Virus record (IMG/VR): IMGVR_UViG_3300042346_000266
Span: 1-64,000 of that record
DNA length: 64,000 bases
Direction: 5' to 3' (one strand)
DNA from: a virus
Part shown: in pieces, positions 1-64,000 of the stretch
Layout of the letters: each line of letters opens with the position of its first letter
Position numbering within the stretch: the stretch's first letter is position 1
Notes under the pieces: generated by a model
Told to the model about the DNA's origin: nothing
Databases searched by the model: none
What the model saw: only the letters and a program-made list of their open reading frames with translations
Position numbers and translations under genes: made by a program

Positions 1-2
1 CA

Positions 3-371
3 GAAAATCATAAGATTACTTTTGATGGATTTGAATACTGGTGGTTACATAAAATACACGGGAACAAATGGGAGGTGCATTGCATTGAAGGATTTGACAA
101 CTGGAAGAAGCCTTATAGCTGGCTTAATGAATGGCTCTACAAATGGAGTAGAGAATTAGCTGACAGAAAGATAAAAGCTTCTAATTTGTACCTTAATAAA
201 ATGAAAGAATCTTTAGAATCTACAAAACAAGTTATGGAAATAAGTAACAATAAAAGATTAAAAACTAAAGATAAAATTAAAATGATACAAGAATTATTAC
301 CAGAAGAATCAATAACCTTTATAGCGAATGTACTTAATATAAGTAGACAAGCTATTCATAGACACCTATAA
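3..371 (+). CDS. Partial protein with C-terminal helix-turn-helix
   Basis: The reading frame is open to the left edge, so this is the 3' end of a longer gene; a GTG at 75 is not needed as a start. The visible part is rich in Trp and Tyr, then has a charged helical stretch, and ends in a helix-turn-helix-like segment (ITFIANVLNISRQAIHRHL, the last 19 residues). A similar C-terminal segment ends the protein at 60,743-61,360, so the two may use the same kind of DNA-binding tail. The true function cannot be told without the missing N-terminus. The next gene starts two bases after the stop. Confidence 0.7.
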   Translation, partial: ENHKITFDGFEYWWLHKIHGNKWEVHCIEGFDNWKKPYSWLNEWLYKWSRELADRKIKASNLYLNKMKESLESTKQVMEISNNKRLKTKDKIKMIQELLPEESITFIANVLNISRQAIHRHL

Positions 372-373
372 TT

Positions 374-709
374 ATGACAGTAGCAGAACGTTTAGAGAAA
401 AAAAGAGAATCCAATAGAATATGTATGAAAAAACGTACATTAGAAGGAAAGAACATTAAAGGATCAAAGCAAACAAAAGATTATCAAGAAATGAGAGCAA
501 ATGATTATCCAGGATATTCTGTTTATTATATTCCAGAAGAGCACTATATTGGAATGAGTAAAAATGTTTATAGCAGAATGATTAAACATAATCACCTTGG
601 AAAAATAATTGACGGGTGGGAGGTAATAGAATCATTTGAAAATCCAATAAGAGCGCATCTAATGGAAACACAATTTCATTTAATGGGTTATAACGGGTAT
701 AGACCATAA
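374..709 (+). CDS. GIY-YIG-like endonuclease domain protein
   Basis: A 111-residue protein with a charged N-terminus followed by a compact GIY-YIG-type core. The segment VYYIPEEHYIGMSKNVYSRM carries the paired Tyr motifs (YY...YIG) and the conserved downstream Arg, and a Glu in METQFH fits the metal-binding position. Members of this superfamily cut DNA as homing, repair or resolvase-like nucleases. It is short and has no obvious DNA-recognition domain beyond the basic N-terminal 45 residues. It lies two bases after the HTH protein and directly abuts the next gene. Substrate unknown. Confidence 0.65.
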   Translation: MTVAERLEKKRESNRICMKKRTLEGKNIKGSKQTKDYQEMRANDYPGYSVYYIPEEHYIGMSKNVYSRMIKHNHLGKIIDGWEVIESFENPIRAHLMETQFHLMGYNGYRP

Positions 710-745
710 ATGGGGAGTGGATTAAAATCCAAAGGAGGCATAGAC

Positions 746-1048
746 ATGGGCAACTACCATGCTTCTATAAAAGAAGTAGAAGCTTGTAGATGGTGCATAC
801 AAAACAATATATTTATATCGCCAAAAGCAAATAGTTCTACAGAATGGAGTTTAGTAATAACAATAAATGATAAAGATAATATAAGTCCTAAATCATATAA
901 AAAAATAGAAATATGGAAAGAAATGTATAACTTTTATATATATTATTATGACAAGTATAATAATATAAAACAAGAAAAACCTAATAAAGAAAAACCTATA
1001 AAACGGCAACAAACTGAAAACAGTGCCGATAATTTAAAATTATTTTAA
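746..1048 (+). CDS. Hypothetical protein, about 100 aa
   Basis: Not recognised. An ATG at 710 is in frame and directly abuts the previous stop, but the stretch before 746 contains a strong AAGGAGG-type ribosome site spaced for the ATG at 746, so I chose 746. The protein begins MGNYHASIKEVEAC, has a Lys/Glu-rich tail and ends DNLKLF, which resembles the hydrophobic pentapeptide used by many proteins to bind the bacterial sliding clamp. That reading is speculative. It sits between a GIY-YIG protein and the ThyA-family enzyme and ends one base before the latter. Confidence 0.65.
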   Translation: MGNYHASIKEVEACRWCIQNNIFISPKANSSTEWSLVITINDKDNISPKSYKKIEIWKEMYNFYIYYYDKYNNIKQEKPNKEKPIKRQQTENSADNLKLF

Positions 1049-1049
1049 T

Positions 1050-1820
1050 ATGAAATCAAATTATGAGTCACAATACAAAAGTATATTGCAAGAGTGCTTG
1101 TCAAATGGTGTTTATAGAAATGACCGCACTGGAGTTGGCTGCAAATCTATATTCAATGCCTCATTAAAGATTGATGTATCAAAATACTTCCCAGTTATAA
1201 CCGGTAGAAAAATGTTCCAAAAAACTTTTGATACAGAATTCGAATGGTTTATTAACGGGGAAACAAATATACAAAGATTTAAGGATGCAGGAGTAAAGAT
1301 ATGGGACGCTTGGGCAGACGATAATGGTGATCTAGGACCTGTGTATGGGCATCAAATGCGTGATTTTAATGATCAAAACATAGATCAAATGCAAATACTT
1401 ATTAAAGATATTATGATCAATCCAGACAGTCGTAGGCATATTATAAGTTTATGGAATCCAGCTCAAATAGATAAGATGAGGTTACCTCCTTGCTATTTAT
1501 ATTTTCAATTCTTTGTAGATAATGGGAAACTTAATATGTTCGTAGTTCAAAGATCTGGAGATTTATTTCTGGGCATCCCATATGATGTTGCATTATTCAC
1601 AAAAATACTTTTGTATGTAGCAGATTTAACTCACTTAAAACCAAATTTATTAGATATACAAATTGTAGATGCTCATATTTATAATAATCAGTATGAGGCT
1701 ATAGACAAATATTTAGAACAAGATAATTTTGACCTACCAGAGTATATTTACGAAAATAGAACATTAACCCTAATAAATTATAAACACGGCCCTATAATTT
1801 CAGCAAAAGTGGCCATTTAA
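1050..1820 (+). CDS. ThyA-family enzyme, probably dCMP hydroxymethylase
   Basis: A 256-residue member of the thymidylate synthase fold, aligning over its whole length. The phosphate-site RNDRTG (residues 23-28), the WxxWADxNGDLGPVYG block, catalytic Cys148 in PPCYLYFQF, QRSGD and the DAHIYNNQ block are present, and the C-terminus KVAI fits the family PVAI end. Thymidylate synthases carry Asn in the GLPFN motif (Asn177 in E. coli) to read the uracil ring; this protein has Asp179 (GIPYD). T4 dCMP hydroxymethylase is known for Cys148 and Asp179, the same numbers. I infer that it acts on dCMP with methylene-tetrahydrofolate to make hydroxymethyl-dCMP. A thymidylate synthase with relaxed specificity remains possible. 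Neighbouring MazG-like genes could supply dCMP. Confidence 0.85.
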   Translation: MKSNYESQYKSILQECLSNGVYRNDRTGVGCKSIFNASLKIDVSKYFPVITGRKMFQKTFDTEFEWFINGETNIQRFKDAGVKIWDAWADDNGDLGPVYGHQMRDFNDQNIDQMQILIKDIMINPDSRRHIISLWNPAQIDKMRLPPCYLYFQFFVDNGKLNMFVVQRSGDLFLGIPYDVALFTKILLYVADLTHLKPNLLDIQIVDAHIYNNQYEAIDKYLEQDNFDLPEYIYENRTLTLINYKHGPIISAKVAI

Positions 1821-1828
1821 CTTAATAT

Positions 1829-2635
1829 ATGTATTTTATCTATCACATTTTTGGTAAAAAGATTGGAGTTACACGTGATATTAATTATAGATTAAATGTC
1901 AAACAAGGGTATCATCCAACTGAATATGAAATTTTAGAAGAGAATGAGGATATAGATTATATATCACAAAGAGAATCAGAATTACAATCATTATACGGAT
2001 ACGTACAAGATAAGGATTCATATAAAACAACAATTAAAAACAGAAATCAAATGGTATTAAATGTAACAGAACAAACAACAACTTTTCCATGCCCTCTTAA
2101 TAAGTTGAAAGGTAATTTAATGGATAATAAACATTTAAAAATAGAAACAGATCTTGGTAAATATGTATTAACAGACGAATTAATAAATTGGATTGTTGGT
2201 AATGCAAACACTTCAATGTTTAATCCAGCAAGATCATATGTATATAATAAAGCTATGGATGAATTTGCTAAATCATTAGGCAAAAGAACTCCTGCTACAG
2301 AATATAAAAATCACCCAGAAGAAGTTACTAAAGAAGATCCTAATGTATATGATTTAATTAGAAAGTGGGCTGATGAACGCGGAATTTACAAGAGTGGCGA
2401 TTCAAAAACACAATATGTAAAGCTGATGGAAGAGTCTGGCGAATTAGCAAGAGCTATACTCAAAAATAACAAACCAGAACTTATTGATGCTATTGGAGAT
2501 ATGATGGTTGTATTAACTAATCTAGCCGCTTTAGAAGGCTTAAAAGTTGAAGATTGTGTTGTATCTGCTTACGATGTAATTAAATCAAGGAAAGGCTCAA
2601 TGGTTAATGGTTCTTTTGTAAAACAAACACTATAA
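1829..2635 (+). CDS. GIY-YIG-like plus MazG-like fusion protein
   Basis: A 268-residue protein with two recognisable ends. Residues 1-65 resemble a GIY-YIG fold (FIYHIFGKKIGVTRDINYRL and a later Glu). Residues about 170-260 form an all-alpha MazG-like nucleotide pyrophosphohydrolase, with the metal-binding pattern EESGE...ELIDAIGD. MazG and dCTPase/dUTPase relatives hydrolyse (d)NTPs to (d)NMP and pyrophosphate. Directly downstream of the putative dCMP hydroxymethylase, a dCTPase role (lowering dCTP and supplying dCMP) is attractive but unproven. The middle section is unassigned. The two domains in one chain are unusual. Confidence 0.7.
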   Translation: MYFIYHIFGKKIGVTRDINYRLNVKQGYHPTEYEILEENEDIDYISQRESELQSLYGYVQDKDSYKTTIKNRNQMVLNVTEQTTTFPCPLNKLKGNLMDNKHLKIETDLGKYVLTDELINWIVGNANTSMFNPARSYVYNKAMDEFAKSLGKRTPATEYKNHPEEVTKEDPNVYDLIRKWADERGIYKSGDSKTQYVKLMEESGELARAILKNNKPELIDAIGDMMVVLTNLAALEGLKVEDCVVSAYDVIKSRKGSMVNGSFVKQTL

Positions 2636-2636
2636 T

Positions 2637-3071
2637 ATGACAAAACAAGAAATTGAATTTAGAGATCCTGTTGTACAATGCGTTGTAAATAAATTTGTAA
2701 GTAGATCTGATGTTGGTTTTGCAAAGTATGGAAAAACATTACGAGAAGACAATTCTGATGTGTTTATGTGGCTTAATCACGTTCAAGAAGAGCTTATGGA
2801 TGCTACATTGTATATACAAAGATTAAAAGAAGAGATTGCAAATTTAAGAGAAGAAAAAGCATTACTACGTGAAATAAATGATATTGACGTTATAGATGCT
2901 TTTGAAGTAAAAGTAAAAAAAAACCATCCAAAAGAAAAATTAAATCATATGAATGGACGTGGTGATTATTATACATTTACTATAGATGATGATTGCGATA
3001 TTGTAGAAAGATATATATCAACCACAACGGACAGTCATTTTAATTTCAAAAATACTAATGCCAAGGATTAA
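2637..3071 (+). CDS. MazG-like / all-alpha NTP pyrophosphohydrolase-like protein
   Basis: The first 65 residues contain FAKYGKTL followed by WLNHVQEELMDATLYIQRL, a pattern seen in small phage MazG-type proteins (acidic pairs on adjacent helices that bind Mg). A coiled segment (IANLREEKALLRE) and an acidic beta-rich tail follow. Some expected acidic residues of a full MazG site are not evident, so activity is uncertain. It starts one base after the upstream MazG fusion and its last 14 bases overlap the next gene. Confidence 0.55.
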   Translation: MTKQEIEFRDPVVQCVVNKFVSRSDVGFAKYGKTLREDNSDVFMWLNHVQEELMDATLYIQRLKEEIANLREEKALLREINDIDVIDAFEVKVKKNHPKEKLNHMNGRGDYYTFTIDDDCDIVERYISTTTDSHFNFKNTNAKD

Positions 3072-3504
3072 AAGAAAAAAAGGTCCCGTTGTATCTAAAA
3101 AAGTTATATATGACGGGATTTCCTTTTCATCAGGGCTTGAAAAGTATATGTATAAAGCATTGAAAGAAGCCGGTATATACGCAGAATATGAAAGTCAAAC
3201 GTTCGAGTTATTACCTTCGTTTATATTTAAAAATAGCTGTGTAGAAAGACAAGCAAATGGCAAAGGCGACTTTATAGACAGAGGCAATAAAAAAGTTTTA
3301 AATTTAAAATATACCCCAGATTTTATTGGTGAAGATTTTATAATTGAAACTAAAGGCAGAGCTAATGACGCTTTCCCCCTGCGATGGAAAATGTTTAAAT
3401 ATTTAATGACTTTAATGTGTGACAAAAGAACCTTATATAAACCACAATCACAATCAGACTGTGATAAAACTATCGAATTAATTTTAAAAACTAGAAGCAA
3501 ATAA
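3058..3504 (+). CDS. PD-(D/E)XK nuclease, T7 endonuclease I / DUF1064-like
   Basis: A 148-residue nuclease. It has the N-terminal SSGLEKYMYKAL helix with a conserved Glu and then the active-site core YTPDFIGEDFIIETKG (Asp, then Glu-x-Lys), followed by a basic helix RWKMFK. This is the arrangement of phage T7 endonuclease I (Holliday-junction resolving, host-DNA breaking) and of DUF1064 phage nucleases. Likely roles are resolving branched DNA before packaging or degrading host DNA for nucleotide salvage, which fits the neighbouring ribonucleotide reductase. It overlaps the previous gene by 14 bases. Confidence 0.75.
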   Translation: MPRIKRKKGPVVSKKVIYDGISFSSGLEKYMYKALKEAGIYAEYESQTFELLPSFIFKNSCVERQANGKGDFIDRGNKKVLNLKYTPDFIGEDFIIETKGRANDAFPLRWKMFKYLMTLMCDKRTLYKPQSQSDCDKTIELILKTRSK

Positions 3505-3506
3505 TT

Positions 3507-3692
3507 ATGACAAAAAAGAAACAAAAAATCGACGAACCAAAAGACTTAGAACAAAGAGAAAGATATTGGAGTATATCAATTGGATTTTATCCGGGTATAT
3601 TATTTGGTATTAGGACATACGAAGAATCTGATTATTCAATACATGTATTATACTTGCCTTTTGTAGATATTGCTTTTGAAATAGATAAATAA
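3507..3692 (+). CDS. Small hypothetical protein
   Basis: 61 residues with a charged Lys-rich start and a beta-rich aromatic body (YWSISIGFYPGILFGIRTY). No family recognised. It starts two bases after the nuclease stop and ends nine bases before the ribonucleotide reductase, so it is probably co-translated with them. Confidence 0.55.
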   Translation: MTKKKQKIDEPKDLEQRERYWSISIGFYPGILFGIRTYEESDYSIHVLYLPFVDIAFEIDK

Positions 3693-3701
3693 AAAATAAA
3701 T

Positions 3702-5570
3702 ATGAGTTTAACTTTAGATAAACAAATACTATCCGATATAACTGTTTATACAAAATATGCGAAGTATTTACCTGATAAGGAAAGGCGCGAAACATGGGAT
3801 GAATTAGTTACTAGAAACATGGAAATGCACACTTCCAAGTTTCCAAAAATGAAAGAATCAATTGAGCAAATTTACAAAGATTTTGTGTTTAATAAAAAAG
3901 TTTTACCATCAATGCGTAGTTTGCAATTTGGTGGTAAAGCTATTGATCTTAATAATGCTCGCATTTATAACTGCGCTTTTTTACCTATTGATAGTATTCA
4001 TAGTTTTTCTGAGACTATGTTCTTATTGCTTGGTGGAACCGGAGTTGGTTATTCGGTACAGCAACATCAAATTGAAAAACTTCCAGAAATACGTAAACCA
4101 AACTATGATCGCAAAAAAAGATACGTAGTACAGGATAGCATTATTGGGTGGGCAGATGCAATTAAGACATTGTTCAAGTCATATACAGGAGCTATGACTT
4201 CTCATATTGAATTTGATCTTTCTGACATTAGACAAAAAGGAGCATTGCTAGTTACAGCTGGCGGTAAAGCGCCGGGTCCGGAACCTCTAAGATTAGCTTT
4301 GGTAAAAATTGAAGCTATATTACGTGAAAAAGCGGATAGATCAAAGTTAACCGACATTGAATGTCATGATATTCAGTGCCATATTGCTGATGCGGTATTA
4401 GCAGGAGGTATTAGGCGAGCAGCAATGATTAGTTTATTTGATCTTGACAGCACAGCAATGCTCAATTGCAAAGCTGGAGAATGGTGGGAAAACAATCCTC
4501 AGAGAGGTAGAGCTAATAACTCTGTAGTATTATTAAGACATAAGATTGACAAGAAAACATTTGATAAAGTATGGGAGCGTATTGAAGCATCCGGATCAGG
4601 AGAACCTGGAATCTATCTAACCAATGATAAAGACTGGGGAACTAATCCTTGTTGTGAGATTGCATTACGTCCATATCAATTCTGTAATCTTACTGAAATC
4701 AATATGGCTGATATTGAAAGTCAAGAAGATTTTAATGCTAGAGCATCAGCTGCGGCATTTTTAGGCACATTGCAGGCGTCATACTCAGACTTTCATTACC
4801 TGCGTGATATATGGAAAAAGAATACAGAAAAAGATGCTTTATTAGGAGTATCAATGACAGGTATTGCATCTGAACCTAATTTAAAATTAAATTATGAAGA
4901 AGCTTCACAAGTTGTTAAAGACACAAACAATGTTATATCTGCCGCACTTGGTATCAACAAAGCAGCAAGAACAACTGCAGTTAAACCGGCTGGAACTACT
5001 AGTCTTGTACTTGGGACTTCTTCTGGTATTCATGCTTGGCACAATGATTATTACATTCGTCGCATGCGCTTAGGAAAAAATGAAGCTATTTATTCTTATC
5101 TTGCAATAAACCATCCAGAACTGATCGAAGATGAATACTTTAATCCAACGTTGCAGGCTGTTGTTTCAGTTCCACAGAAGGCACCAAATGGAGCTATAAC
5201 AAGACATGAGTCCACATTAGATCTTCTTGAAAGAGTTAAACTAATATCTAAAGATTGGGTAAAAAATGGACATATTAAAGGCAACAATACTCATAATGTT
5301 TCTTGTACAGTTTCTATTAGAGACGGGGAATGGAAAAATATTGGTGAATGGATGTGGGCAAATAAAGAATATTATAATGGGTTATCTGTATTACCTTACA
5401 ACGGTGGCACATACAAGCAAACTCCATTTGAGGACTGTACTAAAGAAGTATATGAAGAAATGATGTCTACATTAAAAGATGTTGATCTATCAAAAGTAAT
5501 TGAAGTTCAAGATAATACTAACTTTGCAGATTCAGCTGCTTGTGGCGGTGGTAATTGTGAAATAACATAA
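3702..5570 (+). CDS. nrdJ: Class II (adenosylcobalamin-dependent) ribonucleoside-triphosphate reductase
   Basis: A 622-residue monomeric-type reductase making dNTPs from NTPs with a B12 cofactor, independent of oxygen. Motifs include LPSMRSLQFGG, ARIYNCAFLP, ETMFLLLGGTGVGYSVQ, KPAGTTSLVLGTSSGIH and LPYNGGTY. Cys91 and Cys328 fit the redox pair and Cys317 the thiyl radical site; the 317/328 spacing equals that of Cys408/Cys419 in the Lactobacillus leichmannii enzyme. The C-terminal CGGGNC (Cys614, Cys619) matches the swinging dithiol. The usual NPCGE is NPCCE here, with an extra Cys318 next to the radical site. No intein is seen. The phage must rely on host B12. Confidence 0.93.
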   Translation: MSLTLDKQILSDITVYTKYAKYLPDKERRETWDELVTRNMEMHTSKFPKMKESIEQIYKDFVFNKKVLPSMRSLQFGGKAIDLNNARIYNCAFLPIDSIHSFSETMFLLLGGTGVGYSVQQHQIEKLPEIRKPNYDRKKRYVVQDSIIGWADAIKTLFKSYTGAMTSHIEFDLSDIRQKGALLVTAGGKAPGPEPLRLALVKIEAILREKADRSKLTDIECHDIQCHIADAVLAGGIRRAAMISLFDLDSTAMLNCKAGEWWENNPQRGRANNSVVLLRHKIDKKTFDKVWERIEASGSGEPGIYLTNDKDWGTNPCCEIALRPYQFCNLTEINMADIESQEDFNARASAAAFLGTLQASYSDFHYLRDIWKKNTEKDALLGVSMTGIASEPNLKLNYEEASQVVKDTNNVISAALGINKAARTTAVKPAGTTSLVLGTSSGIHAWHNDYYIRRMRLGKNEAIYSYLAINHPELIEDEYFNPTLQAVVSVPQKAPNGAITRHESTLDLLERVKLISKDWVKNGHIKGNNTHNVSCTVSIRDGEWKNIGEWMWANKEYYNGLSVLPYNGGTYKQTPFEDCTKEVYEEMMSTLKDVDLSKVIEVQDNTNFADSAACGGGNCEIT

Positions 5571-5576
5571 TAATAA

Positions 5577-5771
5577 ATGAAAGAACAAACATTAGTTGAA
5601 ATGAAAAACAAAGTAGAGTCATTAGCTAGACTTCTACAATATGTAATGAATGAACAACAACATTTAACAACTTTAGCTGCAGGTACATTAGAAACTATTA
5701 AATTAATGCCAGGTTATGACGATGCTATTAAAGTTATGACTGAAAAAGCAAAAGAAGAATTGGGTAAGTGA
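5577..5771 (+). CDS. Small helical hypothetical protein
   Basis: 64 residues, almost entirely alpha-helical by composition (VEMKNKVESLARLLQYVMNE), ending EELGK. It begins six bases after the reductase stop and is the last gene before the bidirectional terminator. No family recognised; association with the reductase is only by position. Confidence 0.6.
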   Translation: MKEQTLVEMKNKVESLARLLQYVMNEQQHLTTLAAGTLETIKLMPGYDDAIKVMTEKAKEELGK

Positions 5772-5774
5772 TAA

Positions 5775-5815
5775 ATAAAAAAAAGGGGCACTAATTAAAG
5801 TGTCCCTTTTTTATT
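5775..5815. terminator. Bidirectional intrinsic terminator between convergent operons
   Basis: A 12-bp stem, AAAAGGGGCACT pairing with AGTGTCCCTTTT (one G-U), with a 6-base loop. A-tracts and T-tracts on both sides make it work in either direction. It sits exactly where the rightward metabolic genes meet the leftward late genes. Confidence 0.85.
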
Positions 5816-5846
5816 TATGAGATTTTAGGTATGTTGCCTAGTATAC

Positions 5847-8800
5847 TTATCCCATCTTTCTTTTCTTTTTTTCTTCTCTACGCTTTTTAGCATCTTCTCT
5901 ACGTTTTAAAGCCGCTGCTCTTTTTATAGCTATTCTTTCTTTTAATGGCAATGCTCTAATAGAGTCTTTTGTTCTCTGTCTTGTTTCCTTAGCTTTTATT
6001 TTACCAGCTTCTTTTCTAAATGCTTTAGCTTCTTCTCTTATTTTAATATCACCAGCCGGTTCTTCTATACCAAGACTAATTGAATTCCATCCTAATAAAA
6101 GAGCAACTCTTTGCCATGCGTCATGTTGTGAATTCATTGCTTGCGAAACATTCTCAATTTTATTAACTAAACGGTCAGCTGGTGCTCCTATTCCAGCTTC
6201 TATTAGTTTACCAGTAACAGAATACATAGGACCTAAATGAACTCTACCATCTTGCATAACATCCCAACCGCGTTTTTCTATAAGATCTTTTTCAAACTTT
6301 GTTTGCTGTAATGCTGAGTAAACTTTACGCGCTTTTGATCCTATTGGAGGTGATATATTTAAACCTTCTAAAACAACTTTAGCATAGTCCGCTTTATAAT
6401 CTTTAGCTTTTTCATCTAGGTATTTAACGGCCATGTTTTTAAGCGTAGCTACTATTGCACCATAATATCCAGTACCACGTAAGATAGAATCTAATACACC
6501 ATTAGCAACATCAATAGCTCTGTCTTCTGTTGTTTTTGGTTTTGACTTTTTATCTTTTTCTTTGTATTTTTCTTCTTCTTCATCATCGCCAAAAATTACA
6601 GCAAATAAACCTTGTTGTAAAGCAGAGAACATTATATTCTGGATAGCTAAGTAGTAAATTATCTTTGAAACATGCGTTTTAGCATTACCCCTACCATTCT
6701 TTAAATCTAGAAACGATTTTTTAACAATACGTGATTGTTGCATTGCTGTATTTTGGAATGTTAATAATAACCTACCAGCTGGACTTGCTTGCTGTTGTGA
6801 TATATCTCTTGGATCACCTGACTGCTGTGTTTCATCTGATACTTTTGTAAAATCAGTCCATGCTTTATCTTCCGCTTCTTCCTTAGTTAATCCTTCTTTT
6901 AAATATGAATTAATTCTATTTCTATAAAATGGCGCGCCTCCAGAAGCAATAGCAAAACTATCCGCTAATTGTGTTGGAGCATAACCTTTCTTTAATAACC
7001 AGGATATAACAGCAGAAGCTTTGTTTTTACTACCTGCAGCAGCATTAGCTATTTCAGATGCCGCAACATCTTCTTTAAGGCCACCTCTTCTTTCCTTCAT
7101 TTTATCTGAATTCCATATAGTGGCAAAGTCTTCCCAATATTGTTTTTGATTAGCAAAAGCTTTACCTGCAGCAACAGGGTTATTGTCTCTTAAGTTTAGA
7201 AAGTTAACCGCTCCTAGTAATTGCAAGGATGCTGATCTAATATTCAAGAACATAATATTACCAGTAGAATTATTTACCCAGTTGCTCCAAGCATTAGTAC
7301 CCTTATCTTTTCCATGACTTCTATTTTTACCAGTTGTCATTCTATAAAGAACATCTTCAATAGCTTCTCTAGTATCTGTTCCATATAGAGCTTCTACTTT
7401 ATTCATATTAGGACCAACTAATCTACCCTGTTCCCATTTACCAAAGATTTCCTCGTAATTAGCAATGAACTCTTCCAAGAACTTCTTTCTACCATTACCT
7501 TCTGTAAGACCGTGTAGATCAGAAATGATTGTACTTGAATCCCAATTAGCCTCAGGCTTAATCCAGTCTTTACCTTGCTTACCAGTTATAAGCAATCCAT
7601 TTTTAAATGCAGTTAAATCAGGATCATTATTAACAAAGTTGCTTAGCATTCTTTGATCCTTCTTAGTTAACCCAGGTATCTCTACACCATTTGCATCCCA
7701 TATTGCAACACGTATTGCTTGGTCATATGTAAATTCGCTATTTGGTATTAGCTTTTCTAATTCTCCTTTTACAAACGGATATTCCTTTAATAATGCTTTA
7801 TAATCATTTTTAATTGATTGTCTAGCAGCATCTAATAAATCAGTTCCATTAGAATATGGATCAAGCAAAGCTTCTCTAAAAAACTTATATTGTTCCTCAC
7901 CTCTTTTTCCTTTACCCAAAAATTTATACAAAAGCAACTCAAAGTCAGCGGCAGAAGGCGGTACATACACGTCAAATATACCCTTACTAGCACCTCTTCT
8001 TTTAGCTACAATATCAGAATATGTAATCATAGGACCTATACCGGTATTCTGTGATATTATTTTATTAAACTGCCCATCTAATGAATTAAAGAATGCAAGT
8101 TTTTTCTGTTGCTTTTCTCCTTTTACATCAAAGTCTTCTAATATTGTTTTTACACCTTTTGAGTTTTTAAACTTATCGCCAGCAATATTAAAATCATTAA
8201 ATCCTTCGGAGAATTTACTAGTAACCCAATCGGCTTTAGCTTGATCCGTATTATCGTCTAATGTGTTTATATTGTTTGCAGGTATGTTAACCCCAACGTT
8301 TTGCAATAACACTTGTATAGCATTTCCAGATTCCGTTGGCTCTATTGTAACACCAAAACTGCTTTCTGGATCAGTATTATCAAAACCGTCTAATATGTCC
8401 TTGTTTTTTGCAACTTCTGCTTTTACGTCTGTATAATCAAATATAATGCCGTCAAGTTCAAGTTGCATTTGTTGCTTAAGGAATTCTGGTATTGTTAATT
8501 TTTTAACTTTACCTTCTTTGTCTTTATATGAAACTTTCTTTTTTATTTTAGCTAGTCTTTCGTCAATATCTATTACACTTATTTTCTTAGGTTTTGCAAC
8601 ATAAGAAGGTCTAGCCGCATTCAATACTGCTTTAACTGCTCTTGCTGATATTCTATTTCGTTTTAATAAAGAAGCTTTTCTAATTATTGTTAAGAGTTTC
8701 TTTGGTTTATCATGTATATCCACCGGTGATTTCTGATCCCAATTTGAAGCCATTTTCGGGAAACCAATAAAATACACATTGACATTCTTATCTTTATCCA

Positions 8801-11800
8801 TAGAGCCTCTTTGAGTGGTTATTTCAAAGTTTACATCACCTTCTAAATCTGGCAATATACCTTCAAACTTTGTATCTCCATAAGAGAATGTTCCAACCCC
8901 TCCAAATGTAATAGCATCATTAGTCCCCCCATTTAATTTTTTTACTAAATCTGCATTAGCACTTATTCTAACTTTAGCTTTTTCTTGTAAAGCCCTAGCC
9001 TTAGGGTCTTTAAATACTTCTATAGGTACTTTTATATTACCATTAGCGACTATCTCACCTCCATTTTCTAACAGGTAATCAGTGTATGCTTTAATATTAG
9101 GATCATTTTTTAAAGTTTCAGCTATAACATCATTTATACCAGTATCTTTATTAATTGTTGGGTTTGTAGTTACATTATTTATAACTACACCTTTTAGTCT
9201 TGAATCTTTATCTAATTTTAATTCAAAGTTATATGTATTCTTTTTATACTCTATCTTTAAATCAGTCAATTTAGATGTTGATGTCGATGCAACTTTACTA
9301 ACTAACTTAAATCTATTTATTTTACTAAGTACTTTTTCAACTGGATCTTCTAAAGCAGATATTATTTTATTTTTAAAATCAAACTCTTTATTTTCTAAGT
9401 CAATAACTTTTAAATATTTTCTTAATTGTTTTATAGACTTTTCTTGTAGCACATTTGTTACATATTCAGAATCTTCTTTTGACAAACCAGATACGAACTT
9501 CTTATAATCTTCATTATTTAAATCCCATTCATTTTTACTAAGAACAGTAAGAACTTCTCTAGCTACCTTTTTAGATTGCTTAACATTACCACGTTCAGCT
9601 TGTCTCGCTATTTCTGCAGATAAAGTTTCAAGTACCTCAACACCTTTTCTTTCTTGATTTGTTTTTAACGCATCAAATATAGGACCTTCATTTGCAAGGT
9701 CATCTAATACAATATCAAAAGCAGCTTCTTCAGCAATTACCTTTGCTAAAGACTCTTTCCTACCTCTAATAGGATTACCATCAGGGCCAATGATTTGATC
9801 AAGAAAATCTGCATCTGAAATGTTATTTGCTACATTCGGTAATCTTCTAACTAATTCATGCCCAGCTGTTCTTCCAGCGTTATCTGTACTAACAGATTCT
9901 CTGTCAATTTTTTTACCAACCCATTCAGGAAAATTTGTCCATTTACCATCTATACGTTTTTGAATAGCAATAGGCATACCGCCTTGGCCATCCTTACCCA
10001 TTAACCAAGTGGTAGTCATATTTTCAAGAATATACTTTTTGTTTTTCAATAACCAATTTTTTAATTGATCATCTTTTTTGCCACCCATTACCGTCTTAAC
10101 ATCAATGTCTGCTTGTTTACCAATCTCATCCCTAATTTCAGCTATTAATGGAGTTACAGTACGGTTTAATGTAATAGGAGCATCAATTCTAGACTTTAAA
10201 GTTCTAATTACAGTAATTATCTTGTTATTTATTGTTTCTAAGGTCTCTGGTTCAAAAACTTTTGATTCTAATGCGTTTTTATACTTTGGTTTTTCTACTG
10301 TTCTAGCAGTCATGTTTTGATCTGCAGTTTCTGTAGCCATTATACCAACCTCTTCTGTAACATCTTTACTAAATTCTTTTCCTAAAATCCTCCTAGACGT
10401 AGCTATTGCTCTAACTGGCAAGTATTTATTAATATAAGCAGCCAATGGAACTCCTGATTCAGGTTTATATTTAGTTATTAAGTCTAAGATACCACCAACG
10501 CCAGTTTCTATTTCATCTGTTAGTAATTCTCTATCAAAGTCTGGAGCATCTCTACGTTTATCTACAATACGGTTAGTTATAGGTCTAAATAATTTGATAA
10601 TTTCATCTGCTCCATTTCTACCTTTTTCATTATATATTTTTTGCACTTTATCAGATGATATAGATGCTTTTTCTTCTCTTATTATTTTTTTAAGTGCATT
10701 TTCCTCATCATCTTCTTGCTCCTCTTTTGTTTTTTCTTTTTTAACAACCTCTTCTTTTACAGGTGCTTTTTCAATTAGCTTTTCGGCGGTTTTTATTTTG
10801 CGTTCTATGTTAGCTTTTTTAGCAGTATATTCTGCCTCTTCCATATCGCCATAGCCTTCATCATATTCATCCTCAAGATCTTGCAATTCTTTAGTTAGAC
10901 TTTCGACCTGAGCTTTTGATGATTTTATATCTTGTTTTGTTGTTTCCTCTGTGATCTCACTAGCCGGTTTTTTATATATACCTTCTTTTGTTAATCTTTC
11001 AAATGCTTTATTACCTGTGCCTTTTTTAAATGTTTTATTATAGTCTTTAACAAAATTAAATACATCTTCTCCTGTTTCAAAACTAATATTTTTAAAACCA
11101 TATCGTTGTAATAATCTTCTTACTATATCACCTATTTTAGTAAAAAAAGTTTCATTGTATTTTATATCTCCATTATTTAAAGATTCAGATAATAATGGCA
11201 AAACCTCTTCTAGGTATTTTCCTTCCTCTTTTGCTAAATATTTTTCAGATACAGATATAACTTTATTATATTCATCTTCAGTTATAGCGCCATTATCTAA
11301 ATTATTTTTTGCATTTTTTATAGCTGTACTAGCCTTACTCTCGGCCTTCTCAAAATCTTTTTTATAACCTATATATCTTTTTTGGAATTCAGTTTTGCCC
11401 AAAACTTCAGTTCCCAGTGTTTTTTCAATATGGTTATATAGTTCTGTACCAATCTTTTTTTGTAACTCAGTATTATTTTTTACAGCGTTAAATATTACTT
11501 TATGTAAAAATTCATGTTGCCCAGTAGTAACTACTCCGGTCATTTCCGCTACTTCTTGATTTACTATTAATGCTTCCTTTCCATTTTTTAAAGGTATAAA
11601 TATACCGGCACTATCAGAGTAATCTTCAATATCTCTTTCAGTTAAACCTAATTTCTCTAAATCAGCATTTTCTTTTATATAATCATATACAGCTTTACTA
11701 TCTTTTAAATCAGGAATATCTGTTGTTTCAGTTATTCCAATTGCTTCTGCCATTTTTTTTGTAAGTTCAACGTCTGTTGAAATAGCTTCTCGCAAAGAAA

Positions 11801-14312
11801 TATCACGTAATTCACTTTTTATTTCTTCTAGTCTTTTTAATTCTGGAACAATTAGATCTTTATCTTTACTTTGTACCTCTTTTTCAATATTAGTTTTTTC
11901 TAGCATTAAATTTACAGCCTTTTCTTTGCTCTCTGCTGAAAATTTAGATGGTATTTTTAATCCAGAACTTCTTATAGTAGATAATGTTTCAATTTCTTTT
12001 TCTTTGTCTTCTAAAGTAATATCCCCAACTTTAAACCTTTCTTCTATATTATTTTTAGCGGCTTTAAAAAAGTTATCTATTTGTAGTCTGTTTGAAACCG
12101 TAGTATCACCTAAAAAACTAGGCCTTGCCATGTCGAGCATAGATGCAGCTTTTATAGCGGAAGCTCTCAATTCAATTCCTGTTTGAGTAGCAACAGTTCC
12201 TGCAAAAGGAAAAACAGCACCTACAATACCTCCGGCTTTTGCATCTATAGCCATCTCGTTAAAGTTTACATATTTTCTGGCGTCCTGATCAAGTTGTAGC
12301 CCCATACTAACTTGGTCAATACCCTTTTGTAAACCTTCTGTTAAATACTCTCCTAATGCTGACGAGGCTATATTTTTGCCAGAACCAAGTATTGATTTAC
12401 CAAAGTTTTTAATTTCACCTCTAAATAGAGAGCCTAATACTTTATTTGCATCGTTGCCAAGACCTAATGCTTTACCCGTGTTTTTTAATACATTTAATTG
12501 AGAAGCATACTCAAGCCCAACGGAAATAGCTGAAAAAGCGGCGGCCTCTGCTCTATTAGCATATTTACCATTTCCAATTGCTTCTGCAATCTCTTTTTCA
12601 GATGGAGCTTTACCTAAGTCTTCCGATAACCCTTTCACAATGGTATCATAGTATTGAGACCCATATGTTTGAGTAAACATATTAGCCGTGCCTAATCCTA
12701 TTAACAATGGATTACCAGTAACTGTTCCAGTTGCCGTAATTGCTAGATTCGGTGTTTGTTCAGCGACTAGTTGTAGTACATCATCTAATTGTATACCGTT
12801 TTTTAAATCTGCTTCATTAAATAAACCTGTATACTCTTTTGTCTTTTCTATAGATTTAACTCTATCCCTAATTAAAGAGCTTGTTTTATCTAAATATTTT
12901 TTTACTCTATTTTTAGCTTCGCCGTATGTTTTAGGTACATCTTGTTCTTTAGGATCATATACATTTAATTCTTTAAGTTTCCATTCAGCGCTAAAGGATT
13001 TATCGATAGGAGCATTGTCAGGCTTGTCCTTAATGGTAGAATAAATATTATTAAGGGTTGCAATACTATTTTGATTCGATGATGCTAATGATTCCTTTAC
13101 TCCTAATATTATATTTTGTGTGCCTTTTACCGCCCCTTCTTCTATAATAGCTCCTTTTTTAGCAATTGTACCTATCATTCCAGGAACACCGCCAACTTTT
13201 TCTAATTCACCGCCTAATTCCTTTTGAATATCTATAGTACCCAAAATTACATCTTTACTTCTGCTGTATTCTTTATCCAGAATACTTGTTGCCTCCTCTT
13301 GAATGTTTGAAAAATTTTTATTTAACTCTTTAAAGCCGGAAGAATTTATTAGAAAGTTTGTTACTGTTTTTTCAAAATAATTTTTTAATTCTATATTTGC
13401 TTTATCTACAGACTCCTGAGTATTTAATGAATATTTTTTCTTTATTTCTGCTATTTTGCTATTTATTAATGGCCTTGCTTTAGCTAATGCATAATCTTGT
13501 TCAAATTTAAAGGATGGATCCTTAGATACAATATTTTTAACATTAAGTTCAATTGCTTTATTTAAGTCACTTTTTGTTTTAAATTTTTTAGGATCTATAT
13601 CTTGCGTCACCATTTCTATAGCCTCTTGTTTTGGAGCATTATAAAAAGAATTAGTAGACTTATCGTATTTTTTCTCAATATAGCTTGGCTTTGCTACCAT
13701 TTTAGAAACAAATAGTGCTCTTTCCTCTAGCGGATAATCTTTAAGAAACTCAAATTTACCAGAAGCATTCATAGCGTTCTTTGAGTCTTGAGCAAAAGAT
13801 ATTTGCTGGTCTCTTATAGGTGTTTGATCATAATATGTTAATTTGCCTTCTTCTGCTTTTTCTTTGCTAGGAAATAAATCTTTTACATAGTCGACTAGAT
13901 CGTCAAACATTGTAGGTTCCTCATAGCTTTTTGGCACCTGATAGCCTCTGGCATCAAGTTTGTATTCTATTCTTTCTGGCTTCTTTTTTGCTTTTGGTTC
14001 TTTTACTTCTGTAACCGCTTGCAGATTACCTAGAAAAGAACTTTTAATCTTATCTTCACCAAAAATATTATCTTGAGATACCGATGAAGGTTTTACCGAT
14101 TTGGATGCCGTACTTTTTGGTTTCCCTGCTGTTACAGCACCCTTTTTTACAGCAGGCCTCGGCTTTCCCGGCGGTTCAATAGTAGTTTCATCTTCTATTC
14201 TTTTAATACCAAATTTATTAATATATGTGTCAATATCGAGCCCTTTTTCTTGAGCTTTAGACAATACTTCTTCTTCTGAAAAATCAACTCCGTTATAATT
14301 GTATATAGGCAT
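5847..14312 (-). CDS. Giant internal virion / ejection protein (large polyvalent protein)
   Basis: 2,821 residues, the last late gene. The N-terminus (MPIYNYNGVDFSEEEVLSKA) is followed by a Lys/Pro/Ser linker and long helical regions. Glycine-rich hydrophobic stretches near residues 530-560 and 690-715 could insert in membranes. A zinc-peptidase motif HEFLH lies at residues 933-937. A segment at about 1,277-1,311 (KYKPESGVPLAAYINKYLPV) resembles sigma-70 region 2. A hydrophobic helix lies near 2,541-2,577, and the last 50 residues are very basic. In short-tailed phages such giant proteins are carried in the head and ejected with DNA. Its place next to two other internal-protein-like genes supports this. 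Enzymatic activity is inference. Confidence 0.8.
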   Translation of the reverse strand: MPIYNYNGVDFSEEEVLSKAQEKGLDIDTYINKFGIKRIEDETTIEPPGKPRPAVKKGAVTAGKPKSTASKSVKPSSVSQDNIFGEDKIKSSFLGNLQAVTEVKEPKAKKKPERIEYKLDARGYQVPKSYEEPTMFDDLVDYVKDLFPSKEKAEEGKLTYYDQTPIRDQQISFAQDSKNAMNASGKFEFLKDYPLEERALFVSKMVAKPSYIEKKYDKSTNSFYNAPKQEAIEMVTQDIDPKKFKTKSDLNKAIELNVKNIVSKDPSFKFEQDYALAKARPLINSKIAEIKKKYSLNTQESVDKANIELKNYFEKTVTNFLINSSGFKELNKNFSNIQEEATSILDKEYSRSKDVILGTIDIQKELGGELEKVGGVPGMIGTIAKKGAIIEEGAVKGTQNIILGVKESLASSNQNSIATLNNIYSTIKDKPDNAPIDKSFSAEWKLKELNVYDPKEQDVPKTYGEAKNRVKKYLDKTSSLIRDRVKSIEKTKEYTGLFNEADLKNGIQLDDVLQLVAEQTPNLAITATGTVTGNPLLIGLGTANMFTQTYGSQYYDTIVKGLSEDLGKAPSEKEIAEAIGNGKYANRAEAAAFSAISVGLEYASQLNVLKNTGKALGLGNDANKVLGSLFRGEIKNFGKSILGSGKNIASSALGEYLTEGLQKGIDQVSMGLQLDQDARKYVNFNEMAIDAKAGGIVGAVFPFAGTVATQTGIELRASAIKAASMLDMARPSFLGDTTVSNRLQIDNFFKAAKNNIEERFKVGDITLEDKEKEIETLSTIRSSGLKIPSKFSAESKEKAVNLMLEKTNIEKEVQSKDKDLIVPELKRLEEIKSELRDISLREAISTDVELTKKMAEAIGITETTDIPDLKDSKAVYDYIKENADLEKLGLTERDIEDYSDSAGIFIPLKNGKEALIVNQEVAEMTGVVTTGQHEFLHKVIFNAVKNNTELQKKIGTELYNHIEKTLGTEVLGKTEFQKRYIGYKKDFEKAESKASTAIKNAKNNLDNGAITEDEYNKVISVSEKYLAKEEGKYLEEVLPLLSESLNNGDIKYNETFFTKIGDIVRRLLQRYGFKNISFETGEDVFNFVKDYNKTFKKGTGNKAFERLTKEGIYKKPASEITEETTKQDIKSSKAQVESLTKELQDLEDEYDEGYGDMEEAEYTAKKANIERKIKTAEKLIEKAPVKEEVVKKEKTKEEQEDDEENALKKIIREEKASISSDKVQKIYNEKGRNGADEIIKLFRPITNRIVDKRRDAPDFDRELLTDEIETGVGGILDLITKYKPESGVPLAAYINKYLPVRAIATSRRILGKEFSKDVTEEVGIMATETADQNMTARTVEKPKYKNALESKVFEPETLETINNKIITVIRTLKSRIDAPITLNRTVTPLIAEIRDEIGKQADIDVKTVMGGKKDDQLKNWLLKNKKYILENMTTTWLMGKDGQGGMPIAIQKRIDGKWTNFPEWVGKKIDRESVSTDNAGRTAGHELVRRLPNVANNISDADFLDQIIGPDGNPIRGRKESLAKVIAEEAAFDIVLDDLANEGPIFDALKTNQERKGVEVLETLSAEIARQAERGNVKQSKKVAREVLTVLSKNEWDLNNEDYKKFVSGLSKEDSEYVTNVLQEKSIKQLRKYLKVIDLENKEFDFKNKIISALEDPVEKVLSKINRFKLVSKVASTSTSKLTDLKIEYKKNTYNFELKLDKDSRLKGVVINNVTTNPTINKDTGINDVIAETLKNDPNIKAYTDYLLENGGEIVANGNIKVPIEVFKDPKARALQEKAKVRISANADLVKKLNGGTNDAITFGGVGTFSYGDTKFEGILPDLEGDVNFEITTQRGSMDKDKNVNVYFIGFPKMASNWDQKSPVDIHDKPKKLLTIIRKASLLKRNRISARAVKAVLNAARPSYVAKPKKISVIDIDERLAKIKKKVSYKDKEGKVKKLTIPEFLKQQMQLELDGIIFDYTDVKAEVAKNKDILDGFDNTDPESSFGVTIEPTESGNAIQVLLQNVGVNIPANNINTLDDNTDQAKADWVTSKFSEGFNDFNIAGDKFKNSKGVKTILEDFDVKGEKQQKKLAFFNSLDGQFNKIISQNTGIGPMITYSDIVAKRRGASKGIFDVYVPPSAADFELLLYKFLGKGKRGEEQYKFFREALLDPYSNGTDLLDAARQSIKNDYKALLKEYPFVKGELEKLIPNSEFTYDQAIRVAIWDANGVEIPGLTKKDQRMLSNFVNNDPDLTAFKNGLLITGKQGKDWIKPEANWDSSTIISDLHGLTEGNGRKKFLEEFIANYEEIFGKWEQGRLVGPNMNKVEALYGTDTREAIEDVLYRMTTGKNRSHGKDKGTNAWSNWVNNSTGNIMFLNIRSASLQLLGAVNFLNLRDNNPVAAGKAFANQKQYWEDFATIWNSDKMKERRGGLKEDVAASEIANAAAGSKNKASAVISWLLKKGYAPTQLADSFAIASGGAPFYRNRINSYLKEGLTKEEAEDKAWTDFTKVSDETQQSGDPRDISQQQASPAGRLLLTFQNTAMQQSRIVKKSFLDLKNGRGNAKTHVSKIIYYLAIQNIMFSALQQGLFAVIFGDDEEEEKYKEKDKKSKPKTTEDRAIDVANGVLDSILRGTGYYGAIVATLKNMAVKYLDEKAKDYKADYAKVVLEGLNISPPIGSKARKVYSALQQTKFEKDLIEKRGWDVMQDGRVHLGPMYSVTGKLIEAGIGAPADRLVNKIENVSQAMNSQHDAWQRVALLLGWNSISLGIEEPAGDIKIREEAKAFRKEAGKIKAKETRQRTKDSIRALPLKERIAIKRAAALKRREDAKKRREEKKKRKMG

Positions 14313-14330
14313 AGTTAATATAGTTTTTTA

Positions 14331-15860
14331 TTAAGGCAATTCAACTTTTTTATTAGATTTCTTTTTAGGTTTTACAGGTAAAAATGGTTTGTTACGTTTT
14401 CTATCATATACACCAATACTAGCTGCTAATCCGTCTATACCTTGTCTAACTTGATCCGCACTTAAAGGGATTTGCATGTAGTCTCCAACAGATTTATCAT
14501 ATTGCCATAGTGTAGGTTTTCCGTTTTTAACTCTTAATTGTCTTTCTTGGGTTCCAAATAATGTCCCTTGCCCTCTAGCCATTACCCTATTTACGGCTTC
14601 AACAGCATAGTTATAATTCTTTTGAGCCTCAGAAACTTTACCGCTGCCGCCGCGACCTCTGCCAGCAACAGTCAATTTAGGTTCTTTTTTAGGAGTGACA
14701 ATAGCATCTCTATTTTCCCAATAAACTGTTACCTCATTGCCATTTTCATCTTTTTCTTTTGTTCTAGTTAAATTAGCAGTTACAGTTTCTAAAGTATTTT
14801 CTGTTAGCATATTTCTCAATGCTCTTTGTTGCGATTCCGGTGTTAATGGAGCTATATATTTATCAAAATATCCTCTATCTTTACCAAGTGTTACATCTAC
14901 AAAAGCTCTTAATTCAGGAGTCTTACTACCGTTTATCCAACCCGTAGCTTCAATATCTGATTTTTCATTAATAGCAGTGGTTATTGCGGACATGTTCAAT
15001 CTACGAACACCAACCATTTCCATTTGCCTACCCTCGCTAGGAACATTTATTGTTTCTGGTATTGATGATAAATAACCGGGTCTTATATTATCTTTGTCAA
15101 AAAATGTTTCTTTAGCTTGCTTTATATTCTCATTTCTATCTGGAACTTTAATAAGGAAAGAATTATTAGACAATTTGTCCGATGTTAAATACTCATTTGA
15201 ATTAAATGTATATTCATTATAATCCGTTTCACCTTTTTTCTTCCATTTAGCCGTTACATTAAATCCACCATCACCATCATCTGTTATATTATAGCTAGAA
15301 TCCTCATAGTCTTGCGTTCTTCCGCTAAGAACATTCATCGCTCCCATTTTCTTATCAACTGTATCACCTACTCCATTTATTACATATCCGCCTGGTTGAC
15401 CGTATGTTCCAGCTGAATCTCCGTACACAGCGATCTCTCCACCTAATGTTTTTACACTTTCAGCAGTACCATCTATATATTTATTAGCTAATGATATTTT
15501 GCTAAATAGTTCATCACGCTTTGATTTATTTGTTTCTGATAGTAAAGCTACTTGAGCATCTGCTGCATCTTTAATTCTTTCGCTAACAATATTATAGATT
15601 TCTTTATCCGGAGTAACACCTAATTTGTCTTGTTTTGCAGACCAATCATCTTTTTTGTCATTCCAAAGCAATTCTATTTTATTTCTTTCGTCACGTTCTC
15701 TTTTTAAAGCAGCTTCTCTTTCTTTTTTTATTTTATCTACATTAGCAGCATATGTTTGTATACCCCCGGCTATAGACGCAGCGGCCCTTTCAATACCAGC
15801 AGCAATTAATTCGCCACTTTTAGCTCTTTCAATTATAGGTGGATTTTCGTAATATCCCAT
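14331..15860 (-). CDS. Internal virion protein (ejection protein)
   Basis: 509 residues beginning MGYYENPPIIERAKSGELIA, with a long charged helical region (KIKKEREAALKRERDERNK) at residues 43-70 and a mixed beta middle region, ending in a basic Lys-rich tail. No enzyme motif seen. By position, between the small Ala/Gln-rich internal protein and the giant protein, and by coiled-coil character, it is probably the second of three ejection proteins, as in T7-like internal cores. Confidence 0.7.
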   Translation of the reverse strand: MGYYENPPIIERAKSGELIAAGIERAAASIAGGIQTYAANVDKIKKEREAALKRERDERNKIELLWNDKKDDWSAKQDKLGVTPDKEIYNIVSERIKDAADAQVALLSETNKSKRDELFSKISLANKYIDGTAESVKTLGGEIAVYGDSAGTYGQPGGYVINGVGDTVDKKMGAMNVLSGRTQDYEDSSYNITDDGDGGFNVTAKWKKKGETDYNEYTFNSNEYLTSDKLSNNSFLIKVPDRNENIKQAKETFFDKDNIRPGYLSSIPETINVPSEGRQMEMVGVRRLNMSAITTAINEKSDIEATGWINGSKTPELRAFVDVTLGKDRGYFDKYIAPLTPESQQRALRNMLTENTLETVTANLTRTKEKDENGNEVTVYWENRDAIVTPKKEPKLTVAGRGRGGSGKVSEAQKNYNYAVEAVNRVMARGQGTLFGTQERQLRVKNGKPTLWQYDKSVGDYMQIPLSADQVRQGIDGLAASIGVYDRKRNKPFLPVKPKKKSNKKVELP

Positions 15861-15888
15861 TATATTTTTGTTTTAATATTGATTTATT

Positions 15889-16656
15889 TTATCCAGCTGC
15901 ACCAGCAATACCTGTACCGCTTCCAGAACCCATTGATCCGATCGCTGCTCCTGCTAAACTACCAACAGCCCCAATAGCCGATCCATATAAAGCACTTTGT
16001 GATTGTAATGCAGATTGTCTATTCTGTTGCGCTTGGGCCTGCAGACCAGCTAATCTATTTAACTTAGCTATATCTCTATTTTCTTGTTCCCCATACTGGA
16101 ACTTAATACCTTCAGCTTCTGCAGCTTGTAATCTTTGAGCCTCACTCATCTGAATATTTTGTAATCTTTGAGCTTCAGCCATCTTCATTTGTTCCATTTG
16201 CTGAATACCTTGAGCTCTTAATTTTTCATTAGCAGCCTCTTGTTGTTCTATGCTAGCTGATACGCCTTTCTTACTTTGTAAAGCCGCTTGAGCTAAAGCA
16301 GTAGCTCCTCCAGCGCTTGCCCCTGTAGATCTCAAAGTGTCCAATGTGTTTGCTAATGCCATGTCAGCCTCCTCAGCTTGCATTTTAGCAGCCTGTACAG
16401 ATACACCAAGATTAGCGAATGGATTACTTACCATTCCACTTAAATCTTTAGCCATACCGCTTATGTCCTTTAAATTTGCGTAAGGGTTTGGTATTGCCTG
16501 CCTATTTTTTTCTAATGCTGCTATTTCAGCTGCCTTCCTATCTGCTTCATTTTTATAACCTTTAGCATTTTGTTTTTCTTGGTGAGCCCCTATTAATGAT
16601 CCTCCTACGGATAATAATGCCGCTCCCCCTGCTATCGCTGCTGTTACTGCACCCAT
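15889..16656 (-). CDS. Internal virion protein, Ala/Gln-rich
   Basis: 255 residues. A hydrophobic glycine/alanine N-terminus (AAIAGGAALLSVGGSLIGA) and a similar glycine-rich hydrophobic C-terminus flank a long Gln/Ala/Glu coiled-coil core, the layout of the T7 gp14-type internal protein that enters the outer membrane on ejection. It lies directly upstream (in transcription) of the other two internal proteins. Confidence 0.72.
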   Translation of the reverse strand: MGAVTAAIAGGAALLSVGGSLIGAHQEKQNAKGYKNEADRKAAEIAALEKNRQAIPNPYANLKDISGMAKDLSGMVSNPFANLGVSVQAAKMQAEEADMALANTLDTLRSTGASAGGATALAQAALQSKKGVSASIEQQEAANEKLRAQGIQQMEQMKMAEAQRLQNIQMSEAQRLQAAEAEGIKFQYGEQENRDIAKLNRLAGLQAQAQQNRQSALQSQSALYGSAIGAVGSLAGAAIGSMGSGSGTGIAGAAG

Positions 16657-16657
16657 A

Positions 16658-17065
16658 TTATATTATTTTTTTTGATATTTCATATGATGGATTTTTGTCT
16701 ATTGTATATCCTAATCCATTATGTATATCTATTAAACTTTTATTCCTTGTTATACTTATTATTGTATTACACCCTTCGCTCTTAGCTACAGCCTCTAACC
16801 CATCTATTAACAACGCTAAAGAATCTTTTCTATCGTATTCTCTATAATTTGGGTTAGAAACAATCCAATCTAACCATGCCGCTTTAGAATTTGTTAAATA
16901 TAAAAACCCAGCAGCAATAAGAGTGTCACCTTTATAAACCATTAATCCGCCGGTACCATCCATTGGCAATACGTCTTTACTTAATTCAGGCCATCTCCAC
17001 CATTTCCACCAAGATAATAGAATATCCCAGTCAGACTCTTTTAATGCTCTTAAACTTAATTCCAT
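16658..17065 (-). CDS. GNAT-like N-acetyltransferase
   Basis: 135 residues with the GNAT order: an N-terminal strand/helix (RALKESDWDILLSWW), a central pair of strands (GGLMVYKGDTLIAAGFLYL), DWIVSNPNYRE, and a final helix with GLGYTIDKNPSY. The acetyl-CoA loop is not a canonical Q/RxxGxG/A. It stands between tail and internal virion genes, a site where several phages keep a small acetyltransferase. Substrate unknown. Confidence 0.65.
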   Translation of the reverse strand: MELSLRALKESDWDILLSWWKWWRWPELSKDVLPMDGTGGLMVYKGDTLIAAGFLYLTNSKAAWLDWIVSNPNYREYDRKDSLALLIDGLEAVAKSEGCNTIISITRNKSLIDIHNGLGYTIDKNPSYEISKKII

Positions 17066-17076
17066 TTAATTTAATT

Positions 17077-18669
17077 TTAATAATAAGAATGCGCGTAATT
17101 TATTGATACCGCAAATAATTCTGCCGGATTTGTTTGTGATCTAGAATTGGCATTTGAATAAGGATCTGGGAATTCTAACGTAGCTGTAATATAGTATCCT
17201 TTTATTCCAGATATTGAATTACCAAAAACTACTTCGCCTTGCCCTGACGATGTGTCATTTATTATGGTTCCATAATATTTATTTTCTTTGTTTTTAAATG
17301 ATGTAGCAAACAATTGATTTTGCAAATCACTCAAATTGGTTGGTAATACAAAAGAACTTATACTCAATGCTTTATCAGAATTAGTATAAAGATTAGTTAA
17401 AGCCCAACCAGGACTTCCCTCATAGTTTATAGTATTAAAACTTTTAGACTCAGAAACATTTGGATTTAAAACTAAAGTTACTTTTGAACTATATTGCACG
17501 CCATAAAAATTACAATATCCTACTTGAGTAGTAGGGGCATAATGTTGCCATATATTACCATTTTTAAATGTAAAATATTTTTCTCTTAAACTTCCCCCGA
17601 ACTCAGGTTTAAAAGAATAAAGACTGGTCCAGCCATTTATATCTTCATCAAAAGATATTGTTTGGAATTGGTCGGAATCATTTCTACCTCCGGTATTTAA
17701 AGGTGGTTGCATTGACACAACATATAACTTGTTGTGCATATCCCATGACCCTATAACTTTACCGTCTTGACCAACATTTGATAATTTATCTCTAAAATAG
17801 TCAATCATACCATTTGCTGATATTTCAGTAATACCATCTTGAGATAGTCTTAATACAGCGTTCTGATTTCTATCTGTAAAGTATTTTCGATAACCAAAGA
17901 CAGCAAAACTTTCAGGGTTAGTACTTATACCGTAGTTACCAGCGTAAGATTGTATCTGACCTATTACTTGCGTTCCAGACGTAGTCATTGGTTGACCTTC
18001 TGCTGAGTATATCGCGTCTTTATCTATCAATGCTCTACTAACCTTTCTTTCTTGAAATATGATAAGGTTAGTATCTTCTGCATATAGTTTTTGTATAGAT
18101 CCTTGAGAAGGTTCAACGCTTCTAACTATGTCTTCACCTATTGAAAACTGATTGGTATTATTCACGCCAGTTCTAGAATTAAATATTCCAGAGTATATCA
18201 TAGAATTACTTCTATATTGCTGGCTATTTATATCTTCGACTATGTAAGCTTTAACACCAAAGTCAACCGATGTGTTATTGTAACCCCCGCGTATTCTAGC
18301 TTCTTCAATATACCAGTCACTTTCAGGCGTAGAATTATAAGTCTCAGGTACATATGAAAAATCTTTTATTGCACCAAATTTTATTATTGTGCCTTCTGGT
18401 ATTTCCTCTGTTATTTCATTCGACACTATTATATTAGGGGAACCACTGTTGCCAATAAATATAGTATTAGTAAAAATATTACTGCCTATGCTATAACTTA
18501 TTTCTTGCCCAACACCTACATTCAATAAATCTTGTGCAAAAATTATAAGCGTATCCCCAGCCTCTACCAAAGTAGATGTTTTACTTTCAGACGGTAATAC
18601 ATCTACAACAGTGTCTAATTTTTTTAACCAGAATGTATTAAAATATTTTAATTCTATAGTTGCTGCCAT
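17077..18669 (-). CDS. Tail structural protein (tail nozzle/stabilisation type)
   Basis: 530 residues, beta-rich, low in Cys. A repeated fold pattern in the second half (EDTNLIIFQERKVSRALID, YGISTNPESFAVFGYRKYF, WDMHNKLYVVSM) is typical of the beta-propeller-like lower tail proteins of short-tailed phages. It follows the 2,047-residue tail protein, whose end seems to belong to the same structural module. Exact identity cannot be assigned from sequence alone. Confidence 0.6.
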   Translation of the reverse strand: MAATIELKYFNTFWLKKLDTVVDVLPSESKTSTLVEAGDTLIIFAQDLLNVGVGQEISYSIGSNIFTNTIFIGNSGSPNIIVSNEITEEIPEGTIIKFGAIKDFSYVPETYNSTPESDWYIEEARIRGGYNNTSVDFGVKAYIVEDINSQQYRSNSMIYSGIFNSRTGVNNTNQFSIGEDIVRSVEPSQGSIQKLYAEDTNLIIFQERKVSRALIDKDAIYSAEGQPMTTSGTQVIGQIQSYAGNYGISTNPESFAVFGYRKYFTDRNQNAVLRLSQDGITEISANGMIDYFRDKLSNVGQDGKVIGSWDMHNKLYVVSMQPPLNTGGRNDSDQFQTISFDEDINGWTSLYSFKPEFGGSLREKYFTFKNGNIWQHYAPTTQVGYCNFYGVQYSSKVTLVLNPNVSESKSFNTINYEGSPGWALTNLYTNSDKALSISSFVLPTNLSDLQNQLFATSFKNKENKYYGTIINDTSSGQGEVVFGNSISGIKGYYITATLEFPDPYSNANSRSQTNPAELFAVSINYAHSYY

Positions 18670-18698
18670 ATTTAATAATTACTCATTTATTTTGGTTT

Positions 18699-21600
18699 TT
18701 AGATAGACCTTAATTGTGTTAAATTACCTCTTAAGTATTCATTATTCTCTATTTCACCTATTTTAGGAACTAATATATAACTAGACGGTGGGGTAGTCAG
18801 AAATATAACTTTACTCAACTCAAGTGTTGTTTGATTTATTATAGCTGTAACTAAAGCAGCCTTCCCGTCACTTATATTGTATACCACGTCACCAACTTGG
18901 ACACCTTCTAACACAAATCTAGCTAATGGATCTACTATTCTTCTAGGATTAGGTAAACTTTGAGCGGTCGCTTGCCCTTCCAACCTAATTCTTTGATTAT
19001 AAGCCCACGCCGTTTCTGCAGCTATAATAGGACCGATTGACAATGTACTCGAATTAAGCAAACCGCTAAAGAAAGGCCTATTGGTAATTAATGGCATTAT
19101 AGTTATATAATTTAAAACCGGTGGTAAAAATGGACTTGGTAAAGAACTTGGAGGTAAAGTGCTCCATGTTATAGGACCATCGTTTATAGTGTTATTATAT
19201 GTTCTATCCGAATTTCTAAATACTACACCGCCTCCATTTTGATTAACATAAGGAACCCATGGATTAGTAAGAGATTCATTAGAATAAAACTGTGTTATAT
19301 TCATTCCATTATTAGAAGAAGCCCATACGTTTCCAACTTCTCCAAGTCCAGAATCTGGCCTTGAGAATATAGTTATTTTAGTATTATTAGGAATAGCTAC
19401 TAATGTATTGCTGCTTATTGTTATAACTTTAGTAGTTGTATTAATATTTGTAATCTGTGTATTCTCAGCAAAATATGGATCGTCAACCCAATTAGCATAT
19501 CCAGCCGTTCCTATAAAAACCCCTGGGACTATTGGACCTAACATAGATTCCAAAACATCATCTGTTTGACTTGGTAAAGATACAAGTTCTATTTGATTAG
19601 ATGTTGAGTCCTGATCAGTAGCGGTTAACTGATAAACATAATCAAAACCAACTGTTCTGTCTGAATTTATTCTGCTATAAGGATAATCTGCACCTGGTGC
19701 AACTAAAGCTAATTCATATTTTGGCGGATTAACTTCATAAACATTAACATCTCTTGTTTGTACTTTGCCATAAAAATCAACGGTGCCACAATAAAGGTTA
19801 TTTGGAAAAGATCTAGTAAAAGTTAAAATTGTATCTTGACCTATAGCATAATTTGATAAAGAAGTTGCGTAACTGAGTCTCATTTGGTAAGCATTGAAAC
19901 TTACATCCCAGGTGAGGCTTAATACAGTAGCGGTGCGAGGTTGTCCTCCGGTATCAACATAGTTAACTGTATCCCCTACCACTGGTGCTGGGAATCTACC
20001 TCTAACAAAAACATTGAATCTAGCATCGTTTGCAAATTGAGGAACAGTTAGGTTAAACTTATATTGGTTAACATCCCTTCTATATGTATATTTTAAAACC
20101 AAACAATATTGACCCGGGGTAGAAGTAGTGAAAGAAGTTTGCTTATAAACTTCATTCAAACTATTAAGGGGTATTCTAGCAACTCTATAGTAAGTATTAG
20201 CTGGTATTGCTACAATAAAACTGGTTGATTCTAAAGAAACAATACAAGAATCATCTGTTATAACTACAGACTCAATTCTGCGCATTCCATTTACACCAAG
20301 ATCAATAAAGTCATCAACCTTTGGTCTTGGTTGATCAGATGGCAAATTAAATATAACTTGATTTCCGCCTACAGGGCTACTATTACTCGTTTTTAACCAA
20401 GTAAAATGATAAAGTGACATTTCTAAATCAACTACGGAGGACCATTCCGGGTTATTAATATTTATTGATGACGGAAACCCATTGTCATTTTTTACAGGTA
20501 CCCAAGTATCATTAATAGTTGGTTTATAATATAATATATATTCTAAATTACCTTGTCTTTGGGTGCTTATATATCCTGATTTATCTGTATTTGATGTTAA
20601 TAGATTACTTAGTGGATACAAATTTTTACCATAATTAGTTAAAACCCACTCTAATGAACCCTGCGTTAAGCCAATAGGCCTTGCTCCTCCGCCATTTACA
20701 ATACTAGGATTTACATAATTTTGGAAAAATCTATTTGGGGCTGGAGGGGTTGTTTGCGTTATATCTGGCAGCCTACTATTGAAACCATCGACCAAAGATA
20801 AATCTTCTGCCCCAATATGGTAAACAGCATAACCCTGACCTATTACATCGGAACCTGAACAAGCGGCATTATTATCCCACACAAATGGCTCTGGAGTTTC
20901 ATATACAAGTACGTCATTTACTCTTGGAGCAACAACAGTAACAGTAATATTAATTTCGTCCTGCAAAGAACCAAAATACGGCGTACCGCCTCCGTTTAAA
21001 GGCAATCCACCTGAAAGCGCGTCTTTTATTCTAACTGTTAAATCATAAGAACCTAAAGGTATAGACTGATTTATAAGAAATAAATCACCTGTTGAACTGT
21101 TTAATTGGAAATATGTCTCATTACCATCAGTCAACTCCCACTCCATACCTATACTATTCTCTAGAAAAGATCCATTACTAGCGTCTATATTCACTATCAA
21201 TTGTGATACAAAAGGTCCTGGCGTAACAGATATTTCAGTATTATAATTATCATTTAAGAATATAGGTTGGTTATTTCTAAGTCTACCCGTAACAGGAAAT
21301 GTAATAAATTCTCCAGCTTCCCATTGAAGTTTAATTAAGAAAGTATAACTACCTGACGTAGGAGCGTTATGATCAAATGTAAATGGTTCTTTTATAAACA
21401 GTCTTATTGTATTTGGATCTAATGGAGTTTCTAAACTAACTCCAAATTTAGAGGTTAAATCAATAGCTGGTGAAGAATTATCAAAAACAGACACTAATAT
21501 TGGATCGCCAATGAATGTTAAAGGTAATCCAGTATTGCCTAAAAGCGTAAATGTATTTGTTATCCATTTAGAATCTGGTTCTCCTTCTTCCTCGTTAGTT

Positions 21601-24600
21601 CCTTCTGGATCTTGATTTTCATAAAACACAAAATTTATATCACTAAAACCTATTGGACCGTCGTAACCAATAAGGACATCGTAATTTAGGTCTGATATCA
21701 ACCCAGTTGAAGAGGTTTCATAAAATAACTGTAAAGCAGACACGACAGGAGTTGTTTCGTATACACTTAAGAAAGGTACCATTTCTTTACCTATAACCCC
21801 AATTGGATTAACAACTGATACCCTACCTATGCTAGGTTTTGTTTGAAGTTGATAAAAATTTAATCCAGCAGTACCTTTTATATTATTAACATCATTTTCA
21901 AGAAAATTAAATTCTTCTGCAGAAGCTATAGCTGTAACTATATCTGCTTTTCTAGTTGGGAAATATTGTATATTTTCAGCTTTTGTTACAGTGTAATTTA
22001 GATATTGTATTTCTTCACTATTAACCACCCAGTTTGGTGGACTAAAAGTTATTATACCATGCGTTGGCCTAACTACTTTTATCTTAGTACCAACCGGTAT
22101 ATCAACAGTTAATGTGCTGGTTAATGTTATAACATTATCAACAACAGAATCCACTATTTCTGAATATGTCACCCCATCTATCTCATAAACTATCTCATCC
22201 TCTGCTAAAACCTCTTTATGAGGCTCCTGTAATGTTATAGTTGAGCTTCCGGAATCGGCTTCTATGCTATTAGCAACTTCAAAAGAATATATTTCATTAG
22301 AAACGACTACAGTGTTAGCGTACCAAGCATTGGGATTTTTAATAGTCGCGGGCGGAGCAGCAGGATTATCTATTGGTTCATTGGCTTGGTCTGATTGAAT
22401 TCCATTGCCAGGTATAACTGATTTTAATATACCACCAAAATAACCATTATCTTCTAATTTATATATTATTGAATTAGCCAGAGGATTAGTTTCTAGGTAA
22501 TCAATATCTGCGATAACATTTAGTATAGTTGCTGAATTTTCTACTTTACCGTATAACGCAACACTACTTCTATATAATTTTTGGTCAGGCCCAACCTCGA
22601 CTAAGTCTCTTGGAACTTTGTTTATATTGTCATTTATTAAAACTATATGACTAGTCTTACCAACTTCTCCAACAGGGAAATCCGTCATATTTATTCCATT
22701 CTTGGTTGAAGCTACACCATCAATGTCATAAGTAACTTGTGATCCATATGTTTGATCATTTGGGTAACCATCAAGCATTCCTGGTAAATAAACGTTGTAA
22801 TATTCTTGTTGTTGTTGTTTTACTACTATTTTATAAGAATACCAACCTATCTCATTTATACTATAAGCAAATTTTGAATCAACTTCATTTACAGGATTTG
22901 ATAAATATATATCGTTTACTCTACCGCTTGTTCTGATAAAATATGATGGAGGCGTTGGGTTTGGATCTAAAGGCTTTCGAGGTATAACTTTTACATAATC
23001 GGTATAAGCTCCGCGCATATAATCGCCTACCGCAGGAACTTTTTGACCGTCTGATGAATCAATAGTAAATTGATAAGAATTATCTGTTATAGTAGTGCTA
23101 TCCGGTGTTACTATAAAACCTATAGTTGATGTTGGTTCTGCATATAAGCCAGGCGTACCTGCTTGTATATCTCTAACAGATTCTATAGGATTGTTAACTA
23201 TAGTTACTATAGCATTTCCAAGCCAATTTTTTACAGATTGTATGTTTGTTGAATCTTCATTTTCATATGGAGCATATAAAGTTGATCCACCAAATAAAGT
23301 TTCACCAACTCTTACGGTTTGAGACCCTATAGTTGACAATATAACAGGTGATTGTCTACCAAACTTATCTGCTAATATAAAACCTACTTGGTAATTTCTA
23401 TTTTGTTTTACAGTATGATTAGGGTATTCTATAAAGTTGGTAAATACTCCAGATTTAGGTAATACTGTAGTGTTATAGTTTATAGCTGGTGGAGCTGAAT
23501 ATGTATTATAAAAATTACCATATATAACTCTATTACCTGCTACTTCTTGTGCTAACGCTCTAACAGGAATATTATCATATACTCTAGTTATTTGGTCATC
23601 TGGTAACGTTTTAAATGGTTTTTGAGATTGATAGCTATAAGAATATATATTATTATTTGGAGATGACTGCCTAATATCAGTATAATCAATAGTGTCTAAA
23701 ACTTTTACAGATAACGCGTCGGATTCTTTGTACAGTATATCTACTTTAGTTATCTTATAAGAATCCCTAATATTATTACCTATATCAGGCAGAGGTATTA
23801 ATAATTCTATATTATTAACATTATTTTCCATCCAGTTTATAACTGTACTTTTATATGCAGATGATTCATCTCCATTTACAAAATATCCTTTTTGTTTTGG
23901 AATATATGCTATTTGTGTAAATGGCGCTATTAATGAATATTCATTATCATCAAACTTAAACCTATAACTAAATCTAACATACTTATCCTCTAAAAAAGAA
24001 GGATCGCCAGCCCAATCTGGATCATCGGACTTATTAGTCATTGTTGATGTTAAAAATGTAACCGTATCTCCGATGCTTATAGTATTGTCAAATGTATATA
24101 ATTTAAATGTATTTTCATCAACATTTGTTACAATTGTATATCCGTTAGGAGGCATTGTATTTGCAACTAATGTCATTCCAACTTCTAGTGAACCGATAGC
24201 ATTATCGAAAGAATAAACAAAAGTTTCTGTGTCTATGTCTGATATAACAACAGTAGCTTTCTTTAACATAGAAATTGGATCAATTGGAGCATATTTAGCC
24301 ACAGATATTTGAGTTTCTGTGGTATAATATAAAGGATCAGCTAAAGCATTGTTTATGTTTATTTTACGAGGCTGATTCCTATTGTCTGTCCAAAATAGTA
24401 GCCCTTCTATTAGGTTTACACCTATCACTAAGTTTGTGGTAGAAAAATTTAAAAACGTTCCTGATACTAGCGTTTTATATTGAGGGTTAGTATTGAAATC
24501 ATACATTGTTATTTTCATTACCCATCCGCCTGTAGGAGGAGTAATATTATCACACAAAGTTATATTTTCTGGGGATAAATCTGTATAGTTTGTTAAAAAT

Positions 24601-24842
24601 TGATATATTCTATTGTTCTCATTATCCATGAAAATACCAATACAAGTTAAACTAGCGTCAACTGTACTTAATTGATTTAGCTTAATATTTCCTAATATAT
24701 TTTGTAATACACCAATATTATCACTTTCGGATTTGCCAACAGATATATTTAATGCGTCTCTATATTGACCATTTGGAATAAGTCTATCATCTAAATCCTT
24801 ATTCATTTTTGATTGTAAAAAACTATTCTTTACTTCAGCCAT
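18699..24842 (-). CDS. Very large tail protein (nozzle / muzzle-like)
   Basis: 2,047 residues, beginning with KMNKDLDDRLIPNGQYRDAL, a signature I associate with the large tail nozzle ('muzzle') proteins of crAss-like and related Bacteroidetes phages. The first 600 residues look like a beta-propeller (IGIFMDNENNRIYQFL, NLIEGLLFWTDNRNQPRKI). The middle contains cadherin-like/Ig-like strands, and the rest is beta-rich with many Asn/Thr. Probably the distal tail tube and host-contact part. It ends four bases before the next tail gene begins. Confidence 0.72.
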   Translation of the reverse strand: MAEVKNSFLQSKMNKDLDDRLIPNGQYRDALNISVGKSESDNIGVLQNILGNIKLNQLSTVDASLTCIGIFMDNENNRIYQFLTNYTDLSPENITLCDNITPPTGGWVMKITMYDFNTNPQYKTLVSGTFLNFSTTNLVIGVNLIEGLLFWTDNRNQPRKININNALADPLYYTTETQISVAKYAPIDPISMLKKATVVISDIDTETFVYSFDNAIGSLEVGMTLVANTMPPNGYTIVTNVDENTFKLYTFDNTISIGDTVTFLTSTMTNKSDDPDWAGDPSFLEDKYVRFSYRFKFDDNEYSLIAPFTQIAYIPKQKGYFVNGDESSAYKSTVINWMENNVNNIELLIPLPDIGNNIRDSYKITKVDILYKESDALSVKVLDTIDYTDIRQSSPNNNIYSYSYQSQKPFKTLPDDQITRVYDNIPVRALAQEVAGNRVIYGNFYNTYSAPPAINYNTTVLPKSGVFTNFIEYPNHTVKQNRNYQVGFILADKFGRQSPVILSTIGSQTVRVGETLFGGSTLYAPYENEDSTNIQSVKNWLGNAIVTIVNNPIESVRDIQAGTPGLYAEPTSTIGFIVTPDSTTITDNSYQFTIDSSDGQKVPAVGDYMRGAYTDYVKVIPRKPLDPNPTPPSYFIRTSGRVNDIYLSNPVNEVDSKFAYSINEIGWYSYKIVVKQQQQEYYNVYLPGMLDGYPNDQTYGSQVTYDIDGVASTKNGINMTDFPVGEVGKTSHIVLINDNINKVPRDLVEVGPDQKLYRSSVALYGKVENSATILNVIADIDYLETNPLANSIIYKLEDNGYFGGILKSVIPGNGIQSDQANEPIDNPAAPPATIKNPNAWYANTVVVSNEIYSFEVANSIEADSGSSTITLQEPHKEVLAEDEIVYEIDGVTYSEIVDSVVDNVITLTSTLTVDIPVGTKIKVVRPTHGIITFSPPNWVVNSEEIQYLNYTVTKAENIQYFPTRKADIVTAIASAEEFNFLENDVNNIKGTAGLNFYQLQTKPSIGRVSVVNPIGVIGKEMVPFLSVYETTPVVSALQLFYETSSTGLISDLNYDVLIGYDGPIGFSDINFVFYENQDPEGTNEEEGEPDSKWITNTFTLLGNTGLPLTFIGDPILVSVFDNSSPAIDLTSKFGVSLETPLDPNTIRLFIKEPFTFDHNAPTSGSYTFLIKLQWEAGEFITFPVTGRLRNNQPIFLNDNYNTEISVTPGPFVSQLIVNIDASNGSFLENSIGMEWELTDGNETYFQLNSSTGDLFLINQSIPLGSYDLTVRIKDALSGGLPLNGGGTPYFGSLQDEINITVTVVAPRVNDVLVYETPEPFVWDNNAACSGSDVIGQGYAVYHIGAEDLSLVDGFNSRLPDITQTTPPAPNRFFQNYVNPSIVNGGGARPIGLTQGSLEWVLTNYGKNLYPLSNLLTSNTDKSGYISTQRQGNLEYILYYKPTINDTWVPVKNDNGFPSSININNPEWSSVVDLEMSLYHFTWLKTSNSSPVGGNQVIFNLPSDQPRPKVDDFIDLGVNGMRRIESVVITDDSCIVSLESTSFIVAIPANTYYRVARIPLNSLNEVYKQTSFTTSTPGQYCLVLKYTYRRDVNQYKFNLTVPQFANDARFNVFVRGRFPAPVVGDTVNYVDTGGQPRTATVLSLTWDVSFNAYQMRLSYATSLSNYAIGQDTILTFTRSFPNNLYCGTVDFYGKVQTRDVNVYEVNPPKYELALVAPGADYPYSRINSDRTVGFDYVYQLTATDQDSTSNQIELVSLPSQTDDVLESMLGPIVPGVFIGTAGYANWVDDPYFAENTQITNINTTTKVITISSNTLVAIPNNTKITIFSRPDSGLGEVGNVWASSNNGMNITQFYSNESLTNPWVPYVNQNGGGVVFRNSDRTYNNTINDGPITWSTLPPSSLPSPFLPPVLNYITIMPLITNRPFFSGLLNSSTLSIGPIIAAETAWAYNQRIRLEGQATAQSLPNPRRIVDPLARFVLEGVQVGDVVYNISDGKAALVTAIINQTTLELSKVIFLTTPPSSYILVPKIGEIENNEYLRGNLTQLRSI

Positions 24843-24846
24843 TTTA

Positions 24847-26115
24847 TTAGTGTTTAATCCATTTAGACTTGCCTCTTAAAACTTGAGTTATTTCCTCTAA
24901 TTTAATATTAGACAATCTGATTTTAGTATTTCTTAGTTTTGCTCTTTTTTCTTGCTTTAATCTATTAACAAGATATTCGGGTTGATTTGCCCTTGTTGAT
25001 ATTATAGCATGTAGTATATACGCATACATTGCTTCTTCAGCTAATTTAGGTACTCTAGTGTCTAAGTCATATGCCAAGCCATCTGAAATATATTCTAGCA
25101 CTATTAATTTACCAACTAAATCGCTACTAAATGAAATTTTACCTTCTCTTTCATTCATTGTAAAGTAGCCATTCATATTAGCAAATTGTGGATCTAACCC
25201 ATATCTTCTACCATAGAATGCGCTTTGAAGCCACATTTGCCCATTATACCAATCACCAACAAAATTATCTATATCAAATGTTATACGATCTTGATTATTA
25301 GTTGCCCATCTTTCTTCTGTAATTGATGTGCCAGTTATATTTGATTCAAAATTATCTTGTATCGGCATACCTCTATTATCTTGAATAGGGTTTTCATAAG
25401 GACTTGTAGTTATATTATTAGACGGATAAATAGGATGCTTTATCCCAGAATGATCTATCCATGAAATTTTAACATAATTAACATAATCTTGCGGGATTAT
25501 AACACTTAGACTAGGAGGAACTGTTAATTCCTGTGATTTTATACTTTTTAATGTATCGTAACTGAACTCTTGCATGCTACGTTTAGCATGGAATATAACA
25601 TCTGTTCTTTTTACTGTGTTTATTAATTTACCATGTCCAACATAAGCAACCATAAAATTATTAACAATGTCATTTAATGTTATATAGGAATAACTGCCGT
25701 AATTCTGCTCCGTAGTTTCGCCATAAGCATATGTAGATGGTTCCCCGGGTTCTCCATAGTTCCCCCCATTTAATACCTTTAATTGCACAACTAAAAAACT
25801 ATCCGTCGTTGGCAAGCTTGGATTAATATAAGTTATTGTATTTCCATTAACAGAATACTGAGTAACTACCTCTTCAAAAGTGCCTGGAAATCCAGTAGGA
25901 CTCCAATATAGTTTAAAATTATTTAAAGCATAATCTATATTATTAGGATCCCAACTGCCAAAAACTAAGTTAGTATTAAATGTTGTAACAAATGATGACG
26001 TCCAATAAGGCCTTTGCCCACCACCTGGGTTATAATATATTATTTTAAAGCCTTGAGCTCCTTCGTAATATTGTCTATTAGTTTCTGTTATTAAACCATT
26101 ATTTGGAGTAGACAT
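24847..26115 (-). CDS. Tail/ring structural protein
   Basis: 422 residues. The N-terminal 130 residues carry beta-strand repeats resembling T7 gp17-like or adaptor domains; the middle RTDVIFHAKRSMQEFSYDTL and IPQDYVNYVKISWID are patterns seen in phage proteins that form the head-tail connector or tail ring. The C-terminal helix is basic. Sits between the 231-aa connector-like gene and the giant tail protein. Confidence 0.6.
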   Translation of the reverse strand: MSTPNNGLITETNRQYYEGAQGFKIIYYNPGGGQRPYWTSSFVTTFNTNLVFGSWDPNNIDYALNNFKLYWSPTGFPGTFEEVVTQYSVNGNTITYINPSLPTTDSFLVVQLKVLNGGNYGEPGEPSTYAYGETTEQNYGSYSYITLNDIVNNFMVAYVGHGKLINTVKRTDVIFHAKRSMQEFSYDTLKSIKSQELTVPPSLSVIIPQDYVNYVKISWIDHSGIKHPIYPSNNITTSPYENPIQDNRGMPIQDNFESNITGTSITEERWATNNQDRITFDIDNFVGDWYNGQMWLQSAFYGRRYGLDPQFANMNGYFTMNEREGKISFSSDLVGKLIVLEYISDGLAYDLDTRVPKLAEEAMYAYILHAIISTRANQPEYLVNRLKQEKRAKLRNTKIRLSNIKLEEITQVLRGKSKWIKH

Positions 26116-26121
26116 ACTATA

Positions 26122-26817
26122 TTATGATTTTGAATTAATATTTTCTGCTTGAATCTGTTGTGCGGCAATGCTAACTATCTGTTGATCGCTTATAACAATA
26201 CCCGAATAAAGCAATATCCTTGTTATTAAGTTGGTTTGTTCAATCGGATGCAATTGGAAATCTTGCGAGGTTGAAGGATTGTAAACATATTGATTATTAG
26301 GGCCTAAAGAAAAATTCCATACAGGATTTAATGGTTTTTTAATATAAGTACAAGAAATATCTGAATTTATTGTTTTCGGATATACATATATTTTAGAATT
26401 TTTATATTCATATACGGGCCAATAAATAGAAGGTTTTACAATTGGTGATAACATCATTTCCAATAGTTCATTAGGTTGAACATACTGAACTTCTTTTTCG
26501 TCTTTATATATTACCGTACCTATTTTATAAAAGTTTGCAGCATCTGGTGTTGTAAAGTGATCAACAGAAAAAGCGCAGTTGCCGTATGAATGAAAAAACG
26601 CTATTTTTTCTTCTAAACTTTTAATTCTATCTGTATATTCGCTATCATTACCTTGTACTCTAAGTACTTGGTTTAAATCTTCAAAATATTCATTAAATAT
26701 TTCTAATTGAACTTGAGCAGCGGTTCTGTTAAATTCGTCCGGAGTTAAATTGCCTCTCTGTTCTTTATTTATAATTAATAAAACAGTTCTATATACTGTA
26801 TCTACACTTACTGCCAT
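26122..26817 (-). CDS. Head-tail connector / ring structural protein
   Basis: 231 residues: an N-terminal helical domain (RTVLLIINKEQRGNLTPDEF, then QVQLEIFNEYFEDLNQVL) and a beta domain (NSKIYVYPKTINSDISCTYI). This helical N-terminus with a small beta C-terminal half is common in proteins that sit below the portal in Bacteroidetes podovirus-like phages. The exact ring cannot be named. Confidence 0.6.
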   Translation of the reverse strand: MAVSVDTVYRTVLLIINKEQRGNLTPDEFNRTAAQVQLEIFNEYFEDLNQVLRVQGNDSEYTDRIKSLEEKIAFFHSYGNCAFSVDHFTTPDAANFYKIGTVIYKDEKEVQYVQPNELLEMMLSPIVKPSIYWPVYEYKNSKIYVYPKTINSDISCTYIKKPLNPVWNFSLGPNNQYVYNPSTSQDFQLHPIEQTNLITRILLYSGIVISDQQIVSIAAQQIQAENINSKS

Positions 26818-26837
26818 TTGCTATTTTTATTATAATA

Positions 26838-26878
26838 TTAAGCGGATACTGCAGTTAAATTTACAATATCCGCCTATA
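26838..26878 (-). terminator. Hairpin after the 276-aa structural gene
   Basis: Stem GCGGATA/TATCCGC with an 18-base loop in the gap between two late genes. Read leftward it is followed by an AT-rich stretch with short T-runs rather than one long T-tract, so it may attenuate rather than stop transcription. Confidence 0.5.
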
Positions 26879-26893
26879 TATTAGTATTACGTA

Positions 26894-27724
26894 TTATTTA
26901 AGTTTTTTCTCTATAGACTTAAAGATTACAATGCCTTCATCTGTTTTGAAAAATGCCGCCATTGCAGAATATGGGTTTTCATCAAACGGTACAGTCATAA
27001 GTTTTCTGTCGTTTTCTCCCCACATAAATGTTCTTTGATCTTGCGATAATTTAATTATACCAGCTTCGGTAGCTCTAATTGCTAAATTTCTTAAAGGTAC
27101 ATTATCGTCATTAGCCAATTCTAAGAACAAAGAAGGATTCTTTCTAGCTAATAGTAACAAATCCCTTTTTACTTCCTTAGAACTCATTTTATTAACTCTA
27201 GAGCCTACTTCTACTCTTACAATAGCTTCTGCCATATCAATATCCATTGCTAGAGCTGCATTCATTGCATCAACTTCCAACTCTAAATAATCTAAATCGT
27301 CTTCGGCTTCTGCTGTAGCATCGAACTCTGTATATTTTACATTAAGACCTGGATGATATATAGATAATAATTTTTGTAAGTTTTGTTTCTCTTTAGGAAC
27401 AAATAAAACTCCATTCTCAAATACAACATGGCCTAATGTAACTTGTCCTTTTTGGTCTTTAACTAATGGCGAATTCTGATTAGTTGCGTACCTTAATTCT
27501 TCTTGATTACCAGTTTCTTTATCAAACCATAGTAAGGGGTATCTTGGGGTATGCTTACACTGCAGGGTATATGTTAGCGGAGAAGCGTCATCTGCAATTA
27601 TATAAGTCCTATCTTTAATTTCCCAAGTGCTTTTTATTTGTTTTGTTTCTTGAGGTTTTGTTTTTGTAGCAACTTCAACTACTACTTCTTGATCTAGTAC
27701 TGTTTCTTTTGGATTTTGTTTCAT
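26894..27724 (-). CDS. Structural protein downstream of the major capsid protein
   Basis: 276 residues, acidic. A beta-rich first third (DRTYIIADDASPLTYTLQ, YPLLWFDKETGNQEELRY) precedes an acidic helical region with AEAEDDLDYLELEVDAMNAA and a basic C-terminus. Located between capsid and connector genes and bracketed by two hairpin terminators, so it is expressed as its own segment at a level different from capsid. A head accessory or completion protein is likely; family not recognised. Confidence 0.55.
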   Translation of the reverse strand: MKQNPKETVLDQEVVVEVATKTKPQETKQIKSTWEIKDRTYIIADDASPLTYTLQCKHTPRYPLLWFDKETGNQEELRYATNQNSPLVKDQKGQVTLGHVVFENGVLFVPKEKQNLQKLLSIYHPGLNVKYTEFDATAEAEDDLDYLELEVDAMNAALAMDIDMAEAIVRVEVGSRVNKMSSKEVKRDLLLLARKNPSLFLELANDDNVPLRNLAIRATEAGIIKLSQDQRTFMWGENDRKLMTVPFDENPYSAMAAFFKTDEGIVIFKSIEKKLK

Positions 27725-27761
27725 AATATAATATAATTTAATATTTTTTTTTAAAAGGTAA

Positions 27762-27794
27762 TAATTACCCTCGTAATTTCAACGAGGGTAATAT
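27762..27794 (-). terminator. Terminator after the major capsid gene
   Basis: An 11-bp perfect stem, ATTACCCTCGT pairing with ACGAGGGTAAT, loop of seven bases, followed on the minus strand by TTTTAAAAAAAAATATT. It would give high capsid mRNA with partial read-through into the next genes. Confidence 0.75.
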
Positions 27795-27804
27795 CACCAT
27801 ATTT

Positions 27805-29259
27805 TTACACTGATGCAGTAAACAACACGAAATTGTTAGCAGCTTGTGTAACTAAACATCTTTCTGACAAGAAGTGAACTTGCATTGCATCAAGATCAGA
27901 AGTATAAGCACCTCCAACAGATCCAGTAATCCAAGACTTCATACGTCTGTCATCAGCTTGGTTAGCACGGTAACGAACATGCAAGAAAGGTCTGCGAATG
28001 TTAGTTCCTAATTGTTGATCGTAAACAGTAGATGTTCCAGCAGGGATAAGTACACCGTCAATAGAAGTGTTAGCAATACCACCACGAGTAGAAGCATCAT
28101 TCAAGTATTTCCAATCAGTTTTGTAAAAGTCATAAGAACCACGACGGAATCCAGAGAAACCTAAGTTCAATGCCATTTGCTCAGAGTTTTCAAATAAACC
28201 GTAAGCAACACCACCGGCTGCGCCAGAAGATAAAGAAGCAAGCATATCATCAAAGTCAAGGGAAGTAGCTCTATTTAAGAAGAACATGTTCTCTTCAACC
28301 GCTCCTTGTGTATCTAAGTTTTTCAAAATAGAATCAAAATCACTTAGACCTCCAACTGCTGTAAAGTTGTTTACAACATTACCTCTGCTTCTAATAGCAG
28401 CAAAAAGACCTTGTGTACCTTTGTATACCGCGCCATCACCTGTAGCAGCAATGTTAGCAACACCAGAACCAGAAGCAGCTAATTCACCTTCAATAACTGA
28501 CATTTCTAAGTAATCTTCAAAACGCAATCTTGTTTCAGATTCTGCTTTAAGATACCATAAGAAACCTCCTGCTCCGTCTTCAGTAGCAATTTCAACCCAC
28601 CCAATTTGAGCTGTATCAGATCCAGAGATTTGATATTTCTCTTTAATAATGATAGGCGAATTATTGTATTGAGTAAAAGAAGGAGTTACAGAGTTTATAG
28701 AAGCATCTGTTGTTCCTTTCTTAAATTCAGAACCATACACAAAAATTTTAAGGTTTGTGTTTGCGGCGCTCCATACTACTGATCCAGAATATAAGCTAGC
28801 TTGAGTATAAGTAGCAACAGTAAGAGTAGCCGTAGTAGAAACAGTTGTAGAAGCTGTAACTAATACTTTCAATTCTTTACCTGTTGTTGGATCCATAACT
28901 ACTAAAGTTTGTCCGGGGGAAATAACGTTAGCAACAAAGTTTTGGCCAGTACCACCAACTGTAAAAGTCAATGTAGTAGCTGTAGCAGCTGTAACGTCAT
29001 TATAAGCAATGTGTAGTCTATTTTGTTCAGACCAAATAACTTGATCAGAAGACATAGGCATTTCAGCACCTACCATACGTAAGAATCCAGATAAAGTTCT
29101 GTTTCCGTAACGCTCTACTTCTGCTTCGTAGATTTCTGGTAAATATTGTTGCGCGAAATCATTACCACTTCCATTTGCAAAGTTTAAGTAATTTGTTTCT
29201 AACGCTTGTTGTTTTTGACTCGGTTTAATTGAACCGAATTGTGGGGTCACGTTTGACAT
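27805..29259 (-). CDS. Major capsid protein
   Basis: 484 residues. The start (QKQQALETNYLNFANGSG, QQYLPEIYEAEVERYGNRTL) and SDQVIWSEQNRLHI are typical of major capsid proteins of Bacteroidetes podovirus-like phages. A long helix-plus-beta body with an inserted Thr/Ala-rich beta domain (residues about 85-150) fits an HK97-type fold with an insertion. It follows the scaffold gene and is followed by its own terminator, both expected for the most abundant virion protein. Confidence 0.85.
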   Translation of the reverse strand: MSNVTPQFGSIKPSQKQQALETNYLNFANGSGNDFAQQYLPEIYEAEVERYGNRTLSGFLRMVGAEMPMSSDQVIWSEQNRLHIAYNDVTAATATTLTFTVGGTGQNFVANVISPGQTLVVMDPTTGKELKVLVTASTTVSTTATLTVATYTQASLYSGSVVWSAANTNLKIFVYGSEFKKGTTDASINSVTPSFTQYNNSPIIIKEKYQISGSDTAQIGWVEIATEDGAGGFLWYLKAESETRLRFEDYLEMSVIEGELAASGSGVANIAATGDGAVYKGTQGLFAAIRSRGNVVNNFTAVGGLSDFDSILKNLDTQGAVEENMFFLNRATSLDFDDMLASLSSGAAGGVAYGLFENSEQMALNLGFSGFRRGSYDFYKTDWKYLNDASTRGGIANTSIDGVLIPAGTSTVYDQQLGTNIRRPFLHVRYRANQADDRRMKSWITGSVGGAYTSDLDAMQVHFLSERCLVTQAANNFVLFTASV

Positions 29260-29270
29260 AATCGTTAATT

Positions 29271-30455
29271 TTAATTGTTAAATTTTTTTGTTTGTATTCT
29301 TAATTTTGAAGAATCCATACCGCTAACAGACTTGACTCTCAAACCATTAATGAACACTTCCCCAGATGTTTGTCTAGGTTGTGCTAAACTAGGGTTTTTA
29401 GAATTAGTCATTACTTCTTTAATTGCATCAGCTTTACCTTGTTCATAAAAGTGTTGTGCAATTTTATCTGAATTCATTGCGGTATAAAGAGCCTTATGGT
29501 AATTTTTATGATCATTAACATTACCTTCTTTGTCCAGGAACTTCCCTACAAAATTATTAATGTCTGATTGTTTTTCAGCGACTTGTTCGTTATTCTGTAC
29601 AGTATACCTAAATCTTTTTTCACCTACATTATATTCAAAACCTTTGAAATCGTCTGTGAATAATTTTTTAGTTTCTTGTTTAAAACGTTCATGCCGTGCC
29701 TTAGACTCTTCTTCGTTCTTTTTATATCGATTGAAAAAGTCGCTAATTTCTTTTTGTTCCCGAGATTCACCAGGCCTCAACTTGATCTCCTGATAATATT
29801 TATCTTTAAGGCTTTCTAAGAAAGTTCGTGCTTTAGCAACCTCTTCTTTAAATGCTAATTTTTTCTTTTTAATATCTCTTTCATCATCTTCATCTTCGTC
29901 ATAACTAAATGTATCCTCCATCATGAATTCGATTTCCTCATCGTCTAAATGGGGTCTTGACTTTTTATAGTATTCTTTTAATAATAGCTCATTATTAACC
30001 GAAGAATAATCTGTATTTAGTCTAACATAATCCTCTATAGTCCCCCCGGTTTCTTCCATAAAAGAAACTAGCTTTTCAATATTTTCAGGTAAAGGTTTAC
30101 CAGTAGTAATTTGTTCTTGAATATATTTTTCAGTTTCTTGATTAGTTTCAACAGGTGTTACTTCTTCTTCTGTAACTTCTTGTATAACATCTTCAAAGGT
30201 CCCTTTGTTTCCTTGCTCCACTTCTTGCAATCCCACTTCGGGCTGTTCTGCGCGTAACAAGCTTTCATCTGTGCTTTGCTTTTGAATGGCATCTTTATCT
30301 TGTTCTAATGTTGGTATAACTACTTTTACTACTTCTGATTCTTTTGAGTGATCAACTAGATCAACTTTCACAACTTCATTTGGTTTACCTAAATTTTTTG
30401 GTTTTTTAGATTTACCCATTTTGAAGTCCCCTTCTTGTTTAATAATCTCTGACAT
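29271..30455 (-). CDS. Scaffold-like protein
   Basis: 394 residues, strongly charged: an acidic, disordered N-terminal half (EEVTPVETNQETEKYIQEQI, a run of Asp/Glu near residue 190) followed by basic helices (KKKKLAFKEEVAKARTFLES). This is the composition of capsid scaffolding proteins, and the position between portal and major capsid genes matches. No protease motif seen. A second ATG 13 residues in (MGKSKKPKN) is an alternative start. Confidence 0.72.
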   Translation of the reverse strand: MSEIIKQEGDFKMGKSKKPKNLGKPNEVVKVDLVDHSKESEVVKVVIPTLEQDKDAIQKQSTDESLLRAEQPEVGLQEVEQGNKGTFEDVIQEVTEEEVTPVETNQETEKYIQEQITTGKPLPENIEKLVSFMEETGGTIEDYVRLNTDYSSVNNELLLKEYYKKSRPHLDDEEIEFMMEDTFSYDEDEDDERDIKKKKLAFKEEVAKARTFLESLKDKYYQEIKLRPGESREQKEISDFFNRYKKNEEESKARHERFKQETKKLFTDDFKGFEYNVGEKRFRYTVQNNEQVAEKQSDINNFVGKFLDKEGNVNDHKNYHKALYTAMNSDKIAQHFYEQGKADAIKEVMTNSKNPSLAQPRQTSGEVFINGLRVKSVSGMDSSKLRIQTKKFNN

Positions 30456-30488
30456 AATATAATAATATAAAATTGGTTAATATTTTTT

Positions 30489-32885
30489 TTAACTAATACC
30501 TAAAGTGCTTAATAAGTCTTCTTCTTCTGACTCAAAATCTTTTGGCATTGCATTATTCTTTCTTTGGTCTATTAATTCGGATTGTTGAGTTGCTTGTATT
30601 TTGGTACGTTTATCTTTCCTATCCTCTGCAAATTGTAAACCTTGAGCTTTTATTTGTGATTGTATTTGTGCTAATTGCATATCATACTGGAATTTTTGTT
30701 CCATCATTTGCTGCTTAAGTTGCATTTCCATTTGCATTCTTTGCATGTCAAATTGTGATTTAGCCCTTTCAATATTAACAGTCTCTTGTGTTAAAGCTTG
30801 CTGCTTTTGCACCTCAAATAAAGCTGCTTGTTGAGCGGTTTGCTGATTTGCTTGAGCCTGCGCTTGAATATTCTGCATTTGAGCATCCTGCATAGCTTTT
30901 TGTTTCTTCTTCTTTCTTAGCTTCAATAATTGATTAGCAGATTTAAGATTACGGATTTGACGGATATCTATTGCATCGTCAAGATCAATACCACCACTTT
31001 GTAAAGCTACTTGGATATTTTGCTCTAGCATAACTTTTTCTTCATCATCTGGTTCTAATTCTAAATATATACCAAAATCATGTAGATTAAGTTTTTTAAT
31101 TTCTTCCAATGTCTTCGTATTATAAACAGTTATACTCTGCTCTAATACTTTTGCAGTTAATGGATAACTTAAGCAATCAGCTATTCTTAGTGATATATTT
31201 TCACATATCCTTAAAGTTAAGAACATACTAGCTTGCAATATATGTCTGGTCGCGGTATTTGAAGCGTTTGCAGCCATTTTTTGTAGACCAACTAAAGAGT
31301 CTTTGTCTGGCGTGCTTCCATCTCTCGCTTCATTTAATCCTGTGACATCTCTTATTAATTGTAAATAATATTGATACGTTTGTATTAACGACGCGATTTT
31401 AGCCTGCCCAGACGAACTTGTTAGTTCCTGAATTGGTATTTTACCAGCATTTGCTCCGCCATCTTGCGTTAATGATCTACCAACAATACTACCTGTCTGA
31501 AAGTACATATTTAATGCTTCAGCAGGATTATAATTTGTTCCATTACCTAAATCTACTTCTGCTAAGCCATCTACATCTACAAATACTCCATCTGGAACAA
31601 CTCGAGACATAACTTGCTGCAACTTTAGGTGGGTTAACTGTATCATATCAGCAAACCCTGTAATTTTATTAACTATAGAATCAATTCTGCCTTTGTACAT
31701 TCTAGGTGCACAAATAACATAATTCATTTCCACCTTTGTTGTATTAGCAAATGGGCGTGTCATATTTTCGGACAACTTCCACTCGAGCATTGTTTGTGTG
31801 CCTAATATTTTAGCGCCAGTATATAATACTTCTATAGTTCTGGATACTTTTTCAAAGTTCTCATTTTCAGGGGGGTTGAATTCGTCTGTTTTTTCAATGG
31901 ACTTTTCTAAACCATTTTCGCCTTTTTTTATTTTGAACACTTGGTTCATATAAGTTTTGTATTCAAAATACATAACTTGAACTGTATTCTCATCATAATT
32001 ACCCCATCCTGTTATATATTGCCTATTACCAGGCATTTGTTGTATTTTATATAACTCTTCCTCGGTAAGTTGCGGGTATTGCTTCTTTAACTCAGGTATT
32101 GTAACAGCTTTAACTTCTCCTACATAGTATATATCTTCGAAATTTGGATCTTCTGTATACGAATATACTAGATAAGCAGGATCAACATATTCCGTTTTAA
32201 TACCTTCCGAAATATTAAAATTTGTTTTACAACAAGCAATACCTAATACCGTTAGGTCATAGTTTAATCTTCTTCTAACTAAATCCCACTTATTAGCATC
32301 AAGTACATTATTAATTGCTTCTTCTTCAGCTATCTCTATTGATTGCTTATAAGATAATTGCATATGAAGATCCAACTCCTCTTTTGTTTCTGGCAATTCT
32401 TCTTGAGGCAAAGGTGATGCAGAGAAGTCTTTACCAAGCATTTGTTTTGCTTTGCTTAGTAAATCTTTTGAGTACATATCTCTAAGCACTGATTCCGCAT
32501 AAGAAGTTCTATTCTTTAAAGACTCAGGATCTTGCGCATACGCTTTGATATCGTAAGTCTTTTGAGACATACCATTAACTACTATATCTACAAATTTAGA
32601 AATAACAGGCACAGGTTTCCAGTCTAAATTAAGATAAGACAAGTCCCCATTGATTGCTAATTCATCTTTATATTTTTGTACCGATTGTTCTCCTCTTGCA
32701 TATAATCTTAATTGATGAAAATTATTCCAATTAGAAACATATCTATTTTGAGTAGTTCTACTCTGATCAAACCATTCTTGTTCTATTGCTCTAGATACTT
32801 GTAGTCCATATTCCATAGATGCCTTTTCAGCATCACTAACTACTTGACTTGGAAAAGCACTGTTCGTATTTGTATATATATTCAT
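30489..32885 (-). CDS. Portal protein
   Basis: 798 residues. Motifs such as FHQLRLYARGEQSVQKYKDE, LDWKPVPVISKFVDIVVNGM and a helical C-terminal clip/barrel region match portal proteins of the crAss-like type. Residues about 655-760 form a Gln/Met-rich coiled coil (QNIQAQAQANQQTAQQ), unusual in length for a portal and perhaps projecting into the head. Its ATG overlaps the terminase stop by one base (TAATG), indicating translational coupling. Confidence 0.85.
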   Translation of the reverse strand: MNIYTNTNSAFPSQVVSDAEKASMEYGLQVSRAIEQEWFDQSRTTQNRYVSNWNNFHQLRLYARGEQSVQKYKDELAINGDLSYLNLDWKPVPVISKFVDIVVNGMSQKTYDIKAYAQDPESLKNRTSYAESVLRDMYSKDLLSKAKQMLGKDFSASPLPQEELPETKEELDLHMQLSYKQSIEIAEEEAINNVLDANKWDLVRRRLNYDLTVLGIACCKTNFNISEGIKTEYVDPAYLVYSYTEDPNFEDIYYVGEVKAVTIPELKKQYPQLTEEELYKIQQMPGNRQYITGWGNYDENTVQVMYFEYKTYMNQVFKIKKGENGLEKSIEKTDEFNPPENENFEKVSRTIEVLYTGAKILGTQTMLEWKLSENMTRPFANTTKVEMNYVICAPRMYKGRIDSIVNKITGFADMIQLTHLKLQQVMSRVVPDGVFVDVDGLAEVDLGNGTNYNPAEALNMYFQTGSIVGRSLTQDGGANAGKIPIQELTSSSGQAKIASLIQTYQYYLQLIRDVTGLNEARDGSTPDKDSLVGLQKMAANASNTATRHILQASMFLTLRICENISLRIADCLSYPLTAKVLEQSITVYNTKTLEEIKKLNLHDFGIYLELEPDDEEKVMLEQNIQVALQSGGIDLDDAIDIRQIRNLKSANQLLKLRKKKKQKAMQDAQMQNIQAQAQANQQTAQQAALFEVQKQQALTQETVNIERAKSQFDMQRMQMEMQLKQQMMEQKFQYDMQLAQIQSQIKAQGLQFAEDRKDKRTKIQATQQSELIDQRKNNAMPKDFESEEEDLLSTLGIS

Positions 32886-35107
32886 TAATTACGTATTTTT
32901 GATGAAGAACCAGTATTATCGTATTTTTTAATTCCTAAATTATGGACCTGCCTAATTAAAGGAGCTGAAGGTGCATATCTATTTTTATTACATGCCATTA
33001 TAGCTAATCCCGAACTTATAGAAGCATCATGCTTTGTTCTGTCATTAATATTAAACCTTGCCCAATCATTTAATGTCTTATTGAAATACATATCTCCATA
33101 ACCATCTTCTCTAAGACCAACAAAATCTTCTATATAAGACTCTATAGCTGACGCGTGTGCTTGTTTTATATCTTCGCTTGAATTTGGTATACCTCCAATA
33201 TCTTTTTCTGTTATAGACAATTTATTCCATTCTTTATCCGGTCTATTCATCGAATAACCTCTATATCCTCTTCTTTTAAAATGGAATAACAATCTAGGTT
33301 TGTTATTTTCTGCTAATATTGGCATACCGTAAAATACACAAGCCATTAATACTTCCTCAAAAAAAATCTCAGCCGTTTGAGGTCTAGCTATATATTCTAA
33401 AAAGAACCTATTAGGGGGGACATCTTCCATCGAAAATTTAGTAAGTCCACTTAAAGCCCCATTAGACCCGCCTCCTCCAACCGCCCCGGATATATCATAA
33501 GGATCACATCCAAATGCACCACAATGTGCATTGCCGGGGTATTTCAAACCATTTTTTATAATTACATTATTTTGTAATTGAATAGGCGGTACCCAAGAAA
33601 CTAAAAACCTACCGTCTTTATTAGGATAAAACACTACTTTTGTATCAGGTATGCCATTTTCCCATTGAAAACTACCTCTTGTTATAATATCACTATTTCG
33701 CAAATCTTCATTATAATCTATCTGTTCGTATATCTTAGTTAAATTAAATAATGATTGCTTAGTTTCATCCCTAAAAGCGTGTTGTTCTGTTCTAGGAAAT
33801 TGTCTATAGTATTCATTAAGCCCATCTTGATCTGATTTTAAACCATCAACCTCATTTTGCCAATGCTCTATAACACCATATTCTATTTCATTGCCATCTA
33901 CACCTCTGATTGGTTTTTTTGGAGTATCGAATACAGGTAACCCATAAGTATCAATGAATCCCTCGTACGACCATTCCATAGGTATGAACAAACTATATAG
34001 TCCTGAACTAGTCTGTCCATTGCGGTTTCTTTTTGTGACATCGGAATCATAGTATAATTTTTTGAAGTTATCTCCTCCTTTATCTAAAGCATTTGATGTT
34101 GAACCCATCATACACTTACCTATTATCCGGCTACCTAATCTTAAACAGGTCTTAGTAACTCTCCAGTTATTTAATATATTATCAGGCTTCAACCATTTAC
34201 CACTTTCGTCATGAACTAAAAGTTTTAATTTTTCACCGTCATAAGAGTTATCTCCTGTATTTTTCCAATCGATTGTTGTATCAAGACCTGTTAATTCGCT
34301 ACCACTCTCTTTGCTATCAAGTTTTTTTCTTGTAAATTTAGAAGCAGGAACTCTATATGCTAATTCTGTTTTAGGTCTATCCATACCATCTTGGATAGGC
34401 TTGAAAAAAAACGGATAGTTTAATGAAATAGGTACAACCTTGTCGGTAAACATTGTTTTAGCATCAGCCCCTGTCTTTGATAGTATACCAAATCTGGAGT
34501 CACTAGATATAGTTGCTTGATTAACTAATTCAGAAGAAGACATAAAAGAAAAACCGGAACGTCTATTCTTTAAGTAACACATTCCATAACACCTTTGGTC
34601 GGCTTTGCATGCTTCCCAAAATATAAAGAATAATCTATTGGATTCCCTAAAATCAGGAGCGCCCACATCTATTTTGCTCCATTGAAGGTACATATAATGT
34701 GTGCCTGTTATGTATGTTGGAGTGCCATTATTGTAAAAAGCTAAACCTTCTTCTCTATATTTAAATTCATTATCAATATAATCATACCATCTGTCTTTAA
34801 AAGCATCGGGTTGCTTATCCCATTCAAATGTACTCTTTATCTTGCTTAAATCTTTCGGGAATTCTATTTGCTCCCAATATTGTTCTTCCTTATTTTTAGA
34901 CCTAGAATATACACTTTCAATTAATGGTAATGCTATCTTTAAATTTTGGATTTCGAGTATCTCACCAATCTTTCCAGTCTTGCTAATAATAACCATATCA
35001 TGGTCTTTATTATACCCATACTTCCATTTTTTTAGTCTATTATTTTGTTTTATAACGCTAGATTTTACGTGGTTAGGCAAAACACTATACAAAGTTTGTT
35101 CGTACAT
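32885..35107 (-). CDS. Terminase large subunit
   Basis: 740 residues. The ATPase half has a divergent Walker A region (YLKNRRSGFSFMSS) and Walker B-like LKLLVHDESGKW followed by a coupling region (KCMMGSTSNALDKGG). The nuclease half has an RNase H-like FGCDPYDISGA with the first metal Asp, and later acidic residues. It powers DNA translocation into the head and cuts packaged DNA. The non-canonical P-loop is worth noting but is shared, as far as I recall, by relatives. The small 91-aa gene just upstream may be its partner. Confidence 0.85.
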   Translation of the reverse strand: MYEQTLYSVLPNHVKSSVIKQNNRLKKWKYGYNKDHDMVIISKTGKIGEILEIQNLKIALPLIESVYSRSKNKEEQYWEQIEFPKDLSKIKSTFEWDKQPDAFKDRWYDYIDNEFKYREEGLAFYNNGTPTYITGTHYMYLQWSKIDVGAPDFRESNRLFFIFWEACKADQRCYGMCYLKNRRSGFSFMSSSELVNQATISSDSRFGILSKTGADAKTMFTDKVVPISLNYPFFFKPIQDGMDRPKTELAYRVPASKFTRKKLDSKESGSELTGLDTTIDWKNTGDNSYDGEKLKLLVHDESGKWLKPDNILNNWRVTKTCLRLGSRIIGKCMMGSTSNALDKGGDNFKKLYYDSDVTKRNRNGQTSSGLYSLFIPMEWSYEGFIDTYGLPVFDTPKKPIRGVDGNEIEYGVIEHWQNEVDGLKSDQDGLNEYYRQFPRTEQHAFRDETKQSLFNLTKIYEQIDYNEDLRNSDIITRGSFQWENGIPDTKVVFYPNKDGRFLVSWVPPIQLQNNVIIKNGLKYPGNAHCGAFGCDPYDISGAVGGGGSNGALSGLTKFSMEDVPPNRFFLEYIARPQTAEIFFEEVLMACVFYGMPILAENNKPRLLFHFKRRGYRGYSMNRPDKEWNKLSITEKDIGGIPNSSEDIKQAHASAIESYIEDFVGLREDGYGDMYFNKTLNDWARFNINDRTKHDASISSGLAIMACNKNRYAPSAPLIRQVHNLGIKKYDNTGSSSKIRN

Positions 35108-35382
35108 TATTTAGACCTCCCTTCCGCAAATCCTTTAAATACTTTAGTCTCAGGTTCTTTTTCGCTTTCTACTAAAATTTTTTCTTCATCCTGTATTCTA
35201 CTAAGAATTTCAAAGGCGTCAAATATCGCTAGCTTTTTAGTAGCGGCAGCATTTTTTAATTTATCAGCTGCCAAATCATCTTCGCCATTATCTAAAATAG
35301 CTTCTTCGGCAACCTTAATCAGTTCAAGTACCGCTTTGTGCCCAGCAAGTATTATATTCTGCTTCGTCTCCTTTATATTCAT
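35107..35382 (-). CDS. Small helical protein next to terminase, candidate small terminase
   Basis: 91 residues, helical (TKQNIILAGHKAVLELIKVA), with acidic patches and a basic C-terminus. It lies immediately before the terminase large subunit with a one-base overlap, and its start lies inside the end of the preceding gene (59-base overlap). Size and position suit a small terminase or packaging cofactor, but no diagnostic HTH is evident. Confidence 0.5.
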   Translation of the reverse strand: MNIKETKQNIILAGHKAVLELIKVAEEAILDNGEDDLAADKLKNAAATKKLAIFDAFEILSRIQDEEKILVESEKEPETKVFKGFAEGRSK

Positions 35383-35932
35383 ATTTAATTACAATATCAT
35401 TAGATTTCATACAATAAAGTCGCTTACCGTCTATAATAAAATCAAATTCACCTCCTGGCGTATAACCAACTAGGTCTCCCTCGTTTATTTTAAGCGCTTT
35501 TAACGAGCTATTTCCATATTTTAGTATACCAATAAGGCTTTGCTCTTTATTTAGTTTTAAATGGTCTGTATTCTTTATTGGGGCTATAAAACATCTATCG
35601 CCAAATGATTTCCATTCGGTATCATGTTTGTATAAATATATTTGATCAATATCACAAAAATATAAATCGTCCATAAAGTATGACCTACTATCTTTTTGCT
35701 TACCTCTTATATCATAAAATCTTCTAAAAACATTATGATGTATAACAACTAAATCGCCTTCCTTTATATCTGTTGAATATGCAAGTGGTACTGAAACCAC
35801 TTCGGCTATATTATTAACTGATTTAAAACTTTCAATTTTGGTATTTATTATTAGCTCTTTGTCTCCAACATTTATTTTGTTATTATACCTATTACCAACA
35901 GGTTTAACAATAAAACTAAATACACTTTTCAT
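35324..35932 (-). CDS. GroES-fold-like protein with two tandem domains
   Basis: 202 residues. Residues 1-95 look like a GroES barrel (FIVKPVGNRYNNKIN, VAEVVSVP-type strand, IKEGDLVVIHHNVFRRFYDI). Residues 105-190 look like a second one (GILKYGNSSLKALKINEGDL, then GEFDFIIDGKRLYCM). A classical co-chaperonin is a single barrel of about 95 residues; a double barrel is rarer. With GroEL and a separate small GroES-like gene nearby, it could be a capsid-specific co-chaperonin (compare T4 gp31) or a virion protein of the same fold. Assignment is by pattern only. Confidence 0.5.
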   Translation of the reverse strand: MKSVFSFIVKPVGNRYNNKINVGDKELIINTKIESFKSVNNIAEVVSVPLAYSTDIKEGDLVVIHHNVFRRFYDIRGKQKDSRSYFMDDLYFCDIDQIYLYKHDTEWKSFGDRCFIAPIKNTDHLKLNKEQSLIGILKYGNSSLKALKINEGDLVGYTPGGEFDFIIDGKRLYCMKSNDIVIKYEYKGDEAEYNTCWAQSGT

Positions 35933-36159
35933 TAATATTCTAAATCATATTCTACAGATATAGCCATATTTGAATTAAATTTTTTCCATGGCATTACTTC
36001 ATCGTTCTTCTTTATGTAAATATAATATGAGCAATCAATAGGATCTAACAAAATATGAATTATTTCGTGCCCGCCATATACTTGCTGACCTAACGAATAG
36101 TGCATTGCTTCATTCTTATAGTCTGTGCCTATACTTATTTTTCTAATAACAGAATCCAT
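35932..36159 (-). CDS. Small hypothetical protein
   Basis: 75 residues, beta-rich and aromatic (YSLGQQVYGGHEIIHILLDP, YYIYIKKNDEVMPWKKF). No family recognised. It shares its first base with the end of the upstream gene and its last with the start of the GroES-like gene, so the group is translationally coupled. Confidence 0.55.
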   Translation of the reverse strand: MDSVIRKISIGTDYKNEAMHYSLGQQVYGGHEIIHILLDPIDCSYYIYIKKNDEVMPWKKFNSNMAISVEYDLEY

Positions 36160-36407
36160 TATCCCTCAGTTTTAGTTTCCATTTCTGAATAAGACCCATC
36201 TTCAATATTGATATTCACATTCCCATATTCATTAAATAACTCCACTTTGAATTCTTCGATAGATTTATTTACATCTGCTAATTTATGTAATAAACTATGT
36301 TTCTGTGACTCTAAAACGCCTATGTTATTTAACAATGTATTTAACTCTTTTTGTTGAGTTCTGATAGTTTCTAATTGATCTTGTTTAATTTTGTTTGTTA
36401 ATTCCAT
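36159..36407 (-). CDS. Small coiled-coil protein
   Basis: 82 residues; the first 60 form a coiled coil with heptad pattern (KQDQLETIRTQQKELNTLLN), then an acidic tail ending ETKTEG. Such small coiled-coil proteins are common among virion or assembly factors in these phages. It overlaps the preceding zincin-like gene by 23 bases. Confidence 0.6.
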   Translation of the reverse strand: MELTNKIKQDQLETIRTQQKELNTLLNNIGVLESQKHSLLHKLADVNKSIEEFKVELFNEYGNVNINIEDGSYSEMETKTEG

Positions 36408-36735
36408 TTGATTTATTTTTGTTTTGTTTTATATAAGCTTCTTTTTCCCACGGTAACGACTTGCTGCCTTCTTTCATAGTATTACGTGGATATTTCTTGT
36501 TTTTCCAAATTACATGGGTATCTGTGTAATCTAAATCCCCTCTTTTCATTTGTTCAATATGAACTTTTTCGTGTTCTATTGTTTTACTTTTTTTTATTTC
36601 TAAAGGAGAAATGTTTTTATTTATTAGTATAGTTCCATTTGATTGAGCCATACCCAAAACGTTATCTTCCATATCTGTACTATAGATAGGAGTATTGTCA
36701 ACATTATAAGGAGGGCCTGTCATTTTAAATGCCAT
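36385..36735 (-). CDS. Small zincin-like metallopeptidase
   Basis: 116 residues. It contains HEKVH (residues 55-59) in the context SKTIEHEKVHIEQMKRGDLD, a zinc-binding HExxH helix, and a downstream WEKEAY with Glu candidates for the third ligand. This is the minimal plan of gluzincin-type peptidases. Placed among virion genes, it may process head or tail proteins, or be packaged. The family is common in phages, but the substrate is unknown to me. Confidence 0.65.
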   Translation of the reverse strand: MAFKMTGPPYNVDNTPIYSTDMEDNVLGMAQSNGTILINKNISPLEIKKSKTIEHEKVHIEQMKRGDLDYTDTHVIWKNKKYPRNTMKEGSKSLPWEKEAYIKQNKNKSNGINKQN

Positions 36736-36756
36736 ACTATTTTTTTTTTAATATTA

Positions 36757-36794
36757 TTAAATTCCCCTGCAAACTATTTTACAGGGGAATAATA
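36757..36794 (-). terminator. Intrinsic terminator in the late operon
   Basis: Stem ATTCCCCTG pairing with CAGGGGAAT, 12-base loop. Read leftward it is followed by an AT-rich stretch and then a nine-base A/T tract (36,741-36,749 region). Lies between the 90-aa and zincin-like genes. Confidence 0.75.
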
Positions 36795-36802
36795 ATAAAT
36801 TA

Positions 36803-37075
36803 TTATGCAACCACAGGCAAAGCTCCGATAGTAACGCCAGTTGGCATAACAACATCAGCCAAAACCGGTGCGTTAGTTGCTAATATAGCTTTGTAAATAG
36901 CTGCAACTGTTCCAGCTGCGCCAGCTGCGCTCGTAGTGAATGTAAACGATTTTGTACCAGCATATACCGCAAAAGTTGTTGCTGTCAAATAAAGTACTGA
37001 AGCAATTTCATCTGTATTAAACAAGATATTTGGGGAAGCTGCTAATGTAGTTGGGATTTGGATATACTTTGCCAT
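36803..37075 (-). CDS. Small Ala/Thr-rich structural protein, possible head decoration
   Basis: 90 residues, no Cys, rich in Ala/Thr/Val, with a predicted all-beta fold (EIASVLYLTATTFAVYAGTK). It has its own downstream terminator, as the capsid gene does, suggesting high expression. A capsid decoration or cement protein is a plausible reading, not proven. Confidence 0.6.
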   Translation of the reverse strand: MAKYIQIPTTLAASPNILFNTDEIASVLYLTATTFAVYAGTKSFTFTTSAAGAAGTVAAIYKAILATNAPVLADVVMPTGVTIGALPVVA

Positions 37076-37113
37076 TTTGTTTTTTTGTTTTTTTTAGTTA
37101 TTTGTAATTGTTA

Positions 37114-37443
37114 TTAACACTTTTTCATTTTAGCTGGGGTCATTTTTTTACCCATCATTTCTTTTTTTTGCATAGCTGCAGAAGGAGTTTTGGCCTTAGC
37201 GGCAGCAGTTTTCATTTTACTTGTAGTTTTCATTACTTGTTGTTTTAAAGGGGTTGAGTTTGAATAATATTTTCCTTTTGTATCTTGTTTGTATCTTGGA
37301 CCGCTAGATCCTTCTTTCATTATTTTTTCTTGAGTTTTTTTCCATTCATCAGGTAACCCAATCATATCACTAGTTTGGTGCGGTTTTGGTTTAGATACTA
37401 ATTCTTTAGTAAATAAGTGTTTTTTCTTTTTTGGATCTGGCAT
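37114..37443 (-). CDS. Small basic protein with a PLKQ motif
   Basis: 109 residues, about a third Lys plus many Met/Pro/Thr. It contains NSTPLKQQVMK, related to the SPLKQ motif in the first late genes, and an Ala/Lys tail ending MKKC. Disordered and strongly cationic; likely DNA-associated or packaged. Function unknown. Confidence 0.6.
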   Translation of the reverse strand: MPDPKKKKHLFTKELVSKPKPHQTSDMIGLPDEWKKTQEKIMKEGSSGPRYKQDTKGKYYSNSTPLKQQVMKTTSKMKTAAAKAKTPSAAMQKKEMMGKKMTPAKMKKC

Positions 37444-37453
37444 AGGTTTAGTT

Positions 37454-37663
37454 TTAAAATTTAGTTTTAGCTCTTTGCGTTATCGGTGATCCATTATAAA
37501 TAGGCTTATCATTATTTAATATAATGCCATTTTTACCATTACTAGAACCTTTTCCTTTTGGAAATCCTGCTGTATTAAATGGGCCATTCCATAAAGCATT
37601 AGCTCCTACTCCTGATAAAGCGGCTTCTTTATCGTAAATATTCATTGGATGTTTAATCTTCAT
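37454..37663 (-). CDS. Small Gly/Asn-rich protein
   Basis: 69 residues, low complexity, glycine- and asparagine-rich (GKGSSNGKNG), ending KTKF. Lies two bases from the next gene. No family recognised; probably a minor virion component by position. Confidence 0.5.
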   Translation of the reverse strand: MKIKHPMNIYDKEAALSGVGANALWNGPFNTAGFPKGKGSSNGKNGIILNNDKPIYNGSPITQRAKTKF

Positions 37664-37665
37664 AA

Positions 37666-37908
37666 TTAATATGTATTTAAGCCGTAAGGCGGGGTTATAT
37701 TAGATCGCACTCCAACTGGTGGAGGTAGTGGAGCATCTGGGCTTTGATCCGCTATAGGATCAATAGTCAATCCTGTTAATGGGTTTGTTGGAACTGTAGT
37801 TAAAGGGTCCATAACTGTTCTGGTAAATGTACCAGGATTAGGTATTCCAAACATATTCTTAATAACATTTTGGTTTGTGAATGCTTTTGGATTTATTGGT
37901 GTTTGCAT
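37666..37908 (-). CDS. Small Pro/Thr-rich protein
   Basis: 80 residues with 18 or so prolines and a motif PLPPPVGVRSNITPPYG near the C-terminus. Likely extended, non-globular. It abuts its neighbours with only one or two bases between them. No family recognised. Confidence 0.5.
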   Translation of the reverse strand: MQTPINPKAFTNQNVIKNMFGIPNPGTFTRTVMDPLTTVPTNPLTGLTIDPIADQSPDAPLPPPVGVRSNITPPYGLNTY

Positions 37909-37909
37909 A

Positions 37910-38368
37910 TTAAAAGCTATTATTGTTTCTTGTTTTATCGTTATTTACATGTTCTATCGCTACTAGTCCAACAATATCAGAATATCTTTTACTTGTTGTC
38001 ATCGTATTCCTATAACTTGTTGGTATATCCTCTTTGCCAAGCATTATACGATACATTTTGCTTATTAGTTGTTTGCACTTAAATGAAACTTTATATATAT
38101 TATATTTTTGAGTCGTGCGGTTTCTATCTCTCCATACCACAATCCAACCTTCTTTTAATAACTTGTTCCAGCGTTTATTATCCCAACTATATGCGTATGT
38201 ACCTATCTCATAGTCATGTTTAGAAAAAAATTCTAAACAATCAAAATAAATAAGGAGTTCTAGATCAGAATCAGTTAAATTATTATTTCTGCAAGCCCAT
38301 CTTCTAATTATTCTATAATGCTTTAATAAACCAATATCTTTTATATCTGAAGCCTCTAACCTAATCAT
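37910..38368 (-). CDS. Winged-helix-like phage protein
   Basis: 152 residues. WACRNNNLTDSDLELLIYFD, WDNKRWNKLLKEGWIVVWRD and KYNIYKVSFKCKQLI follow the helix-turn-helix plus wing layout of MarR-like transcription regulators, and I recall similar proteins in the late region of related phages. Could regulate late genes or act in assembly. It overlaps the GroES gene by four bases. Confidence 0.55.
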   Translation of the reverse strand: MIRLEASDIKDIGLLKHYRIIRRWACRNNNLTDSDLELLIYFDCLEFFSKHDYEIGTYAYSWDNKRWNKLLKEGWIVVWRDRNRTTQKYNIYKVSFKCKQLISKMYRIMLGKEDIPTSYRNTMTTSKRYSDIVGLVAIEHVNNDKTRNNNSF

Positions 38369-38625
38369 AATACAACCACTACATCTCCTAATCTTATGAC
38401 ATGATATGTTTCTTTATCTATATCTATTTTATGCCCGGCATGCCTATCATAAAATATTCTATCGCCTTCTTTAACTCCAACTACTTCTTCTCCTACTGAT
38501 AAAACCTCAGCTTCAATATATCTAATATCTTCTCTTTGGTTCTCAGCTAAAAGTAAACCACCTTTAGTTTTTGTAGTACCTTCTTTTTTCTTACTTATAA
38601 CCAAGCATTTACCTACTGCTTTCAT
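38365..38625 (-). CDS. groES: Co-chaperonin GroES-like
   Basis: 86 residues, a single GroES barrel: start KAVGKCLVISKKKEGTTKTK, mobile loop GGLLLAENQ with a hydrophobic triplet that would contact GroEL, AEVLSVGEEVVGVKEGDRIF, and a C-terminal strand RLGDVVVVL. Slightly shorter than bacterial GroES (about 95). It starts within the last codons of GroEL (four-base overlap), so the two are made together. Order GroEL then GroES is the reverse of the bacterial groES-groEL operon. Confidence 0.85.
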   Translation of the reverse strand: MKAVGKCLVISKKKEGTTKTKGGLLLAENQREDIRYIEAEVLSVGEEVVGVKEGDRIFYDRHAGHKIDIDKETYHVIRLGDVVVVL

Positions 38626-40169
38626 TGTATTCTTAAATTATTGATTACACAGTCAGTCGATAATATAGTTGTAGCTACAGACGCGGCATTTTTTAAAGCA
38701 CTCTTAGTCACGAGTAATGGGTCAATAATTCCTTCTCTTATCATGTCTACTGTCTCGCCTGTTATAACATTTAATCCGTACCCAATACCAGTTACTATCT
38801 TTTCAGACATAACTTCTATACCGGCGTTACTTAATATTGTATTAAATGGAGACCTAATGGAATCTAATAATATCTCTTCGCCAACAGAAAATGCATCCAC
38901 ATTATATGAAGCATTTAATAAAGCTATGCCTCCTCCTGGAACAATACCTTCTTTAATAGCCGCCTTTGTTGCACAGATAGCATCCTCGATTCTATCTGCT
39001 TTTTCTTTTAATTCTATTTCTGAATTAGCACCAACTTTGACTACAGATATTTTTGCCGTTAATCTAGCTAGTCTTTTTTCTAGTTTTATAATAGTAGCGC
39101 TATTATTATTTTCTAATAATGATTTTTTAATATCATTAATTATATCTAAAACTTCTTCGCTTGGTTCACCTACGTGAAGTATAGTTTCTTCATGATTAGT
39201 TATGCTTTTAAAACAATTACCAAGCATAGAAGGATCTATTAAATCTAAATCGTCTCCAAGATCTTCATTTATTAGAGTAGCACCGGTTAATAAAGCAAGG
39301 TCATCAAATATTTCTTTCCTATTAATACCGTAGGTTGGTGCATTAATAACATTAACCTTTATATTCCCTTTAGATTTATTCATTGCTAATGTGGATAGAA
39401 CAATTTGTTCCATATCAGCTACAATTAATAAAGACCTATTATTTTTTATAACATACTCTAATACTTTTTGTATTTGGCGTATATTCTCAATAGGTGATTC
39501 AACTAATAATACTAAAGGATTATCTAGTTCTGCGGTTTTATTTTTATGGTTTGTTATAAAATGTGAATTTGTTAAACCCATTGAACACTGAACTCCTTCC
39601 ACTAGTTGTAAACTACACTCCGCATCAGATGAAGTTTCCATCATAACAATACCTGTATTTCCAACTGCTCTAAAAGCATCTCCTACTAATTTGCCTAATT
39701 CAGGATCATTATTTGTAGATATAGTAGCGATGTGATCTAACATATTATCGTCAACTAATACCGACAAATCTTCAAGATACTTAATAACATTATCAACCGC
39801 TTTATTGATACCTTCTTTAATTCTTCTAGTATCTGGGTTTTCTATTTTATAGGCATTTTTTAATATATTGTAAGCTAATACCGTTGCCGTTGTTGTACCA
39901 TCACCTGCTTCTCTAACAGTCTTGCGTGCAGCCTCTTTTAATAATGTAGCTCCCATGTTCTCTACCGGATCCAACAATATAATTGAATCAGCTACTGTCA
40001 CCCCGTCTTTAGTAATAACCGGTTTACCAGTAGAGTCTTCTAGTAAAACACATTTACCACTTGCCCCAAGAGTAGAACTAACAGCTTTTGATAATTTTTC
40101 TACGCCGGCGAATACTTTATCGCTCGCTTCTTTACCAAAACTTAAATTTTTGACTATAGCGTCTGACAT
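38622..40169 (-). CDS. groEL: Chaperonin GroEL
   Basis: 515 residues, versus about 548 in E. coli. The ATP site is complete: KDGVT (54-58), GDGTTTATVL (89-98), the EDAICATKAAIKEG block with the Asp equivalent of E. coli Asp398, and GIVPGGGIALLNA. The apical domain is divergent. The C-terminus ends NNLRIQ without the Gly-Gly-Met tail. It would form the ring that folds phage proteins, probably capsid or the giant tail proteins. Chaperonin genes are rare in phages, which usually borrow the host ring and bring only a GroES substitute. Confidence 0.93.
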   Translation of the reverse strand: MSDAIVKNLSFGKEASDKVFAGVEKLSKAVSSTLGASGKCVLLEDSTGKPVITKDGVTVADSIILLDPVENMGATLLKEAARKTVREAGDGTTTATVLAYNILKNAYKIENPDTRRIKEGINKAVDNVIKYLEDLSVLVDDNMLDHIATISTNNDPELGKLVGDAFRAVGNTGIVMMETSSDAECSLQLVEGVQCSMGLTNSHFITNHKNKTAELDNPLVLLVESPIENIRQIQKVLEYVIKNNRSLLIVADMEQIVLSTLAMNKSKGNIKVNVINAPTYGINRKEIFDDLALLTGATLINEDLGDDLDLIDPSMLGNCFKSITNHEETILHVGEPSEEVLDIINDIKKSLLENNNSATIIKLEKRLARLTAKISVVKVGANSEIELKEKADRIEDAICATKAAIKEGIVPGGGIALLNASYNVDAFSVGEEILLDSIRSPFNTILSNAGIEVMSEKIVTGIGYGLNVITGETVDMIREGIIDPLLVTKSALKNAASVATTILSTDCVINNLRIQ

Positions 40170-40226
40170 AATTTTATTTAATTAGATTTATATAGTTTAT
40201 ATATTACTTATTTTATACTGTTTTTA

Positions 40227-40361
40227 CTAACCTTGGCCATTATAAGATTTTTTATAATTCTTACTTGACTTCAAACTGGAGGTTTTAGACTTAGCATGAA
40301 TACCAGGTCTACTAATGTTTTTCTTTTGTTTTATTTCTATTTTATTTGTTTGCTTTTTCAT
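40227..40361 (-). CDS. Very small basic protein (44 aa)
   Basis: Begins MKKQTNKIEIKQKKN and contains SRPGIHAKSKTSSLKSSKNY, ending NGQG, stop TAG. The RPGIHAKSK...KNYKKSY...GQG pattern is one I recognise from tiny proteins of other phages, which supports it being real. Basic and probably DNA- or virion-associated. Lies directly after the outer spanin-like gene. Confidence 0.7.
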   Translation of the reverse strand: MKKQTNKIEIKQKKNISRPGIHAKSKTSSLKSSKNYKKSYNGQG

Positions 40362-40362
40362 A

Positions 40363-40815
40363 TTAAAATAAACGTATTAATGTATAATGAAAACTAATGC
40401 CACCTGATGGTTGCTTATTTATAGCGTCGTAGCCGGCATAAAATCCTATACCAAATCTTTTTTTGTTTTTAGATTCTAATTTAGCTAGTTTAACTTCTTG
40501 CTCTTCTTGTTTCTTTAAAGAACCTAATAATCCAGCTTGCAAATCTAAATTATGATTAACAAAAGCACTAGATTCTTCTCCTAAAGCAACAGCTAAATCT
40601 TGTATTTGTTTGTATTTATTTTCAAACTCTCTCATCTCTGCATTATATCTATCTTGGCAGTCTTTAACTTGCTTTGTAAGTTCTTTATGCTGGATAGCTA
40701 TGCCATACAAAGCTTTAACCCTTTCTGGAGAATTTAAATCTTTAGTTTGGCTGTACAGTGTCAAGCACCCTACGCATAACATCATAACTAGTATCTCTAA
40801 CTTTAATAGTTTCAT
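40363..40815 (-). CDS. Outer-membrane spanin-like protein
   Basis: 150 residues. A signal-like N-terminus (MKLLKLEILVMMLCVGCLTL) contains a Cys that could be a lipobox (weak consensus) or a cleavage site near YSQ. A long coiled coil follows (KELTKQVKDCQDRYNAEM). The last 35 residues look like outer-membrane beta strands ending in aromatic Phe. Its start overlaps the end of the inner spanin-like gene by 74 bases in another frame, the classic Rz/Rz1 arrangement. Would fuse inner and outer membranes at lysis. Confidence 0.6.
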   Translation of the reverse strand: MKLLKLEILVMMLCVGCLTLYSQTKDLNSPERVKALYGIAIQHKELTKQVKDCQDRYNAEMREFENKYKQIQDLAVALGEESSAFVNHNLDLQAGLLGSLKKQEEQEVKLAKLESKNKKRFGIGFYAGYDAINKQPSGGISFHYTLIRLF

Positions 40816-41110
40816 ATTTAATTCTTTTAGGTTTAAATTTTGTTAATCTTTTTATTTCTTTAACTTTTTCTTGCGTAGAGCTATCGTGAGCTTTAACATG
40901 CTCAACTAATGCTTCTTTGTTTTGTTCAACTTCTATCTTGGTATCAACTAATTCATTTTTTGTTCTCTCTATTTTAACAGCTCTTCTAGCTTTAGAAAAC
41001 CCATTAATAGACATAACAATAACAATTATAATAATTAAAACAATTAATCCTATTAAAATATAGTCTTTTATTTTATTTGGAATTGCATTAAGTTTCTGTA
41101 ATATATTCAT
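40742..41110 (-). CDS. Inner-membrane spanin-like protein
   Basis: 122 residues. One transmembrane segment (YILIGLIVLIIIIVIVMSI) near the N-terminus is followed by a periplasmic coiled coil (KIERTKNELVDTKIEVEQNK) and a basic C-terminus. Topology and place, directly after the lysozyme gene and overlapping the next coiled-coil envelope protein, are those of an i-spanin (Rz). Confidence 0.65.
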   Translation of the reverse strand: MNILQKLNAIPNKIKDYILIGLIVLIIIIVIVMSINGFSKARRAVKIERTKNELVDTKIEVEQNKEALVEHVKAHDSSTQEKVKEIKRLTKFKPKRIKYETIKVRDTSYDVMRRVLDTVQPN

Positions 41111-41112
41111 AA

Positions 41113-41583
41113 TTATTTGAAGTATAAGTTAGCTTCTCTTTGTCTTCTCTTAGTTAATCCATTATTAATCTTACCATTAACTTTGTTCCATTTAGCAAAC
41201 TCTCTAGCGATAGTTGGATCATTTGGGTTGGCATTTACTTTACGAAGTAATGTACTGTCCCCTAAACCTTCAGGGATATTATCCGCGTCAATATCTGAAC
41301 CAACGTTGTATGCAAAAGATACAAGGGCATTAAATTGATTTTGATTAATAGTAGATGTAACAAGTTTATCCACATCCTTAGCAAACATGTTAACTGTTTG
41401 TTTCAACATCCAATAAGCTGTTGCTTGTGTAATTGGTTTGTCTTTCATTGTAACTTTTGCCCCACTAGGATAGAATGTATTACCATATCCTATAGTTGGT
41501 ACTCCTGCAGGACATAAATAAGGGGATAATCTTAATCCTTCATCCTTGGCTATCATTTGGTATAATTCTTCATTCGGACTCAT
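41113..41583 (-). CDS. T4-type lysozyme (endolysin), E-C-T triad
   Basis: 156 residues of the glycoside hydrolase 24 family. The catalytic stretch KDEGLRLSPYLCPAGVPTIG has Glu15, Cys24 and Thr30 at the spacing of T4 lysozyme Glu11-Asp20-Thr26; Cys at the Asp position is known in phage P1 Lyz-type enzymes. NQFNALVSFAYNVG and the C-terminal KRRQREANLY block complete the fold. No N-terminal signal, so it needs a holin; the gene upstream may provide it. Cuts peptidoglycan glycan strands at lysis. Confidence 0.9.
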   Translation of the reverse strand: MSPNEELYQMIAKDEGLRLSPYLCPAGVPTIGYGNTFYPSGAKVTMKDKPITQATAYWMLKQTVNMFAKDVDKLVTSTINQNQFNALVSFAYNVGSDIDADNIPEGLGDSTLLRKVNANPNDPTIAREFAKWNKVNGKINNGLTKRRQREANLYFK

Positions 41584-42086
41584 TTTGTTGCTTTTTTATG
41601 TTTATCAAAATCATCTTTTAATTTTGCGTATAACCCTTTTAATTCTTCATGATCTTTTGCTAGAGCATTATATTTATCTGTAAGTTCTCTATGTAGTTTT
41701 TCCCAATTTTGAGATTGTTCAACTTCCTTAGCATAAGCTAGTTGAATCATGTTAAATTGGTTTTGAATTTCTCCTAATTGAGATCTGAGGGTATCTATTT
41801 GATTCCTAAAATATTCTTTTTCGGCTTTGAATTCGGCAACTATAATTTCTTTGTCCAACTTTAAAGCGTCTTTATCTGAATTAGCTTGTAGTAATAAGCT
41901 CTCATATAATTCTCTAACCTTAATAGCATAATCAACTTCTGCTGATTCTATTTCTACATCCCCTTTTTTTAATTCTTGTTCTTTTTGTTTCTTACCGCCT
42001 AAGAACCAACCTACTATTCCTGTTATAGATGCTCCGACTGTCGATAATAGCATCCAGTTAGTATTAAGCCATTCAGATAAACCCAT
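41580..42086 (-). CDS. Holin-like membrane protein with long coiled coil
   Basis: 168 residues. A single N-terminal transmembrane segment (WMLLSTVGASITGIVGWFLG) is followed by a Lys stretch and a 120-residue coiled coil. It overlaps the lysozyme gene by four bases (ATGA), so holin is the natural guess; the long cytoplasmic or periplasmic coiled coil is unusual for one and also resembles an i-spanin. Confidence 0.55.
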   Translation of the reverse strand: MGLSEWLNTNWMLLSTVGASITGIVGWFLGGKKQKEQELKKGDVEIESAEVDYAIKVRELYESLLLQANSDKDALKLDKEIIVAEFKAEKEYFRNQIDTLRSQLGEIQNQFNMIQLAYAKEVEQSQNWEKLHRELTDKYNALAKDHEELKGLYAKLKDDFDKHKKATK

Positions 42087-43573
42087 TATAATTTTATTTT
42101 TTTAGTTATAAATCTATTTGTTTTTGTTTGTACAATTATAATATACAGCCCTGGGGATAAATCAGAAATATCATAATTATTTGATATTAAATATCCATTA
42201 AAACTATATATTTTAACTTCCTCAATATCTTCGCCTTCTACTTGAATTTTTTTTCCAACAACATTTAGCCCTCCAACGGTATAAACATGTTGCAGATCGT
42301 TAAAACCCTCTATCGTCCATGTGTTTATATTGGATGTTTGTATAGAATATAATTTATTACTTATTAACGGATCTGGCAGATTAAGATATAACTTATAACT
42401 TCCAACCGGTAATCCTAAAGTAGATAAATTAGTAGTTATATTATAGTTTGTAGAATTGCAGTTTTTAATATTATTATCAATTAAAAAAGAATAATTTATA
42501 TTTGTACTTGTGTTTTTACAAACTAAGAAAGCTTTTCTATCTTTAAATAAATTTGCATAACCATAATTACCAATGTTTATAGTAAGCACATTATTCGTTA
42601 TATTTGAAAAATTCAATCTAAAATTATAACCTAAATTTCTTTGCATTATATTAAAACAACCATTAATCTGCCAATTTGATATAACTGTAGGAAAATAGTC
42701 TTTGTTTATTAAACTCCAATTAAACCTATCCATTTCAACCATAGCGTTGCTACAGTCAGTTCTTGGAGTATTAACCATATTAGTTTCCCCTATAACTGGT
42801 AAATTTACTGTCTGCATTTGCCAATAAGATACTTGTTCTTGTGTTGGACTAGCATTAGAAGTACTAACACTAAACGTGCCTGAATCGCCCCAAGTCCCCA
42901 AAAAAGAATCATTATAAAACCCTATTCTTCCAACAAAAGTATTTCCATACATTTTTTGTTTAGCTTCTACATATCTTACCTGTATAAGTATATCGCTATT
43001 AAATCTCAGTAACATTTCATCAACAACCTGTTTCCTATTATTCCATTGCGTTGTACTTACTGGATATGTGTTTCCAAATTCAGTAGAGCCTGTATAATAC
43101 CATTCACCCCATCTACCAATAAATCCAGCTTGTACACAAACTATAACGTCTTTATTTCTATTAATAACAGGAGCTAATTGTCTTATATGAGATAGTATCT
43201 GAGTTTTTGTTGGTTGATATACGGTAGCTGAATTAGATGTATATGAAAACCTAACTGTTACTTTAAGCCCCGCATTTCTGATCCTATTGAAATCGGTTTG
43301 CATATTATTTAAGTAAGTAGAAGTAATTGGAATACCAGTAATAAAATCTCTTAAAAAAAATTGTCTTTGTATTACTGTAATATTTTCATTATTTCTATAA
43401 CTAGTTAATGTGGATTGTGATAGTAAATTATATCCTCCAGAAGAGCCAGTAGAAGTATATTTATAAAACCCTTTTTCTGGATTGGCAATAGCAACATTAT
43501 TTGCTTGATATATTATTGTTTGTGACTTAGATATTATTGTTGTAAACAATATTAAAAATAATAATATTTTTTT
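42086..43573 (-). CDS. Secreted DUF4874/DUF4832-like protein with T9SS sorting domain
   Basis: 496 residues. An N-terminal signal peptide (MKKILLFLILFTTIISKSQ) is followed by ANPEKGFYKY at residues 31-40, the opening signature of DUF4874, and GFYNDSFLGTWGDSGTF, typical of DUF4832; the two form a TIM-barrel-like glycosidase-type pair. The last 70 residues (VKIYSFNGYLISNNYDISDL, then SPGLYIIIVQTKTNRFITKK) resemble a type A sorting domain of the Bacteroidetes type IX secretion system. I infer the cell exports it to its surface, or it is a virion-bound enzyme acquired from the host. It lies between tail-fibre and lysis genes. Domain names are from memory. Confidence 0.75.
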   Translation of the reverse strand, partial: KKILLFLILFTTIISKSQTIIYQANNVAIANPEKGFYKYTSTGSSGGYNLLSQSTLTSYRNNENITVIQRQFFLRDFITGIPITSTYLNNMQTDFNRIRNAGLKVTVRFSYTSNSATVYQPTKTQILSHIRQLAPVINRNKDVIVCVQAGFIGRWGEWYYTGSTEFGNTYPVSTTQWNNRKQVVDEMLLRFNSDILIQVRYVEAKQKMYGNTFVGRIGFYNDSFLGTWGDSGTFSVSTSNASPTQEQVSYWQMQTVNLPVIGETNMVNTPRTDCSNAMVEMDRFNWSLINKDYFPTVISNWQINGCFNIMQRNLGYNFRLNFSNITNNVLTINIGNYGYANLFKDRKAFLVCKNTSTNINYSFLIDNNIKNCNSTNYNITTNLSTLGLPVGSYKLYLNLPDPLISNKLYSIQTSNINTWTIEGFNDLQHVYTVGGLNVVGKKIQVEGEDIEEVKIYSFNGYLISNNYDISDLSPGLYIIIVQTKTNRFITKKIKL

Positions 43574-43905
43574 CATAATTTTAAATTTGATTGTCTATAA
43601 CTAAAGTTGGTTATTCCTAAATCTATAATTTTTTGATTACATTCATCTCTCAATCTATCTCTTTCATCAATAACATCCTGAGGAATAGGCACGCCATCAA
43701 TACTTAGCTTCTCAATATGTTTTCTTAAAAGGTCAGAAATAAGCTCTGTATAATACAAATCAATTTGCAATGCTTGATTAGTTAGAGTAACAGTATCAAC
43801 AGTTTCTTCTCTTTCAATAGTTTCATAAGAAAATCCTTCTGGTATTTGATTTATATCAGTAGTTTCTATTATGCTACCTCCATGTCTGTAAATATATATT
43901 GTCAT
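43573..43905 (-). CDS. Small protein after the tail fibre
   Basis: 110 residues: an N-terminal beta part (TIYIYRHGGSIIETTDINQI) and a helical C-terminal part (LISDLLRKHIEKLSIDG). Directly follows the tail-fibre gene and shares one base with the secreted-protein gene. Small proteins here are often fibre chaperones or tail assembly factors; not recognised. Confidence 0.5.
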   Translation of the reverse strand: MTIYIYRHGGSIIETTDINQIPEGFSYETIEREETVDTVTLTNQALQIDLYYTELISDLLRKHIEKLSIDGVPIPQDVIDERDRLRDECNQKIIDLGITNFSYRQSNLKL

Positions 43906-46397
43906 TATCTTGGATTTGTAAAGATTTCTTCGTACATAAAATAATCTGTTTGCATTGCTCTAGCAGTACTACCTGTGTTTTTAATAATTGCATTTGCAAT
44001 AAACATAGGTGTTGTTGTAAGTGGAATATTTGTAGTATGTGTGGCTCTCAATACATTGTCTATGTAAAATTCTACTGAAGAAGCAGCTGCATTTATGTTT
44101 ATTCTTAATTTATACCATTGCCCTGCTGTTACAGCAATTGAAGTAACAGTTGTTGTATTTGTTGTTCCTGCTCTTGTTATGCATTTAAAATTAGGTGAAG
44201 CATTTGCGCTTAAATATACACCACCCTCATCATAAACAATAGCTATGTTATTTAAAATATTTGAATAATTAGAGCCAGTAGCATATCCAAAAAATGTATA
44301 GAATCTTTCAGCTAGAGTAGATAATGTAGTAATATTTACATAAGTTTCCAAAGTAATTGCTCCTGTTCCTATAAACAAAGCTGCTCCTCCATATACCCAC
44401 CCAGCTTGGCCTGTATTATTAGCAGAAGTTAATGATTCTACAACCCCTTGCTGATTAGTTCTATTTGTAATAGTACCTGTACCTCTTGTAGTTCCTTGAC
44501 CATTACCAAAGGTATTAATAACATCATTTGTAGCAGCAGTAACGTTTGCCGCTAAACTACCCATAAACTCATTAAAATAATAAACTCCTTGAATAGTTTG
44601 AAAAGTTCTTAAATTATTTTGCTTATTATTAAATGTACTCCAATCAGCAGATGATAAAGCACCTCTGTTTAAAGCACTAGCAGTTGGTAAATTAAATGTA
44701 TGTGTTGATGCACTAGAGCTAATAGCAAAATCAGTTCCTGATGCACCTGTTGCAAAATTCTGCACTTGTGCTGTAAGTCCATTTAAGGCAGTAAGTCCTG
44801 TTGAAAATGTAGTTATAACTTGGCAAAGATTATTATCCTCTGTATGTAATGTAATAGTTCTTCCGCTATTATTAACCCATATTCTAACAGCCAGTCTATC
44901 TGTTGCTAGTAATGTTGTTTGTGGAACTGCTAAAGCACTTACATATAAATCAGTAGCAGTACCATTAGTTATCCCCTCAGGATTTGCTGAACTACTTGCT
45001 ATTAAGGATAGAGTTACTCCATCCCACTTATACAATTCAATATAAAATGATGGCGAACCTCCACCTGATGAAGCACTAAAATATGTTTCAAAATTCCAGT
45101 TTCCTGCTGGTATTTCTAATAAATTTGGTACTCCAGCATCTGTAATAAACGATTGAATATAACCATTTGCATTTATTGTAAAATCTGTACCTGCACCTAG
45201 AATTGGCGTTCTGTCCATTTCTCTAAAAGCAACACCGCCAAAAGTGCCTTGTGAAACTGAACCATTAAGATAGAAAGATAGAGAAGCACCACCACCACTT
45301 GAAGCTGGAAAGTTAGCCAAACTACCATCGCCGCGAACATATTGCGATACCGTGCCTGCCCCTGTAACCGCTATATCTCCGCTTGATGTAATTGGACTAT
45401 TTGTTACTGTAAAAGCACTTGGCATTGTTAATCCGACTGAAGTAACTGTACCACCGCCACTTGGAATATCATCTAATGTCGCTAAAGTATATGTGCCATC
45501 TAATTTATATGGAATATAAAATATAGAAGGAGCACTTGAAGGTGGTTGAGGTATAAAATAATCAGGATGAAAAATAAAACTAATATCTTGTAAAATAGGG
45601 CTTGAATTAAGATAAAACCCTACTCCATAATTAGTTGTGTCATTTACAACGTTTAAATTTAACGGGTTTGCAGGATCTAAGTTAAAATCTCCTAAAGTTA
45701 AAGCACCGTTGGCAAGAGCAGAAGTTGTACCGCCTTGAGCAACAAAACTTAATCCATCACTATACAATTCAGATGTACTGCCTATAGGATTAGTAACTTT
45801 AAAACTTTGACCAAGTAAATTTTCGCTATTTATAATAATACCGTTTGTAGTTTCATTACCTTGATCTGTTACCTGTTGAAGATTAGGAGTTGTCCCTACC
45901 CCTCCAGAACTTGCCCAAGGGGTCATATCATAGTATATATCTTTATATATATTACCATTCCCTCCAATATACTCTAGACTTAACTCATAAAAATTCGGGT
46001 TTGCAGTAACAACATAATTAGTTATTTTATAATGCCCGAAAGAATTAGGTTGGTTTTGCTCAGCAAGTAATATCTCACTGTCTATTAAATAATCTAAGAA
46101 TACGGTTATATTGCTACCACTTGCATCTAATATTGACACAATGAGTTTATCTATAGACGAAAAAAGTCTACCATCTCCACCTCCGTCCTCAAAAGCAATT
46201 GTTTTTGCTACGTTTGGCAAAATAGTAAACTTAAATGTTAATTGGCCACTTATAGATATTCTAGCATTGACATTCAAATAATCAGCAATACTTTGTGCAG
46301 TATAATTTACAGTTCTATTCGTAGCATACTTAGTACCTACGAATATATCTGAATCTGTTATTGGTGAACTATTAAAATACGAATTAGCTATTGCCAT
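43905..46397 (-). CDS. Tail fibre with C-terminal LamG-like domain
   Basis: 830 residues. The start (FNSSPITDSDIFVGTKYATN) resembles the next fibre gene. The middle contains the repeated fibre pattern TSVGLTMPSAFTVTNSPITS...VRGDGSLANFP and SRASA-like beta strands. Residues about 640-815 form a concanavalin/LamG-like sandwich (GQWYKLRININAAASSVEFY). Probably the receptor-binding fibre, recognising a surface glycan. Ends with MFEEIFTNPR-like tail. Confidence 0.75.
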   Translation of the reverse strand: MAIANSYFNSSPITDSDIFVGTKYATNRTVNYTAQSIADYLNVNARISISGQLTFKFTILPNVAKTIAFEDGGGDGRLFSSIDKLIVSILDASGSNITVFLDYLIDSEILLAEQNQPNSFGHYKITNYVVTANPNFYELSLEYIGGNGNIYKDIYYDMTPWASSGGVGTTPNLQQVTDQGNETTNGIIINSENLLGQSFKVTNPIGSTSELYSDGLSFVAQGGTTSALANGALTLGDFNLDPANPLNLNVVNDTTNYGVGFYLNSSPILQDISFIFHPDYFIPQPPSSAPSIFYIPYKLDGTYTLATLDDIPSGGGTVTSVGLTMPSAFTVTNSPITSSGDIAVTGAGTVSQYVRGDGSLANFPASSGGGASLSFYLNGSVSQGTFGGVAFREMDRTPILGAGTDFTINANGYIQSFITDAGVPNLLEIPAGNWNFETYFSASSGGGSPSFYIELYKWDGVTLSLIASSSANPEGITNGTATDLYVSALAVPQTTLLATDRLAVRIWVNNSGRTITLHTEDNNLCQVITTFSTGLTALNGLTAQVQNFATGASGTDFAISSSASTHTFNLPTASALNRGALSSADWSTFNNKQNNLRTFQTIQGVYYFNEFMGSLAANVTAATNDVINTFGNGQGTTRGTGTITNRTNQQGVVESLTSANNTGQAGWVYGGAALFIGTGAITLETYVNITTLSTLAERFYTFFGYATGSNYSNILNNIAIVYDEGGVYLSANASPNFKCITRAGTTNTTTVTSIAVTAGQWYKLRININAAASSVEFYIDNVLRATHTTNIPLTTTPMFIANAIIKNTGSTARAMQTDYFMYEEIFTNPR

Positions 46398-46425
46398 ATA
46401 TAATTTTTATCGATGCGTAAATAAC

Positions 46426-47292
46426 TTATGCCGTGAAATATTGCAAAGTCATTCTAAATACTTTAAAAGGATTTGCTTCATCTATAGTATATGGAATTAA
46501 AAAATGGAAACCAACAGGTTCTAAAGATCCATTAGCCCTCATTAAACTCATAGTCTGAGCTCCGGCTGTTTGTTCTATACTAGTGTCAGTAGTATAAGCA
46601 GAACCCACTCCTGTATATATAACTCTATTAGACCCGGTAAACCCGGTAGGGGCCATTGGGGTGGGCATATCAGAAGGTAAATTGAATCTAATCCATTCGC
46701 CGGTTTCAACTAACCATGTAGCGTATTCAACCCATATGGTTACTGTGACTAAGTTACCCATGCGTTGCCAGTCATAAAACTTATTAACTGTTCCAGTGGG
46801 TGTCTGTGAGTCTGAAAATATAGGGTCGTCAGCTAATGTTTGTACTCCTGGGCTTCTATAGTTTGTTTCTGTCGGAACAGCTGTTGAGGCTGTATTATTT
46901 ACTTTAACGCTGTATGCCACTTGAGGTAATTGGGGCCCTTCGGGTCCTGTGTCTCCCTTTGCAGCTAGTAAATCCCAATTAGTAGGATCATCCGGCGGAG
47001 GAAGAACAGAAACAAATATATCTTCTAAACATATATATGATGAACCCTCATATTCTACAGCATCACCCGGAGAATATTCATTGTCTTCAGACCAGGCTTC
47101 CCTCCACACTAATCCTGGAGGACCAACTGGCCCTTGTGGTCCCTCCGGTCCAACTTCTCCATTACCAAGAGACAATATATCCCCAATAGTAAATGATTTA
47201 GTAATCATGCCATCTTCGCCACGATTTTTAGAACCTATTAATAAATCCCCTATCGCAGGGTCCGCTATTGGATAACTATTATTTATTGCCAT
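46426..47292 (-). CDS. Collagen-like tail fibre with carbohydrate-binding domain
   Basis: 288 residues. Residues 52-66 are collagen-like (GPEGPQGPVGPPG), and KGDTGPEGP follows further on. Between them, WREAWSEDNEYSPGDAVEYE and YICLEDIF resemble a chitin-binding (CBM5/12) module. The C-terminal half is a beta-rich domain. The first 30 residues resemble those of the 830-aa fibre, suggesting both attach the same way to the tail. Confidence 0.7.
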   Translation of the reverse strand: MAINNSYPIADPAIGDLLIGSKNRGEDGMITKSFTIGDILSLGNGEVGPEGPQGPVGPPGLVWREAWSEDNEYSPGDAVEYEGSSYICLEDIFVSVLPPPDDPTNWDLLAAKGDTGPEGPQLPQVAYSVKVNNTASTAVPTETNYRSPGVQTLADDPIFSDSQTPTGTVNKFYDWQRMGNLVTVTIWVEYATWLVETGEWIRFNLPSDMPTPMAPTGFTGSNRVIYTGVGSAYTTDTSIEQTAGAQTMSLMRANGSLEPVGFHFLIPYTIDEANPFKVFRMTLQYFTA

Positions 47293-47323
47293 TGTTTATT
47301 ATCGATGTTATATATTATGTTTA

Positions 47324-47824
47324 CTAACTTGGCATGAAAGGGCATTTAGCTCCACTACCTTTACCCCCGGATGGAGTCCCAAATGAAGTTCTTGGATTAC
47401 CTGCCGGCACATTTTTTTTCTTTGATTGTTTATCTAGATACTTAGAATACTCTTCAGTTGTAAGGCCTCTATTAGAAGCATTGTTCTCGAAGCGTTTTTG
47501 CATTTTTTCTCTTGCTACATTTTTTTTAGCATTAGCCGCATCTCTTACTTCTTTAGAAACTCTACCTGGAATATACGGAGTTGTTTTAGGATCCTCTTGC
47601 TTTAATGGAGATCTTTTATTTTTCATAGCCTCTATTCTACCGGCATTCTTTATTCTACTAGAAAACAACTTATTAGGATTATTAAACCCTTCTCTATAGT
47701 CAGCGCTATCCTTTTTCGTAGCAGTGTAAGGTCTATCTTTAAACCCACTTCTTTTACTAGTAGGCATATTGCTATAAGTAGGTTTTGGATCCTCTTGCTT
47801 TAAAGGTGATTTTTTCTTAATCAT
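47324..47824 (-). CDS. Basic disordered protein with two SPLKQEDPK motifs
   Basis: 166 residues, very basic. SPLKQEDPK occurs twice: at residues 6-14 and again near residue 72. The rest is Lys/Arg/Asn-rich with a Gly-rich end. The same short motif opens other proteins in this region. It may be a virion DNA-binding or processed precursor protein. Its ATG overlaps the stop of the upstream 48-aa gene (ATGA). Confidence 0.65.
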   Translation of the reverse strand: MIKKKSPLKQEDPKPTYSNMPTSKRSGFKDRPYTATKKDSADYREGFNNPNKLFSSRIKNAGRIEAMKNKRSPLKQEDPKTTPYIPGRVSKEVRDAANAKKNVAREKMQKRFENNASNRGLTTEEYSKYLDKQSKKKNVPAGNPRTSFGTPSGGKGSGAKCPFMPS

Positions 47825-47967
47825 TTCTTTTTTGTTTTAGCTTTTATTTTTTTTTCTTCAGCAAGCATCTTCTTGGTAGGTTTTTTACCACTACCCTTAT
47901 TCTCACGTATATTATCCCACAACCCACGCTTTGAGTACGATCCGTCTTTTCTCTTTAACAATTCCAT
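47821..47967 (-). CDS. 48-aa basic protein
   Basis: Reads MELLKRKDGSYSKRGLWDNI then a GSGKKPTKKM pattern and a Lys-rich end. The KDGSYSxRGLWDNIR...GSGKKPTKxM pattern is one I recognise as a widely conserved tiny phage protein. It begins inside the last codons of the upstream gene (13-base overlap) and its TGA overlaps the next ATG, so all three are coupled. Function unknown. Confidence 0.75.
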   Translation of the reverse strand: MELLKRKDGSYSKRGLWDNIRENKGSGKKPTKKMLAEEKKIKAKTKKK

Positions 47968-48299
47968 TTGTCTAATGCTAGTTTTTTTCTTGTTGGTTCT
48001 CCATTTGGTTTTTTCATAGGACCTGGCATACCAGACATCCTAGCACAGAAAGACTTTCTACGCTTCGCGTCTTTACTACCAGCTTTTAATTCCGATGGTT
48101 TTTTTGTCACAGCTGTTTGAAGCTTTGATCCTGGATTCTCTCTTCTATAACTGTCAACGCCTTTCTGGTTCAGTCCACCTTTTGGGTCTTTACCTTCCTT
48201 ACGTGTCCATGCCGCAGTCTTCTTTAACGGAGATAAATTGCAGTGGCACTTGCTGTTATTACTGCTATTGGATATATGTTTTGATAATACTGATCCCAT
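47955..48299 (-). CDS. Conserved phage protein resembling DUF6321
   Basis: 114 residues. After an SPLKK motif, the blocks AWTRKEGKDPKGGLNQKGVD, SYRRENPGSKLQTAV, KDAKRRKSFCARMSGMPGP and KLALDKWNC match a family I know from many tailed phages (DUF6321, name from memory). It is very basic with two conserved Cys near the end. Function undetermined; probably structural or packaged. Confidence 0.75.
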   Translation of the reverse strand: MGSVLSKHISNSSNNSKCHCNLSPLKKTAAWTRKEGKDPKGGLNQKGVDSYRRENPGSKLQTAVTKKPSELKAGSKDAKRRKSFCARMSGMPGPMKKPNGEPTRKKLALDKWNC

Positions 48300-48300
48300 A

Positions 48301-48915
48301 TTAATACTTTTTATTTATATTGCCTTTTTCATCTTTGAAATACAAATTATCAGATAACCCGGATTTTTTACCTTTAGCTGTAGATACATATCCGTCGGCT
48401 AGCATATTACCAAACGATAATTTGTATATAGTTTGTGTTTTTGATTTTGCACTAGTTGGTAACGCGCCAACAAGAGAACCGACGGCATTGTTAAACATGT
48501 CTTCTCCAGACTCCCTTAATTTTGTACCTAATGGTCTCTTATCTCTTTTTACCGCGCGAATCTCATGGGCTGCTCCCATTAAGTTAGATCCAACTAGACC
48601 GGCTATCGTGCCGGTAACTCCACCTCCAAATCTGCTAGAAATAGCTTCTTGAGTATATCTTCCCGCAGAAGCATGTCTAATGTTGTCTACAGGATCTTCA
48701 TCAGGACTTATATCAGCATCTTTTACCGCTTTGCCTTTAGGGTCTCCTAAAAACTTATTTACTTTACCTTCTGTAGATAACCCTTTATATCCGGAATTAT
48801 TACGTTTACGTGATGGTCTAATTACCTGTGTGTTTTTTTTAGGTCGCGTTTGCCCAGACTTATCACTAATAACCCCTGACTTCTTAGCAGTAGGTTCTAC
48901 TTTCTTAATACCCAT
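48301..48915 (-). CDS. Protein with DUF6973-like RH...HE...NN domain
   Basis: 204 residues. The basic disordered N-terminus is followed from residue 80 by DPVDNIRHASAGRYTQEAI, MGAAHEIRAVKRDK and SGEDMFNNAVGSLVG. The conserved His, His-Glu and Asn-Asn positions match domains like DUF6973 found in secreted and phage 'polyvalent' proteins. They look like active-site residues, so it may be an enzyme carried in the virion. Assignment is by motif memory. Confidence 0.6.
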   Translation of the reverse strand: MGIKKVEPTAKKSGVISDKSGQTRPKKNTQVIRPSRKRNNSGYKGLSTEGKVNKFLGDPKGKAVKDADISPDEDPVDNIRHASAGRYTQEAISSRFGGGVTGTIAGLVGSNLMGAAHEIRAVKRDKRPLGTKLRESGEDMFNNAVGSLVGALPTSAKSKTQTIYKLSFGNMLADGYVSTAKGKKSGLSDNLYFKDEKGNINKKY

Positions 48916-48916
48916 C

Positions 48917-49186
48917 TTATTTCTTTCTGTTTAATTTCTTAGTTCTATTTGTAACAGGATCATAACTAAAATTACCCTCAGGTTCTCCAGTGGCTTTAGA
49001 AGCCCTATCCTTAGCACGTTCCTCAGCAGTCATATTATTCCTAGCTCTACCTTCTGCAGTAAGATTACCACTCTCCGTTAAATGACCCCTCTTTTTAAGC
49101 AACTTAATAGCAAGTTCCTTACTACCAACCTGAGCAGCTAATCTATTAATCAACTGACCCTTACCCATAAACCTTTGCGTAGCCAT
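48917..49186 (-). CDS. Conserved small phage protein
   Basis: 89 residues. GKGQLINRLAAQVGSKELAI, KKRGHLTESGNLTAEGRARN, MTAEERAKDRASK and YDPVTNRTKKLN form a pattern I recall from many marine phages. Basic, helical; role unknown. Ends one base from its neighbour. Confidence 0.7.
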   Translation of the reverse strand: MATQRFMGKGQLINRLAAQVGSKELAIKLLKKRGHLTESGNLTAEGRARNNMTAEERAKDRASKATGEPEGNFSYDPVTNRTKKLNRKK

Positions 49187-49902
49187 TAGTCTCTTATTCT
49201 ATATTTCTTACCACTCTCTTTCTTAGTCCCCTCACCTTCATTACCCCTATTTTGCCTAACACTCTCAAATCTGCCATCCTCATGATCATAATCCATTCCC
49301 TTATTTCCAGGATTCTTACGATGCATCCTTTGCGCATGGGCCTTCTTAATCCTTCTATCATCAGTCTTAGCATATGCCAAATCTCTAGCAGCCTTTTTCT
49401 TAGCTGCCAAAGGAGATAACTTCTGATTCAATGGAGATGATTTAACGGTTCCAACAATACCTTCTTTTACGTCACTTGCTTTGTTCACTTTTCTTAGAAC
49501 TTTAGACGCTTTATATTCTTTAAATATATCTGTACCAATTTTCATACCTTTTATCAACTTGCCAAACTTACCCACAACAGGTAAAGCACTTAATGGTTCT
49601 ATTATATCTCCAGCAGTAAGTTTTTCGTCGTTCCATTCTTTTTTAACATCACCATAAGACGTTGTGCCTGTTGGGTCAGCTATCTGAACTGCAGCTTTTA
49701 ACATAGGATGTTGTTTATCTAAAGACATGTTAGATATAAAACCATCACCAGTCTTGTTTCTTGAATTTACTTCTTTTCTTTTATTAGAATAACTCAAAGA
49801 ACTCTGTATACCTTTGTTGAACTTCTTATCTACAGGTTTCTTTAGTTCGTCTATACCGATGCCTTGTTTTAAAGGAGAATTATTTTTTAATCTAAACGCC
49901 AT
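49186..49902 (-). CDS. SPLKQ protein with HNH-like / toxin-like C-terminus
   Basis: First gene of the leftward late block. I chose the ATG at 49,902 because MAFRLKNNSPLKQG follows, like other proteins here; an upstream ATG at 49,947 adds 15 unlikely residues. The middle is a glycine-rich hydrophobic segment (SALPVVGKFGKLIKGMKIG). SSPLNQKLSPLAAKKKAARD is followed by a C-terminal block with HRKNPGNKGMDYDHEDGRFE and NRGNEGEGTKKE, which resembles HNH/endonuclease-VII-like or polymorphic-toxin tail domains (DYDH and Asn/Gly-rich end). Might be a packaged nuclease. Confidence 0.6.
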   Translation of the reverse strand: MAFRLKNNSPLKQGIGIDELKKPVDKKFNKGIQSSLSYSNKRKEVNSRNKTGDGFISNMSLDKQHPMLKAAVQIADPTGTTSYGDVKKEWNDEKLTAGDIIEPLSALPVVGKFGKLIKGMKIGTDIFKEYKASKVLRKVNKASDVKEGIVGTVKSSPLNQKLSPLAAKKKAARDLAYAKTDDRRIKKAHAQRMHRKNPGNKGMDYDHEDGRFESVRQNRGNEGEGTKKESGKKYRIRD

Positions 49903-49955
49903 AATATTAACTTTTATTATACCTATATACTTACGTATTATTACCACATTTTACA

Positions 49956-50003
49956 GTGTGACATTAGCCTACTACTATTATATATAACTACCAAACGTCA
50001 CAC
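49956..50003. repeat. Inverted repeat IR1
   Basis: Left arm GTGTGACATTAGCCTACTA, right arm AAACGTCACAC, in a 48-bp unit with an AT-rich centre. Same family as IR2, IR3 and IR4. It lies upstream of the first late gene and could be an operator, hairpin or replication-related site. Confidence 0.7.
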
Positions 50004-50065
50004 TTTATAATCCATATCTCATATCGAAATATCAAATATAACGCATCGTAAAAAAAATAACGCTT

Positions 50066-50251
50066 TTAAAAAAAAATAAATTTCAAATATATAAGCGACG
50101 TGGAATAATGTTTATTGCAAATATATAGGCAATGGGTTCCATATACATATCTACGGAAGCACCCCAAAAATAAAACGACTTTGGTTTTACCGGGTCCCCC
50201 ACCATATTTTGATTTCATGGAAAACGGTTTGCCTTTTCCATATATGCGCAC
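50066..50251 (-). CDS. Doubtful 61-aa ORF
   Basis: The first half is plausible as a small basic phage protein (MRIYGKGKPFSMKSKYGGGP, then GKTKVVLF), with the style of other tiny late proteins. The second half is aromatic and low in charge, as expected of read-through of non-coding DNA. Either a genuine leader gene of the late block, possibly decayed or frameshifted, or chance. No coupling to neighbours. Confidence 0.3.
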   Translation of the reverse strand: MRIYGKGKPFSMKSKYGGGPGKTKVVLFLGCFRRYVYGTHCLYICNKHYSTSLIYLKFIFF

Positions 50252-50253
50252 GC

Positions 50254-50300
50254 CGTGATAACTAAACTAGCTTTTTGTGATAACTAATTTTGATCTAGCT
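50254..50300. repeat. Direct repeat of GTGATAACTAA
   Basis: Two copies: GTGATAACTAAACTAGC and GTGATAACTAATTTTGATCTAGC, 22 bases apart, each ending CTAGC. Position in the divergent region suggests regulator binding sites or leftward promoter parts; function unproven. Confidence 0.5.
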
Positions 50301-50372
50301 AATTTAACAGCAACATCCATTTGCACAAGCGGAGCGCAGCGTAGCGACGCGTATAGCATTTACTAGATCTAT

Positions 50373-50406
50373 TTACAATCTCAATACGATCAGTAATTGA
50401 TAATAT
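50373..50406 (+). promoter_or_regulatory. Promoter motif P1
   Basis: TTACAATCT with TACGA, then TTGATAATAT starting 24 bases after the first T. Drives the small gene at 50,450. A GTATAGCAT box lies 22 bases upstream. Confidence 0.65.
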
Positions 50407-50449
50407 ATCTGAAGTTAAATATTAATAATAATAATTAAATAATTAAATT

Positions 50450-50623
50450 ATGCTAAATTTATCTAAATCTGAAATTACAACGCTTTACTGTTCGCTATCG
50501 ACGACAACAGCAAATTTAAAAATGCAATACGAATCGATCGATATCCAATCTGATATGCAATCGCATTTGCTTTATCTGACTGAATTACAAAATAAATTAT
50601 TATTAGCTTTAATCGAGCAATAA
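50450..50623 (+). CDS. 57-aa early protein
   Basis: Begins MLNLSKSEITTLYCSLSTTT, helical, ends ALIEQ, stop TAA. It sits 43 bases after promoter P1 behind an AATAATAATTAAATAATTAAATT leader like those of other early genes, which supports it. Its stop lies just before promoter P2. No family recognised. Confidence 0.6.
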   Translation: MLNLSKSEITTLYCSLSTTTANLKMQYESIDIQSDMQSHLLYLTELQNKLLLALIEQ

Positions 50624-50627
50624 TAAT

Positions 50628-50661
50628 TTACAGTCTGAACACTAGATTAAAATGATAATAT
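50628..50661 (+). promoter_or_regulatory. Promoter motif P2
   Basis: TTACAGTCTGAAC followed by ATGATAATAT at the family spacing; precedes the gene at 50,705. Confidence 0.65.
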
Positions 50662-50704
50662 AGTTGAATATAAATAATAATAATAACTAAATAAATAAAT
50701 TAAA

Positions 50705-50884
50705 ATGTTAAAATTAAAAATCAATCAGAATTTCAAGTCTTTAATTAATTCAATATTAATTAATTCAAACAAACTGAATCATTCGTTTTATATATTAAAC
50801 GACAATTTAATAATAAATAAAAACGATCTAGACGAAGTAGATAATATACTGAACAGAAATTTTTATAAATATTCTATCAGATAG
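50705..50884 (+). CDS. 59-aa early protein
   Basis: Begins MLKLKINQNFKSLINSILIN, Asn/Ile/Leu-rich, ends YKYSIR, stop TAG. Placed 44 bases after promoter P2, the same offset as the previous small gene from P1, which supports expression. Not recognised. Confidence 0.55.
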   Translation: MLKLKINQNFKSLINSILINSNKLNHSFYILNDNLIINKNDLDEVDNILNRNFYKYSIR

Positions 50885-50953
50885 ATAATAATAATAACCT
50901 AGTCAAGTTATAAAACTGACTATATTAAATAATAACTAAATAAATAAATAATC

Positions 50954-51187
50954 ATGAAATTAACAGAAAAAGATTTACAGACTACAGTTGAAACATTAAT
51001 AACAGAAAGTAATTATGGCGCTAATCAAGAATTTAAAATAACAGAAGAACTAGAAGAATGGATAGCTGATCAATCTGGATTATTAAGAAATTATGACACT
51101 GTAACAGAACAATATACAGAATCCATAACAGAATGGTTGTTTAGAATATATGACTTCTTTGAATATAATATATTTGAAGTAGAATAA
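50954..51187 (+). CDS. 77-aa acidic early protein
   Basis: Very acidic, helical (EELEEWIADQSGLLRNYD, ESITEWLFRIYDFFEY). Acidic small early proteins in phages are often inhibitors of host enzymes or DNA mimics; this is only a suggestion. Preceded by an A-rich leader without a Shine-Dalgarno sequence. Confidence 0.65.
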   Translation: MKLTEKDLQTTVETLITESNYGANQEFKITEELEEWIADQSGLLRNYDTVTEQYTESITEWLFRIYDFFEYNIFEVE

Positions 51188-51256
51188 ATAAATCAAGGAT
51201 CCTAGTAATAGGATCTTTGTATGTATAGCATTGCGTATAGCATCCGTTAGATCTAT

Positions 51257-51290
51257 CTACAGTCTAGATACGACGAGTATTTGATAATAT
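51257..51290 (+). promoter_or_regulatory. Promoter motif P3
   Basis: CTACAGTCTAGATACGA with TTGATAATAT 24 bases on, then TGTAAGTAAC. No ORF of note follows before P4, so it may make a short leader RNA. Confidence 0.65.
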
Positions 51291-51350
51291 AGATGTAAGT
51301 AACAAAATAATAATAATAACAAAATAATAAATTTAATAAAATTATAGTTC

Positions 51351-51384
51351 TTACAGTCTGAACACTAACAGTAATTGATAATAA
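51351..51384 (+). promoter_or_regulatory. Promoter motif P4
   Basis: TTACAGTCTGAAC with TTGATAATAA 24 bases on; the downstream leader AATGAATCTAATTAATAAC leads to the gene at 51,422. Confidence 0.65.
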
Positions 51385-51421
51385 TGATGAATCTAATTAA
51401 TAACAACTAAAAATTAAAACT

Positions 51422-51640
51422 ATGAATGTAAACAAAGAATTATTAAAAAGAATTGAAGATTTAAGATCTTTTTGTGAAGTACATGGATTTCCATTACATG
51501 AAGTACTTGAAGAAGAACTCGAGTATTATAGAAAAGATATACTAACGAGATTTTCAAAAACAGTCTTTGACATGATCCCGGTAACTGATGAACATTTCAG
51601 AATGATCGAAGTAGAATATGAAAGCTACTTACAAGACTAA
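51422..51640 (+). CDS. 72-aa acidic early protein
   Basis: Helical, acidic (KRIEDLRSFCEVHGFPLHEV, EELEYYRKDIL). Preceded by promoter P4. The 3' end of the gene contributes the first bases of promoter P5. Not recognised. Confidence 0.65.
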   Translation: MNVNKELLKRIEDLRSFCEVHGFPLHEVLEEELEYYRKDILTRFSKTVFDMIPVTDEHFRMIEVEYESYLQD

Positions 51641-51662
51641 TACGAATAGTAATTGATAATAA
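51629..51662 (+). promoter_or_regulatory. Promoter motif P5 (variant)
   Basis: TTACAAGACTAATACGA followed by AATTGATAATAA; overlaps the end of the upstream gene and precedes the gene at 51,700. Confidence 0.55.
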
Positions 51663-51699
51663 TAATGTAATTAATAATAATCTAATAAATAATAAAATC

Positions 51700-52077
51700 A
51701 TGAACAAATTTAAAAAAGAAAAAGTAGAAGTAGTTGAAGTTGTAGAAGTAGTAAAAACTTCAAAAGAATTAATCTCTGAAGCTATCTCGAAGCTCAGTCC
51801 AGAAGAGCTAGCTGTTATCTATCCGCCGATCGAAAGAGCTAACTTTGTAGTCAGAAAGTCTTGGCTAGGACGTAATCAAGTGATAACATTCGTTAATAAC
51901 AAGAATCAACGAATAACTTACAATCACGACGAAGTACTAAGAATTATGCTACCGAAGCTATCTATAATGCCATGTTGGATCAAACGTGAGTACTGGTCAC
52001 AATCGACGGATATGCCAAGTAATGTTAGACACTTAGCTAAAGTAGAAAATTTGGATGTAGTTGAGGTGGCCGAATAG
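51700..52077 (+). CDS. 125-aa early protein
   Basis: Starts with a Lys/Val/Glu repeat (KEKVEVVEVVEVVKTSKELI); the same Val/Glu words recur at the end (LDVVEVAE). The middle is basic and aromatic (FVVRKSWLGRNQVITFVNNK). The repeated valine-glutamate ends could come from a short internal duplication. Not recognised. Confidence 0.65.
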   Translation: MNKFKKEKVEVVEVVEVVKTSKELISEAISKLSPEELAVIYPPIERANFVVRKSWLGRNQVITFVNNKNQRITYNHDEVLRIMLPKLSIMPCWIKREYWSQSTDMPSNVRHLAKVENLDVVEVAE

Positions 52078-52086
52078 GCCCCTCTT

Positions 52087-52120
52087 CTACAACCTAAGTA
52101 CGAAGTAGAAACGATAATAA
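52087..52120 (+). promoter_or_regulatory. Promoter motif P6 (degenerate)
   Basis: CTACAACCTAAGTACGA then AACGATAATAAT; weakest member. Its leader AATGAATCTAAAAAC matches that of P4. Confidence 0.4.
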
Positions 52121-52143
52121 TAATGAATCTAAAAACAAATATC

Positions 52144-52497
52144 ATGAATAAAGAATTTAAAAATCTATACCTAGGAACAATTCTAGGTATGTTAGCTGGA
52201 TCAATTGCAACAGCGTTAGTGCTATACACAGATAATGCAAAAGAAGTCCCTAAAGAGCCTGTAATCATCTGGAATGATGATGAAGAGTCAATACCTATGG
52301 ATCACTCAGCTATAATGCTAGAGTTTACTAAGAATGATACCATATACATCGGACCTATGGAAGACCCATCAGAGTCACCAGAGTATCAATTTATAGTGAC
52401 TGACGACTCTATATCAGTCAAAGACTTCAATAGACACGTTGGTACAGTAAAAATCGAAGGACAATTAAGAAACCTAATAAATAAAGATAATGAATAA
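52144..52497 (+). CDS. Single-pass membrane early protein
   Basis: 117 residues from ATG 52,144. An ATG at 52,123 is in frame, but by comparison with P4 the AATGAATCTAA there is leader sequence, so I prefer the second. One transmembrane helix near the N-terminus (GTILGMLAGSIATALVL) is followed by an acidic external domain. It could act at the envelope, for example in superinfection exclusion; that is speculation. Contains a GCTATACAC word at 52,221. Confidence 0.65.
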   Translation: MNKEFKNLYLGTILGMLAGSIATALVLYTDNAKEVPKEPVIIWNDDEESIPMDHSAIMLEFTKNDTIYIGPMEDPSESPEYQFIVTDDSISVKDFNRHVGTVKIEGQLRNLINKDNE

Positions 52498-52502
52498 ATA
52501 AA

Positions 52503-52556
52503 AAAGTGTGACGTTAGCCTACTATTAACCTAATTAAGTACCTAATGTCACACTTT
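52503..52556. repeat. Inverted repeat IR2
   Basis: AAAGTGTGACGTTAG and CTAATGTCACACTTT pair at 14 of 15 positions around an AT-rich centre containing CCTACTATTAACC. It follows the membrane-protein gene by a few bases, so it could also end transcription, though there is no T-run. Confidence 0.75.
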
Positions 52557-52582
52557 ATGATGGAATTTTAGTGCTATACACA

Positions 52583-52668
52583 CGGCCTGACCTTGAAATA
52601 GAGTCGGAAGAGTAGACTCCGACCTACTTTATAGTTAAAGTTGCTATACACAAACAGGTGAACGATCA
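52583..52668 (+). ncRNA. Candidate structured RNA element A
   Basis: Between two GCTATACAC copies: CCTGACCTTGAAATA, a stem GTCGGA/TCCGAC (52,603-52,623), then CAGGTGAAC. CCTG can pair with CAGG. The opening words closely match those at 56,880 (CCTGTACCCTTGAAATA ... CAGGTTAG), suggesting two copies of one RNA or DNA element. Confidence 0.4.
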
Positions 52669-52675
52669 AAATATA

Positions 52676-52735
52676 GTGTGACGTTAGCCCTTTACTTATT
52701 TACTTAATTAGCTTATGTCACATTTTATACTCAAA
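52676..52735. repeat. Inverted repeat IR3
   Basis: Left arm GTGTGACGTTAGCC as in IR2; right arm GCTTATGTCACATTTT. Slightly longer spacing than IR1 and IR2. Confidence 0.65.
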
Positions 52736-52749
52736 CTATCCTTATTTAC

Positions 52750-52787
52750 CGCGAGGGGGTACCCCGAGCGTGTATAGCATCCTCGCG
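52750..52787. repeat. GC-rich hairpin before P7
   Basis: Stem CGCGAGG/CCTCGCG (7 bp) enclosing the palindrome GGGGTACCCC and GTGTATAGCAT. Strikingly GC-rich in an AT-rich region. It ends nine bases before promoter P7; could be a regulator site, terminator or origin element. Confidence 0.6.
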
Positions 52788-52795
52788 TTACACTT

Positions 52796-52829
52796 TTACA
52801 GTCTAAATACGACCTCAATTTGATAATAT
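52796..52829 (+). promoter_or_regulatory. Promoter motif P7
   Basis: TTACAGTCTAAATACGA, then TTGATAATAT 24 bases after the first T, then TGTGTAAC. A full match to the consensus. Confidence 0.75.
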
Positions 52830-52835
52830 ATGTGT

Positions 52836-52950
52836 AACAAACAATAAATAATATGATTTAAAAGTGTCCTGAGTGTTTTATAACACACTGTAAATGAAGA
52901 TGTTAGGGGTTATACCCATCTAACTATATTTTCGATCAAATAAACAACCA
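52836..52950 (+). ncRNA. Candidate small RNA from P7
   Basis: No ORF beyond ATGATTTAA follows P7. The stretch has hairpins GTGTTTTATAACAC and GTTAGGGG...CCCATCTAAC. A strong promoter followed by structure and no gene, then another promoter, suggests a small non-coding RNA. Confidence 0.35.
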
Positions 52951-52955
52951 CCTGC

Positions 52956-52989
52956 TTACAGTCTGGTTACGACCTTAAAATGATAATAT
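52956..52989 (+). promoter_or_regulatory. Promoter motif P8
   Basis: TTACAGTCTGGTTACGA with ATGATAATAT at the family spacing and GTGTAAC downstream; precedes the 32-codon gene at 53,022. Confidence 0.7.
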
Positions 52990-53021
52990 AAGTGTAACAA
53001 TAACAAGTAAATACAACAATT

Positions 53022-53120
53022 ATGAGACAGTATTCCAATGCTATTAGGGTGATAGTATTAAAACTTAAAAAAGGCTTCTTAAATGGCGCTAAAAACGCTT
53101 CTATTGCGATGCGAAACTAA
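53022..53120 (+). CDS. 32-aa basic peptide gene
   Basis: MRQYSNAIRVIVLKLKKGFL then an Ala/Asn-rich end, stop TAA. It begins 33 bases after promoter P8. Amphipathic and basic with five Lys/Arg in the first 18 residues. Could be an antimicrobial-like or regulatory peptide; not recognised and possibly chance. Confidence 0.4.
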   Translation: MRQYSNAIRVIVLKLKKGFLNGAKNASIAMRN

Positions 53121-53146
53121 TTAATTAACAACTTAAATTAAAAATT

Positions 53147-53380
53147 ATGACTAGATTAGAGTGGTTTGACTTACAACCGGAGTATGTTCAAAATAAAATT
53201 AAAGATAACTGTAGCATATTTAATAGAACTAATGATTTCTTTGATTATTGGGTTAATTTAAAAAATAATAGTGGATTGATGGGTGCATTTGCGTTCTCTG
53301 ATACTATTGAAGGTTGGGATTTCTGGTATGATATCCATGTTAAAATGATTGAATGTAGTAAATTTATTAAAGTATGTTAA
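53147..53380 (+). CDS. 77-aa early protein
   Basis: TRLEWFDLQPEYVQNKIKDN opening, aromatic and acidic, with Trp/Phe-rich middle (FFDYWVNL, GWDFWYDIHVKM). Ends KVC with a seven-base overlap into the zinc-ribbon gene. Not recognised. Confidence 0.65.
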   Translation: MTRLEWFDLQPEYVQNKIKDNCSIFNRTNDFFDYWVNLKNNSGLMGAFAFSDTIEGWDFWYDIHVKMIECSKFIKVC

Positions 53381-53556
53381 GTGACTGTTGTGGTGCATAT
53401 TCCGAGTATGCCGATGATATAGATATTTGTCCTGATTGTTTAGAGCATTGTGAGTTTTATGATGAGGATGAAGAACTATGCGAGCATGACTTTATACCCG
53501 TAAACAATGACGGAAAACATAAATGCAGATTTTGTAATGAATTAGAAAACAATTAA
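53374..53556 (+). CDS. Small zinc-ribbon protein
   Basis: 60 residues with CC-GA (residues 5-6), CPDC at residues 19-22, HC, and a second pair ...CEHDF and CRFC near the end, enough Cys/His for one or two zinc sites. The opening SDCCGA...DIDICPDCLEHC is common in phage small proteins. Function unknown. Confidence 0.7.
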   Translation: MLSDCCGAYSEYADDIDICPDCLEHCEFYDEDEELCEHDFIPVNNDGKHKCRFCNELENN

Positions 53557-53560
53557 AATT

Positions 53561-53725
53561 ATGAAAGAGTATAAAATAGAAATTGTAGAAACCATTTGTA
53601 GAATAGTTACCGTTGAAGCACAATCTGATGAAGAGGCAATGAGTAAAGTTAGGGACGATTATAACAATGCTGAAATTGTTTTAGATTACGACGATTTTCT
53701 AGATGTAGAATTTAATTTTATATAA
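53561..53725 (+). CDS. DpnD/PcfM-like small protein (54 aa)
   Basis: MKEYKIEIVETICRIVTVEA, then SDEEAMSKVRDDYNNAEIVL and acidic end. This strand-helix-strand pattern matches the DpnD/PcfM-like domain (V-x-VEA-x-S-x-EEA ... Y-x-N-x-EIVL). DpnD is encoded in a Streptococcus restriction operon and its role is unclear. It starts four bases after the zinc-ribbon stop. Confidence 0.7.
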   Translation: MKEYKIEIVETICRIVTVEAQSDEEAMSKVRDDYNNAEIVLDYDDFLDVEFNFI

Positions 53726-53727
53726 TT

Positions 53728-53946
53728 ATGGAACATGAAATCATAGAATATTGTAACCCTTGCTTTCCTGATATTCCTTATTATAGGTGTACTATTAAAG
53801 GTGAAACATATCATCACACCGATCTTAGTAAGATAGTTGATTGGCGTCAAGATAGAATTATTAATGCTAATAAATATGCGAAAATGAAGCAATCAAATGA
53901 CGAAGCAATGGCATTGTTTATGGAGGATGTAAAGTTTAAAGATTAA
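53728..53946 (+). CDS. 72-aa early protein
   Basis: Contains Cys/His-containing YCNPCFPDIPYYRCTIKGET and HHTDLSKIVDW, then a basic helix. It begins two bases after the DpnD-like stop. Its stop is at the start of promoter P9. Not recognised. Confidence 0.65.
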   Translation: MEHEIIEYCNPCFPDIPYYRCTIKGETYHHTDLSKIVDWRQDRIINANKYAKMKQSNDEAMALFMEDVKFKD

Positions 53947-53947
53947 C

Positions 53948-53981
53948 TTACAGTCTTAACACGTACCTACTTTGATAATAT
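53948..53981 (+). promoter_or_regulatory. Promoter motif P9
   Basis: TTACAGTCTTAACACG with TTGATAATAT 24 bases on and ATGTAACCAATAAA downstream; precedes the gene at 54,007. Confidence 0.75.
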
Positions 53982-54006
53982 AAATGTAACCAATAAATAA
54001 TAAATT

Positions 54007-54195
54007 ATGAAATTAACGTTAAAAAGATTTGAGGCTTTAGTTATATTAGAGTCGTTAGATATTTTATATGACCAACATTCTTCGTTATATAATGATGCTT
54101 TGGAAGCTAAAGACAAACAACAAATACGTAGAGTATTACACACTATGCTGGCTATTGAAGAGATCCAAGGGGAAATCAATTTAAAACTTAAATAA
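54007..54195 (+). CDS. 62-aa early protein
   Basis: Helical hairpin pattern (RFEALVILESLDILYDQHSS, EAKDKQQIRRVLHTMLAIEE). Directly after P9. Not recognised. Confidence 0.6.
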   Translation: MKLTLKRFEALVILESLDILYDQHSSLYNDALEAKDKQQIRRVLHTMLAIEEIQGEINLKLK

Positions 54196-54204
54196 TAATA
54201 TACC

Positions 54205-54387
54205 ATGAAAAAATCAATCAAGTTTCTTAAGAACAATTTAATCCTAGTAGGCGGCGTGCTATACACACCTTACCTCATTGGCGATCTACCACCTAGTTTT
54301 GCTTTCATCTACAGTGAAGATCAAGATACCGACGGCATCCGTGAGTGGTTCAATTTTAAAGGTTTAACCTATATAATCAAGAAGTAA
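54205..54387 (+). CDS. 60-aa early protein
   Basis: Beta-rich with a short hydrophobic N-terminal segment (NNLILVGGVLYTPYLIG). The GCTATACAC word at 54,258 encodes its LYT. Ends one base before the next gene. Not recognised. Confidence 0.55.
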   Translation: MKKSIKFLKNNLILVGGVLYTPYLIGDLPPSFAFIYSEDQDTDGIREWFNFKGLTYIIKK

Positions 54388-54388
54388 T

Positions 54389-54637
54389 ATGATAACAATA
54401 GCGAACAACATGAAAGAAGCGTGTCAATATCTTGAAGAAAAGAAAGCACGTAACAGAGCTAACCGTATAAATGCAGTTAATACTGATGGCATGTGTAAAA
54501 GTTTTACTAATGAAGACTATAAGCAAGTAAAGATCAAAATGAAATCATCATACGGTGCAAAAGCGAAAGCACATAGCCGTAGTGCATACTGGAACCATTA
54601 CCACTTAACTAAACAAGAACTAATAAACAAATATTAA
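54389..54637 (+). CDS. 82-aa basic early protein
   Basis: Lys/Ala/Asn-rich (KKARNRANRINAVN, MKSSYGAKAKAHSRS), probably nucleic-acid binding. Not recognised. Confidence 0.6.
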   Translation: MITIANNMKEACQYLEEKKARNRANRINAVNTDGMCKSFTNEDYKQVKIKMKSSYGAKAKAHSRSAYWNHYHLTKQELINKY

Positions 54638-54656
54638 TATTAAAACAAAAGAAATT

Positions 54657-54905
54657 ATGAGTGTAAGATTAAAAATAGAAAACGCAGATGAATTAATACA
54701 AATGAGAGAATTGCAAGACGGGCAAATAGCAATCATTGTAGGGTCTGGTTATAACGGTAGAATAGTACAAAGATATAAAGATTATGGAGTGCCAATTGGT
54801 AGACATTCAGGTCAGGGATGGACAAGTATTGAAAACAATACTCTACCAGTTAGGGTATTAACCACCGGTGAATTAATAGAAGTATTCGATAATGTTCAAG
54901 AATAA
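54657..54905 (+). CDS. 82-aa early protein
   Basis: Small beta protein: ADELIQMRELQDGQIAIIVG, then GQGWTSIENNTLPVRVLTTG. Resembles small phage beta-barrel proteins; no function. Overlaps the next gene by 14 bases. Confidence 0.6.
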   Translation: MSVRLKIENADELIQMRELQDGQIAIIVGSGYNGRIVQRYKDYGVPIGRHSGQGWTSIENNTLPVRVLTTGELIEVFDNVQE

Positions 54906-55113
54906 ATATATTGCAATGCGCAATCAAGGTATTATAGATGCTCAATTGTTATATATTTATGCTATAGATAAAGGCTTTAAATATGGAATTAATGAATTTA
55001 TAATTTGCTTAAACCACTCCGATATAACATACATAATTAATATACTTGATAGCGAATTTGAATTAACTAGACTATACGATAAAAACGATAAATTCATAAA
55101 AATAATAAAATAA
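54892..55113 (+). CDS. 73-aa early protein
   Basis: Aromatic, Ile-rich (IDAQLLYIYAIDKGFKYGIN), C-terminus lysine-rich. Not recognised. Confidence 0.55.
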   Translation: MFKNKYIAMRNQGIIDAQLLYIYAIDKGFKYGINEFIICLNHSDITYIINILDSEFELTRLYDKNDKFIKIIK

Positions 55114-55114
55114 T

Positions 55115-55282
55115 ATGGAAAATAATAATTCAGCATTTCAAGATACATTAGCATTCGAAGTATGGATGCGCGACACAATAAAATCCGTACATTATGCAGA
55201 CAACAATAGAATGGCGGAAGCTTACGATAGAGTATTTAATAACAGTATTGAATTAAAATTATATGAGAGTGCTAAGCGATAA
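55115..55282 (+). CDS. 55-aa early protein
   Basis: MENNNSAFQDTLAFEVWMRD, then TIKSVHYADNNRMAEAYDRV, ends ESAKR, stop TAA. Starts one base after the previous stop and overlaps the next gene by 20 bases, a sign of real coding use. Not recognised. Confidence 0.6.
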   Translation: MENNNSAFQDTLAFEVWMRDTIKSVHYADNNRMAEAYDRVFNNSIELKLYESAKR

Positions 55283-55484
55283 AGAATCAAATTTAATTAA
55301 GTTAGCAGTATATGAGGGTATTGACAAGATCTCCGATAGATTATGGACTGACTTTAAAATCTGTGAATCCAAATTAACGTCATTACAAGTTAATAGGTTC
55401 AATGAATTTGAAGATCTGCTATACACGTTTCTTTGTGAGCTCGCCGAAGATCACGGTGTCTTACAGTCTCAATACGACCAATAA
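55263..55484 (+). CDS. 73-aa early protein ending inside promoter P10
   Basis: Helical acidic protein (VYEGIDKISDRLWTDFKICE, NEFEDLLYTFLCELAEDHG). The GCTATACAC word at 55,418 lies in it. The last codons and the stop are made of promoter P10 (TTACAGTCTCAATACGACC), so the promoter fixes the C-terminus. Not recognised. Confidence 0.65.
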   Translation: MRVLSDKESNLIKLAVYEGIDKISDRLWTDFKICESKLTSLQVNRFNEFEDLLYTFLCELAEDHGVLQSQYDQ

Positions 55485-55494
55485 TTGATAATAT
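55461..55494 (+). promoter_or_regulatory. Promoter motif P10
   Basis: TTACAGTCTCAATACGA and TTGATAATAT at spacing 24, then ATGTAACCAATAAAA. Its first half is inside the end of the upstream gene. Precedes 55,521. Confidence 0.75.
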
Positions 55495-55520
55495 AAATGT
55501 AACCAATAAAATATAATATA

Positions 55521-55919
55521 ATGGAAAAAATTAATGACCTATTTGACCAAGAAATAATCCGTGTAAACGACTCTTTCCCAAGTGTATATACTAAAGACGA
55601 TGTTATACATTTATTAAGCACATTGCGCACTCAAACACTATATGAAGCCGCAGAATTAAAATCAACATCTACCATAAGCGAAAAGTTGTTCACTGAATTT
55701 CAAACTAAAGTTAGAGATGAAATGGAAGAGTATTTAAATATGAATGACCATAACTTAGTCGTTTTCGATAGTGCTGAATTTAATTTAAATTATAATAATG
55801 TTGTAGAATTAGAGCGAGTAGATATTAATGTAGACGATATTTCAGAAAAATTAGATGATGTAATGTTAAAATATATTGAAAAAGTATTTGGTAATTTATT
55901 AATCTTAGACCAACAATAA
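55521..55919 (+). CDS. 132-aa acidic early protein
   Basis: Helical, acidic (EKINDLFDQEIIRVNDSFPS, KVRDEMEEYLNMNDH). Follows P10. Ends one base before the next gene. Not recognised. Confidence 0.65.
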   Translation: MEKINDLFDQEIIRVNDSFPSVYTKDDVIHLLSTLRTQTLYEAAELKSTSTISEKLFTEFQTKVRDEMEEYLNMNDHNLVVFDSAEFNLNYNNVVELERVDINVDDISEKLDDVMLKYIEKVFGNLLILDQQ

Positions 55920-55920
55920 T

Positions 55921-56166
55921 ATGGCAAAAGTAAAAAACAGTAGTACAGAAGTTCCTAAATGGTTTGATGGTAAAATATATCCAACAGGGCAACTTGTAAC
56001 AAATCCGTTTTCAGGTGATACTGTTGCACTAAACAATATAGAAACAAGCATATATGATTTTATTATAGGGGTTGCTTATTCAGGTAAATACCATAAAAAT
56101 TTTGATCGTGCTAGATATTGGTTTGCTGAAGTAAACTCTGAAGCTTATATGAAATTATTAGACTAA
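55921..56166 (+). CDS. Conserved small phage protein
   Basis: 81 residues. PKWFDGKIYPTGQLVTNPFS, GDTVALNNIETSIYDFIIG and FDRARYWFAEVNSEAYMKLL form a pattern I recall from many tailed phages. Function unknown. Confidence 0.65.
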   Translation: MAKVKNSSTEVPKWFDGKIYPTGQLVTNPFSGDTVALNNIETSIYDFIIGVAYSGKYHKNFDRARYWFAEVNSEAYMKLLD

Positions 56167-56180
56167 TTAAAAAAAACAAT

Positions 56181-56618
56181 ATGAACTTAACAAACTTAGT
56201 AGATGAATTAGGATTAACTGGCGGGTTCAGTTATAATATAACAACTGGTGAATCAACACCTTCCAATGGCTATATGGTTAGCTTACACGGCTATGAAATG
56301 GTTATACCATCTGATATATTCCATGCTAAAGATATTAGAGACTACGTAAGCAACAATGCAGCTCAATTATACAGAGAAGATCTGTTTATGGGCGGCTGGA
56401 TAAAAGATGATAAAGTATACTTAGATGTAAGTGTTAATATACTTGACCTTGAAACCGCAGTGTATACTGGTATGGTTAATAACCAACAAAGCATATATGA
56501 CGTTGTTAACAAAATATCATTAATGTTGCCATCCCCTCAGCGATCTGGTACTATGTCTCAAAATCGTACGTATAACGCAAGAAAAGCTAAAGACTTTGCA
56601 AATAATTATATACTATAA
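56181..56618 (+). CDS. 145-aa early protein
   Basis: Beta-rich first half (GGFSYNITTGESTPSNGYMV, SLHGYEMVIP) and a helical acidic second half. Shares one base with the KTSC gene, so coupled. Not recognised. Confidence 0.6.
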   Translation: MNLTNLVDELGLTGGFSYNITTGESTPSNGYMVSLHGYEMVIPSDIFHAKDIRDYVSNNAAQLYREDLFMGGWIKDDKVYLDVSVNILDLETAVYTGMVNNQQSIYDVVNKISLMLPSPQRSGTMSQNRTYNARKAKDFANNYIL

Positions 56619-56866
56619 TGGATTTAGATTTAGTTGAAAAATTGAATATTGAGAGTAGTTCAATATCTGAAGCATCATATTATCCTAATGTTAGAAGACT
56701 ATTTGTAACATTTAGAAGCGGGAAAGAATATGAATATTTTAATGTTCCTGAACATGTTGTTAATGAATTTAGATATGCACCATCTAAAGGCAAATTTCTA
56801 AAGAAACATATTATAGCTTGTTATAAATTTAAGAAAGTACAGTTGCTATACACTCCGGATTTGTAA
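56618..56866 (+). CDS. KTSC-domain protein
   Basis: 82 residues with the KTSC pattern: ESSSISEASYYPNVRRLFVT, FRSGKEYEYFNVPEHVVNEF, APSKGKFLKKHIIACYKF. KTSC domains are small beta domains in bacteria and phages, sometimes attached to RNA-related enzymes. Ends LLYTPDL; the LYT is encoded by the GCTATACAC word at 56,845. Confidence 0.75.
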   Translation: MDLDLVEKLNIESSSISEASYYPNVRRLFVTFRSGKEYEYFNVPEHVVNEFRYAPSKGKFLKKHIIACYKFKKVQLLYTPDL

Positions 56867-57048
56867 GCAACTATAATGACCTGTACCCTTGAAATACTCA
56901 TTCAGATAGCAGGTTAGTTCGAAATAAAAGGGTAATAGAATAAGAACAAAATGTTGATCATCTGGGGTTACGTAAAGTTTGCCGGAACGGATCCAAGGTT
57001 GTAACCAAAATGCGTATAAGAGAAAAACCGGTTCGCAGATCAACAAAA
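56867..57048 (+). ncRNA. Structured RNA region upstream of the tRNA-like element
   Basis: No gene. Helices visible: ACCTG/CAGGT (56,879/56,910) crossing TACCCTT/AAGGGTA (56,884/56,928), a pseudoknot-type arrangement; then TGTTGATC/GATCAACA (56,952/57,038, 8 bp) enclosing GGTTAC/GTAACC (56,966/57,001) and TGCG/CGCA (57,011/57,034), a three-way junction. Consistent with a folded RNA; family not recognised. Confidence 0.45.
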
Positions 57049-57138
57049 GAACTAAGCGTGGGCTAAATTGATACAGTGGCTTAAGTTATCATGGCATGCA
57101 ACCGACGGGTTAAGGGGTTCGATTCCCCTTTTAGTTCC
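57049..57138 (+). tRNA. tRNA-like element without clear anticodon arm
   Basis: A perfect T arm, AGGGG-TTCGATT-CCCCT (57,113-57,129), then TTTAGTT as 3' acceptor strand. It can pair with GGCTAAA (57,061, two G-U) followed by TT and a D arm GATA/TATC with a CAGTGG loop, or with AACTAAG (57,050). Where the anticodon arm should be there is only TGGCATGC and a stem AACC-GACG-GGTT. CCA is not fully encoded. Either a degenerate tRNA, a tRNA-like structure or an interrupted tRNA. Confidence 0.5.
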
Positions 57139-57151
57139 AAAATTTATTATT

Positions 57152-57310
57152 ATGAGTAGAACAGTAAAACAAGCATACAGAAAGTCTAGAGCTTTTGATA
57201 AGTCATGTAGAAATCATGGTAGTTGTGCATATTGTACAGGCAATAGATTACATAAACATAACAAAAAGTTAGAAGCAACAACTTACAGTCTAAACACGAT
57301 AGACGATTGA
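57152..57310 (+). CDS. 52-aa Cys-containing basic protein
   Basis: Starts MSRTVKQAYRKSRAFDKSCR, with CRNHGSCAYCTGNR, a possible zinc site, and a basic tail. I chose ATG 57,152 because an upstream TTG extension would run through the tRNA-like element. Its last codons (TTYSLNTIDD) and stop are part of promoter P11. The opening pattern is common in small phage proteins. Confidence 0.65.
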   Translation: MSRTVKQAYRKSRAFDKSCRNHGSCAYCTGNRLHKHNKKLEATTYSLNTIDD

Positions 57311-57316
57311 TAATAT
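57283..57316 (+). promoter_or_regulatory. Promoter motif P11
   Basis: TTACAGTCTAAACACGA and TTGATAATAT at spacing 24, then GTGTAACCAATTAAA. First two thirds lie in the upstream coding sequence. Precedes 57,340. Confidence 0.75.
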
Positions 57317-57339
57317 TAGTGTAACCAATTAAATTATAT

Positions 57340-57813
57340 ATGAATATATTTTATCTATCCACGGATCCTAAAAAAGCTGCTAAATACATGTATAACAAAC
57401 ATGTAGTAAAAATGATCCTTGAATCCGCACAATTATTATGTACCGCTCATGTAATATCTGACGGTCCAGATGCTAATGTGCCCTATAAAGTAACTCACAA
57501 AAATCATCCATCCGCTATATGGGCACGTGAGTCAAAATCTAATTACAAATGGTTGTATGACCATATGATTGCATTAGGTGAAGAATATACTAGACGTTAT
57601 GGCAAAAAACATTTAACAATATTAAAATGTAGTGGTGTACTTAGTAAAGTGCCGACTAATATAATTAAAGTTGATCCAACACCTATGCCTCAATGTATGC
57701 CTGACCAATATAAAGTTCCCGGTAATAGCGTTGAAGCATACTGGAATTATTACGAAGCAGAAAAAGTTAGTGTAAAAAATGCAAACGAAAATATAATAAC
57801 AAGGCCTAAATAA
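57340..57813 (+). CDS. Conserved phage protein (DPKKAA...KHVVKMILE family)
   Basis: 157 residues. STDPKKAAKYMYNKHVVKMI, ESAQLLCTAHVISDG, THKNHPSAIWARESKSNYKW and MPDQYKVPGNSVEAYWNYY are conserved words I recall from many T4-like and other phages. Conserved His, Lys, Glu and Trp suggest an enzyme. Function not known to me. First gene after P11. Confidence 0.75.
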   Translation: MNIFYLSTDPKKAAKYMYNKHVVKMILESAQLLCTAHVISDGPDANVPYKVTHKNHPSAIWARESKSNYKWLYDHMIALGEEYTRRYGKKHLTILKCSGVLSKVPTNIIKVDPTPMPQCMPDQYKVPGNSVEAYWNYYEAEKVSVKNANENIITRPK

Positions 57814-57814
57814 T

Positions 57815-58408
57815 ATGAGACAATTAAGCAATAATAAATTAATTGAAATAAGTAATAACTTAGATAAGTACTTTAATTTAGCAACCGATAGAGATATTGA
57901 TAATGGTATTGCATGGTACAAACAAGCTCACTATATATGTAAAGATATATCAAATCAATATAATACTCCAATTGATATTGTGGTTAGTATATTGAGCGCA
58001 TTGTCTCCTCGCAATAAATGGAATCAAAACATTAAGGATACCACTACTTTGCTAAATGCTATACAAAACAATATTCCATCTGAAAATATTAAAGTTTGTA
58101 CTTTTCATAGGAATAAACAAAAAGCTTTTTTATTAGCGCAAGGTAAAATAAAAATAACTGATAAAAGCTTAAAAACATTTAATTTTGTTCGTAATATCGC
58201 TGATCTTGATGAAAGTAGTGTTACAATTGACGTATGGCATTTGCGTGCATGTTTTGGTAAAACAATAAAAACAACACCAACTAAATTAGCTTACAACCAA
58301 ATTAAAGAATTAACAATTAATAAAGCTAAAGAAAAAGGATTAAAAGGTTTTGAATATCAAGCAATTATATGGAATTCAGTAAAAAATAATTTTAAATATG
58401 ACAGATAA
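57815..58408 (+). CDS. Conserved phage protein, possible HhH-type DNA repair fold
   Basis: 197 residues. NGIAWYKQAHYICKDISNQY, VVSILSALSPRNKWNQNIKD, then KAFLLAQGK and VTIDVWHLRACFGK. The helical layout with a final Asp-containing VTID-W element resembles phage proteins related to HhH-GPD glycosylases, but key Lys/Asp assignment is uncertain. Starts one base after the previous stop. Confidence 0.6.
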   Translation: MRQLSNNKLIEISNNLDKYFNLATDRDIDNGIAWYKQAHYICKDISNQYNTPIDIVVSILSALSPRNKWNQNIKDTTTLLNAIQNNIPSENIKVCTFHRNKQKAFLLAQGKIKITDKSLKTFNFVRNIADLDESSVTIDVWHLRACFGKTIKTTPTKLAYNQIKELTINKAKEKGLKGFEYQAIIWNSVKNNFKYDR

Positions 58409-58598
58409 AGAGATCAAAGAATGTGCTCACGATAAAGTATATGCAATATACCTTAATTTACAAAGAGAAAATTTATGGTTAGATAAATACTGGAAAGTAG
58501 ATCCAGATAGAGCTGTATTTTTGGAAAGGGCTCATGATAAAGAAGTAAGAGTATATTCATATATATTAAGTTTAATAGAAAAAGATAATAAATTATGA
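58398..58598 (+). CDS. 66-aa early protein
   Basis: Helical, mixed charge (HDKVYAIYLNLQRENLWLDK). Overlaps both neighbours (11 and 4 bases). Not recognised. Confidence 0.6.
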   Translation: MTDKEIKECAHDKVYAIYLNLQRENLWLDKYWKVDPDRAVFLERAHDKEVRVYSYILSLIEKDNKL

Positions 58599-58798
58599 AA
58601 AGAACTAAAGATTTAATAGATCAAATGATGGAATATGAATGTGGCGAATTGAGTGATCAAGATACATTAAATATGTATTCAGAGATTATTAAAAATAATA
58701 TGCAATATAGTTTACAAGGTCACTACGGTAGAACGGCTAGTGCTTTAATTCAAGATGGTTGGTTAGATAACAAGGGTAACATTTTAAAAGGACTATAA
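58595..58798 (+). CDS. Conserved small phage protein (LQGHYGR)
   Basis: 67 residues: DLIDQMMEYECGELSDQDTL, then SLQGHYGRTASALIQDGWL. The YExGELs...LQGhYGRtA...LI motif is frequent in phage small proteins. Function unknown. Confidence 0.7.
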   Translation: MKRTKDLIDQMMEYECGELSDQDTLNMYSEIIKNNMQYSLQGHYGRTASALIQDGWLDNKGNILKGL

Positions 58799-58800
58799 TT

Positions 58801-59127
58801 ATGCCAGATATATCAATGTGTAGGAATTTCCTATGCCCCACTAAAGATTACTGTTACAGATTTACAGCAACTCCTAATGAGTTTAGACAGTCTTATTCTA
58901 ATTTTGGGCCAGAAGATGATGAGATAAATTGTTCATACTTTTGGCCTAATGGTAAAGACTCTAATAAATGTAAGCACAATGGCGTCAAACGTGAAGGTGA
59001 AATGTGTAATATGGCACACTGTAACTATCCAAAGTGCATTCAAGATGATTATTGCAGTAGTTGTGGCCAAACAAATGCTATACACAAAATGGGATGCGAA
59101 ACTAGAAAAATACAAATTAATTTATGA
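58801..59127 (+). CDS. Cys-rich, probable zinc-binding protein
   Basis: 108 residues with about 15 Cys. Two clusters: CRNFLCPTKDYCYRFTATP...CSYFWP and CNMAHCNYPKCIQDDYCSSC...GC. The first resembles a conserved phage motif (CP-x-CYRF-x-A-x-P). A GCTATACAC word at 59,077 lies in it, in a reading frame different from the LYT copies. Overlaps the next gene by four bases. Confidence 0.7.
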   Translation: MPDISMCRNFLCPTKDYCYRFTATPNEFRQSYSNFGPEDDEINCSYFWPNGKDSNKCKHNGVKREGEMCNMAHCNYPKCIQDDYCSSCGQTNAIHKMGCETRKIQINL

Positions 59128-59999
59128 AAAACATTTATTTATTACCAACAGATAAACCAAGTAGGTTATATTTAAACACTAAAGAATATATTTTTGAAAA
59201 TGAATATTCTCTATCTACTGATGAATGTCAAAATAAAAACATCTACATCACTTCTGATGAAGAAATTAAAGAAGGGGTTAATCAATGGTATTTAGACAAA
59301 GTATTAAATGAACCTTATAATTCAGGAGGCGCTCAATATTCTTCTAAACAAAATGTAATCATACTAACAACCGACCAAGACTTAATCAAAGATGGAGTAC
59401 AAGCTATTGATGATGAGTTCTTAGAATGGTTTGTAAAGAATCCAAGTTGTGAGTTTGTTGAGGTTGAAAAAACTTTTGTAACAAATAGTGGATTAGGACA
59501 CCAAGAATATGCCGTATTAAATTCTGATTTTAAAGTGTTAGAATTGGTTGCAAATATACCTCAATCTTCATATGAAATTGGACGAGTTACAGAATTAGAT
59601 GCATATGAATATGTCACTAATTATCAAATCATCATTCCAAAAGAAGAACCTAATAGAACACATTATCTAGATGAATTACCTAATATAGATAAAAAAATAT
59701 TATCAAAAATGTGGGAAGATGTTGTGCCTGAGTTAGAACCTAAACAAGAAAAACTTGAAGAAACTATTGGTTTAAAGGCACACGAATACTCAATGCAATA
59801 TGTAGGTACAGATAAATACACTGTCTCTATGTTAGCAATAGAATTTGGTTATCATTTAGCTTTGGAACAAGAACAAGAAAAAAGTTATAGTGAGGAAGAT
59901 ATGCACAATTTAATGGATGAATACCAAAATTGGTTATTTAATACCAATACCGTAGTATTAACTTTTAGAGAATGGTTTAAGCAATTTAAAAAGAAATAA
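59124..59999 (+). CDS. 291-aa early protein with C-terminal FKQFKKK
   Basis: Central beta region and acidic helical C-terminal part (SYSEEDMHNLMDEYQNWLFN). The C-terminal 60 residues resemble the next small protein, and both end FKKK with an identical 18-base DNA end, implying duplication. Similar SEED/FEQFKKK tails are common in Bacteroidetes phage proteins. Function unknown. Confidence 0.65.
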   Translation: MKNIYLLPTDKPSRLYLNTKEYIFENEYSLSTDECQNKNIYITSDEEIKEGVNQWYLDKVLNEPYNSGGAQYSSKQNVIILTTDQDLIKDGVQAIDDEFLEWFVKNPSCEFVEVEKTFVTNSGLGHQEYAVLNSDFKVLELVANIPQSSYEIGRVTELDAYEYVTNYQIIIPKEEPNRTHYLDELPNIDKKILSKMWEDVVPELEPKQEKLEETIGLKAHEYSMQYVGTDKYTVSMLAIEFGYHLALEQEQEKSYSEEDMHNLMDEYQNWLFNTNTVVLTFREWFKQFKKK

Positions 60000-60225
60000 G
60001 ATGAATCAAGAAACATTAGAAGAAGTTGCTAAAAGATATTCTAAAAATAAATTATCTAAATTAGGATTTATTGAAGGTGCTGAATGGCAAGCAGAAAGAA
60101 TGTATAGTGAGGAAGAAGCTGGTGAATTAGTTTACAACATCATTGGAAAATATGCTAAACAATATGGCATAATGGTAGATGGTGCTGAATTAAATGATTT
60201 ATTTGAACAATTTAAAAAGAAATAA
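59982..60225 (+). repeat. 18-bp direct repeat at two gene ends
   Basis: CAATTTAAAAAGAAATAA occurs at 59,982-59,999 and at 60,208-60,225, coding for QFKKK-stop both times. A short duplication or gene-conversion trace. Confidence 0.75.
60001..60225 (+). CDS. 74-aa paralogue of the preceding C-terminus
   Basis: Pattern GFIEGAEWQAERMYSEEEAG then FEQFKKK. The IEGAxWQAERMYSEEE word is very common in phage and prophage small proteins. Starts one base after the 291-aa protein and its stop overlaps the next ATG. Confidence 0.7.
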   Translation: MNQETLEEVAKRYSKNKLSKLGFIEGAEWQAERMYSEEEAGELVYNIIGKYAKQYGIMVDGAELNDLFEQFKKK

Positions 60226-60371
60226 TGAGTTTTGAAACGTGGTTAGACGAAAATTATCCATACAGAAACAAAAACTACAAACAAGAAATCCTGTATGCTA
60301 AAAGTAAGTATGATGAAACATATTTAAAAAATGAATTATTAGAAATATATAAAAAAGAAAAAGGATTATGA
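60225..60371 (+). CDS. 48-aa early protein
   Basis: MSFETWLDENYPYRNKNYKQ, Lys/Tyr/Glu-rich, ends KKEKGL. Starts on the last base of the previous stop (TAATG) and overlaps the next start (TTATGA), so it is probably translated. Not recognised. Confidence 0.65.
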   Translation: MSFETWLDENYPYRNKNYKQEILYAKSKYDETYLKNELLEIYKKEKGL

Positions 60372-60628
60372 GTACAACATTTGGAATACCACAAAGAAAA
60401 GTAGATTTTGCTTTTTTAGTTGATGAAAATGGGGAATTACTTGATTACATAGATACATCATTTTTTGAGAAAATATTCTTTAGATCAATGAATAATAGTC
60501 GGTGGATGAATGCGATCGCTGAGTTATTACCAGAAGATACACGAGTATTTCCTTTAGACAATAGTGCACAAGGTATATATACTATAGGTGATATTAAAAA
60601 ATACTTACAATCAGAGCACGATAAATAA
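60368..60628 (+). CDS. 86-aa early protein
   Basis: VDFAFLVDENGELLDYIDTS and a helix-rich end (IGDIKKYLQSEHDK). Acidic. Last gene before inverted repeat IR4. Not recognised. Confidence 0.6.
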   Translation: MSTTFGIPQRKVDFAFLVDENGELLDYIDTSFFEKIFFRSMNNSRWMNAIAELLPEDTRVFPLDNSAQGIYTIGDIKKYLQSEHDK

Positions 60629-60702
60629 CTGATAATCTTAATGTGGAAAATAAAAAAAAATATTATATACTTAATGATGCAACGATAAGGGCTAGTAACA
60701 AA

Positions 60703-60751
60703 ATGTGACACTAGCTAATTAATATAATAAAGTAGCAGGCTAATGTCGCAT
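60703..60751. repeat. Inverted repeat IR4 over a start codon
   Basis: ATGTGACACTAGC and GCTAATGTCGCAT pair at 11 of 13 positions. The right arm contains the ATG (60,743) of the HTH gene. A fold here could block its translation, or its product could bind here. Confidence 0.7.
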
Positions 60752-61360
60752 AGAAATCTAGATTTTTTAAATAACAAAAGAGTGATATATAAAAGAGATC
60801 CGGTTAACGATAAACCAACAAAAGAATTTGAATGGGGTTATTTTTATGAGAATGGTACTCATGAATGTTATGAACTATTTAGAAGCAAAGCGAAAATAAC
60901 AACATTTAAAGCATTGAAATGGCATTTGTATGTTATTTGGTATCTTAATCCTAATCTTGACCAGAATGAATTTGAAACAATTGTTAGGCATATATGTAAT
61001 AAAGAAAATGGATTTGTTACATTTAATGTAAGCGAGCAATTACTACAGAGCATGATGTATGATGTATCTTTACAAGATCTAGAGAATCCACCACCGAATA
61101 AGATTAGGAAAATAATATTTAAAAGTAACACTAACCTAACATTAAATGAAAAGCTTTCTATTGTAGGTAGTATGATTGGTAAAACAAAAAAGATTAATGA
61201 ATCAGATATTTACGATGCGATGCTATACATGCACGATCTCCAAACCAAGATTACTATAAAAAAGTTAGCTAATCATTTTGGTTGCACATCTAGAACAATA
61301 CATCGTAATATGAGTAATGAATTAAAAAAAGAAAAAGAACTGTTAAACCAAAACATATGA
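60743..61360 (+). CDS. DNA-binding protein with C-terminal helix-turn-helix
   Basis: 205 residues. Begins SHRNLDFLNNKRVIYKRDPV; middle beta/helical; C-terminal HTH (TIKKLANHFGCTSRTIHRNM). The C-terminal HTH is like that of the partial protein at the left edge. Its start codon is inside inverted repeat IR4, suggesting autoregulation through that site. Placed just before the sigma factor, it may be a regulator of middle genes. A GCTATACAT word lies at 61,222. Confidence 0.7.
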   Translation: MSHRNLDFLNNKRVIYKRDPVNDKPTKEFEWGYFYENGTHECYELFRSKAKITTFKALKWHLYVIWYLNPNLDQNEFETIVRHICNKENGFVTFNVSEQLLQSMMYDVSLQDLENPPPNKIRKIIFKSNTNLTLNEKLSIVGSMIGKTKKINESDIYDAMLYMHDLQTKITIKKLANHFGCTSRTIHRNMSNELKKEKELLNQNI

Positions 61361-61539
61361 AAATATCAATAGAAAATTACGGTAAAAAATATACAACTGA
61401 GGTTGATCATGATGATATATCAATGGAAGATTACATAGATATAATAAATAGCATGTTACTAAGTATTGGTTTCCATCAAAGCACTATAGCAGAAGCATTT
61501 GAAGAATTTAACAACAAAATAAATTATGAAAAGTTATAA
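61357..61539 (+). CDS. 60-aa acidic protein
   Basis: SIENYGKKYTTEVDHDDISM, EDYIDIINSMLLSIGFHQST. This layout (short strand pair, acidic turn, helix) recurs in small phage proteins; possibly a replication-linked factor. Overlaps both HTH and sigma genes. Confidence 0.6.
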   Translation: MKISIENYGKKYTTEVDHDDISMEDYIDIINSMLLSIGFHQSTIAEAFEEFNNKINYEKL

Positions 61540-62290
61540 CGTACAAAATTACATTAGGTATAAAGAAGATATTAAACAAACTAATAAAAATAGTTTAAAT
61601 AATGATTTTCAATCATATCCACGAGATAAATTAATTGCAAAATTCCTACCTCTTGTAGAAAATATATCTAAAAAGTTTTCTACTACAACACAAGCTTGTG
61701 GAATACTAGATATTACAGACTTAATACAAGCTGGATCTATTGGATTAATACAAGCAATTGATAAACTAGAATGGGACACAATTAACACTTCTAATGATAA
61801 AGAATCAACATTGAAGTCATTCCTATCAAAAAGGATTAAAGGCTCAATACGTAGAGCCATAGACATCAATAGAGGTTCAATTAAAATCCCAGAGCATAAG
61901 CTAAATGAAATACGCAAAGACGATAGTAATGACCATGTATTAGTAGCTATGTTTTTTAATTCTATATTTTTGAGTATTGATGAACAAATAAATGATGAAG
62001 ATGATGATAATACATTCTATCAAATAGCCGACCAATCAGAACCATATAATGTTGTATTAATGAATTTATATCTGACTAGTTTACTTAAAAAACATTTAGA
62101 TGGTAATGAGTATGATGTATTACGTTTAAGTTATGGTTTAGACTGTGATAAACATTCAGCAAATCAAATTGCAGACTATTTAGGTATCGAAGGAGCAAGT
62201 GCTTATGTTAGAATTTCAGAGATAAAAAAGCAAGCAATTAAGAAGTTAATTGATAATGTAGATTCCTCGCAAGTCCTTGATTACCTATAA
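61526..62290 (+). CDS. Sigma-70 family RNA polymerase sigma factor
   Basis: 254 residues. Region 2: KLIAKFLPLVENISKKFS, DLIQAGSIGLIQAIDKLEWD and SFLSKRIKGSIRRAIDINRG. Region 3 resembles SIKIPEHKLNEIRK. Region 4: LRLSYGLDCDKHSANQIADY then GIEGASAYVRISEIKKQAIK (an HTH). No anti-sigma-type N-terminal extension. It would direct host RNA polymerase to phage promoters, most simply the P1-P11 family, or the as yet unseen late promoter. The acidic insertion NDEDDDNTFYQIAD precedes region 4. Confidence 0.88.
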   Translation: MKSYNVQNYIRYKEDIKQTNKNSLNNDFQSYPRDKLIAKFLPLVENISKKFSTTTQACGILDITDLIQAGSIGLIQAIDKLEWDTINTSNDKESTLKSFLSKRIKGSIRRAIDINRGSIKIPEHKLNEIRKDDSNDHVLVAMFFNSIFLSIDEQINDEDDDNTFYQIADQSEPYNVVLMNLYLTSLLKKHLDGNEYDVLRLSYGLDCDKHSANQIADYLGIEGASAYVRISEIKKQAIKKLIDNVDSSQVLDYL

Positions 62291-62360
62291 GTTAAAAGTA
62301 AAATGTATTTAAAATACGTAATTATATTAATAAGAAAAACAAACAAATTAAATCAAATAT

Positions 62361-62930
62361 ATGGCAAAAACAGAAGAAGAAAAACAATTAACACTTAATG
62401 AAAAACTAGCTTTTATTCAAGTTGAAATGAAAGCTAAAAAAAGTAGGTTTAATAGTTTTGGGAAATATAATTTTAGATCTGCAGAAGATCTGTTAGAAGC
62501 AGTTAAACCTTACCTAATAAAATATAATGTGTCAGTAACAATCAATGAAAAATTATTGGAAAGCAATTTTTTAGAATTCCCAATGTTAGAGTCAACTGCA
62601 ACAATATCAGATGGTATGTCATCTATAAGTGCTACAGCAATTGTAGGTATAGATCTTGATCAAAAAGGTATGCAAATGCCTCAAAAGTTTGGGTCAGCAT
62701 CAAGTTATGGTAAGAAGTATGCTTTAGGCAATCTATTCTTGATTGATGATACTCAAGATCCTGATCATGGTAAAGCTGAACCTGAAGTGAAGGAAAAAGC
62801 AAAACTTGGTGTTAATGATCCTGCTTTTGAAAAAGCGCAAATGTTTATAGCTAATGGCGGTTCAATGGATACAATAAAAAATAAGTATGAATTATCCAAA
62901 GAGGCTGAATTAATTTTATCAAAACTATAA
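62361..62930 (+). CDS. ERF-family single-strand annealing recombinase
   Basis: 189 residues: NEKLAFIQVEMKAKKSRFNS, YNFRSAEDLLEAVKPYLIKY and GSASSYGKKYALGNLFLID are hallmark words of the ERF family. Such proteins bind ssDNA and anneal strands for recombination and repair with phage exonuclease. The C-terminal 60 residues are Lys/Glu-rich and probably regulatory. It is followed directly by the exonuclease, as in other recombination pairs. Confidence 0.88.
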   Translation: MAKTEEEKQLTLNEKLAFIQVEMKAKKSRFNSFGKYNFRSAEDLLEAVKPYLIKYNVSVTINEKLLESNFLEFPMLESTATISDGMSSISATAIVGIDLDQKGMQMPQKFGSASSYGKKYALGNLFLIDDTQDPDHGKAEPEVKEKAKLGVNDPAFEKAQMFIANGGSMDTIKNKYELSKEAELILSKL

Positions 62931-62931
62931 T

Positions 62932-63666
62932 ATGACTAAAGAAGAAATTTTAGAGAAATTAAAAGAAGACGAACATTATTATGGAGAATTTGGTAAAAAC
63001 TTTTTAAGTAATTCAAACATAGCGACATTACTAACTAATCCTTTATTACTTAATGAGCCACAGCCTCCAAATCCAAACTTTGTTATTGGTGGTTACTTTC
63101 ATACAGCAATATTAGAACCTGATAAGTTACATAAATATAAAATCATAGAAGCATCAACTAGAAATACTAATAAGTATAAAGAATTATCTGATGGTGAAAT
63201 TTGTTTATTACAACACGAAGCGGATAAAATAGAATTGATGAAAGATACTATGTTGTCTAATAAAATATGTAGCGAACTAATAAAAGGTTTTAATGTTCAA
63301 TATGAAACACCGGGTATAGTCGAATTATTTGGAGCAATGTGGAAAGGTAAAGCAGATATTATAAACCACGACGAAGGTCTAATTATAGATTTGAAGACTA
63401 CATCTGATTTATCTGCATTTTCTTATTCAGCAAAAAAGTATAACTATGACAGCCAAGCATATATCTATAAACAATTATTTGGATATGACATGATATTCAT
63501 GGCTATAGATAAGACAACAAATCAGATAGGTATATTTGATTGCTCAGATAACTTTTTATCAAATGGTGAAGACAAAGTTAAGCGAGCGGTAGAAGCTTAT
63601 GATTTATTTTACAGAACAGAAGGATTTGATCCACAACAATATCTAATAACAAAAACACTTAATTAA
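62932..63666 (+). CDS. PD-(D/E)XK exonuclease (RecE/DUF3799-like)
   Basis: 244 residues. NFLSNSNIATLLTNP and GGYFHTAILEPDKLHKYKII are typical of the RecE/lambda-exonuclease-like clan; the catalytic part is GKADIINHDEGLIIDLKTTS (Asp and Asp-x-Lys), followed by YDSQAYIYKQLF. It would degrade one strand at double-strand ends for the annealing protein. Starts one base after the ERF stop. Confidence 0.85.
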   Translation: MTKEEILEKLKEDEHYYGEFGKNFLSNSNIATLLTNPLLLNEPQPPNPNFVIGGYFHTAILEPDKLHKYKIIEASTRNTNKYKELSDGEICLLQHEADKIELMKDTMLSNKICSELIKGFNVQYETPGIVELFGAMWKGKADIINHDEGLIIDLKTTSDLSAFSYSAKKYNYDSQAYIYKQLFGYDMIFMAIDKTTNQIGIFDCSDNFLSNGEDKVKRAVEAYDLFYRTEGFDPQQYLITKTLN

Positions 63667-63678
63667 AAACAGAGAAAA

Positions 63679-63990
63679 ATGGCAAGTATTATTAAATGCA
63701 GTTTAAATTTAAATGACATTCCTAAACACAAAATTATTGATGGTAAGAAAGGAAAGTATCTACCTATTACAATAACATTAAATGATGAAGTAGATCAATT
63801 TGGAAATCAAGGGCCAGTAATGGTTGAACAATCAAAAGAAGAAAGAGATGCTAAAGCAGCTAAAGTATATCTTGGAAATGTTAAAGTGGTATGGACAAAT
63901 GGTGAAAATGTTGCTGTTGCACCCAGGAATGATGGCTCACCTGCTCCAGTACAAAAAGCATCTGCTCCGATGGACGATTTACCGTTCTAA
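63679..63990 (+). CDS. Small SSB-like protein
   Basis: 103 residues. Beta-rich, small OB-like pattern (SIIKCSLNLNDIPKHKIIDG, YLPITITLND), then a Pro/Ala-rich linker and a C-terminal tip MDDLPF, which closely resembles the DDIPF tail with which bacterial SSB recruits partners. Placed after exonuclease and annealing protein; probably the phage ssDNA-binding protein. Confidence 0.75.
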   Translation: MASIIKCSLNLNDIPKHKIIDGKKGKYLPITITLNDEVDQFGNQGPVMVEQSKEERDAKAAKVYLGNVKVVWTNGENVAVAPRNDGSPAPVQKASAPMDDLPF

Positions 63991-64000
63991 CCGTGCTTCT

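Follow-up and report, generated by a model that had tools for sequence, protein, structure and literature searches.

The virus record IMGVR_UViG_3300042346_000266 (65,916 bases), of which the first 64,000 nucleotides were analysed here (the window), encodes a GroEL, a single-domain GroES and a second co-chaperonin predicted to carry two Cpn10 domains in tandem, and these genes probably provide the phage, a virus of Bacteroidota, with a late-expressed chaperonin of its own that serves the virion proteins and, like that of chloroplasts, has two genes for lids. While the GroEL/GroES pair belongs to an already known class of phage chaperonins, found in many marine phages, the tandem co-chaperonin, which was overlooked in the original prediction for this locus, is the more unusual feature. 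Judging from the predicted structure, a chaperonin set with such a tandem Cpn10 appears to be new; sequence records list its tandem member under the names 'chaperonin cpn10' or 'co-chaperonin GroES', and the available text of the open PMC literature yielded no description of a tandem Cpn10 form in phages.

The phage GroEL

The groEL gene (38622-40169, minus strand) encodes a protein of 515 amino acids (55.4 kDa) that matches Pfam Cpn60 over 487 of 490 profile positions (E 6.9e-56) and the PHROGs family phage chaperonin groEL (E 3.3e-131), and is identical to E. coli GroEL at 196 of 512 aligned residues. Both this full-length Cpn60 homology and the partner Cpn10 encoded together with it place the protein among the group I chaperonins. 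Its ATP-site motifs had been described as complete. In this regard, T30, L31, G32, K51, D52, G53, D87, G88, T89, T90, T91, I150, D398, G414, G415, I454, N479, I493 and D495 are the same as in E. coli GroEL, and these include all of D52, D87, T89-T91, D398, N479 and D495, which we take to be the ATP-binding and hydrolysis residues; a loss of residues needed for ATP use was sought, and none was found at the catalytic sites of the window GroEL. The description thus holds for the catalytic residues but not for P33, A480 and A481 (E. coli numbering), which differ in the phage protein, the other ATP-site residues checked being present.

The catalytic columns are likewise uniform in 80/80 lineage proteins (the window and 79 IMG/VR loci among the matches listed), except for those of N479 (75 N, 5 D) and D495 (79 D, 1 N). 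Three loci were left out of this alignment, namely the short L099 and L100 and L025, whose groEL, from 801, has an in-frame TAG after about codon 233 that may be a sequencing error or an amber codon. Comparison with 11 related loci, two of them without some of the genes, gave dN/dS values of 0.03-0.13 for GroEL, indicative of purifying selection, 0.08-0.18 for GroES and 0.06-0.14 for the tandem protein. Among the apical groove positions, at which E. coli GroEL binds its substrates and GroES, F204, L237 and L259 are retained and five others are changed (Y199L, Y203H, L234Q, V263A and V264M); because of these changes, lid binding by the phage GroEL may differ. The missing GGM tail, which had been regarded as distinctive, does separate the phage protein from bacterial GroELs, 67/70 of which possess it, but is shared with all 80 lineage GroELs among the matches listed and with 16/16 other phage GroELs examined.

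GroES and the gene order

The groES gene (38365-38625, minus strand) encodes a single Cpn10 domain of 86 amino acids that is recognized by Pfam Cpn10 (E 3.1e-13) and by the PHROGs family co-chaperonin GroES (E 9.2e-15), and the AlphaFold model of which matches GroES structures, in keeping with a Cpn10 fold. Its mobile loop, modelled at low confidence (pLDDT ~54-64), contains a mostly conserved GGLLL and thereby the hydrophobic tripeptide that we take to be the GroEL-binding element. The roof hairpin is 9 alignment columns shorter than that of E. coli GroES, a shortening seen in nearly all phage GroES aligned, and many Bacteroidota GroES already have a roof about 5 columns shorter.

The proposal that GroES is coupled downstream of GroEL was borne out by exact coordinates, by the Pfam matches of both proteins and by a 4-nt overlap (ATGA, 38622-38625, minus strand) between the groEL stop and the groES start. 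This overlap had itself been viewed as distinctive; it is present in the window but amounts to 1, 4 or 17 nt in relatives. Among the matches listed, groES directly abuts groEL in the order EL then ES in 80/80 IMG/VR loci of the virus lineage and begins 0-6 nt past the last matched GroEL codon. The same order is found in 10 of 11 lineage-type groEL contigs assigned to bacterial or archaeal MAG bins, the eleventh ending before groES could be seen. These bins (L090-L100) were named as Aliivibrio, Chloroflexi, Euryarchaeota and others, and reflect either viral contigs within MAGs or misbinning. The remaining 69 loci of that scan are bacterial, and 68 of them have ES before EL, the sole EL..ES locus (L112, Phycisphaerales) having its genes 236 nt apart. 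The claim that gene order sets the window apart is therefore correct with respect to bacteria but not with respect to phages, since elemo, ctfjg026 and Panino share it, with a 44-aa basic ORF intervening in Panino, whose GroES was confirmed by Pfam. A lysine-rich ORF of likewise 44 aa lies just upstream of groEL in the window (40227-40361, minus strand).

The tandem co-chaperonin

The second co-chaperonin gene (35324-35932, minus strand) encodes a protein of 202 amino acids (23.3 kDa) that matches phrog_13932, 'co-chaperonin GroES' (E 2.3e-26). An AlphaFold2 model built on an alignment of 29 proteins predicts two beta-rich domains (pLDDT 82.9, pTM 0.77), with less certain loops near residues 20-40 and 121-130. 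L193 was omitted from alignment A2 because of a stop in its frame. The top PDB match in Foldseek is the Cpn20 chain 7ekq_R (E 7.1e-6), presumably from Chlamydomonas, followed by 4pj1_U, 7ekq_Q and then GroES and Cpn10 chains, and VIA-align superposes 159 residues of the model, over 1-185, on 7ekq_R (Z 10.3, rmsd 3.9, 14% identity). Because single GroES chains align to residues 106-185 (Z ~8) and T4 gp31 aligns to residues 1-103 (Z 6.5), both halves of the predicted structure appear to be Cpn10-like, which suggests two Cpn10 domains in one chain. Sequence support for this arrangement is weak: the Pfam Cpn10 score is below the cut-off (14.1 vs 21.1 bits) and concerns the C-terminal half only, profile comparison gave no match between the halves, and a search of PDB sequences with the protein's profile found no Cpn10.

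Within the 29 aligned proteins, the N-terminal loop is strongly conserved (L27 in 29/29, I/V28 in 29/29, L/I/V29 in 27/29 and N30 in 29/29), and this L-I/V-hydrophobic-N motif resembles, in our view, a GroEL-binding tripeptide; no such tripeptide is present in their C-terminal loop. The model thus places the protein close to chloroplast Cpn20, with two Cpn10 domains head to tail, but there is no sign of a common descent of the duplication, and the C-terminal loop sets the two apart.

The gene is present in 69/80 IMG/VR loci among the matches listed, the 11 without it being loci that do not reach the terminase gene, and it adjoins terminase in 64/64 of the listed loci that do. In L012 and L073, the distance between the two genes is ~764 nt instead of the ~220 found elsewhere among the matches listed, and an extra gene probably lies in between. 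In the window, the interval is occupied by a gene for a 91-aa protein (35107-35382, minus strand), with a gene of similar size at this place in phi19:3.

Distribution in phages and bacteria

A profile search of 14 phage records for GroEL, single GroES and the tandem protein revealed all three genes in phi38:1, Calle_1, Panino, ctfjg026 and elemo, GroEL and GroES without the tandem protein in immuto and DAC16, GroEL alone in phi14:2, and none of the three in Gundel_1. The Flavobacterium elemo phages and podovirus ctfjg026 resemble the window in their EL-then-ES order, in the absence of a GGM tail and in a tandem Cpn10 gene upstream of terminase, although elemo GroEL is only 38% identical to that of the window and in elemo the two genes are oriented opposite to those for the head. 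The Cellulophaga phages phi38:1 and Calle (Pervagoviridae) also combine GroEL and a single GroES with a tandem Cpn10 beside terminase, but in these phages ES precedes EL, with a gene between the two in Calle_1. The Cellulophaga phages phi19:3, phi18:3, phi46:3 and phi13:2 (Pachyviridae) share with the window a single GroES and, beside terminase, a Cpn10 of tandem length, which their records name 'chaperonin cpn10' or 'co-chaperonin GroES', yet GroEL was found in 0/4 of them. A tblastn search with the window copy of the tandem protein had missed these four phages, retrieving 77 records as compared to 87 terminase records. The idea that the tandem protein is a constant companion of phage GroEL was dropped on their account: since both lids occur there without a phage GroEL, the tandem protein need not partner one. 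In MaF61, a GroEL-like gene is directly preceded by ORF64 (L178:1912-2475), the product of which (187 aa) is matched twice by Pfam Cpn10; the GroEL of this phage is divergent, and a third Cpn10 is located elsewhere in its genome.

In a host control of 399 genomes of one bacterial order, the tandem profile matched in three, none in a clearly chromosomal setting: one match is on a viral contig with a 74%-identical terminase, one is a fragment, and one is another tandem Cpn10, an ORF of 205 aa (L286:1507-2124, minus strand) that contains two Cpn10-like repeats and neighbours a DNA methyltransferase gene, perhaps in a prophage. Single Cpn10 was detected in 142/150 genomes. On these sequence searches, the tandem gene does not appear to be a usual host gene.

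Genomic context and proposed mechanism

The chaperonin genes lie in one same-strand block that runs from the lysis genes, comprising an endolysin of the phage lysozyme type (41113-41583; Pfam E 4.8e-38) and an Rz-like spanin candidate (40742-41110; phrog_8821, E 5.1e-5), through GroEL, GroES and the tandem protein to the terminase large subunit (32885-35107; phrog_6681, E 3.2e-167), the portal protein (30489-32885; phrog_6547, E 6.8e-149) and structural proteins, all on the minus strand. The latter include a 52.3-kDa virion structural protein (27805-29259, minus strand; phrog_13704, E 1.2e-97), a major-capsid candidate and possible client of the chaperonin. Because the chaperonin genes share this block with lysis and head/packaging genes, late co-expression is suggested; a promoter scan gave results at chance level. 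No Pfam match was obtained for the two largest proteins encoded in the block, of 2821 and 2047 aa, or for its 509-aa protein.

In the mechanism that we consider probable, the phage would provide its own set, with GroEL as the ring protein, GroES as a lid of single domains and the tandem two-Cpn10 protein as a second lid, most likely made late together with the virion proteins. GroEL would form rings, hydrolyse ATP in the usual way and enclose new phage proteins under a lid, probably including the 52.3-kDa capsid-type protein. In T4, the phage-encoded lid gp31 helps to fold the 56-kDa gp23 and lacks roof loops (PMC6318259); the window GroES has a short roof, which should similarly give a more open dome, but gp31 works with host GroEL and the window phage has a GroEL of its own. 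For the relative phi38:1, GroEL peptides were reported both from infected cells and from samples of free virions, alongside the capsid protein; the tandem protein of this phage, gp089, does not appear in the available text of that report (PMC13288928). The tandem protein of the window would probably contribute to the lid or make it up entirely, either by itself or in combination with GroES, much like chloroplast Cpn20, which is used with single Cpn10s and a Cpn60; functional hetero-oligomers of Cpn20 and Cpn10 that comprise seven GroES-like domains have been described (PMC5780408; see also PMC4242682).

A more specific form of this proposal, which we advance tentatively and regard as somewhat short of an even chance, is that single and tandem Cpn10 form a mixed lid on the phage's own GroEL (for example three tandem proteins and one single, again seven domains), and that this is an independently evolved chloroplast-like Cpn10/Cpn20 system in phages of Bacteroidota, which is retained beside terminase also by relatives that would rely on the GroEL of their host.

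It is rather unlikely, though deserving of consideration, that GroEL and GroES are an ordinary auxiliary chaperonin that only raises folding capacity, the tandem protein being a former co-chaperonin that now serves in packaging or head assembly without binding GroEL. The tie of the tandem gene to terminase, retained without GroEL in all four phi19:3-type phages (4/4), its absence from immuto and DAC16 despite their GroEL, and the C-terminal loop without a binding tripeptide would fit such a change of function. However, the tripeptide of the N-terminal loop varies little or not at all among the 29 aligned proteins, and in the compared phage records the protein is annotated as co-chaperonin or hypothetical, never as structural. 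Moreover, since the phi19:3-type phages also have a normal GroES, a co-chaperonin role of the tandem protein with host GroEL stays natural.

Origin of the phage GroEL

A careful tree was built from 40 proteins out of 178 GroEL rows collected, without PBS1, OBP, MaF61, EL, D504 and ctf1B273; in a quick tree, PBS1, OBP, MaF61 and EL had very long branches. In the careful tree, the GroELs of the virus lineage form one clade (100/100) that joins those of elemo, ctfjg026 and Panino (99/94), followed by Calle_1, phi14:2, immuto and DAC16, and the whole phage group is placed inside the Bacteroidota GroELs (100/99). Joins among elemo, ctfjg026 and Panino are uncertain (80/73), and long branches limit these and the finer joins.

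It is very improbable that the window encodes a GroES-independent chaperonin of the type of the giant phages EL, OBP and AR9, which likewise have a phage-encoded Cpn60, reported in the available text to work without a co-chaperonin (PMC9598537). Both are phage GroELs without a GGM tail, but identity is only ~24-26% over ~80% of the protein, the two stand far apart in the quick tree, and the groES gene abutting groEL argues against this type. Least credible of all is a recent acquisition of the pair from a bacterial host: nesting with Bacteroidota GroELs would agree with it, but the single lineage clade joined to other Bacteroidota-phage GroELs, the ~38-42% identity to bacterial GroELs, the opposite bacterial gene order and the rejection of a tree constrained to group the lineage only with host GroELs (AU p 0.0002) speak against it, and the tree and AU test led us to reject it. 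The phylogenetic check proposed earlier thus placed GroEL outside recent host genes; on these sequence comparisons it represents an old branch that resides in phages and lies close to the GroELs of Bacteroidota, and its ultimate source is probably Bacteroidota in view of its nesting.

Since Calle_1, phi38:1, immuto and DAC16 have ES before EL, gene order would have switched once on the careful tree, a reading of that tree with no separate test. Marine et al. (2017, ISME J) are reported to have linked EL/ES order to GroEL phylogeny. The EL-then-ES order marks an old phage clade and is no oddity. More recent exchange is visible as well: the window and L006 form a mosaic over 41063-36700, with 95-100% identity at ~41063-38900, 98% at 37455-36700 and ~80% between and beyond, so that a breakpoint falls within groEL, pointing to recent recombination between related phages.

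Conclusions and perspectives

The notion that phages usually carry only a co-chaperonin was not supported, as 280/50,697 phage records, a few of them mislabelled bacterial contigs, match GroEL by tblastn, all at less than 60% identity and 244 of them over 80% or more of the query. IMG/VR adds at least 80 lineage loci with 68-99% identity to the window GroEL, and as early as 2017 GroEL had been described in 36 environmental genomes belonging to the phi38:1 group (PMC5332604). A full GroEL is therefore not rare in phages, which corrects the idea of its rarity. Tandem Cpn10 has been described as a co-chaperonin unique to chloroplasts, where it is a recognized puzzle how a double lid can fit a barrel of seven-fold symmetry (PMC5780408). 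In conclusion, a phage that combines one barrel with both a single and a double lid provides a small and probably independently evolved case of this arrangement, and its cultured relatives would allow tests of the composition of the lid, the size of the cage and the virion proteins that serve as clients.

Follow-up and report, generated by a model that had tools for sequence, protein, structure and literature searches.

Why should a phage encode, immediately ahead of its lysis genes, an enzyme that appears to carry two signals for export from the host cell? The question is raised by a stretch of 64,000 nucleotides of a 65.9-kb IMG/VR virus record, referred to here as the window. From its reading frame, its translation and Pfam matches, a protein of 496 amino acids comprises a predicted signal peptide, a glycoside-hydrolase-like body of DUF4874 and DUF4832, and a C-terminal domain (CTD) of the type A class that directs proteins to the type IX secretion system (T9SS). 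The gene runs over positions 42086–43576 of the minus strand, stop codon included, while the plus strand over this interval is full of stops. The original prediction had found the reading frame itself, but its strand is corrected here to minus, and its end at 43573 lay three bases short of the start codon.

The gene was also predicted to be a late gene, and it does lie within the late gene block. Its start overlaps (ATGA) a small conserved gene of 110 amino acids (43573–43905), upstream of which is the gene for a tail or host-recognition-like protein of 830 amino acids (43905–46397) with a C-terminal SO2946-like domain (E 3.2e-11). On the other side its stop overlaps (TAATG) the start of a holin-like candidate with a membrane segment and a coiled coil (41580–42086). 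This is followed by an endolysin of the phage lysozyme type (41113–41583; Pfam 4.8e-38, PHROG 8.7e-49), an Rz-like spanin (40742–41110; PHROG 5.1e-5) and, overlapping the latter, a lipoprotein-like gene that is a candidate outer spanin from its sequence (40363–40815), all on the minus strand. The order of the cassette is thus tail-type protein, small gene, enzyme, holin-like gene, endolysin and spanin genes, and the overlaps with both neighbours make the enzyme gene part of one operon. Relatives of the terminase belong to phages of Flavobacterium, Cellulophaga, Tenacibaculum and Maribacter, so that the host is likely to be a member of the Flavobacteriia, with a T9SS that we presume it to possess.

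Other features can be seen in the window. The 830-residue protein, in the region 43573–46397, is a mosaic when compared with its homologues, stretches of 67–89% identity lying next to unrelated ones, and homologues of the small gene share a conserved C-terminus of 67 amino acids behind variable N-termini. A GroEL-like chaperonin of the phage (38622–40169) is flanked by a small gene where GroES would be expected (the pair spanning 38365–40169), and the related phages MW202828 and elemo also have annotated genes for GroEL and GroES. Two very large late proteins of 2821 and 2047 amino acids are encoded at 5847–14312 and 18699–24842, the second matching a virion structural family.

Fold of the enzyme body

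The body of the protein had been described as DUF4874/DUF4832-like, and the Pfam matches bear this out at E-values far beyond chance. DUF4874 (residues 32–203; 42968–43483, minus strand; E 2.7e-40) provides the first part of a TIM barrel, and DUF4832 (residues 217–416; 42329–42928, minus strand; E 7.5e-37) its end together with a β-sandwich. In the full-length model (pLDDT 87) the barrel and sandwich are followed by a small, separate CTD. Foldseek TM-scores for the whole model were modest and the barrel was therefore compared using VIA-align, giving Z scores of 14–15 with GH5 cellulases and GH14 β-amylases.

Many TIM-barrel hydrolases have their catalytic acids after strands β4 and β7. Glu158 (codon 43103–43105, minus strand; motif GRWGEWYY) lies in the loop after β4 and is a candidate acid/base, while Glu264 (codon 42785–42787, minus strand; motif IGET) at the end of β7 is a candidate second catalytic acid; these placements are taken from the strand assignment and alignment, not from a superposed active site. 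Both glutamates are invariant in 22 aligned sequences. From sequence and model taken together, it is very likely that the body is a glycoside hydrolase. PHROGs contains no family for the 496-residue protein, nor has it a relative among 50,697 annotated phage records.

The export signals

The N-terminal 18 residues (MKKILLFLILFTTIISKS, followed by QT; 43523–43576, minus strand) form a predicted Sec signal peptide. It has a charged start and a hydrophobic core (hydropathy 2.99 over 11 residues) and ends in KS before QT, giving the Ser–Gln cut of the Bacteroidota type, as expected from the Q-rule of the signal peptidase of this phylum (PMC5837995). Ser–Gln is aligned at the predicted cut in seven of the eight phage proteins of the main clade described below. 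The signal peptide of the original prediction is thus well founded.

The sorting domain required more care. It comprises residues 435–496 (42089–42274, minus strand), and profile searches of the kind that had been proposed as a check do find it, but the window copy falls below both cut-offs. With Por_Secre_tail it scores 19.1 bits as a whole protein and 25.9 bits as the C-terminal 61 residues, against a cut-off of 27, and with TIGR04183 16.5 against 23; the N-terminal YPNP part found in many type A CTDs is missing. Its relatives are stronger. Por_Secre_tail matches all eight C-termini of the main phage clade (best E 4e-7), and the Pfam cut-off is reached by the CTD in five other phage genomes (in L006 only counting frame neighbours). 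L036 scores 38.1 bits, above the Pfam cut-off, and L009 exceeds the TIGR04183 cut-off with 27.8 bits. A profile of the phage CTDs matches that of host type A CTDs with E 2.5e-7. In six phage records searched in full, that of the window and five others, Por_Secre_tail matches no protein but the DUF4874 one.

Searches against solved structures depended on the profile used. With phage CTDs alone the best match is the CTD of NucA (E 0.0092), with chance matches behind it. When host sequences are included in a full-length profile, each of the top eight matches covers the CTD, and six of the eight are solved T9SS CTDs; the phage-only full-length profile found only unrelated structures. A host-type CTD has no relative in the 50,697 annotated phage records.

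Modelled alone (pLDDT 90), the CTD has six strands and a one-residue bridge, where a type A domain is a seven-stranded Ig-like sandwich. Its best matches in the PDB, by both aligners, are the CTDs of RemA and RemZ, T9SS substrates seen in the translocon of F. johnsoniae (PMC10994853); the CTD of RgpB is matched too. RemA-CTD superposes with a VIA Z of 8.2 (1.9 Å over 62 residues, 32% identity). For an Ig-like fold this Z is moderate, and it is the 32% identity across the entire domain, together with the concordant sequence profiles, that carries the case. Gly461, after strand β3 in the motif Lβ3β4, is invariant among the phage CTDs, and each complete one has at least one lysine in its final strand, with a slight shift in register; a glycine after β3 and a C-terminal lysine are both known to matter in CTDs (PMC11285876, PMC10994853). 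Among the phage copies dN/dS is 0.07–0.20 for the body and 0.2–0.8 for the CTD, and CTD sequences evolve fast in general (PMC11285876). The phage CTD is thus fast-evolving yet keeps its key residues, where decay would be expected of a tail that served no purpose. Given the relatives that match or pass the cut-offs and the match to the host profile, we accept the sorting domain as real on its sequence and modelled fold, as originally proposed, though the window copy alone is sub-threshold.

Copies in other phages

How widespread is this enzyme among phages? Relatives are found in nine further viral contigs, one of them a jumbo phage of 430 kb. Seven contigs (the window, L003, L005, L006, L009, L036 and L037) have a tail-type protein, the small gene and the enzyme in that order, the small gene immediately preceding the enzyme in each, and their backbones differ. 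Homologues of the 830-residue protein stand in identical gene order in L003, L005, L006 and L009, and the holin-like candidate is kept next to lysis genes in L005, L006 and L037. The window copy of the enzyme is nearest to that of the jumbo phage (80%), while L006, which has the backbone most similar to the window phage, has a copy only 73% identical; thus the gene moves between phages. In the tree, eight phage proteins form one clade with support of 99–100%. L036, L005b (a second copy in L005) and L037 form a second, separate group beside the host sequence L019, and L038 (a second copy in the jumbo phage) stands alone, from which the family appears to have been taken up by phages more than once.

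The copies are of two kinds. All nine copies with a signal peptide also have the CTD (with L007 cut by its contig end), and both complete copies without a signal peptide lack the CTD as well; such joint presence and absence would be expected of two tags that act in a single route. The copy in L037, in the standard slot of the cassette, has no signal peptide and ends at the contig end. The two complete untagged copies are L005b and L038. At least two of the nine further contigs hold an untagged copy beside tail-type genes, and we infer that these copies are virion parts. That of the jumbo phage follows a protein with the N-terminal domain of the major tropism determinant. L005b has an N-terminal segment in common with neighbouring proteins, which is possibly an attachment segment. 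A search for it returned nothing in the phage records and only L003 among viral contigs, so that calling it a virion anchor is guesswork. In both L005 (9894–12512) and L003 (6260–7059) several otherwise unlike proteins begin with this common segment (IGFSNEENLLWEISKQLDR-like). Several genes that look by eye like glycosyltransferases, judged on sequence only, lie near the second enzyme copy of the jumbo phage (L038:8855–11082).

Substrate, role and alternative readings

Clear relatives of the gene exist in host genomes, and their surroundings point to a substrate. Among 150 Flavobacterium genomes DUF4874 is present in 19 and PelF in 16, and 15 have both; that is, 15 of the 16 with PelF have DUF4874, and 15 of 19 the reverse (Fisher p 3.7e-16, a value that overstates independence as the genomes are related). 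In nine genomes the two genes share a contig, at a distance of about 10 kb, and in the operon neighbouring the DUF4874 gene PelF, a GH114 hydrolase and DUF2194 are adjacent. PelF is present in 11 of 12 genomes with host relatives, and SprA in all six tested. Those host copies that stand closest to the phage clade are not in the Pel-like locus itself, although their genomes do contain one. We call the locus Pel-like, not proven Pel, because the PelG model found nothing in six host genomes. Two contigs titled Bifidobacterium breve and Sphingobacterium thalpophilum (L011 and L013) are Flavobacterium-like, with the gene order of L012 and L024, and probably come from mislabelled or contaminated MAGs. 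In L024 a large Sortilin/BNR-repeat protein with a T9SS CTD of its own (3159–5684) adjoins the host enzyme copy.

DUF4832 genes occur in the pel loci of streptococci and clostridia (PMC7112168), and SIR_1591, a DUF4832 protein of Streptococcus intermedius, disperses Pel aggregates (PMC12345266). Compared by description, it resembles the phage protein in having a TIM barrel and a DUF4832 β-sandwich, in being an active glycoside hydrolase and in its place in a pel operon; it differs in coming from a Gram-positive species and having a transmembrane helix, with no CTD reported (PMC12345266). We regard a Pel-type substrate for the phage enzyme as an evenly balanced matter, and it may have another. 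The original prediction did not foresee this probable activity, glycoside hydrolysis with a link to exopolysaccharide of the Pel type.

We propose that the phage would make the enzyme late in infection, in a host cell that is still living. Sec would export it, and signal peptidase I would cut between serine and glutamine, exposing the glutamine. The CTD would dock on PorV in the SprA translocon, and the proton motive force, still present before the holin acts, would drive release to the cell surface or the medium. The enzyme would then cut exopolysaccharide of the host population around the infected cell, most likely a Pel-type polymer of GalN/GalNAc, and the loosened matrix would let the progeny spread. 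The export half of this scheme draws on established T9SS knowledge and the anatomy of the protein, and the hydrolysis half on fold and genomic association. Export by the host T9SS is strongly to be expected from that anatomy and the rules of the system. It is probable, on sequence and model, that the exported hydrolase acts on polysaccharide of the host population; that the benefit is opening of the matrix rather than another is suggested tentatively.

The main rival keeps the route and changes the benefit, the enzyme stripping or altering glycans on the surface of the infected cell and on its debris, so blocking superinfection or re-adsorption of progeny as a receptor-destroying activity. Type A substrates can remain attached to surface LPS (PMC10994853), and with the cassette behind a tail-type protein that has a lectin-like C-terminal domain, enzyme and recognition protein could have a common ligand. 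However, expression beside the lysis genes is late for exclusion, and the Pel link points toward matrix polysaccharide, so that we think this explanation rather unlikely. Phage tail depolymerases are polysaccharide-cleaving parts of the virion that are encoded with the tail genes. The window gene, too, probably encodes a polysaccharide-cleaving enzyme, lies directly behind tail-type genes, an arrangement common to the seven contigs, and could specify a virion-associated depolymerase whose tags are leftovers of a host enzyme. In keeping with this, the untagged sister copies of L005 and the jumbo phage have tail-type or anchor-sharing genes as neighbours, and L037 has in the same slot a copy lacking a signal peptide. 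Yet virion depolymerases and tailspikes have no export signal; L005b and L038 lack both tags, while the window copy has both. The signal peptide and key CTD residues are kept in eight diverged phage proteins (body dS ~0.5–1.7), a Sec-exported protein is unlikely to enter virion assembly in the cytoplasm, and it is the copies of virion-type appearance that have lost both tags. The earlier suggestion that a captured host enzyme is retained in the virion thus suits the untagged sister genes and is a poor fit to the window copy, with its signal peptide; for the tagged protein we judge it improbable.

Two further explanations carry still less weight. One would have the protein act as a decoy. The best matches of the CTD are to those of the RemA type, but the body is more constrained than the CTD and keeps its candidate catalytic residues, for which a decoy would have no need, making this very improbable. 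Since the gene has clear host relatives it might be a contaminant or the product of a chimeric contig; against this its frame overlaps phage genes on both sides, seven phage contigs have the same order and the phage clade is supported at 99–100%, so that the idea can scarcely be credited.

Returning to secretion through the T9SS, it is possible, if speculative, that some Bacteroidota phages deliver one polysaccharide-cleaving family by two routes that a single genome encodes, with a copy on or with the tail for entry and a T9SS copy secreted before lysis that opens the matrix for the progeny.

Use of the T9SS by a phage was at first taken to be new, but it had been predicted before. Cryophage is reported to encode three proteins with T9SS tags, for which secretion by the host was predicted (Bellas et al. 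2020; PMC7468147), and crAss-BACON phages carry T9SS sorting domains too (PMC6949934). The Cryophage enzymes, which include an endoglucanase and a glycoside hydrolase 39, likewise have type A sorting domains, but they are of other families and vary between variants of one phage (PMC7468147), whereas the enzyme described here is one family in many phages, in a conserved cassette and sometimes with untagged second copies. RemA, RemZ and NucA of F. johnsoniae share the seven-stranded sandwich CTD and are the best structural matches of the phage domain, but are host proteins with experimentally demonstrated transport (PMC10994853). Functionally uncharacterized phage proteins of Porphyromonas gingivalis similarly obey the Q-rule, and are thus adapted to the Bacteroidota signal peptidase (PMC10367356); a term search of that paper finds no mention of a T9SS domain. 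As far as our literature search reached, with subscription papers mostly outside it, we found no earlier mention of the tagged enzyme family in phages, the cassette across unlike phages, the link to a Pel-like locus in Flavobacterium or the tagged and untagged pairs.

Phage depolymerases are usually regarded as components of the virion. The family suggests that Bacteroidota phages also send a depolymerase-type enzyme out through the type IX system of the host, and it offers a likely activity and substrate for two domains of unknown function, DUF4874 and DUF4832. Genomes with both tagged and untagged copies provide natural pairs for testing the T9SS route. BFVD also contains viral proteins whose annotation is a secretion C-terminal sorting domain, along with one DUF4832 phage protein.

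Follow-up and report, generated by a model that had tools for sequence, protein, structure and literature searches.

The RNA cassette and its genomic setting

The window analysed here is a 64,000-nucleotide stretch that makes up most of a 65,916-base viral record (IMG/VR IMGVR_UViG_3300042346_000266). It carries an RNA cassette at 56867-57138, which is flanked by a KTSC-domain open reading frame (ORF) on the 5' side (56618-56866) and by a 52-residue ORF on the 3' side (57152-57310), with a pyrimidine-dimer glycosylase gene further downstream (57340-57813). The closest match of the terminase was MW202828.1 (64%), followed by Flavobacterium, Cellulophaga, Tenacibaculum and Maribacter phages, and judging from this ranking the host of the virus is likely flavobacterial. 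The 5' border of the cassette is marked by the motif GCTATACAC within the end of the KTSC ORF (56845-56853, plus strand), which occurs eight times in the window against 0.44 expected (at 56845, 52221, 52573, 52643, 52770, 54258, 55418 and 59077) and is also found at RNA-cassette borders in several relatives. A promoter-like motif of the next gene, GATAATATTAGTGTAA, lies at 57309-57324 (plus strand), and at four related loci (L003, L032, L033 and L038) the RNA region runs up to a similar sequence without an intervening small ORF. Elsewhere in the window, a 649-base gap with no listed ORF (52498-53146) contains two copies of a AGTGTGACGTTAGCC...GTCACA stem, near 52505 and near 52677, together with two promoter-like motifs.

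The cassette lies on the plus strand and consists of a 5' stretch (56867-56951), a 94-nt pseudoknotted module termed domain A (56952-57045), a 3-nt AAA spacer (57046-57048) and an 89-nt tRNA-like structure (TLS) that runs from G-1 to C73 (57049-57137). In the TLS, the 5' strand of the acceptor, AACTAAG (57050-57056, the last base of which could alternatively open the base of arm 1), pairs with TTTAGTT (57130-57136), and G-1 (57049) stands opposite the discriminator C73 (57137), which is followed by CAA instead of CCA (to 57140). The T arm, AGGGG-TTCGATT-CCCCT, occupies 57113-57129. Between acceptor and T arm, arm 1 (57056-57099) replaces the D and anticodon arms and is closed by GCG (57056-57058) pairing with TGC (57097-57099), with TGGG at 57059-57062; arm 2 is an AACC-GACG-GGTT hairpin (57100-57111). 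The first-pass annotation, made from the sequence alone, had proposed a perfect T arm and an acceptor, and both are present. It had also placed the AACC-GACG-GGTT stem where the anticodon arm should be; the hairpin is real, but it lies directly 5' of the T arm, which is the place of a variable arm. The D arm that it considered plausible was not recovered in canonical form, as 57056-57099 forms a single long, variable arm closed by a base of 3 bp.

A T arm (5 bp, TTCR loop) combined with a 7-bp acceptor arose by chance in three of 3000 dinucleotide shuffles of 56867-57151. Fold energies were unremarkable for the whole cassette (z = -0.18), the TLS alone (z = -1.47), domain A (z = -0.89) and the 5' stretch (z = -0.90). 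Since the cassette is no more stable than usual, we rejected energy as evidence, and the case rests on comparison.

A TLS family in related viral contigs

We assembled relatives with exact patterns from the 3' part of the TLS (4 contigs), by collecting loci around the two downstream proteins (25 and 76) and by BLAST, and with two broader patterns, which yielded 18 contig stretches with domain A and 37 with a second TLS group; a search with the KTSC protein returned one locus only, which was already in the collection. The collected loci were then parsed for a TLS, requiring the GACG hairpin beside the T arm and a matching acceptor. This yielded 48 distinct sequences from related viral contigs, 16 with C73, as in the window, and 32 with A73. 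The tail after C73 was CAA in 10 and CTA in 6 of the 16. In the A73 group the acceptor is 6 bp long and no identity was recognised; the two groups differ mainly by a few inherited changes. The equivalent intergenic place in relatives is filled by differing structured modules, which in many of the closest relatives end in the same TLS. Six loci with a glycosylase 84-85% identical to that of the window (L041-L045 and L100) differ in their neighbours and lack such a TLS upstream of the glycosylase gene, and four others (L046-L049) carry other tRNA-like or tmRNA genes. The TLS pattern had no match in bacterial and archaeal genome contigs. In a BLAST search of 50,697 isolate phage records, the window region and the array at L135 were unmatched at the sensitivity used, and matches to the L003 and L158 regions were limited to short pieces lying in tRNA genes or in a hypothetical protein.

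With the acceptor hardly varying, a first alignment of 11 TLS sequences showed next to no covariation, and more diverse sequences were therefore needed. Across the 48 sequences there is very little variation in the acceptor, the T arm or the GACG hairpin; the acceptor, arm 2, T arm and GACG loop were themselves search conditions, so that pairing counts for these parts are conditioned. Detection did not depend on pairing at the base of arm 1, whose three pairs form in 48/48, 46/48 and 38/48 sequences, with the pair types GC/AT/GT, TA/TG/CG and CG/AT/GC/TA/TG/GT, respectively, and with several types within each group. Double changes over all TLS pairs numbered 73 against a mean of 24.5, above each of 500 shuffles, and the same held within the C73 (13 vs 3.4) and A73 (12 vs 3.4) groups, each above all 500 shuffles, although these shuffles ignore the relatedness of the sequences. 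In 28 pairs of 8 phages, the 44 TLS positions compared were 96.1% identical, a value raised by the partly pattern-based selection of the copies, versus 52% at fourfold sites of the neighbouring gene. The difference points to purifying selection on the TLS.

The stretch between acceptor and arm 2 ranges from 12 to 75 nt across copies, and arm 1 is freely variable except for its 3-bp base. Some arms, including that of the window copy, were entered shortened in two of the analyses: no energy signal was found for arm 1 in the 48 sequences (mean z = -0.29), and an anticodon-like hairpin (5 bp, 7-nt loop, U33) occurred in 3 of the 48 arms. As arm 1 is no more stable than its shuffles, the "cargo" may be unstructured filler. 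Hairpin modules recur in arm 1, with M9 in 10 and M10 in 5 distinct contexts, and module M3 was found once inside an arm 1 and five times elsewhere. In most copies TGG or AGG follows the arm 1 base, which could stand in for the GG of the D loop.

Upstream of the TLS, domain A was aligned in 10 and later in 17 distinct sequences. Its helices are Pa (56953-56959/57038-57044), Pb (56966-56971/57001-57006) and Pd (57011-57014/57034-57037), with a pseudoknot at 56962-56965/57028-57031. Overall, 94.7% of 357 cells pair, and double changes occur in 12 of the 21 pairs (40 double-change cells vs 13.4 in shuffles, sd 3.9, with slid controls reaching no more than 8). The fit is poorer for Pd, where 83.8% of cells pair. 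The YYGG/CCGG pseudoknot pairs in all 17 sequences and has an invariant 3' strand, so it is consistent with the data and not proven by them. Covariation with related phages was found in both the arm 1 base and domain A. A search with the domain A model R1 found one copy each in 10 of 14 records. The distance from the 3' end of domain A to the TLS, or to a tRNA-Leu-like element (L059 and L126), is 1-5 nt in 16 of 17 copies, the exception being L122. Domain A is absent at 2 of the 16 C73 TLSs (L005/L007 and L038), and none of the A73 loci searched carries it, the one match, at L159, being far below significance. Two loci show a second module of domain A-like layout 5' of domain A, with a terminal helix followed by CTGGG and an inner helix (L039, about 4550-4640; L003, about 6633-6722).

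The 5' stretch of the cassette contains a candidate H-type pseudoknot (56879-56934; 56879-56883 with 56910-56914 and 56884-56890 with 56928-56934). These first 85 nt have no relatives among the fetched loci, and BLAST matches to other phages begin at 56939 onward (query position at least 73). The pseudoknot and three-way junction that the first-pass annotation described upstream are therefore backed only in domain A, where the helices Pa, Pb and Pd and the pseudoknot are supported in 17 sequences.

A self-cleaving or processing role for domain A is a guess drawn from its position. Gut-phage theta ribozymes are likewise pseudoknotted RNAs adjoining phage tRNAs; in the accessible text of PMC10879173 they are HDV-like and cut at the 3' end of the tRNA, whereas domain A lies at the 5' end, has one pseudoknot and matches no ribozyme family. 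Domain A did not fit an HDV-like or theta ribozyme, as cmscan of the region gave it no Rfam match at E up to 10 and its single pseudoknot is not the nested double form.

A possible histidine-type identity and other tRNA-like RNAs

We further compared the two TLS groups at the -1 position and found G-1 in 16/16 C73 but only 6/32 A73 sequences (Fisher test, P = 3e-8, with sequences not independent); most of the C73 TLSs share an ancestor and thus do not represent 16 independent events. Bacterial histidine tRNAs are marked as such by G-1 and C73, and minihelices and microhelices bearing G-1:C73 are charged by HisRS, although the E. coli enzyme also uses the anticodon in vivo (PMC9976931, from the text available). 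The window element has both G-1 (G57049) and C73 (C57137) and lacks the anticodon GUG together with the anticodon arm. Because G-1:C73 is present and HisRS charges minihelices with this pair, charging of the C73 group by HisRS is plausible by analogy. At L003:6900-6990 we also observed a separate tRNA-like element with G-1:C73, with the acceptor TCGAGAT/ATCTCGA and a stem with a 4-nt loop at the anticodon place.

In several A73 relatives the TLS is followed by an RNA of 80-130 nt whose acceptor reads GGG...TCC-A. At two of nine loci tested, and at L052, such RNAs lack the message domain and scored 64.7-65.9 bits across the full length of the tmRNA model. The miniature tmRNAs, which measure 81-82 nt and keep G3.U70 and A73, lie at L052:2279-2360, L135:4406-4487 and L162:4417-4497. 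RNAs with a GGNNGTG acceptor, a variable middle and no anticodon arm were seen at L061:1617, L062:1951 and L063:1034, with more at L138, L139, L144, L145, L149, L152, L154, L158, L159 and L161; G3.U70 is present in most of them, not all. L046:4619-4935 and L048:4208-4523 are full phage tmRNAs whose predicted tag, at 33 residues, is unusually long. Five further tRNA-like genes have anticodon loops that by eye are not 7 nt (L003:2987-3059, L002:7719-7791, L046:3801-3873, L100:8084-8179 and L049:4730-4799), four of which ARAGORN reports as tRNA-??? or Stop, and these genes may be decayed or non-decoding. In the deposited circular phage genome MW202828.1 (L117:637-697), a tRNA-like element has a D-like arm and a T arm with no anticodon arm between them.

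A possible non-decoding tRNA-like scaffold and its alternatives

The family, its conservation and covariation, the lack of an anticodon arm, the association of G-1 with C73 and the fixed spacing between domain A and TLS are established. On sequence comparison, the window element is a member of a conserved, covarying TLS family without an anticodon arm in related viral contigs, and the earlier description, a structured RNA cassette whose last part is tRNA-like but lacks an anticodon arm, is backed by relatives and covariation. Among the identities suggested at first pass, namely a tmRNA-like RNA, a viral tRNA-like RNA, an intron-interrupted tRNA and a decayed tRNA, the viral tRNA-like RNA fits best. 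With the anticodon arm replaced by a freely varying arm, the TLS should be unable to decode. We lean slightly towards a non-decoding tRNA chassis that would be processed, and perhaps histidylated, by host tRNA enzymes, and that would display or terminate exchangeable RNA modules. In this scheme the surrounding operon transcript would carry the cassette and host tRNA enzymes would recognise the TLS; RNase P would cut before G-1, and the 3' end would be trimmed and receive CCA. A stable RNA displaying the variable arm 1 would then be released, which would separate this arm from the upstream module or give that module a defined end, and in the window's group the G-1:C73 pair would make charging by HisRS likely. 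Beyond the anatomy and its conservation, we infer that the TLS is transcribed, processed, given a CCA end, charged and stable, and we infer its biological role.

The TLS could instead be a mere processing or protection handle, in which an RNase P cut at G-1 defines the 3' side of an upstream RNA (domain A, other modules or the operon mRNA). We regard this as unlikely but worth weighing, given the close spacing of domain A to the TLS in 16 of 17 copies and the modules that vary between phages while the TLS stays; however, domain A is missing from two C73 loci and from the A73 loci searched, and a handle leaves the covarying base of arm 1 and the G-1:C73 association unexplained. Somewhat less probable is a decoy that, charged or uncharged, ties up HisRS, EF-Tu, RNase P or a tRNA-directed defence enzyme of the host. 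Such a decoy would be immune to anticodon nucleases since it has no anticodon, and the TLS does keep the parts that those enzymes read (acceptor, T arm and G-1:C73) without the anticodon arm, but a decoy needs neither the upstream modules nor the variable arm.

A neutral remnant of a decayed tRNA gene is very improbable: related phages do carry odd tRNAs with anticodon loops of the wrong size, but the conservation of the TLS above that of fourfold sites in the same 28 phage pairs, the covariation and the 48 distinct copies of the same organisation speak against decay. A tRNA gene interrupted by an intron, or a split gene, has even less in its favour. Of the features of a canonical tRNA (RF00005), the window shows a 7-bp acceptor and a T arm with a TTCRA loop and lacks an anticodon arm with a 7-nt loop, and its score stays below the covariance-model cut-off. 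ARAGORN found no tRNA or tmRNA in the window, Rfam returned nothing at its cut-offs, and with introns allowed ARAGORN found no gene in 56501-57400; neither a normal tRNA nor an intron model fits the element. In the 48 TLS extracts, standard settings gave only two ordinary tRNAs (Met and Gln), about 100 nt past the TLS start. The length is like that of a class II tRNA, and with introns allowed four of the 48 extracts gave a tRNA with a putative intron of 7-72 nt; against this, no intron family (group I or II) matched at E up to 10, the acceptor is closed within 89 nt, and arm 1 varies in length and sequence between phages.

A reduced tmRNA, which shares acceptor and T arm and the lack of an anticodon, is equally hard to credit despite the mini-tmRNAs that adjoin A73 TLSs in related phages, since at E up to 10 cmscan found only a 17-nt match of the T arm to tmRNA positions 347-363 (11.6 bits; T-arm scores for the element of 11.6 and 14.4 against a cut-off of 47), and the element has no tag reading frame, has C3-G70 rather than G3.U70, and has its pseudoknots, with domain A, outside the acceptor.

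No description of anticodon-less tRNA-like RNAs in phages was found in the open-access literature searched. Plant RNA viruses provide the best-known tRNA-like structures, and those of tobamoviruses have upstream pseudoknots. Like the histidine-type TLSs of tobamoviruses, the phage TLS is a viral tRNA mimic with an atypical -1/73 pair; it differs in coming from a DNA phage, in its ordinary acceptor with no pseudoknot, and in lacking the mimic of the His anticodon nucleotides that tobamoviral TLSs use (PMC9976931, as far as the accessible text goes). Stable RNA C (species 1 RNA) of phage T4 is also a small phage RNA beside tRNA genes that has a T arm end, a possible 7-bp acceptor and no anticodon, but its arms are different and its global minimum-energy fold departs from the local TLS reading. 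The T4 rnaC sequence (L119:1409-1547) has G3.U70 within this possible acceptor, and where an anticodon loop would be it has a hairpin whose loop is 6 nt long. The available part of PMC9697503 speaks here of "RNAs of yet unknown functions". The engineered tRNA scaffold, as described in the accessible sections of PMC3753655, keeps the acceptor, T and D arms and carries cargo in place of the anticodon stem-loop; it is man-made, and the phage TLS additionally lacks a normal D arm and has the GACG hairpin.

A broader and more tentative possibility is that flavobacterial phages use a natural non-decoding tRNA scaffold, with a fixed body of acceptor, T arm and GACG hairpin, modules that replace the anticodon arm or are strung upstream, and bodies with different charging identities (histidine-like G-1:C73, and alanine-like G3.U70 in the mini-tmRNAs of relatives, which have no message domain). 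These would form a set of aminoacylatable RNAs for infection that never decode.

Small RNAs that combine a tRNA body with changeable hairpins in place of the decoding part appear to form a conserved family in viruses of aquatic bacteria, and this replacement suggests that the tRNA shape serves a non-decoding use. tRNA finders miss a set of phage RNAs. The phage TLS is a natural counterpart of the laboratory tRNA scaffold that can be put to the test, and the family would give a comparative handle on stable phage non-coding RNAs beside tRNA genes, a question that dates from T4 RNA C and D. A conserved, covarying TLS family in DNA phages would widen the class of tRNA-like structures.
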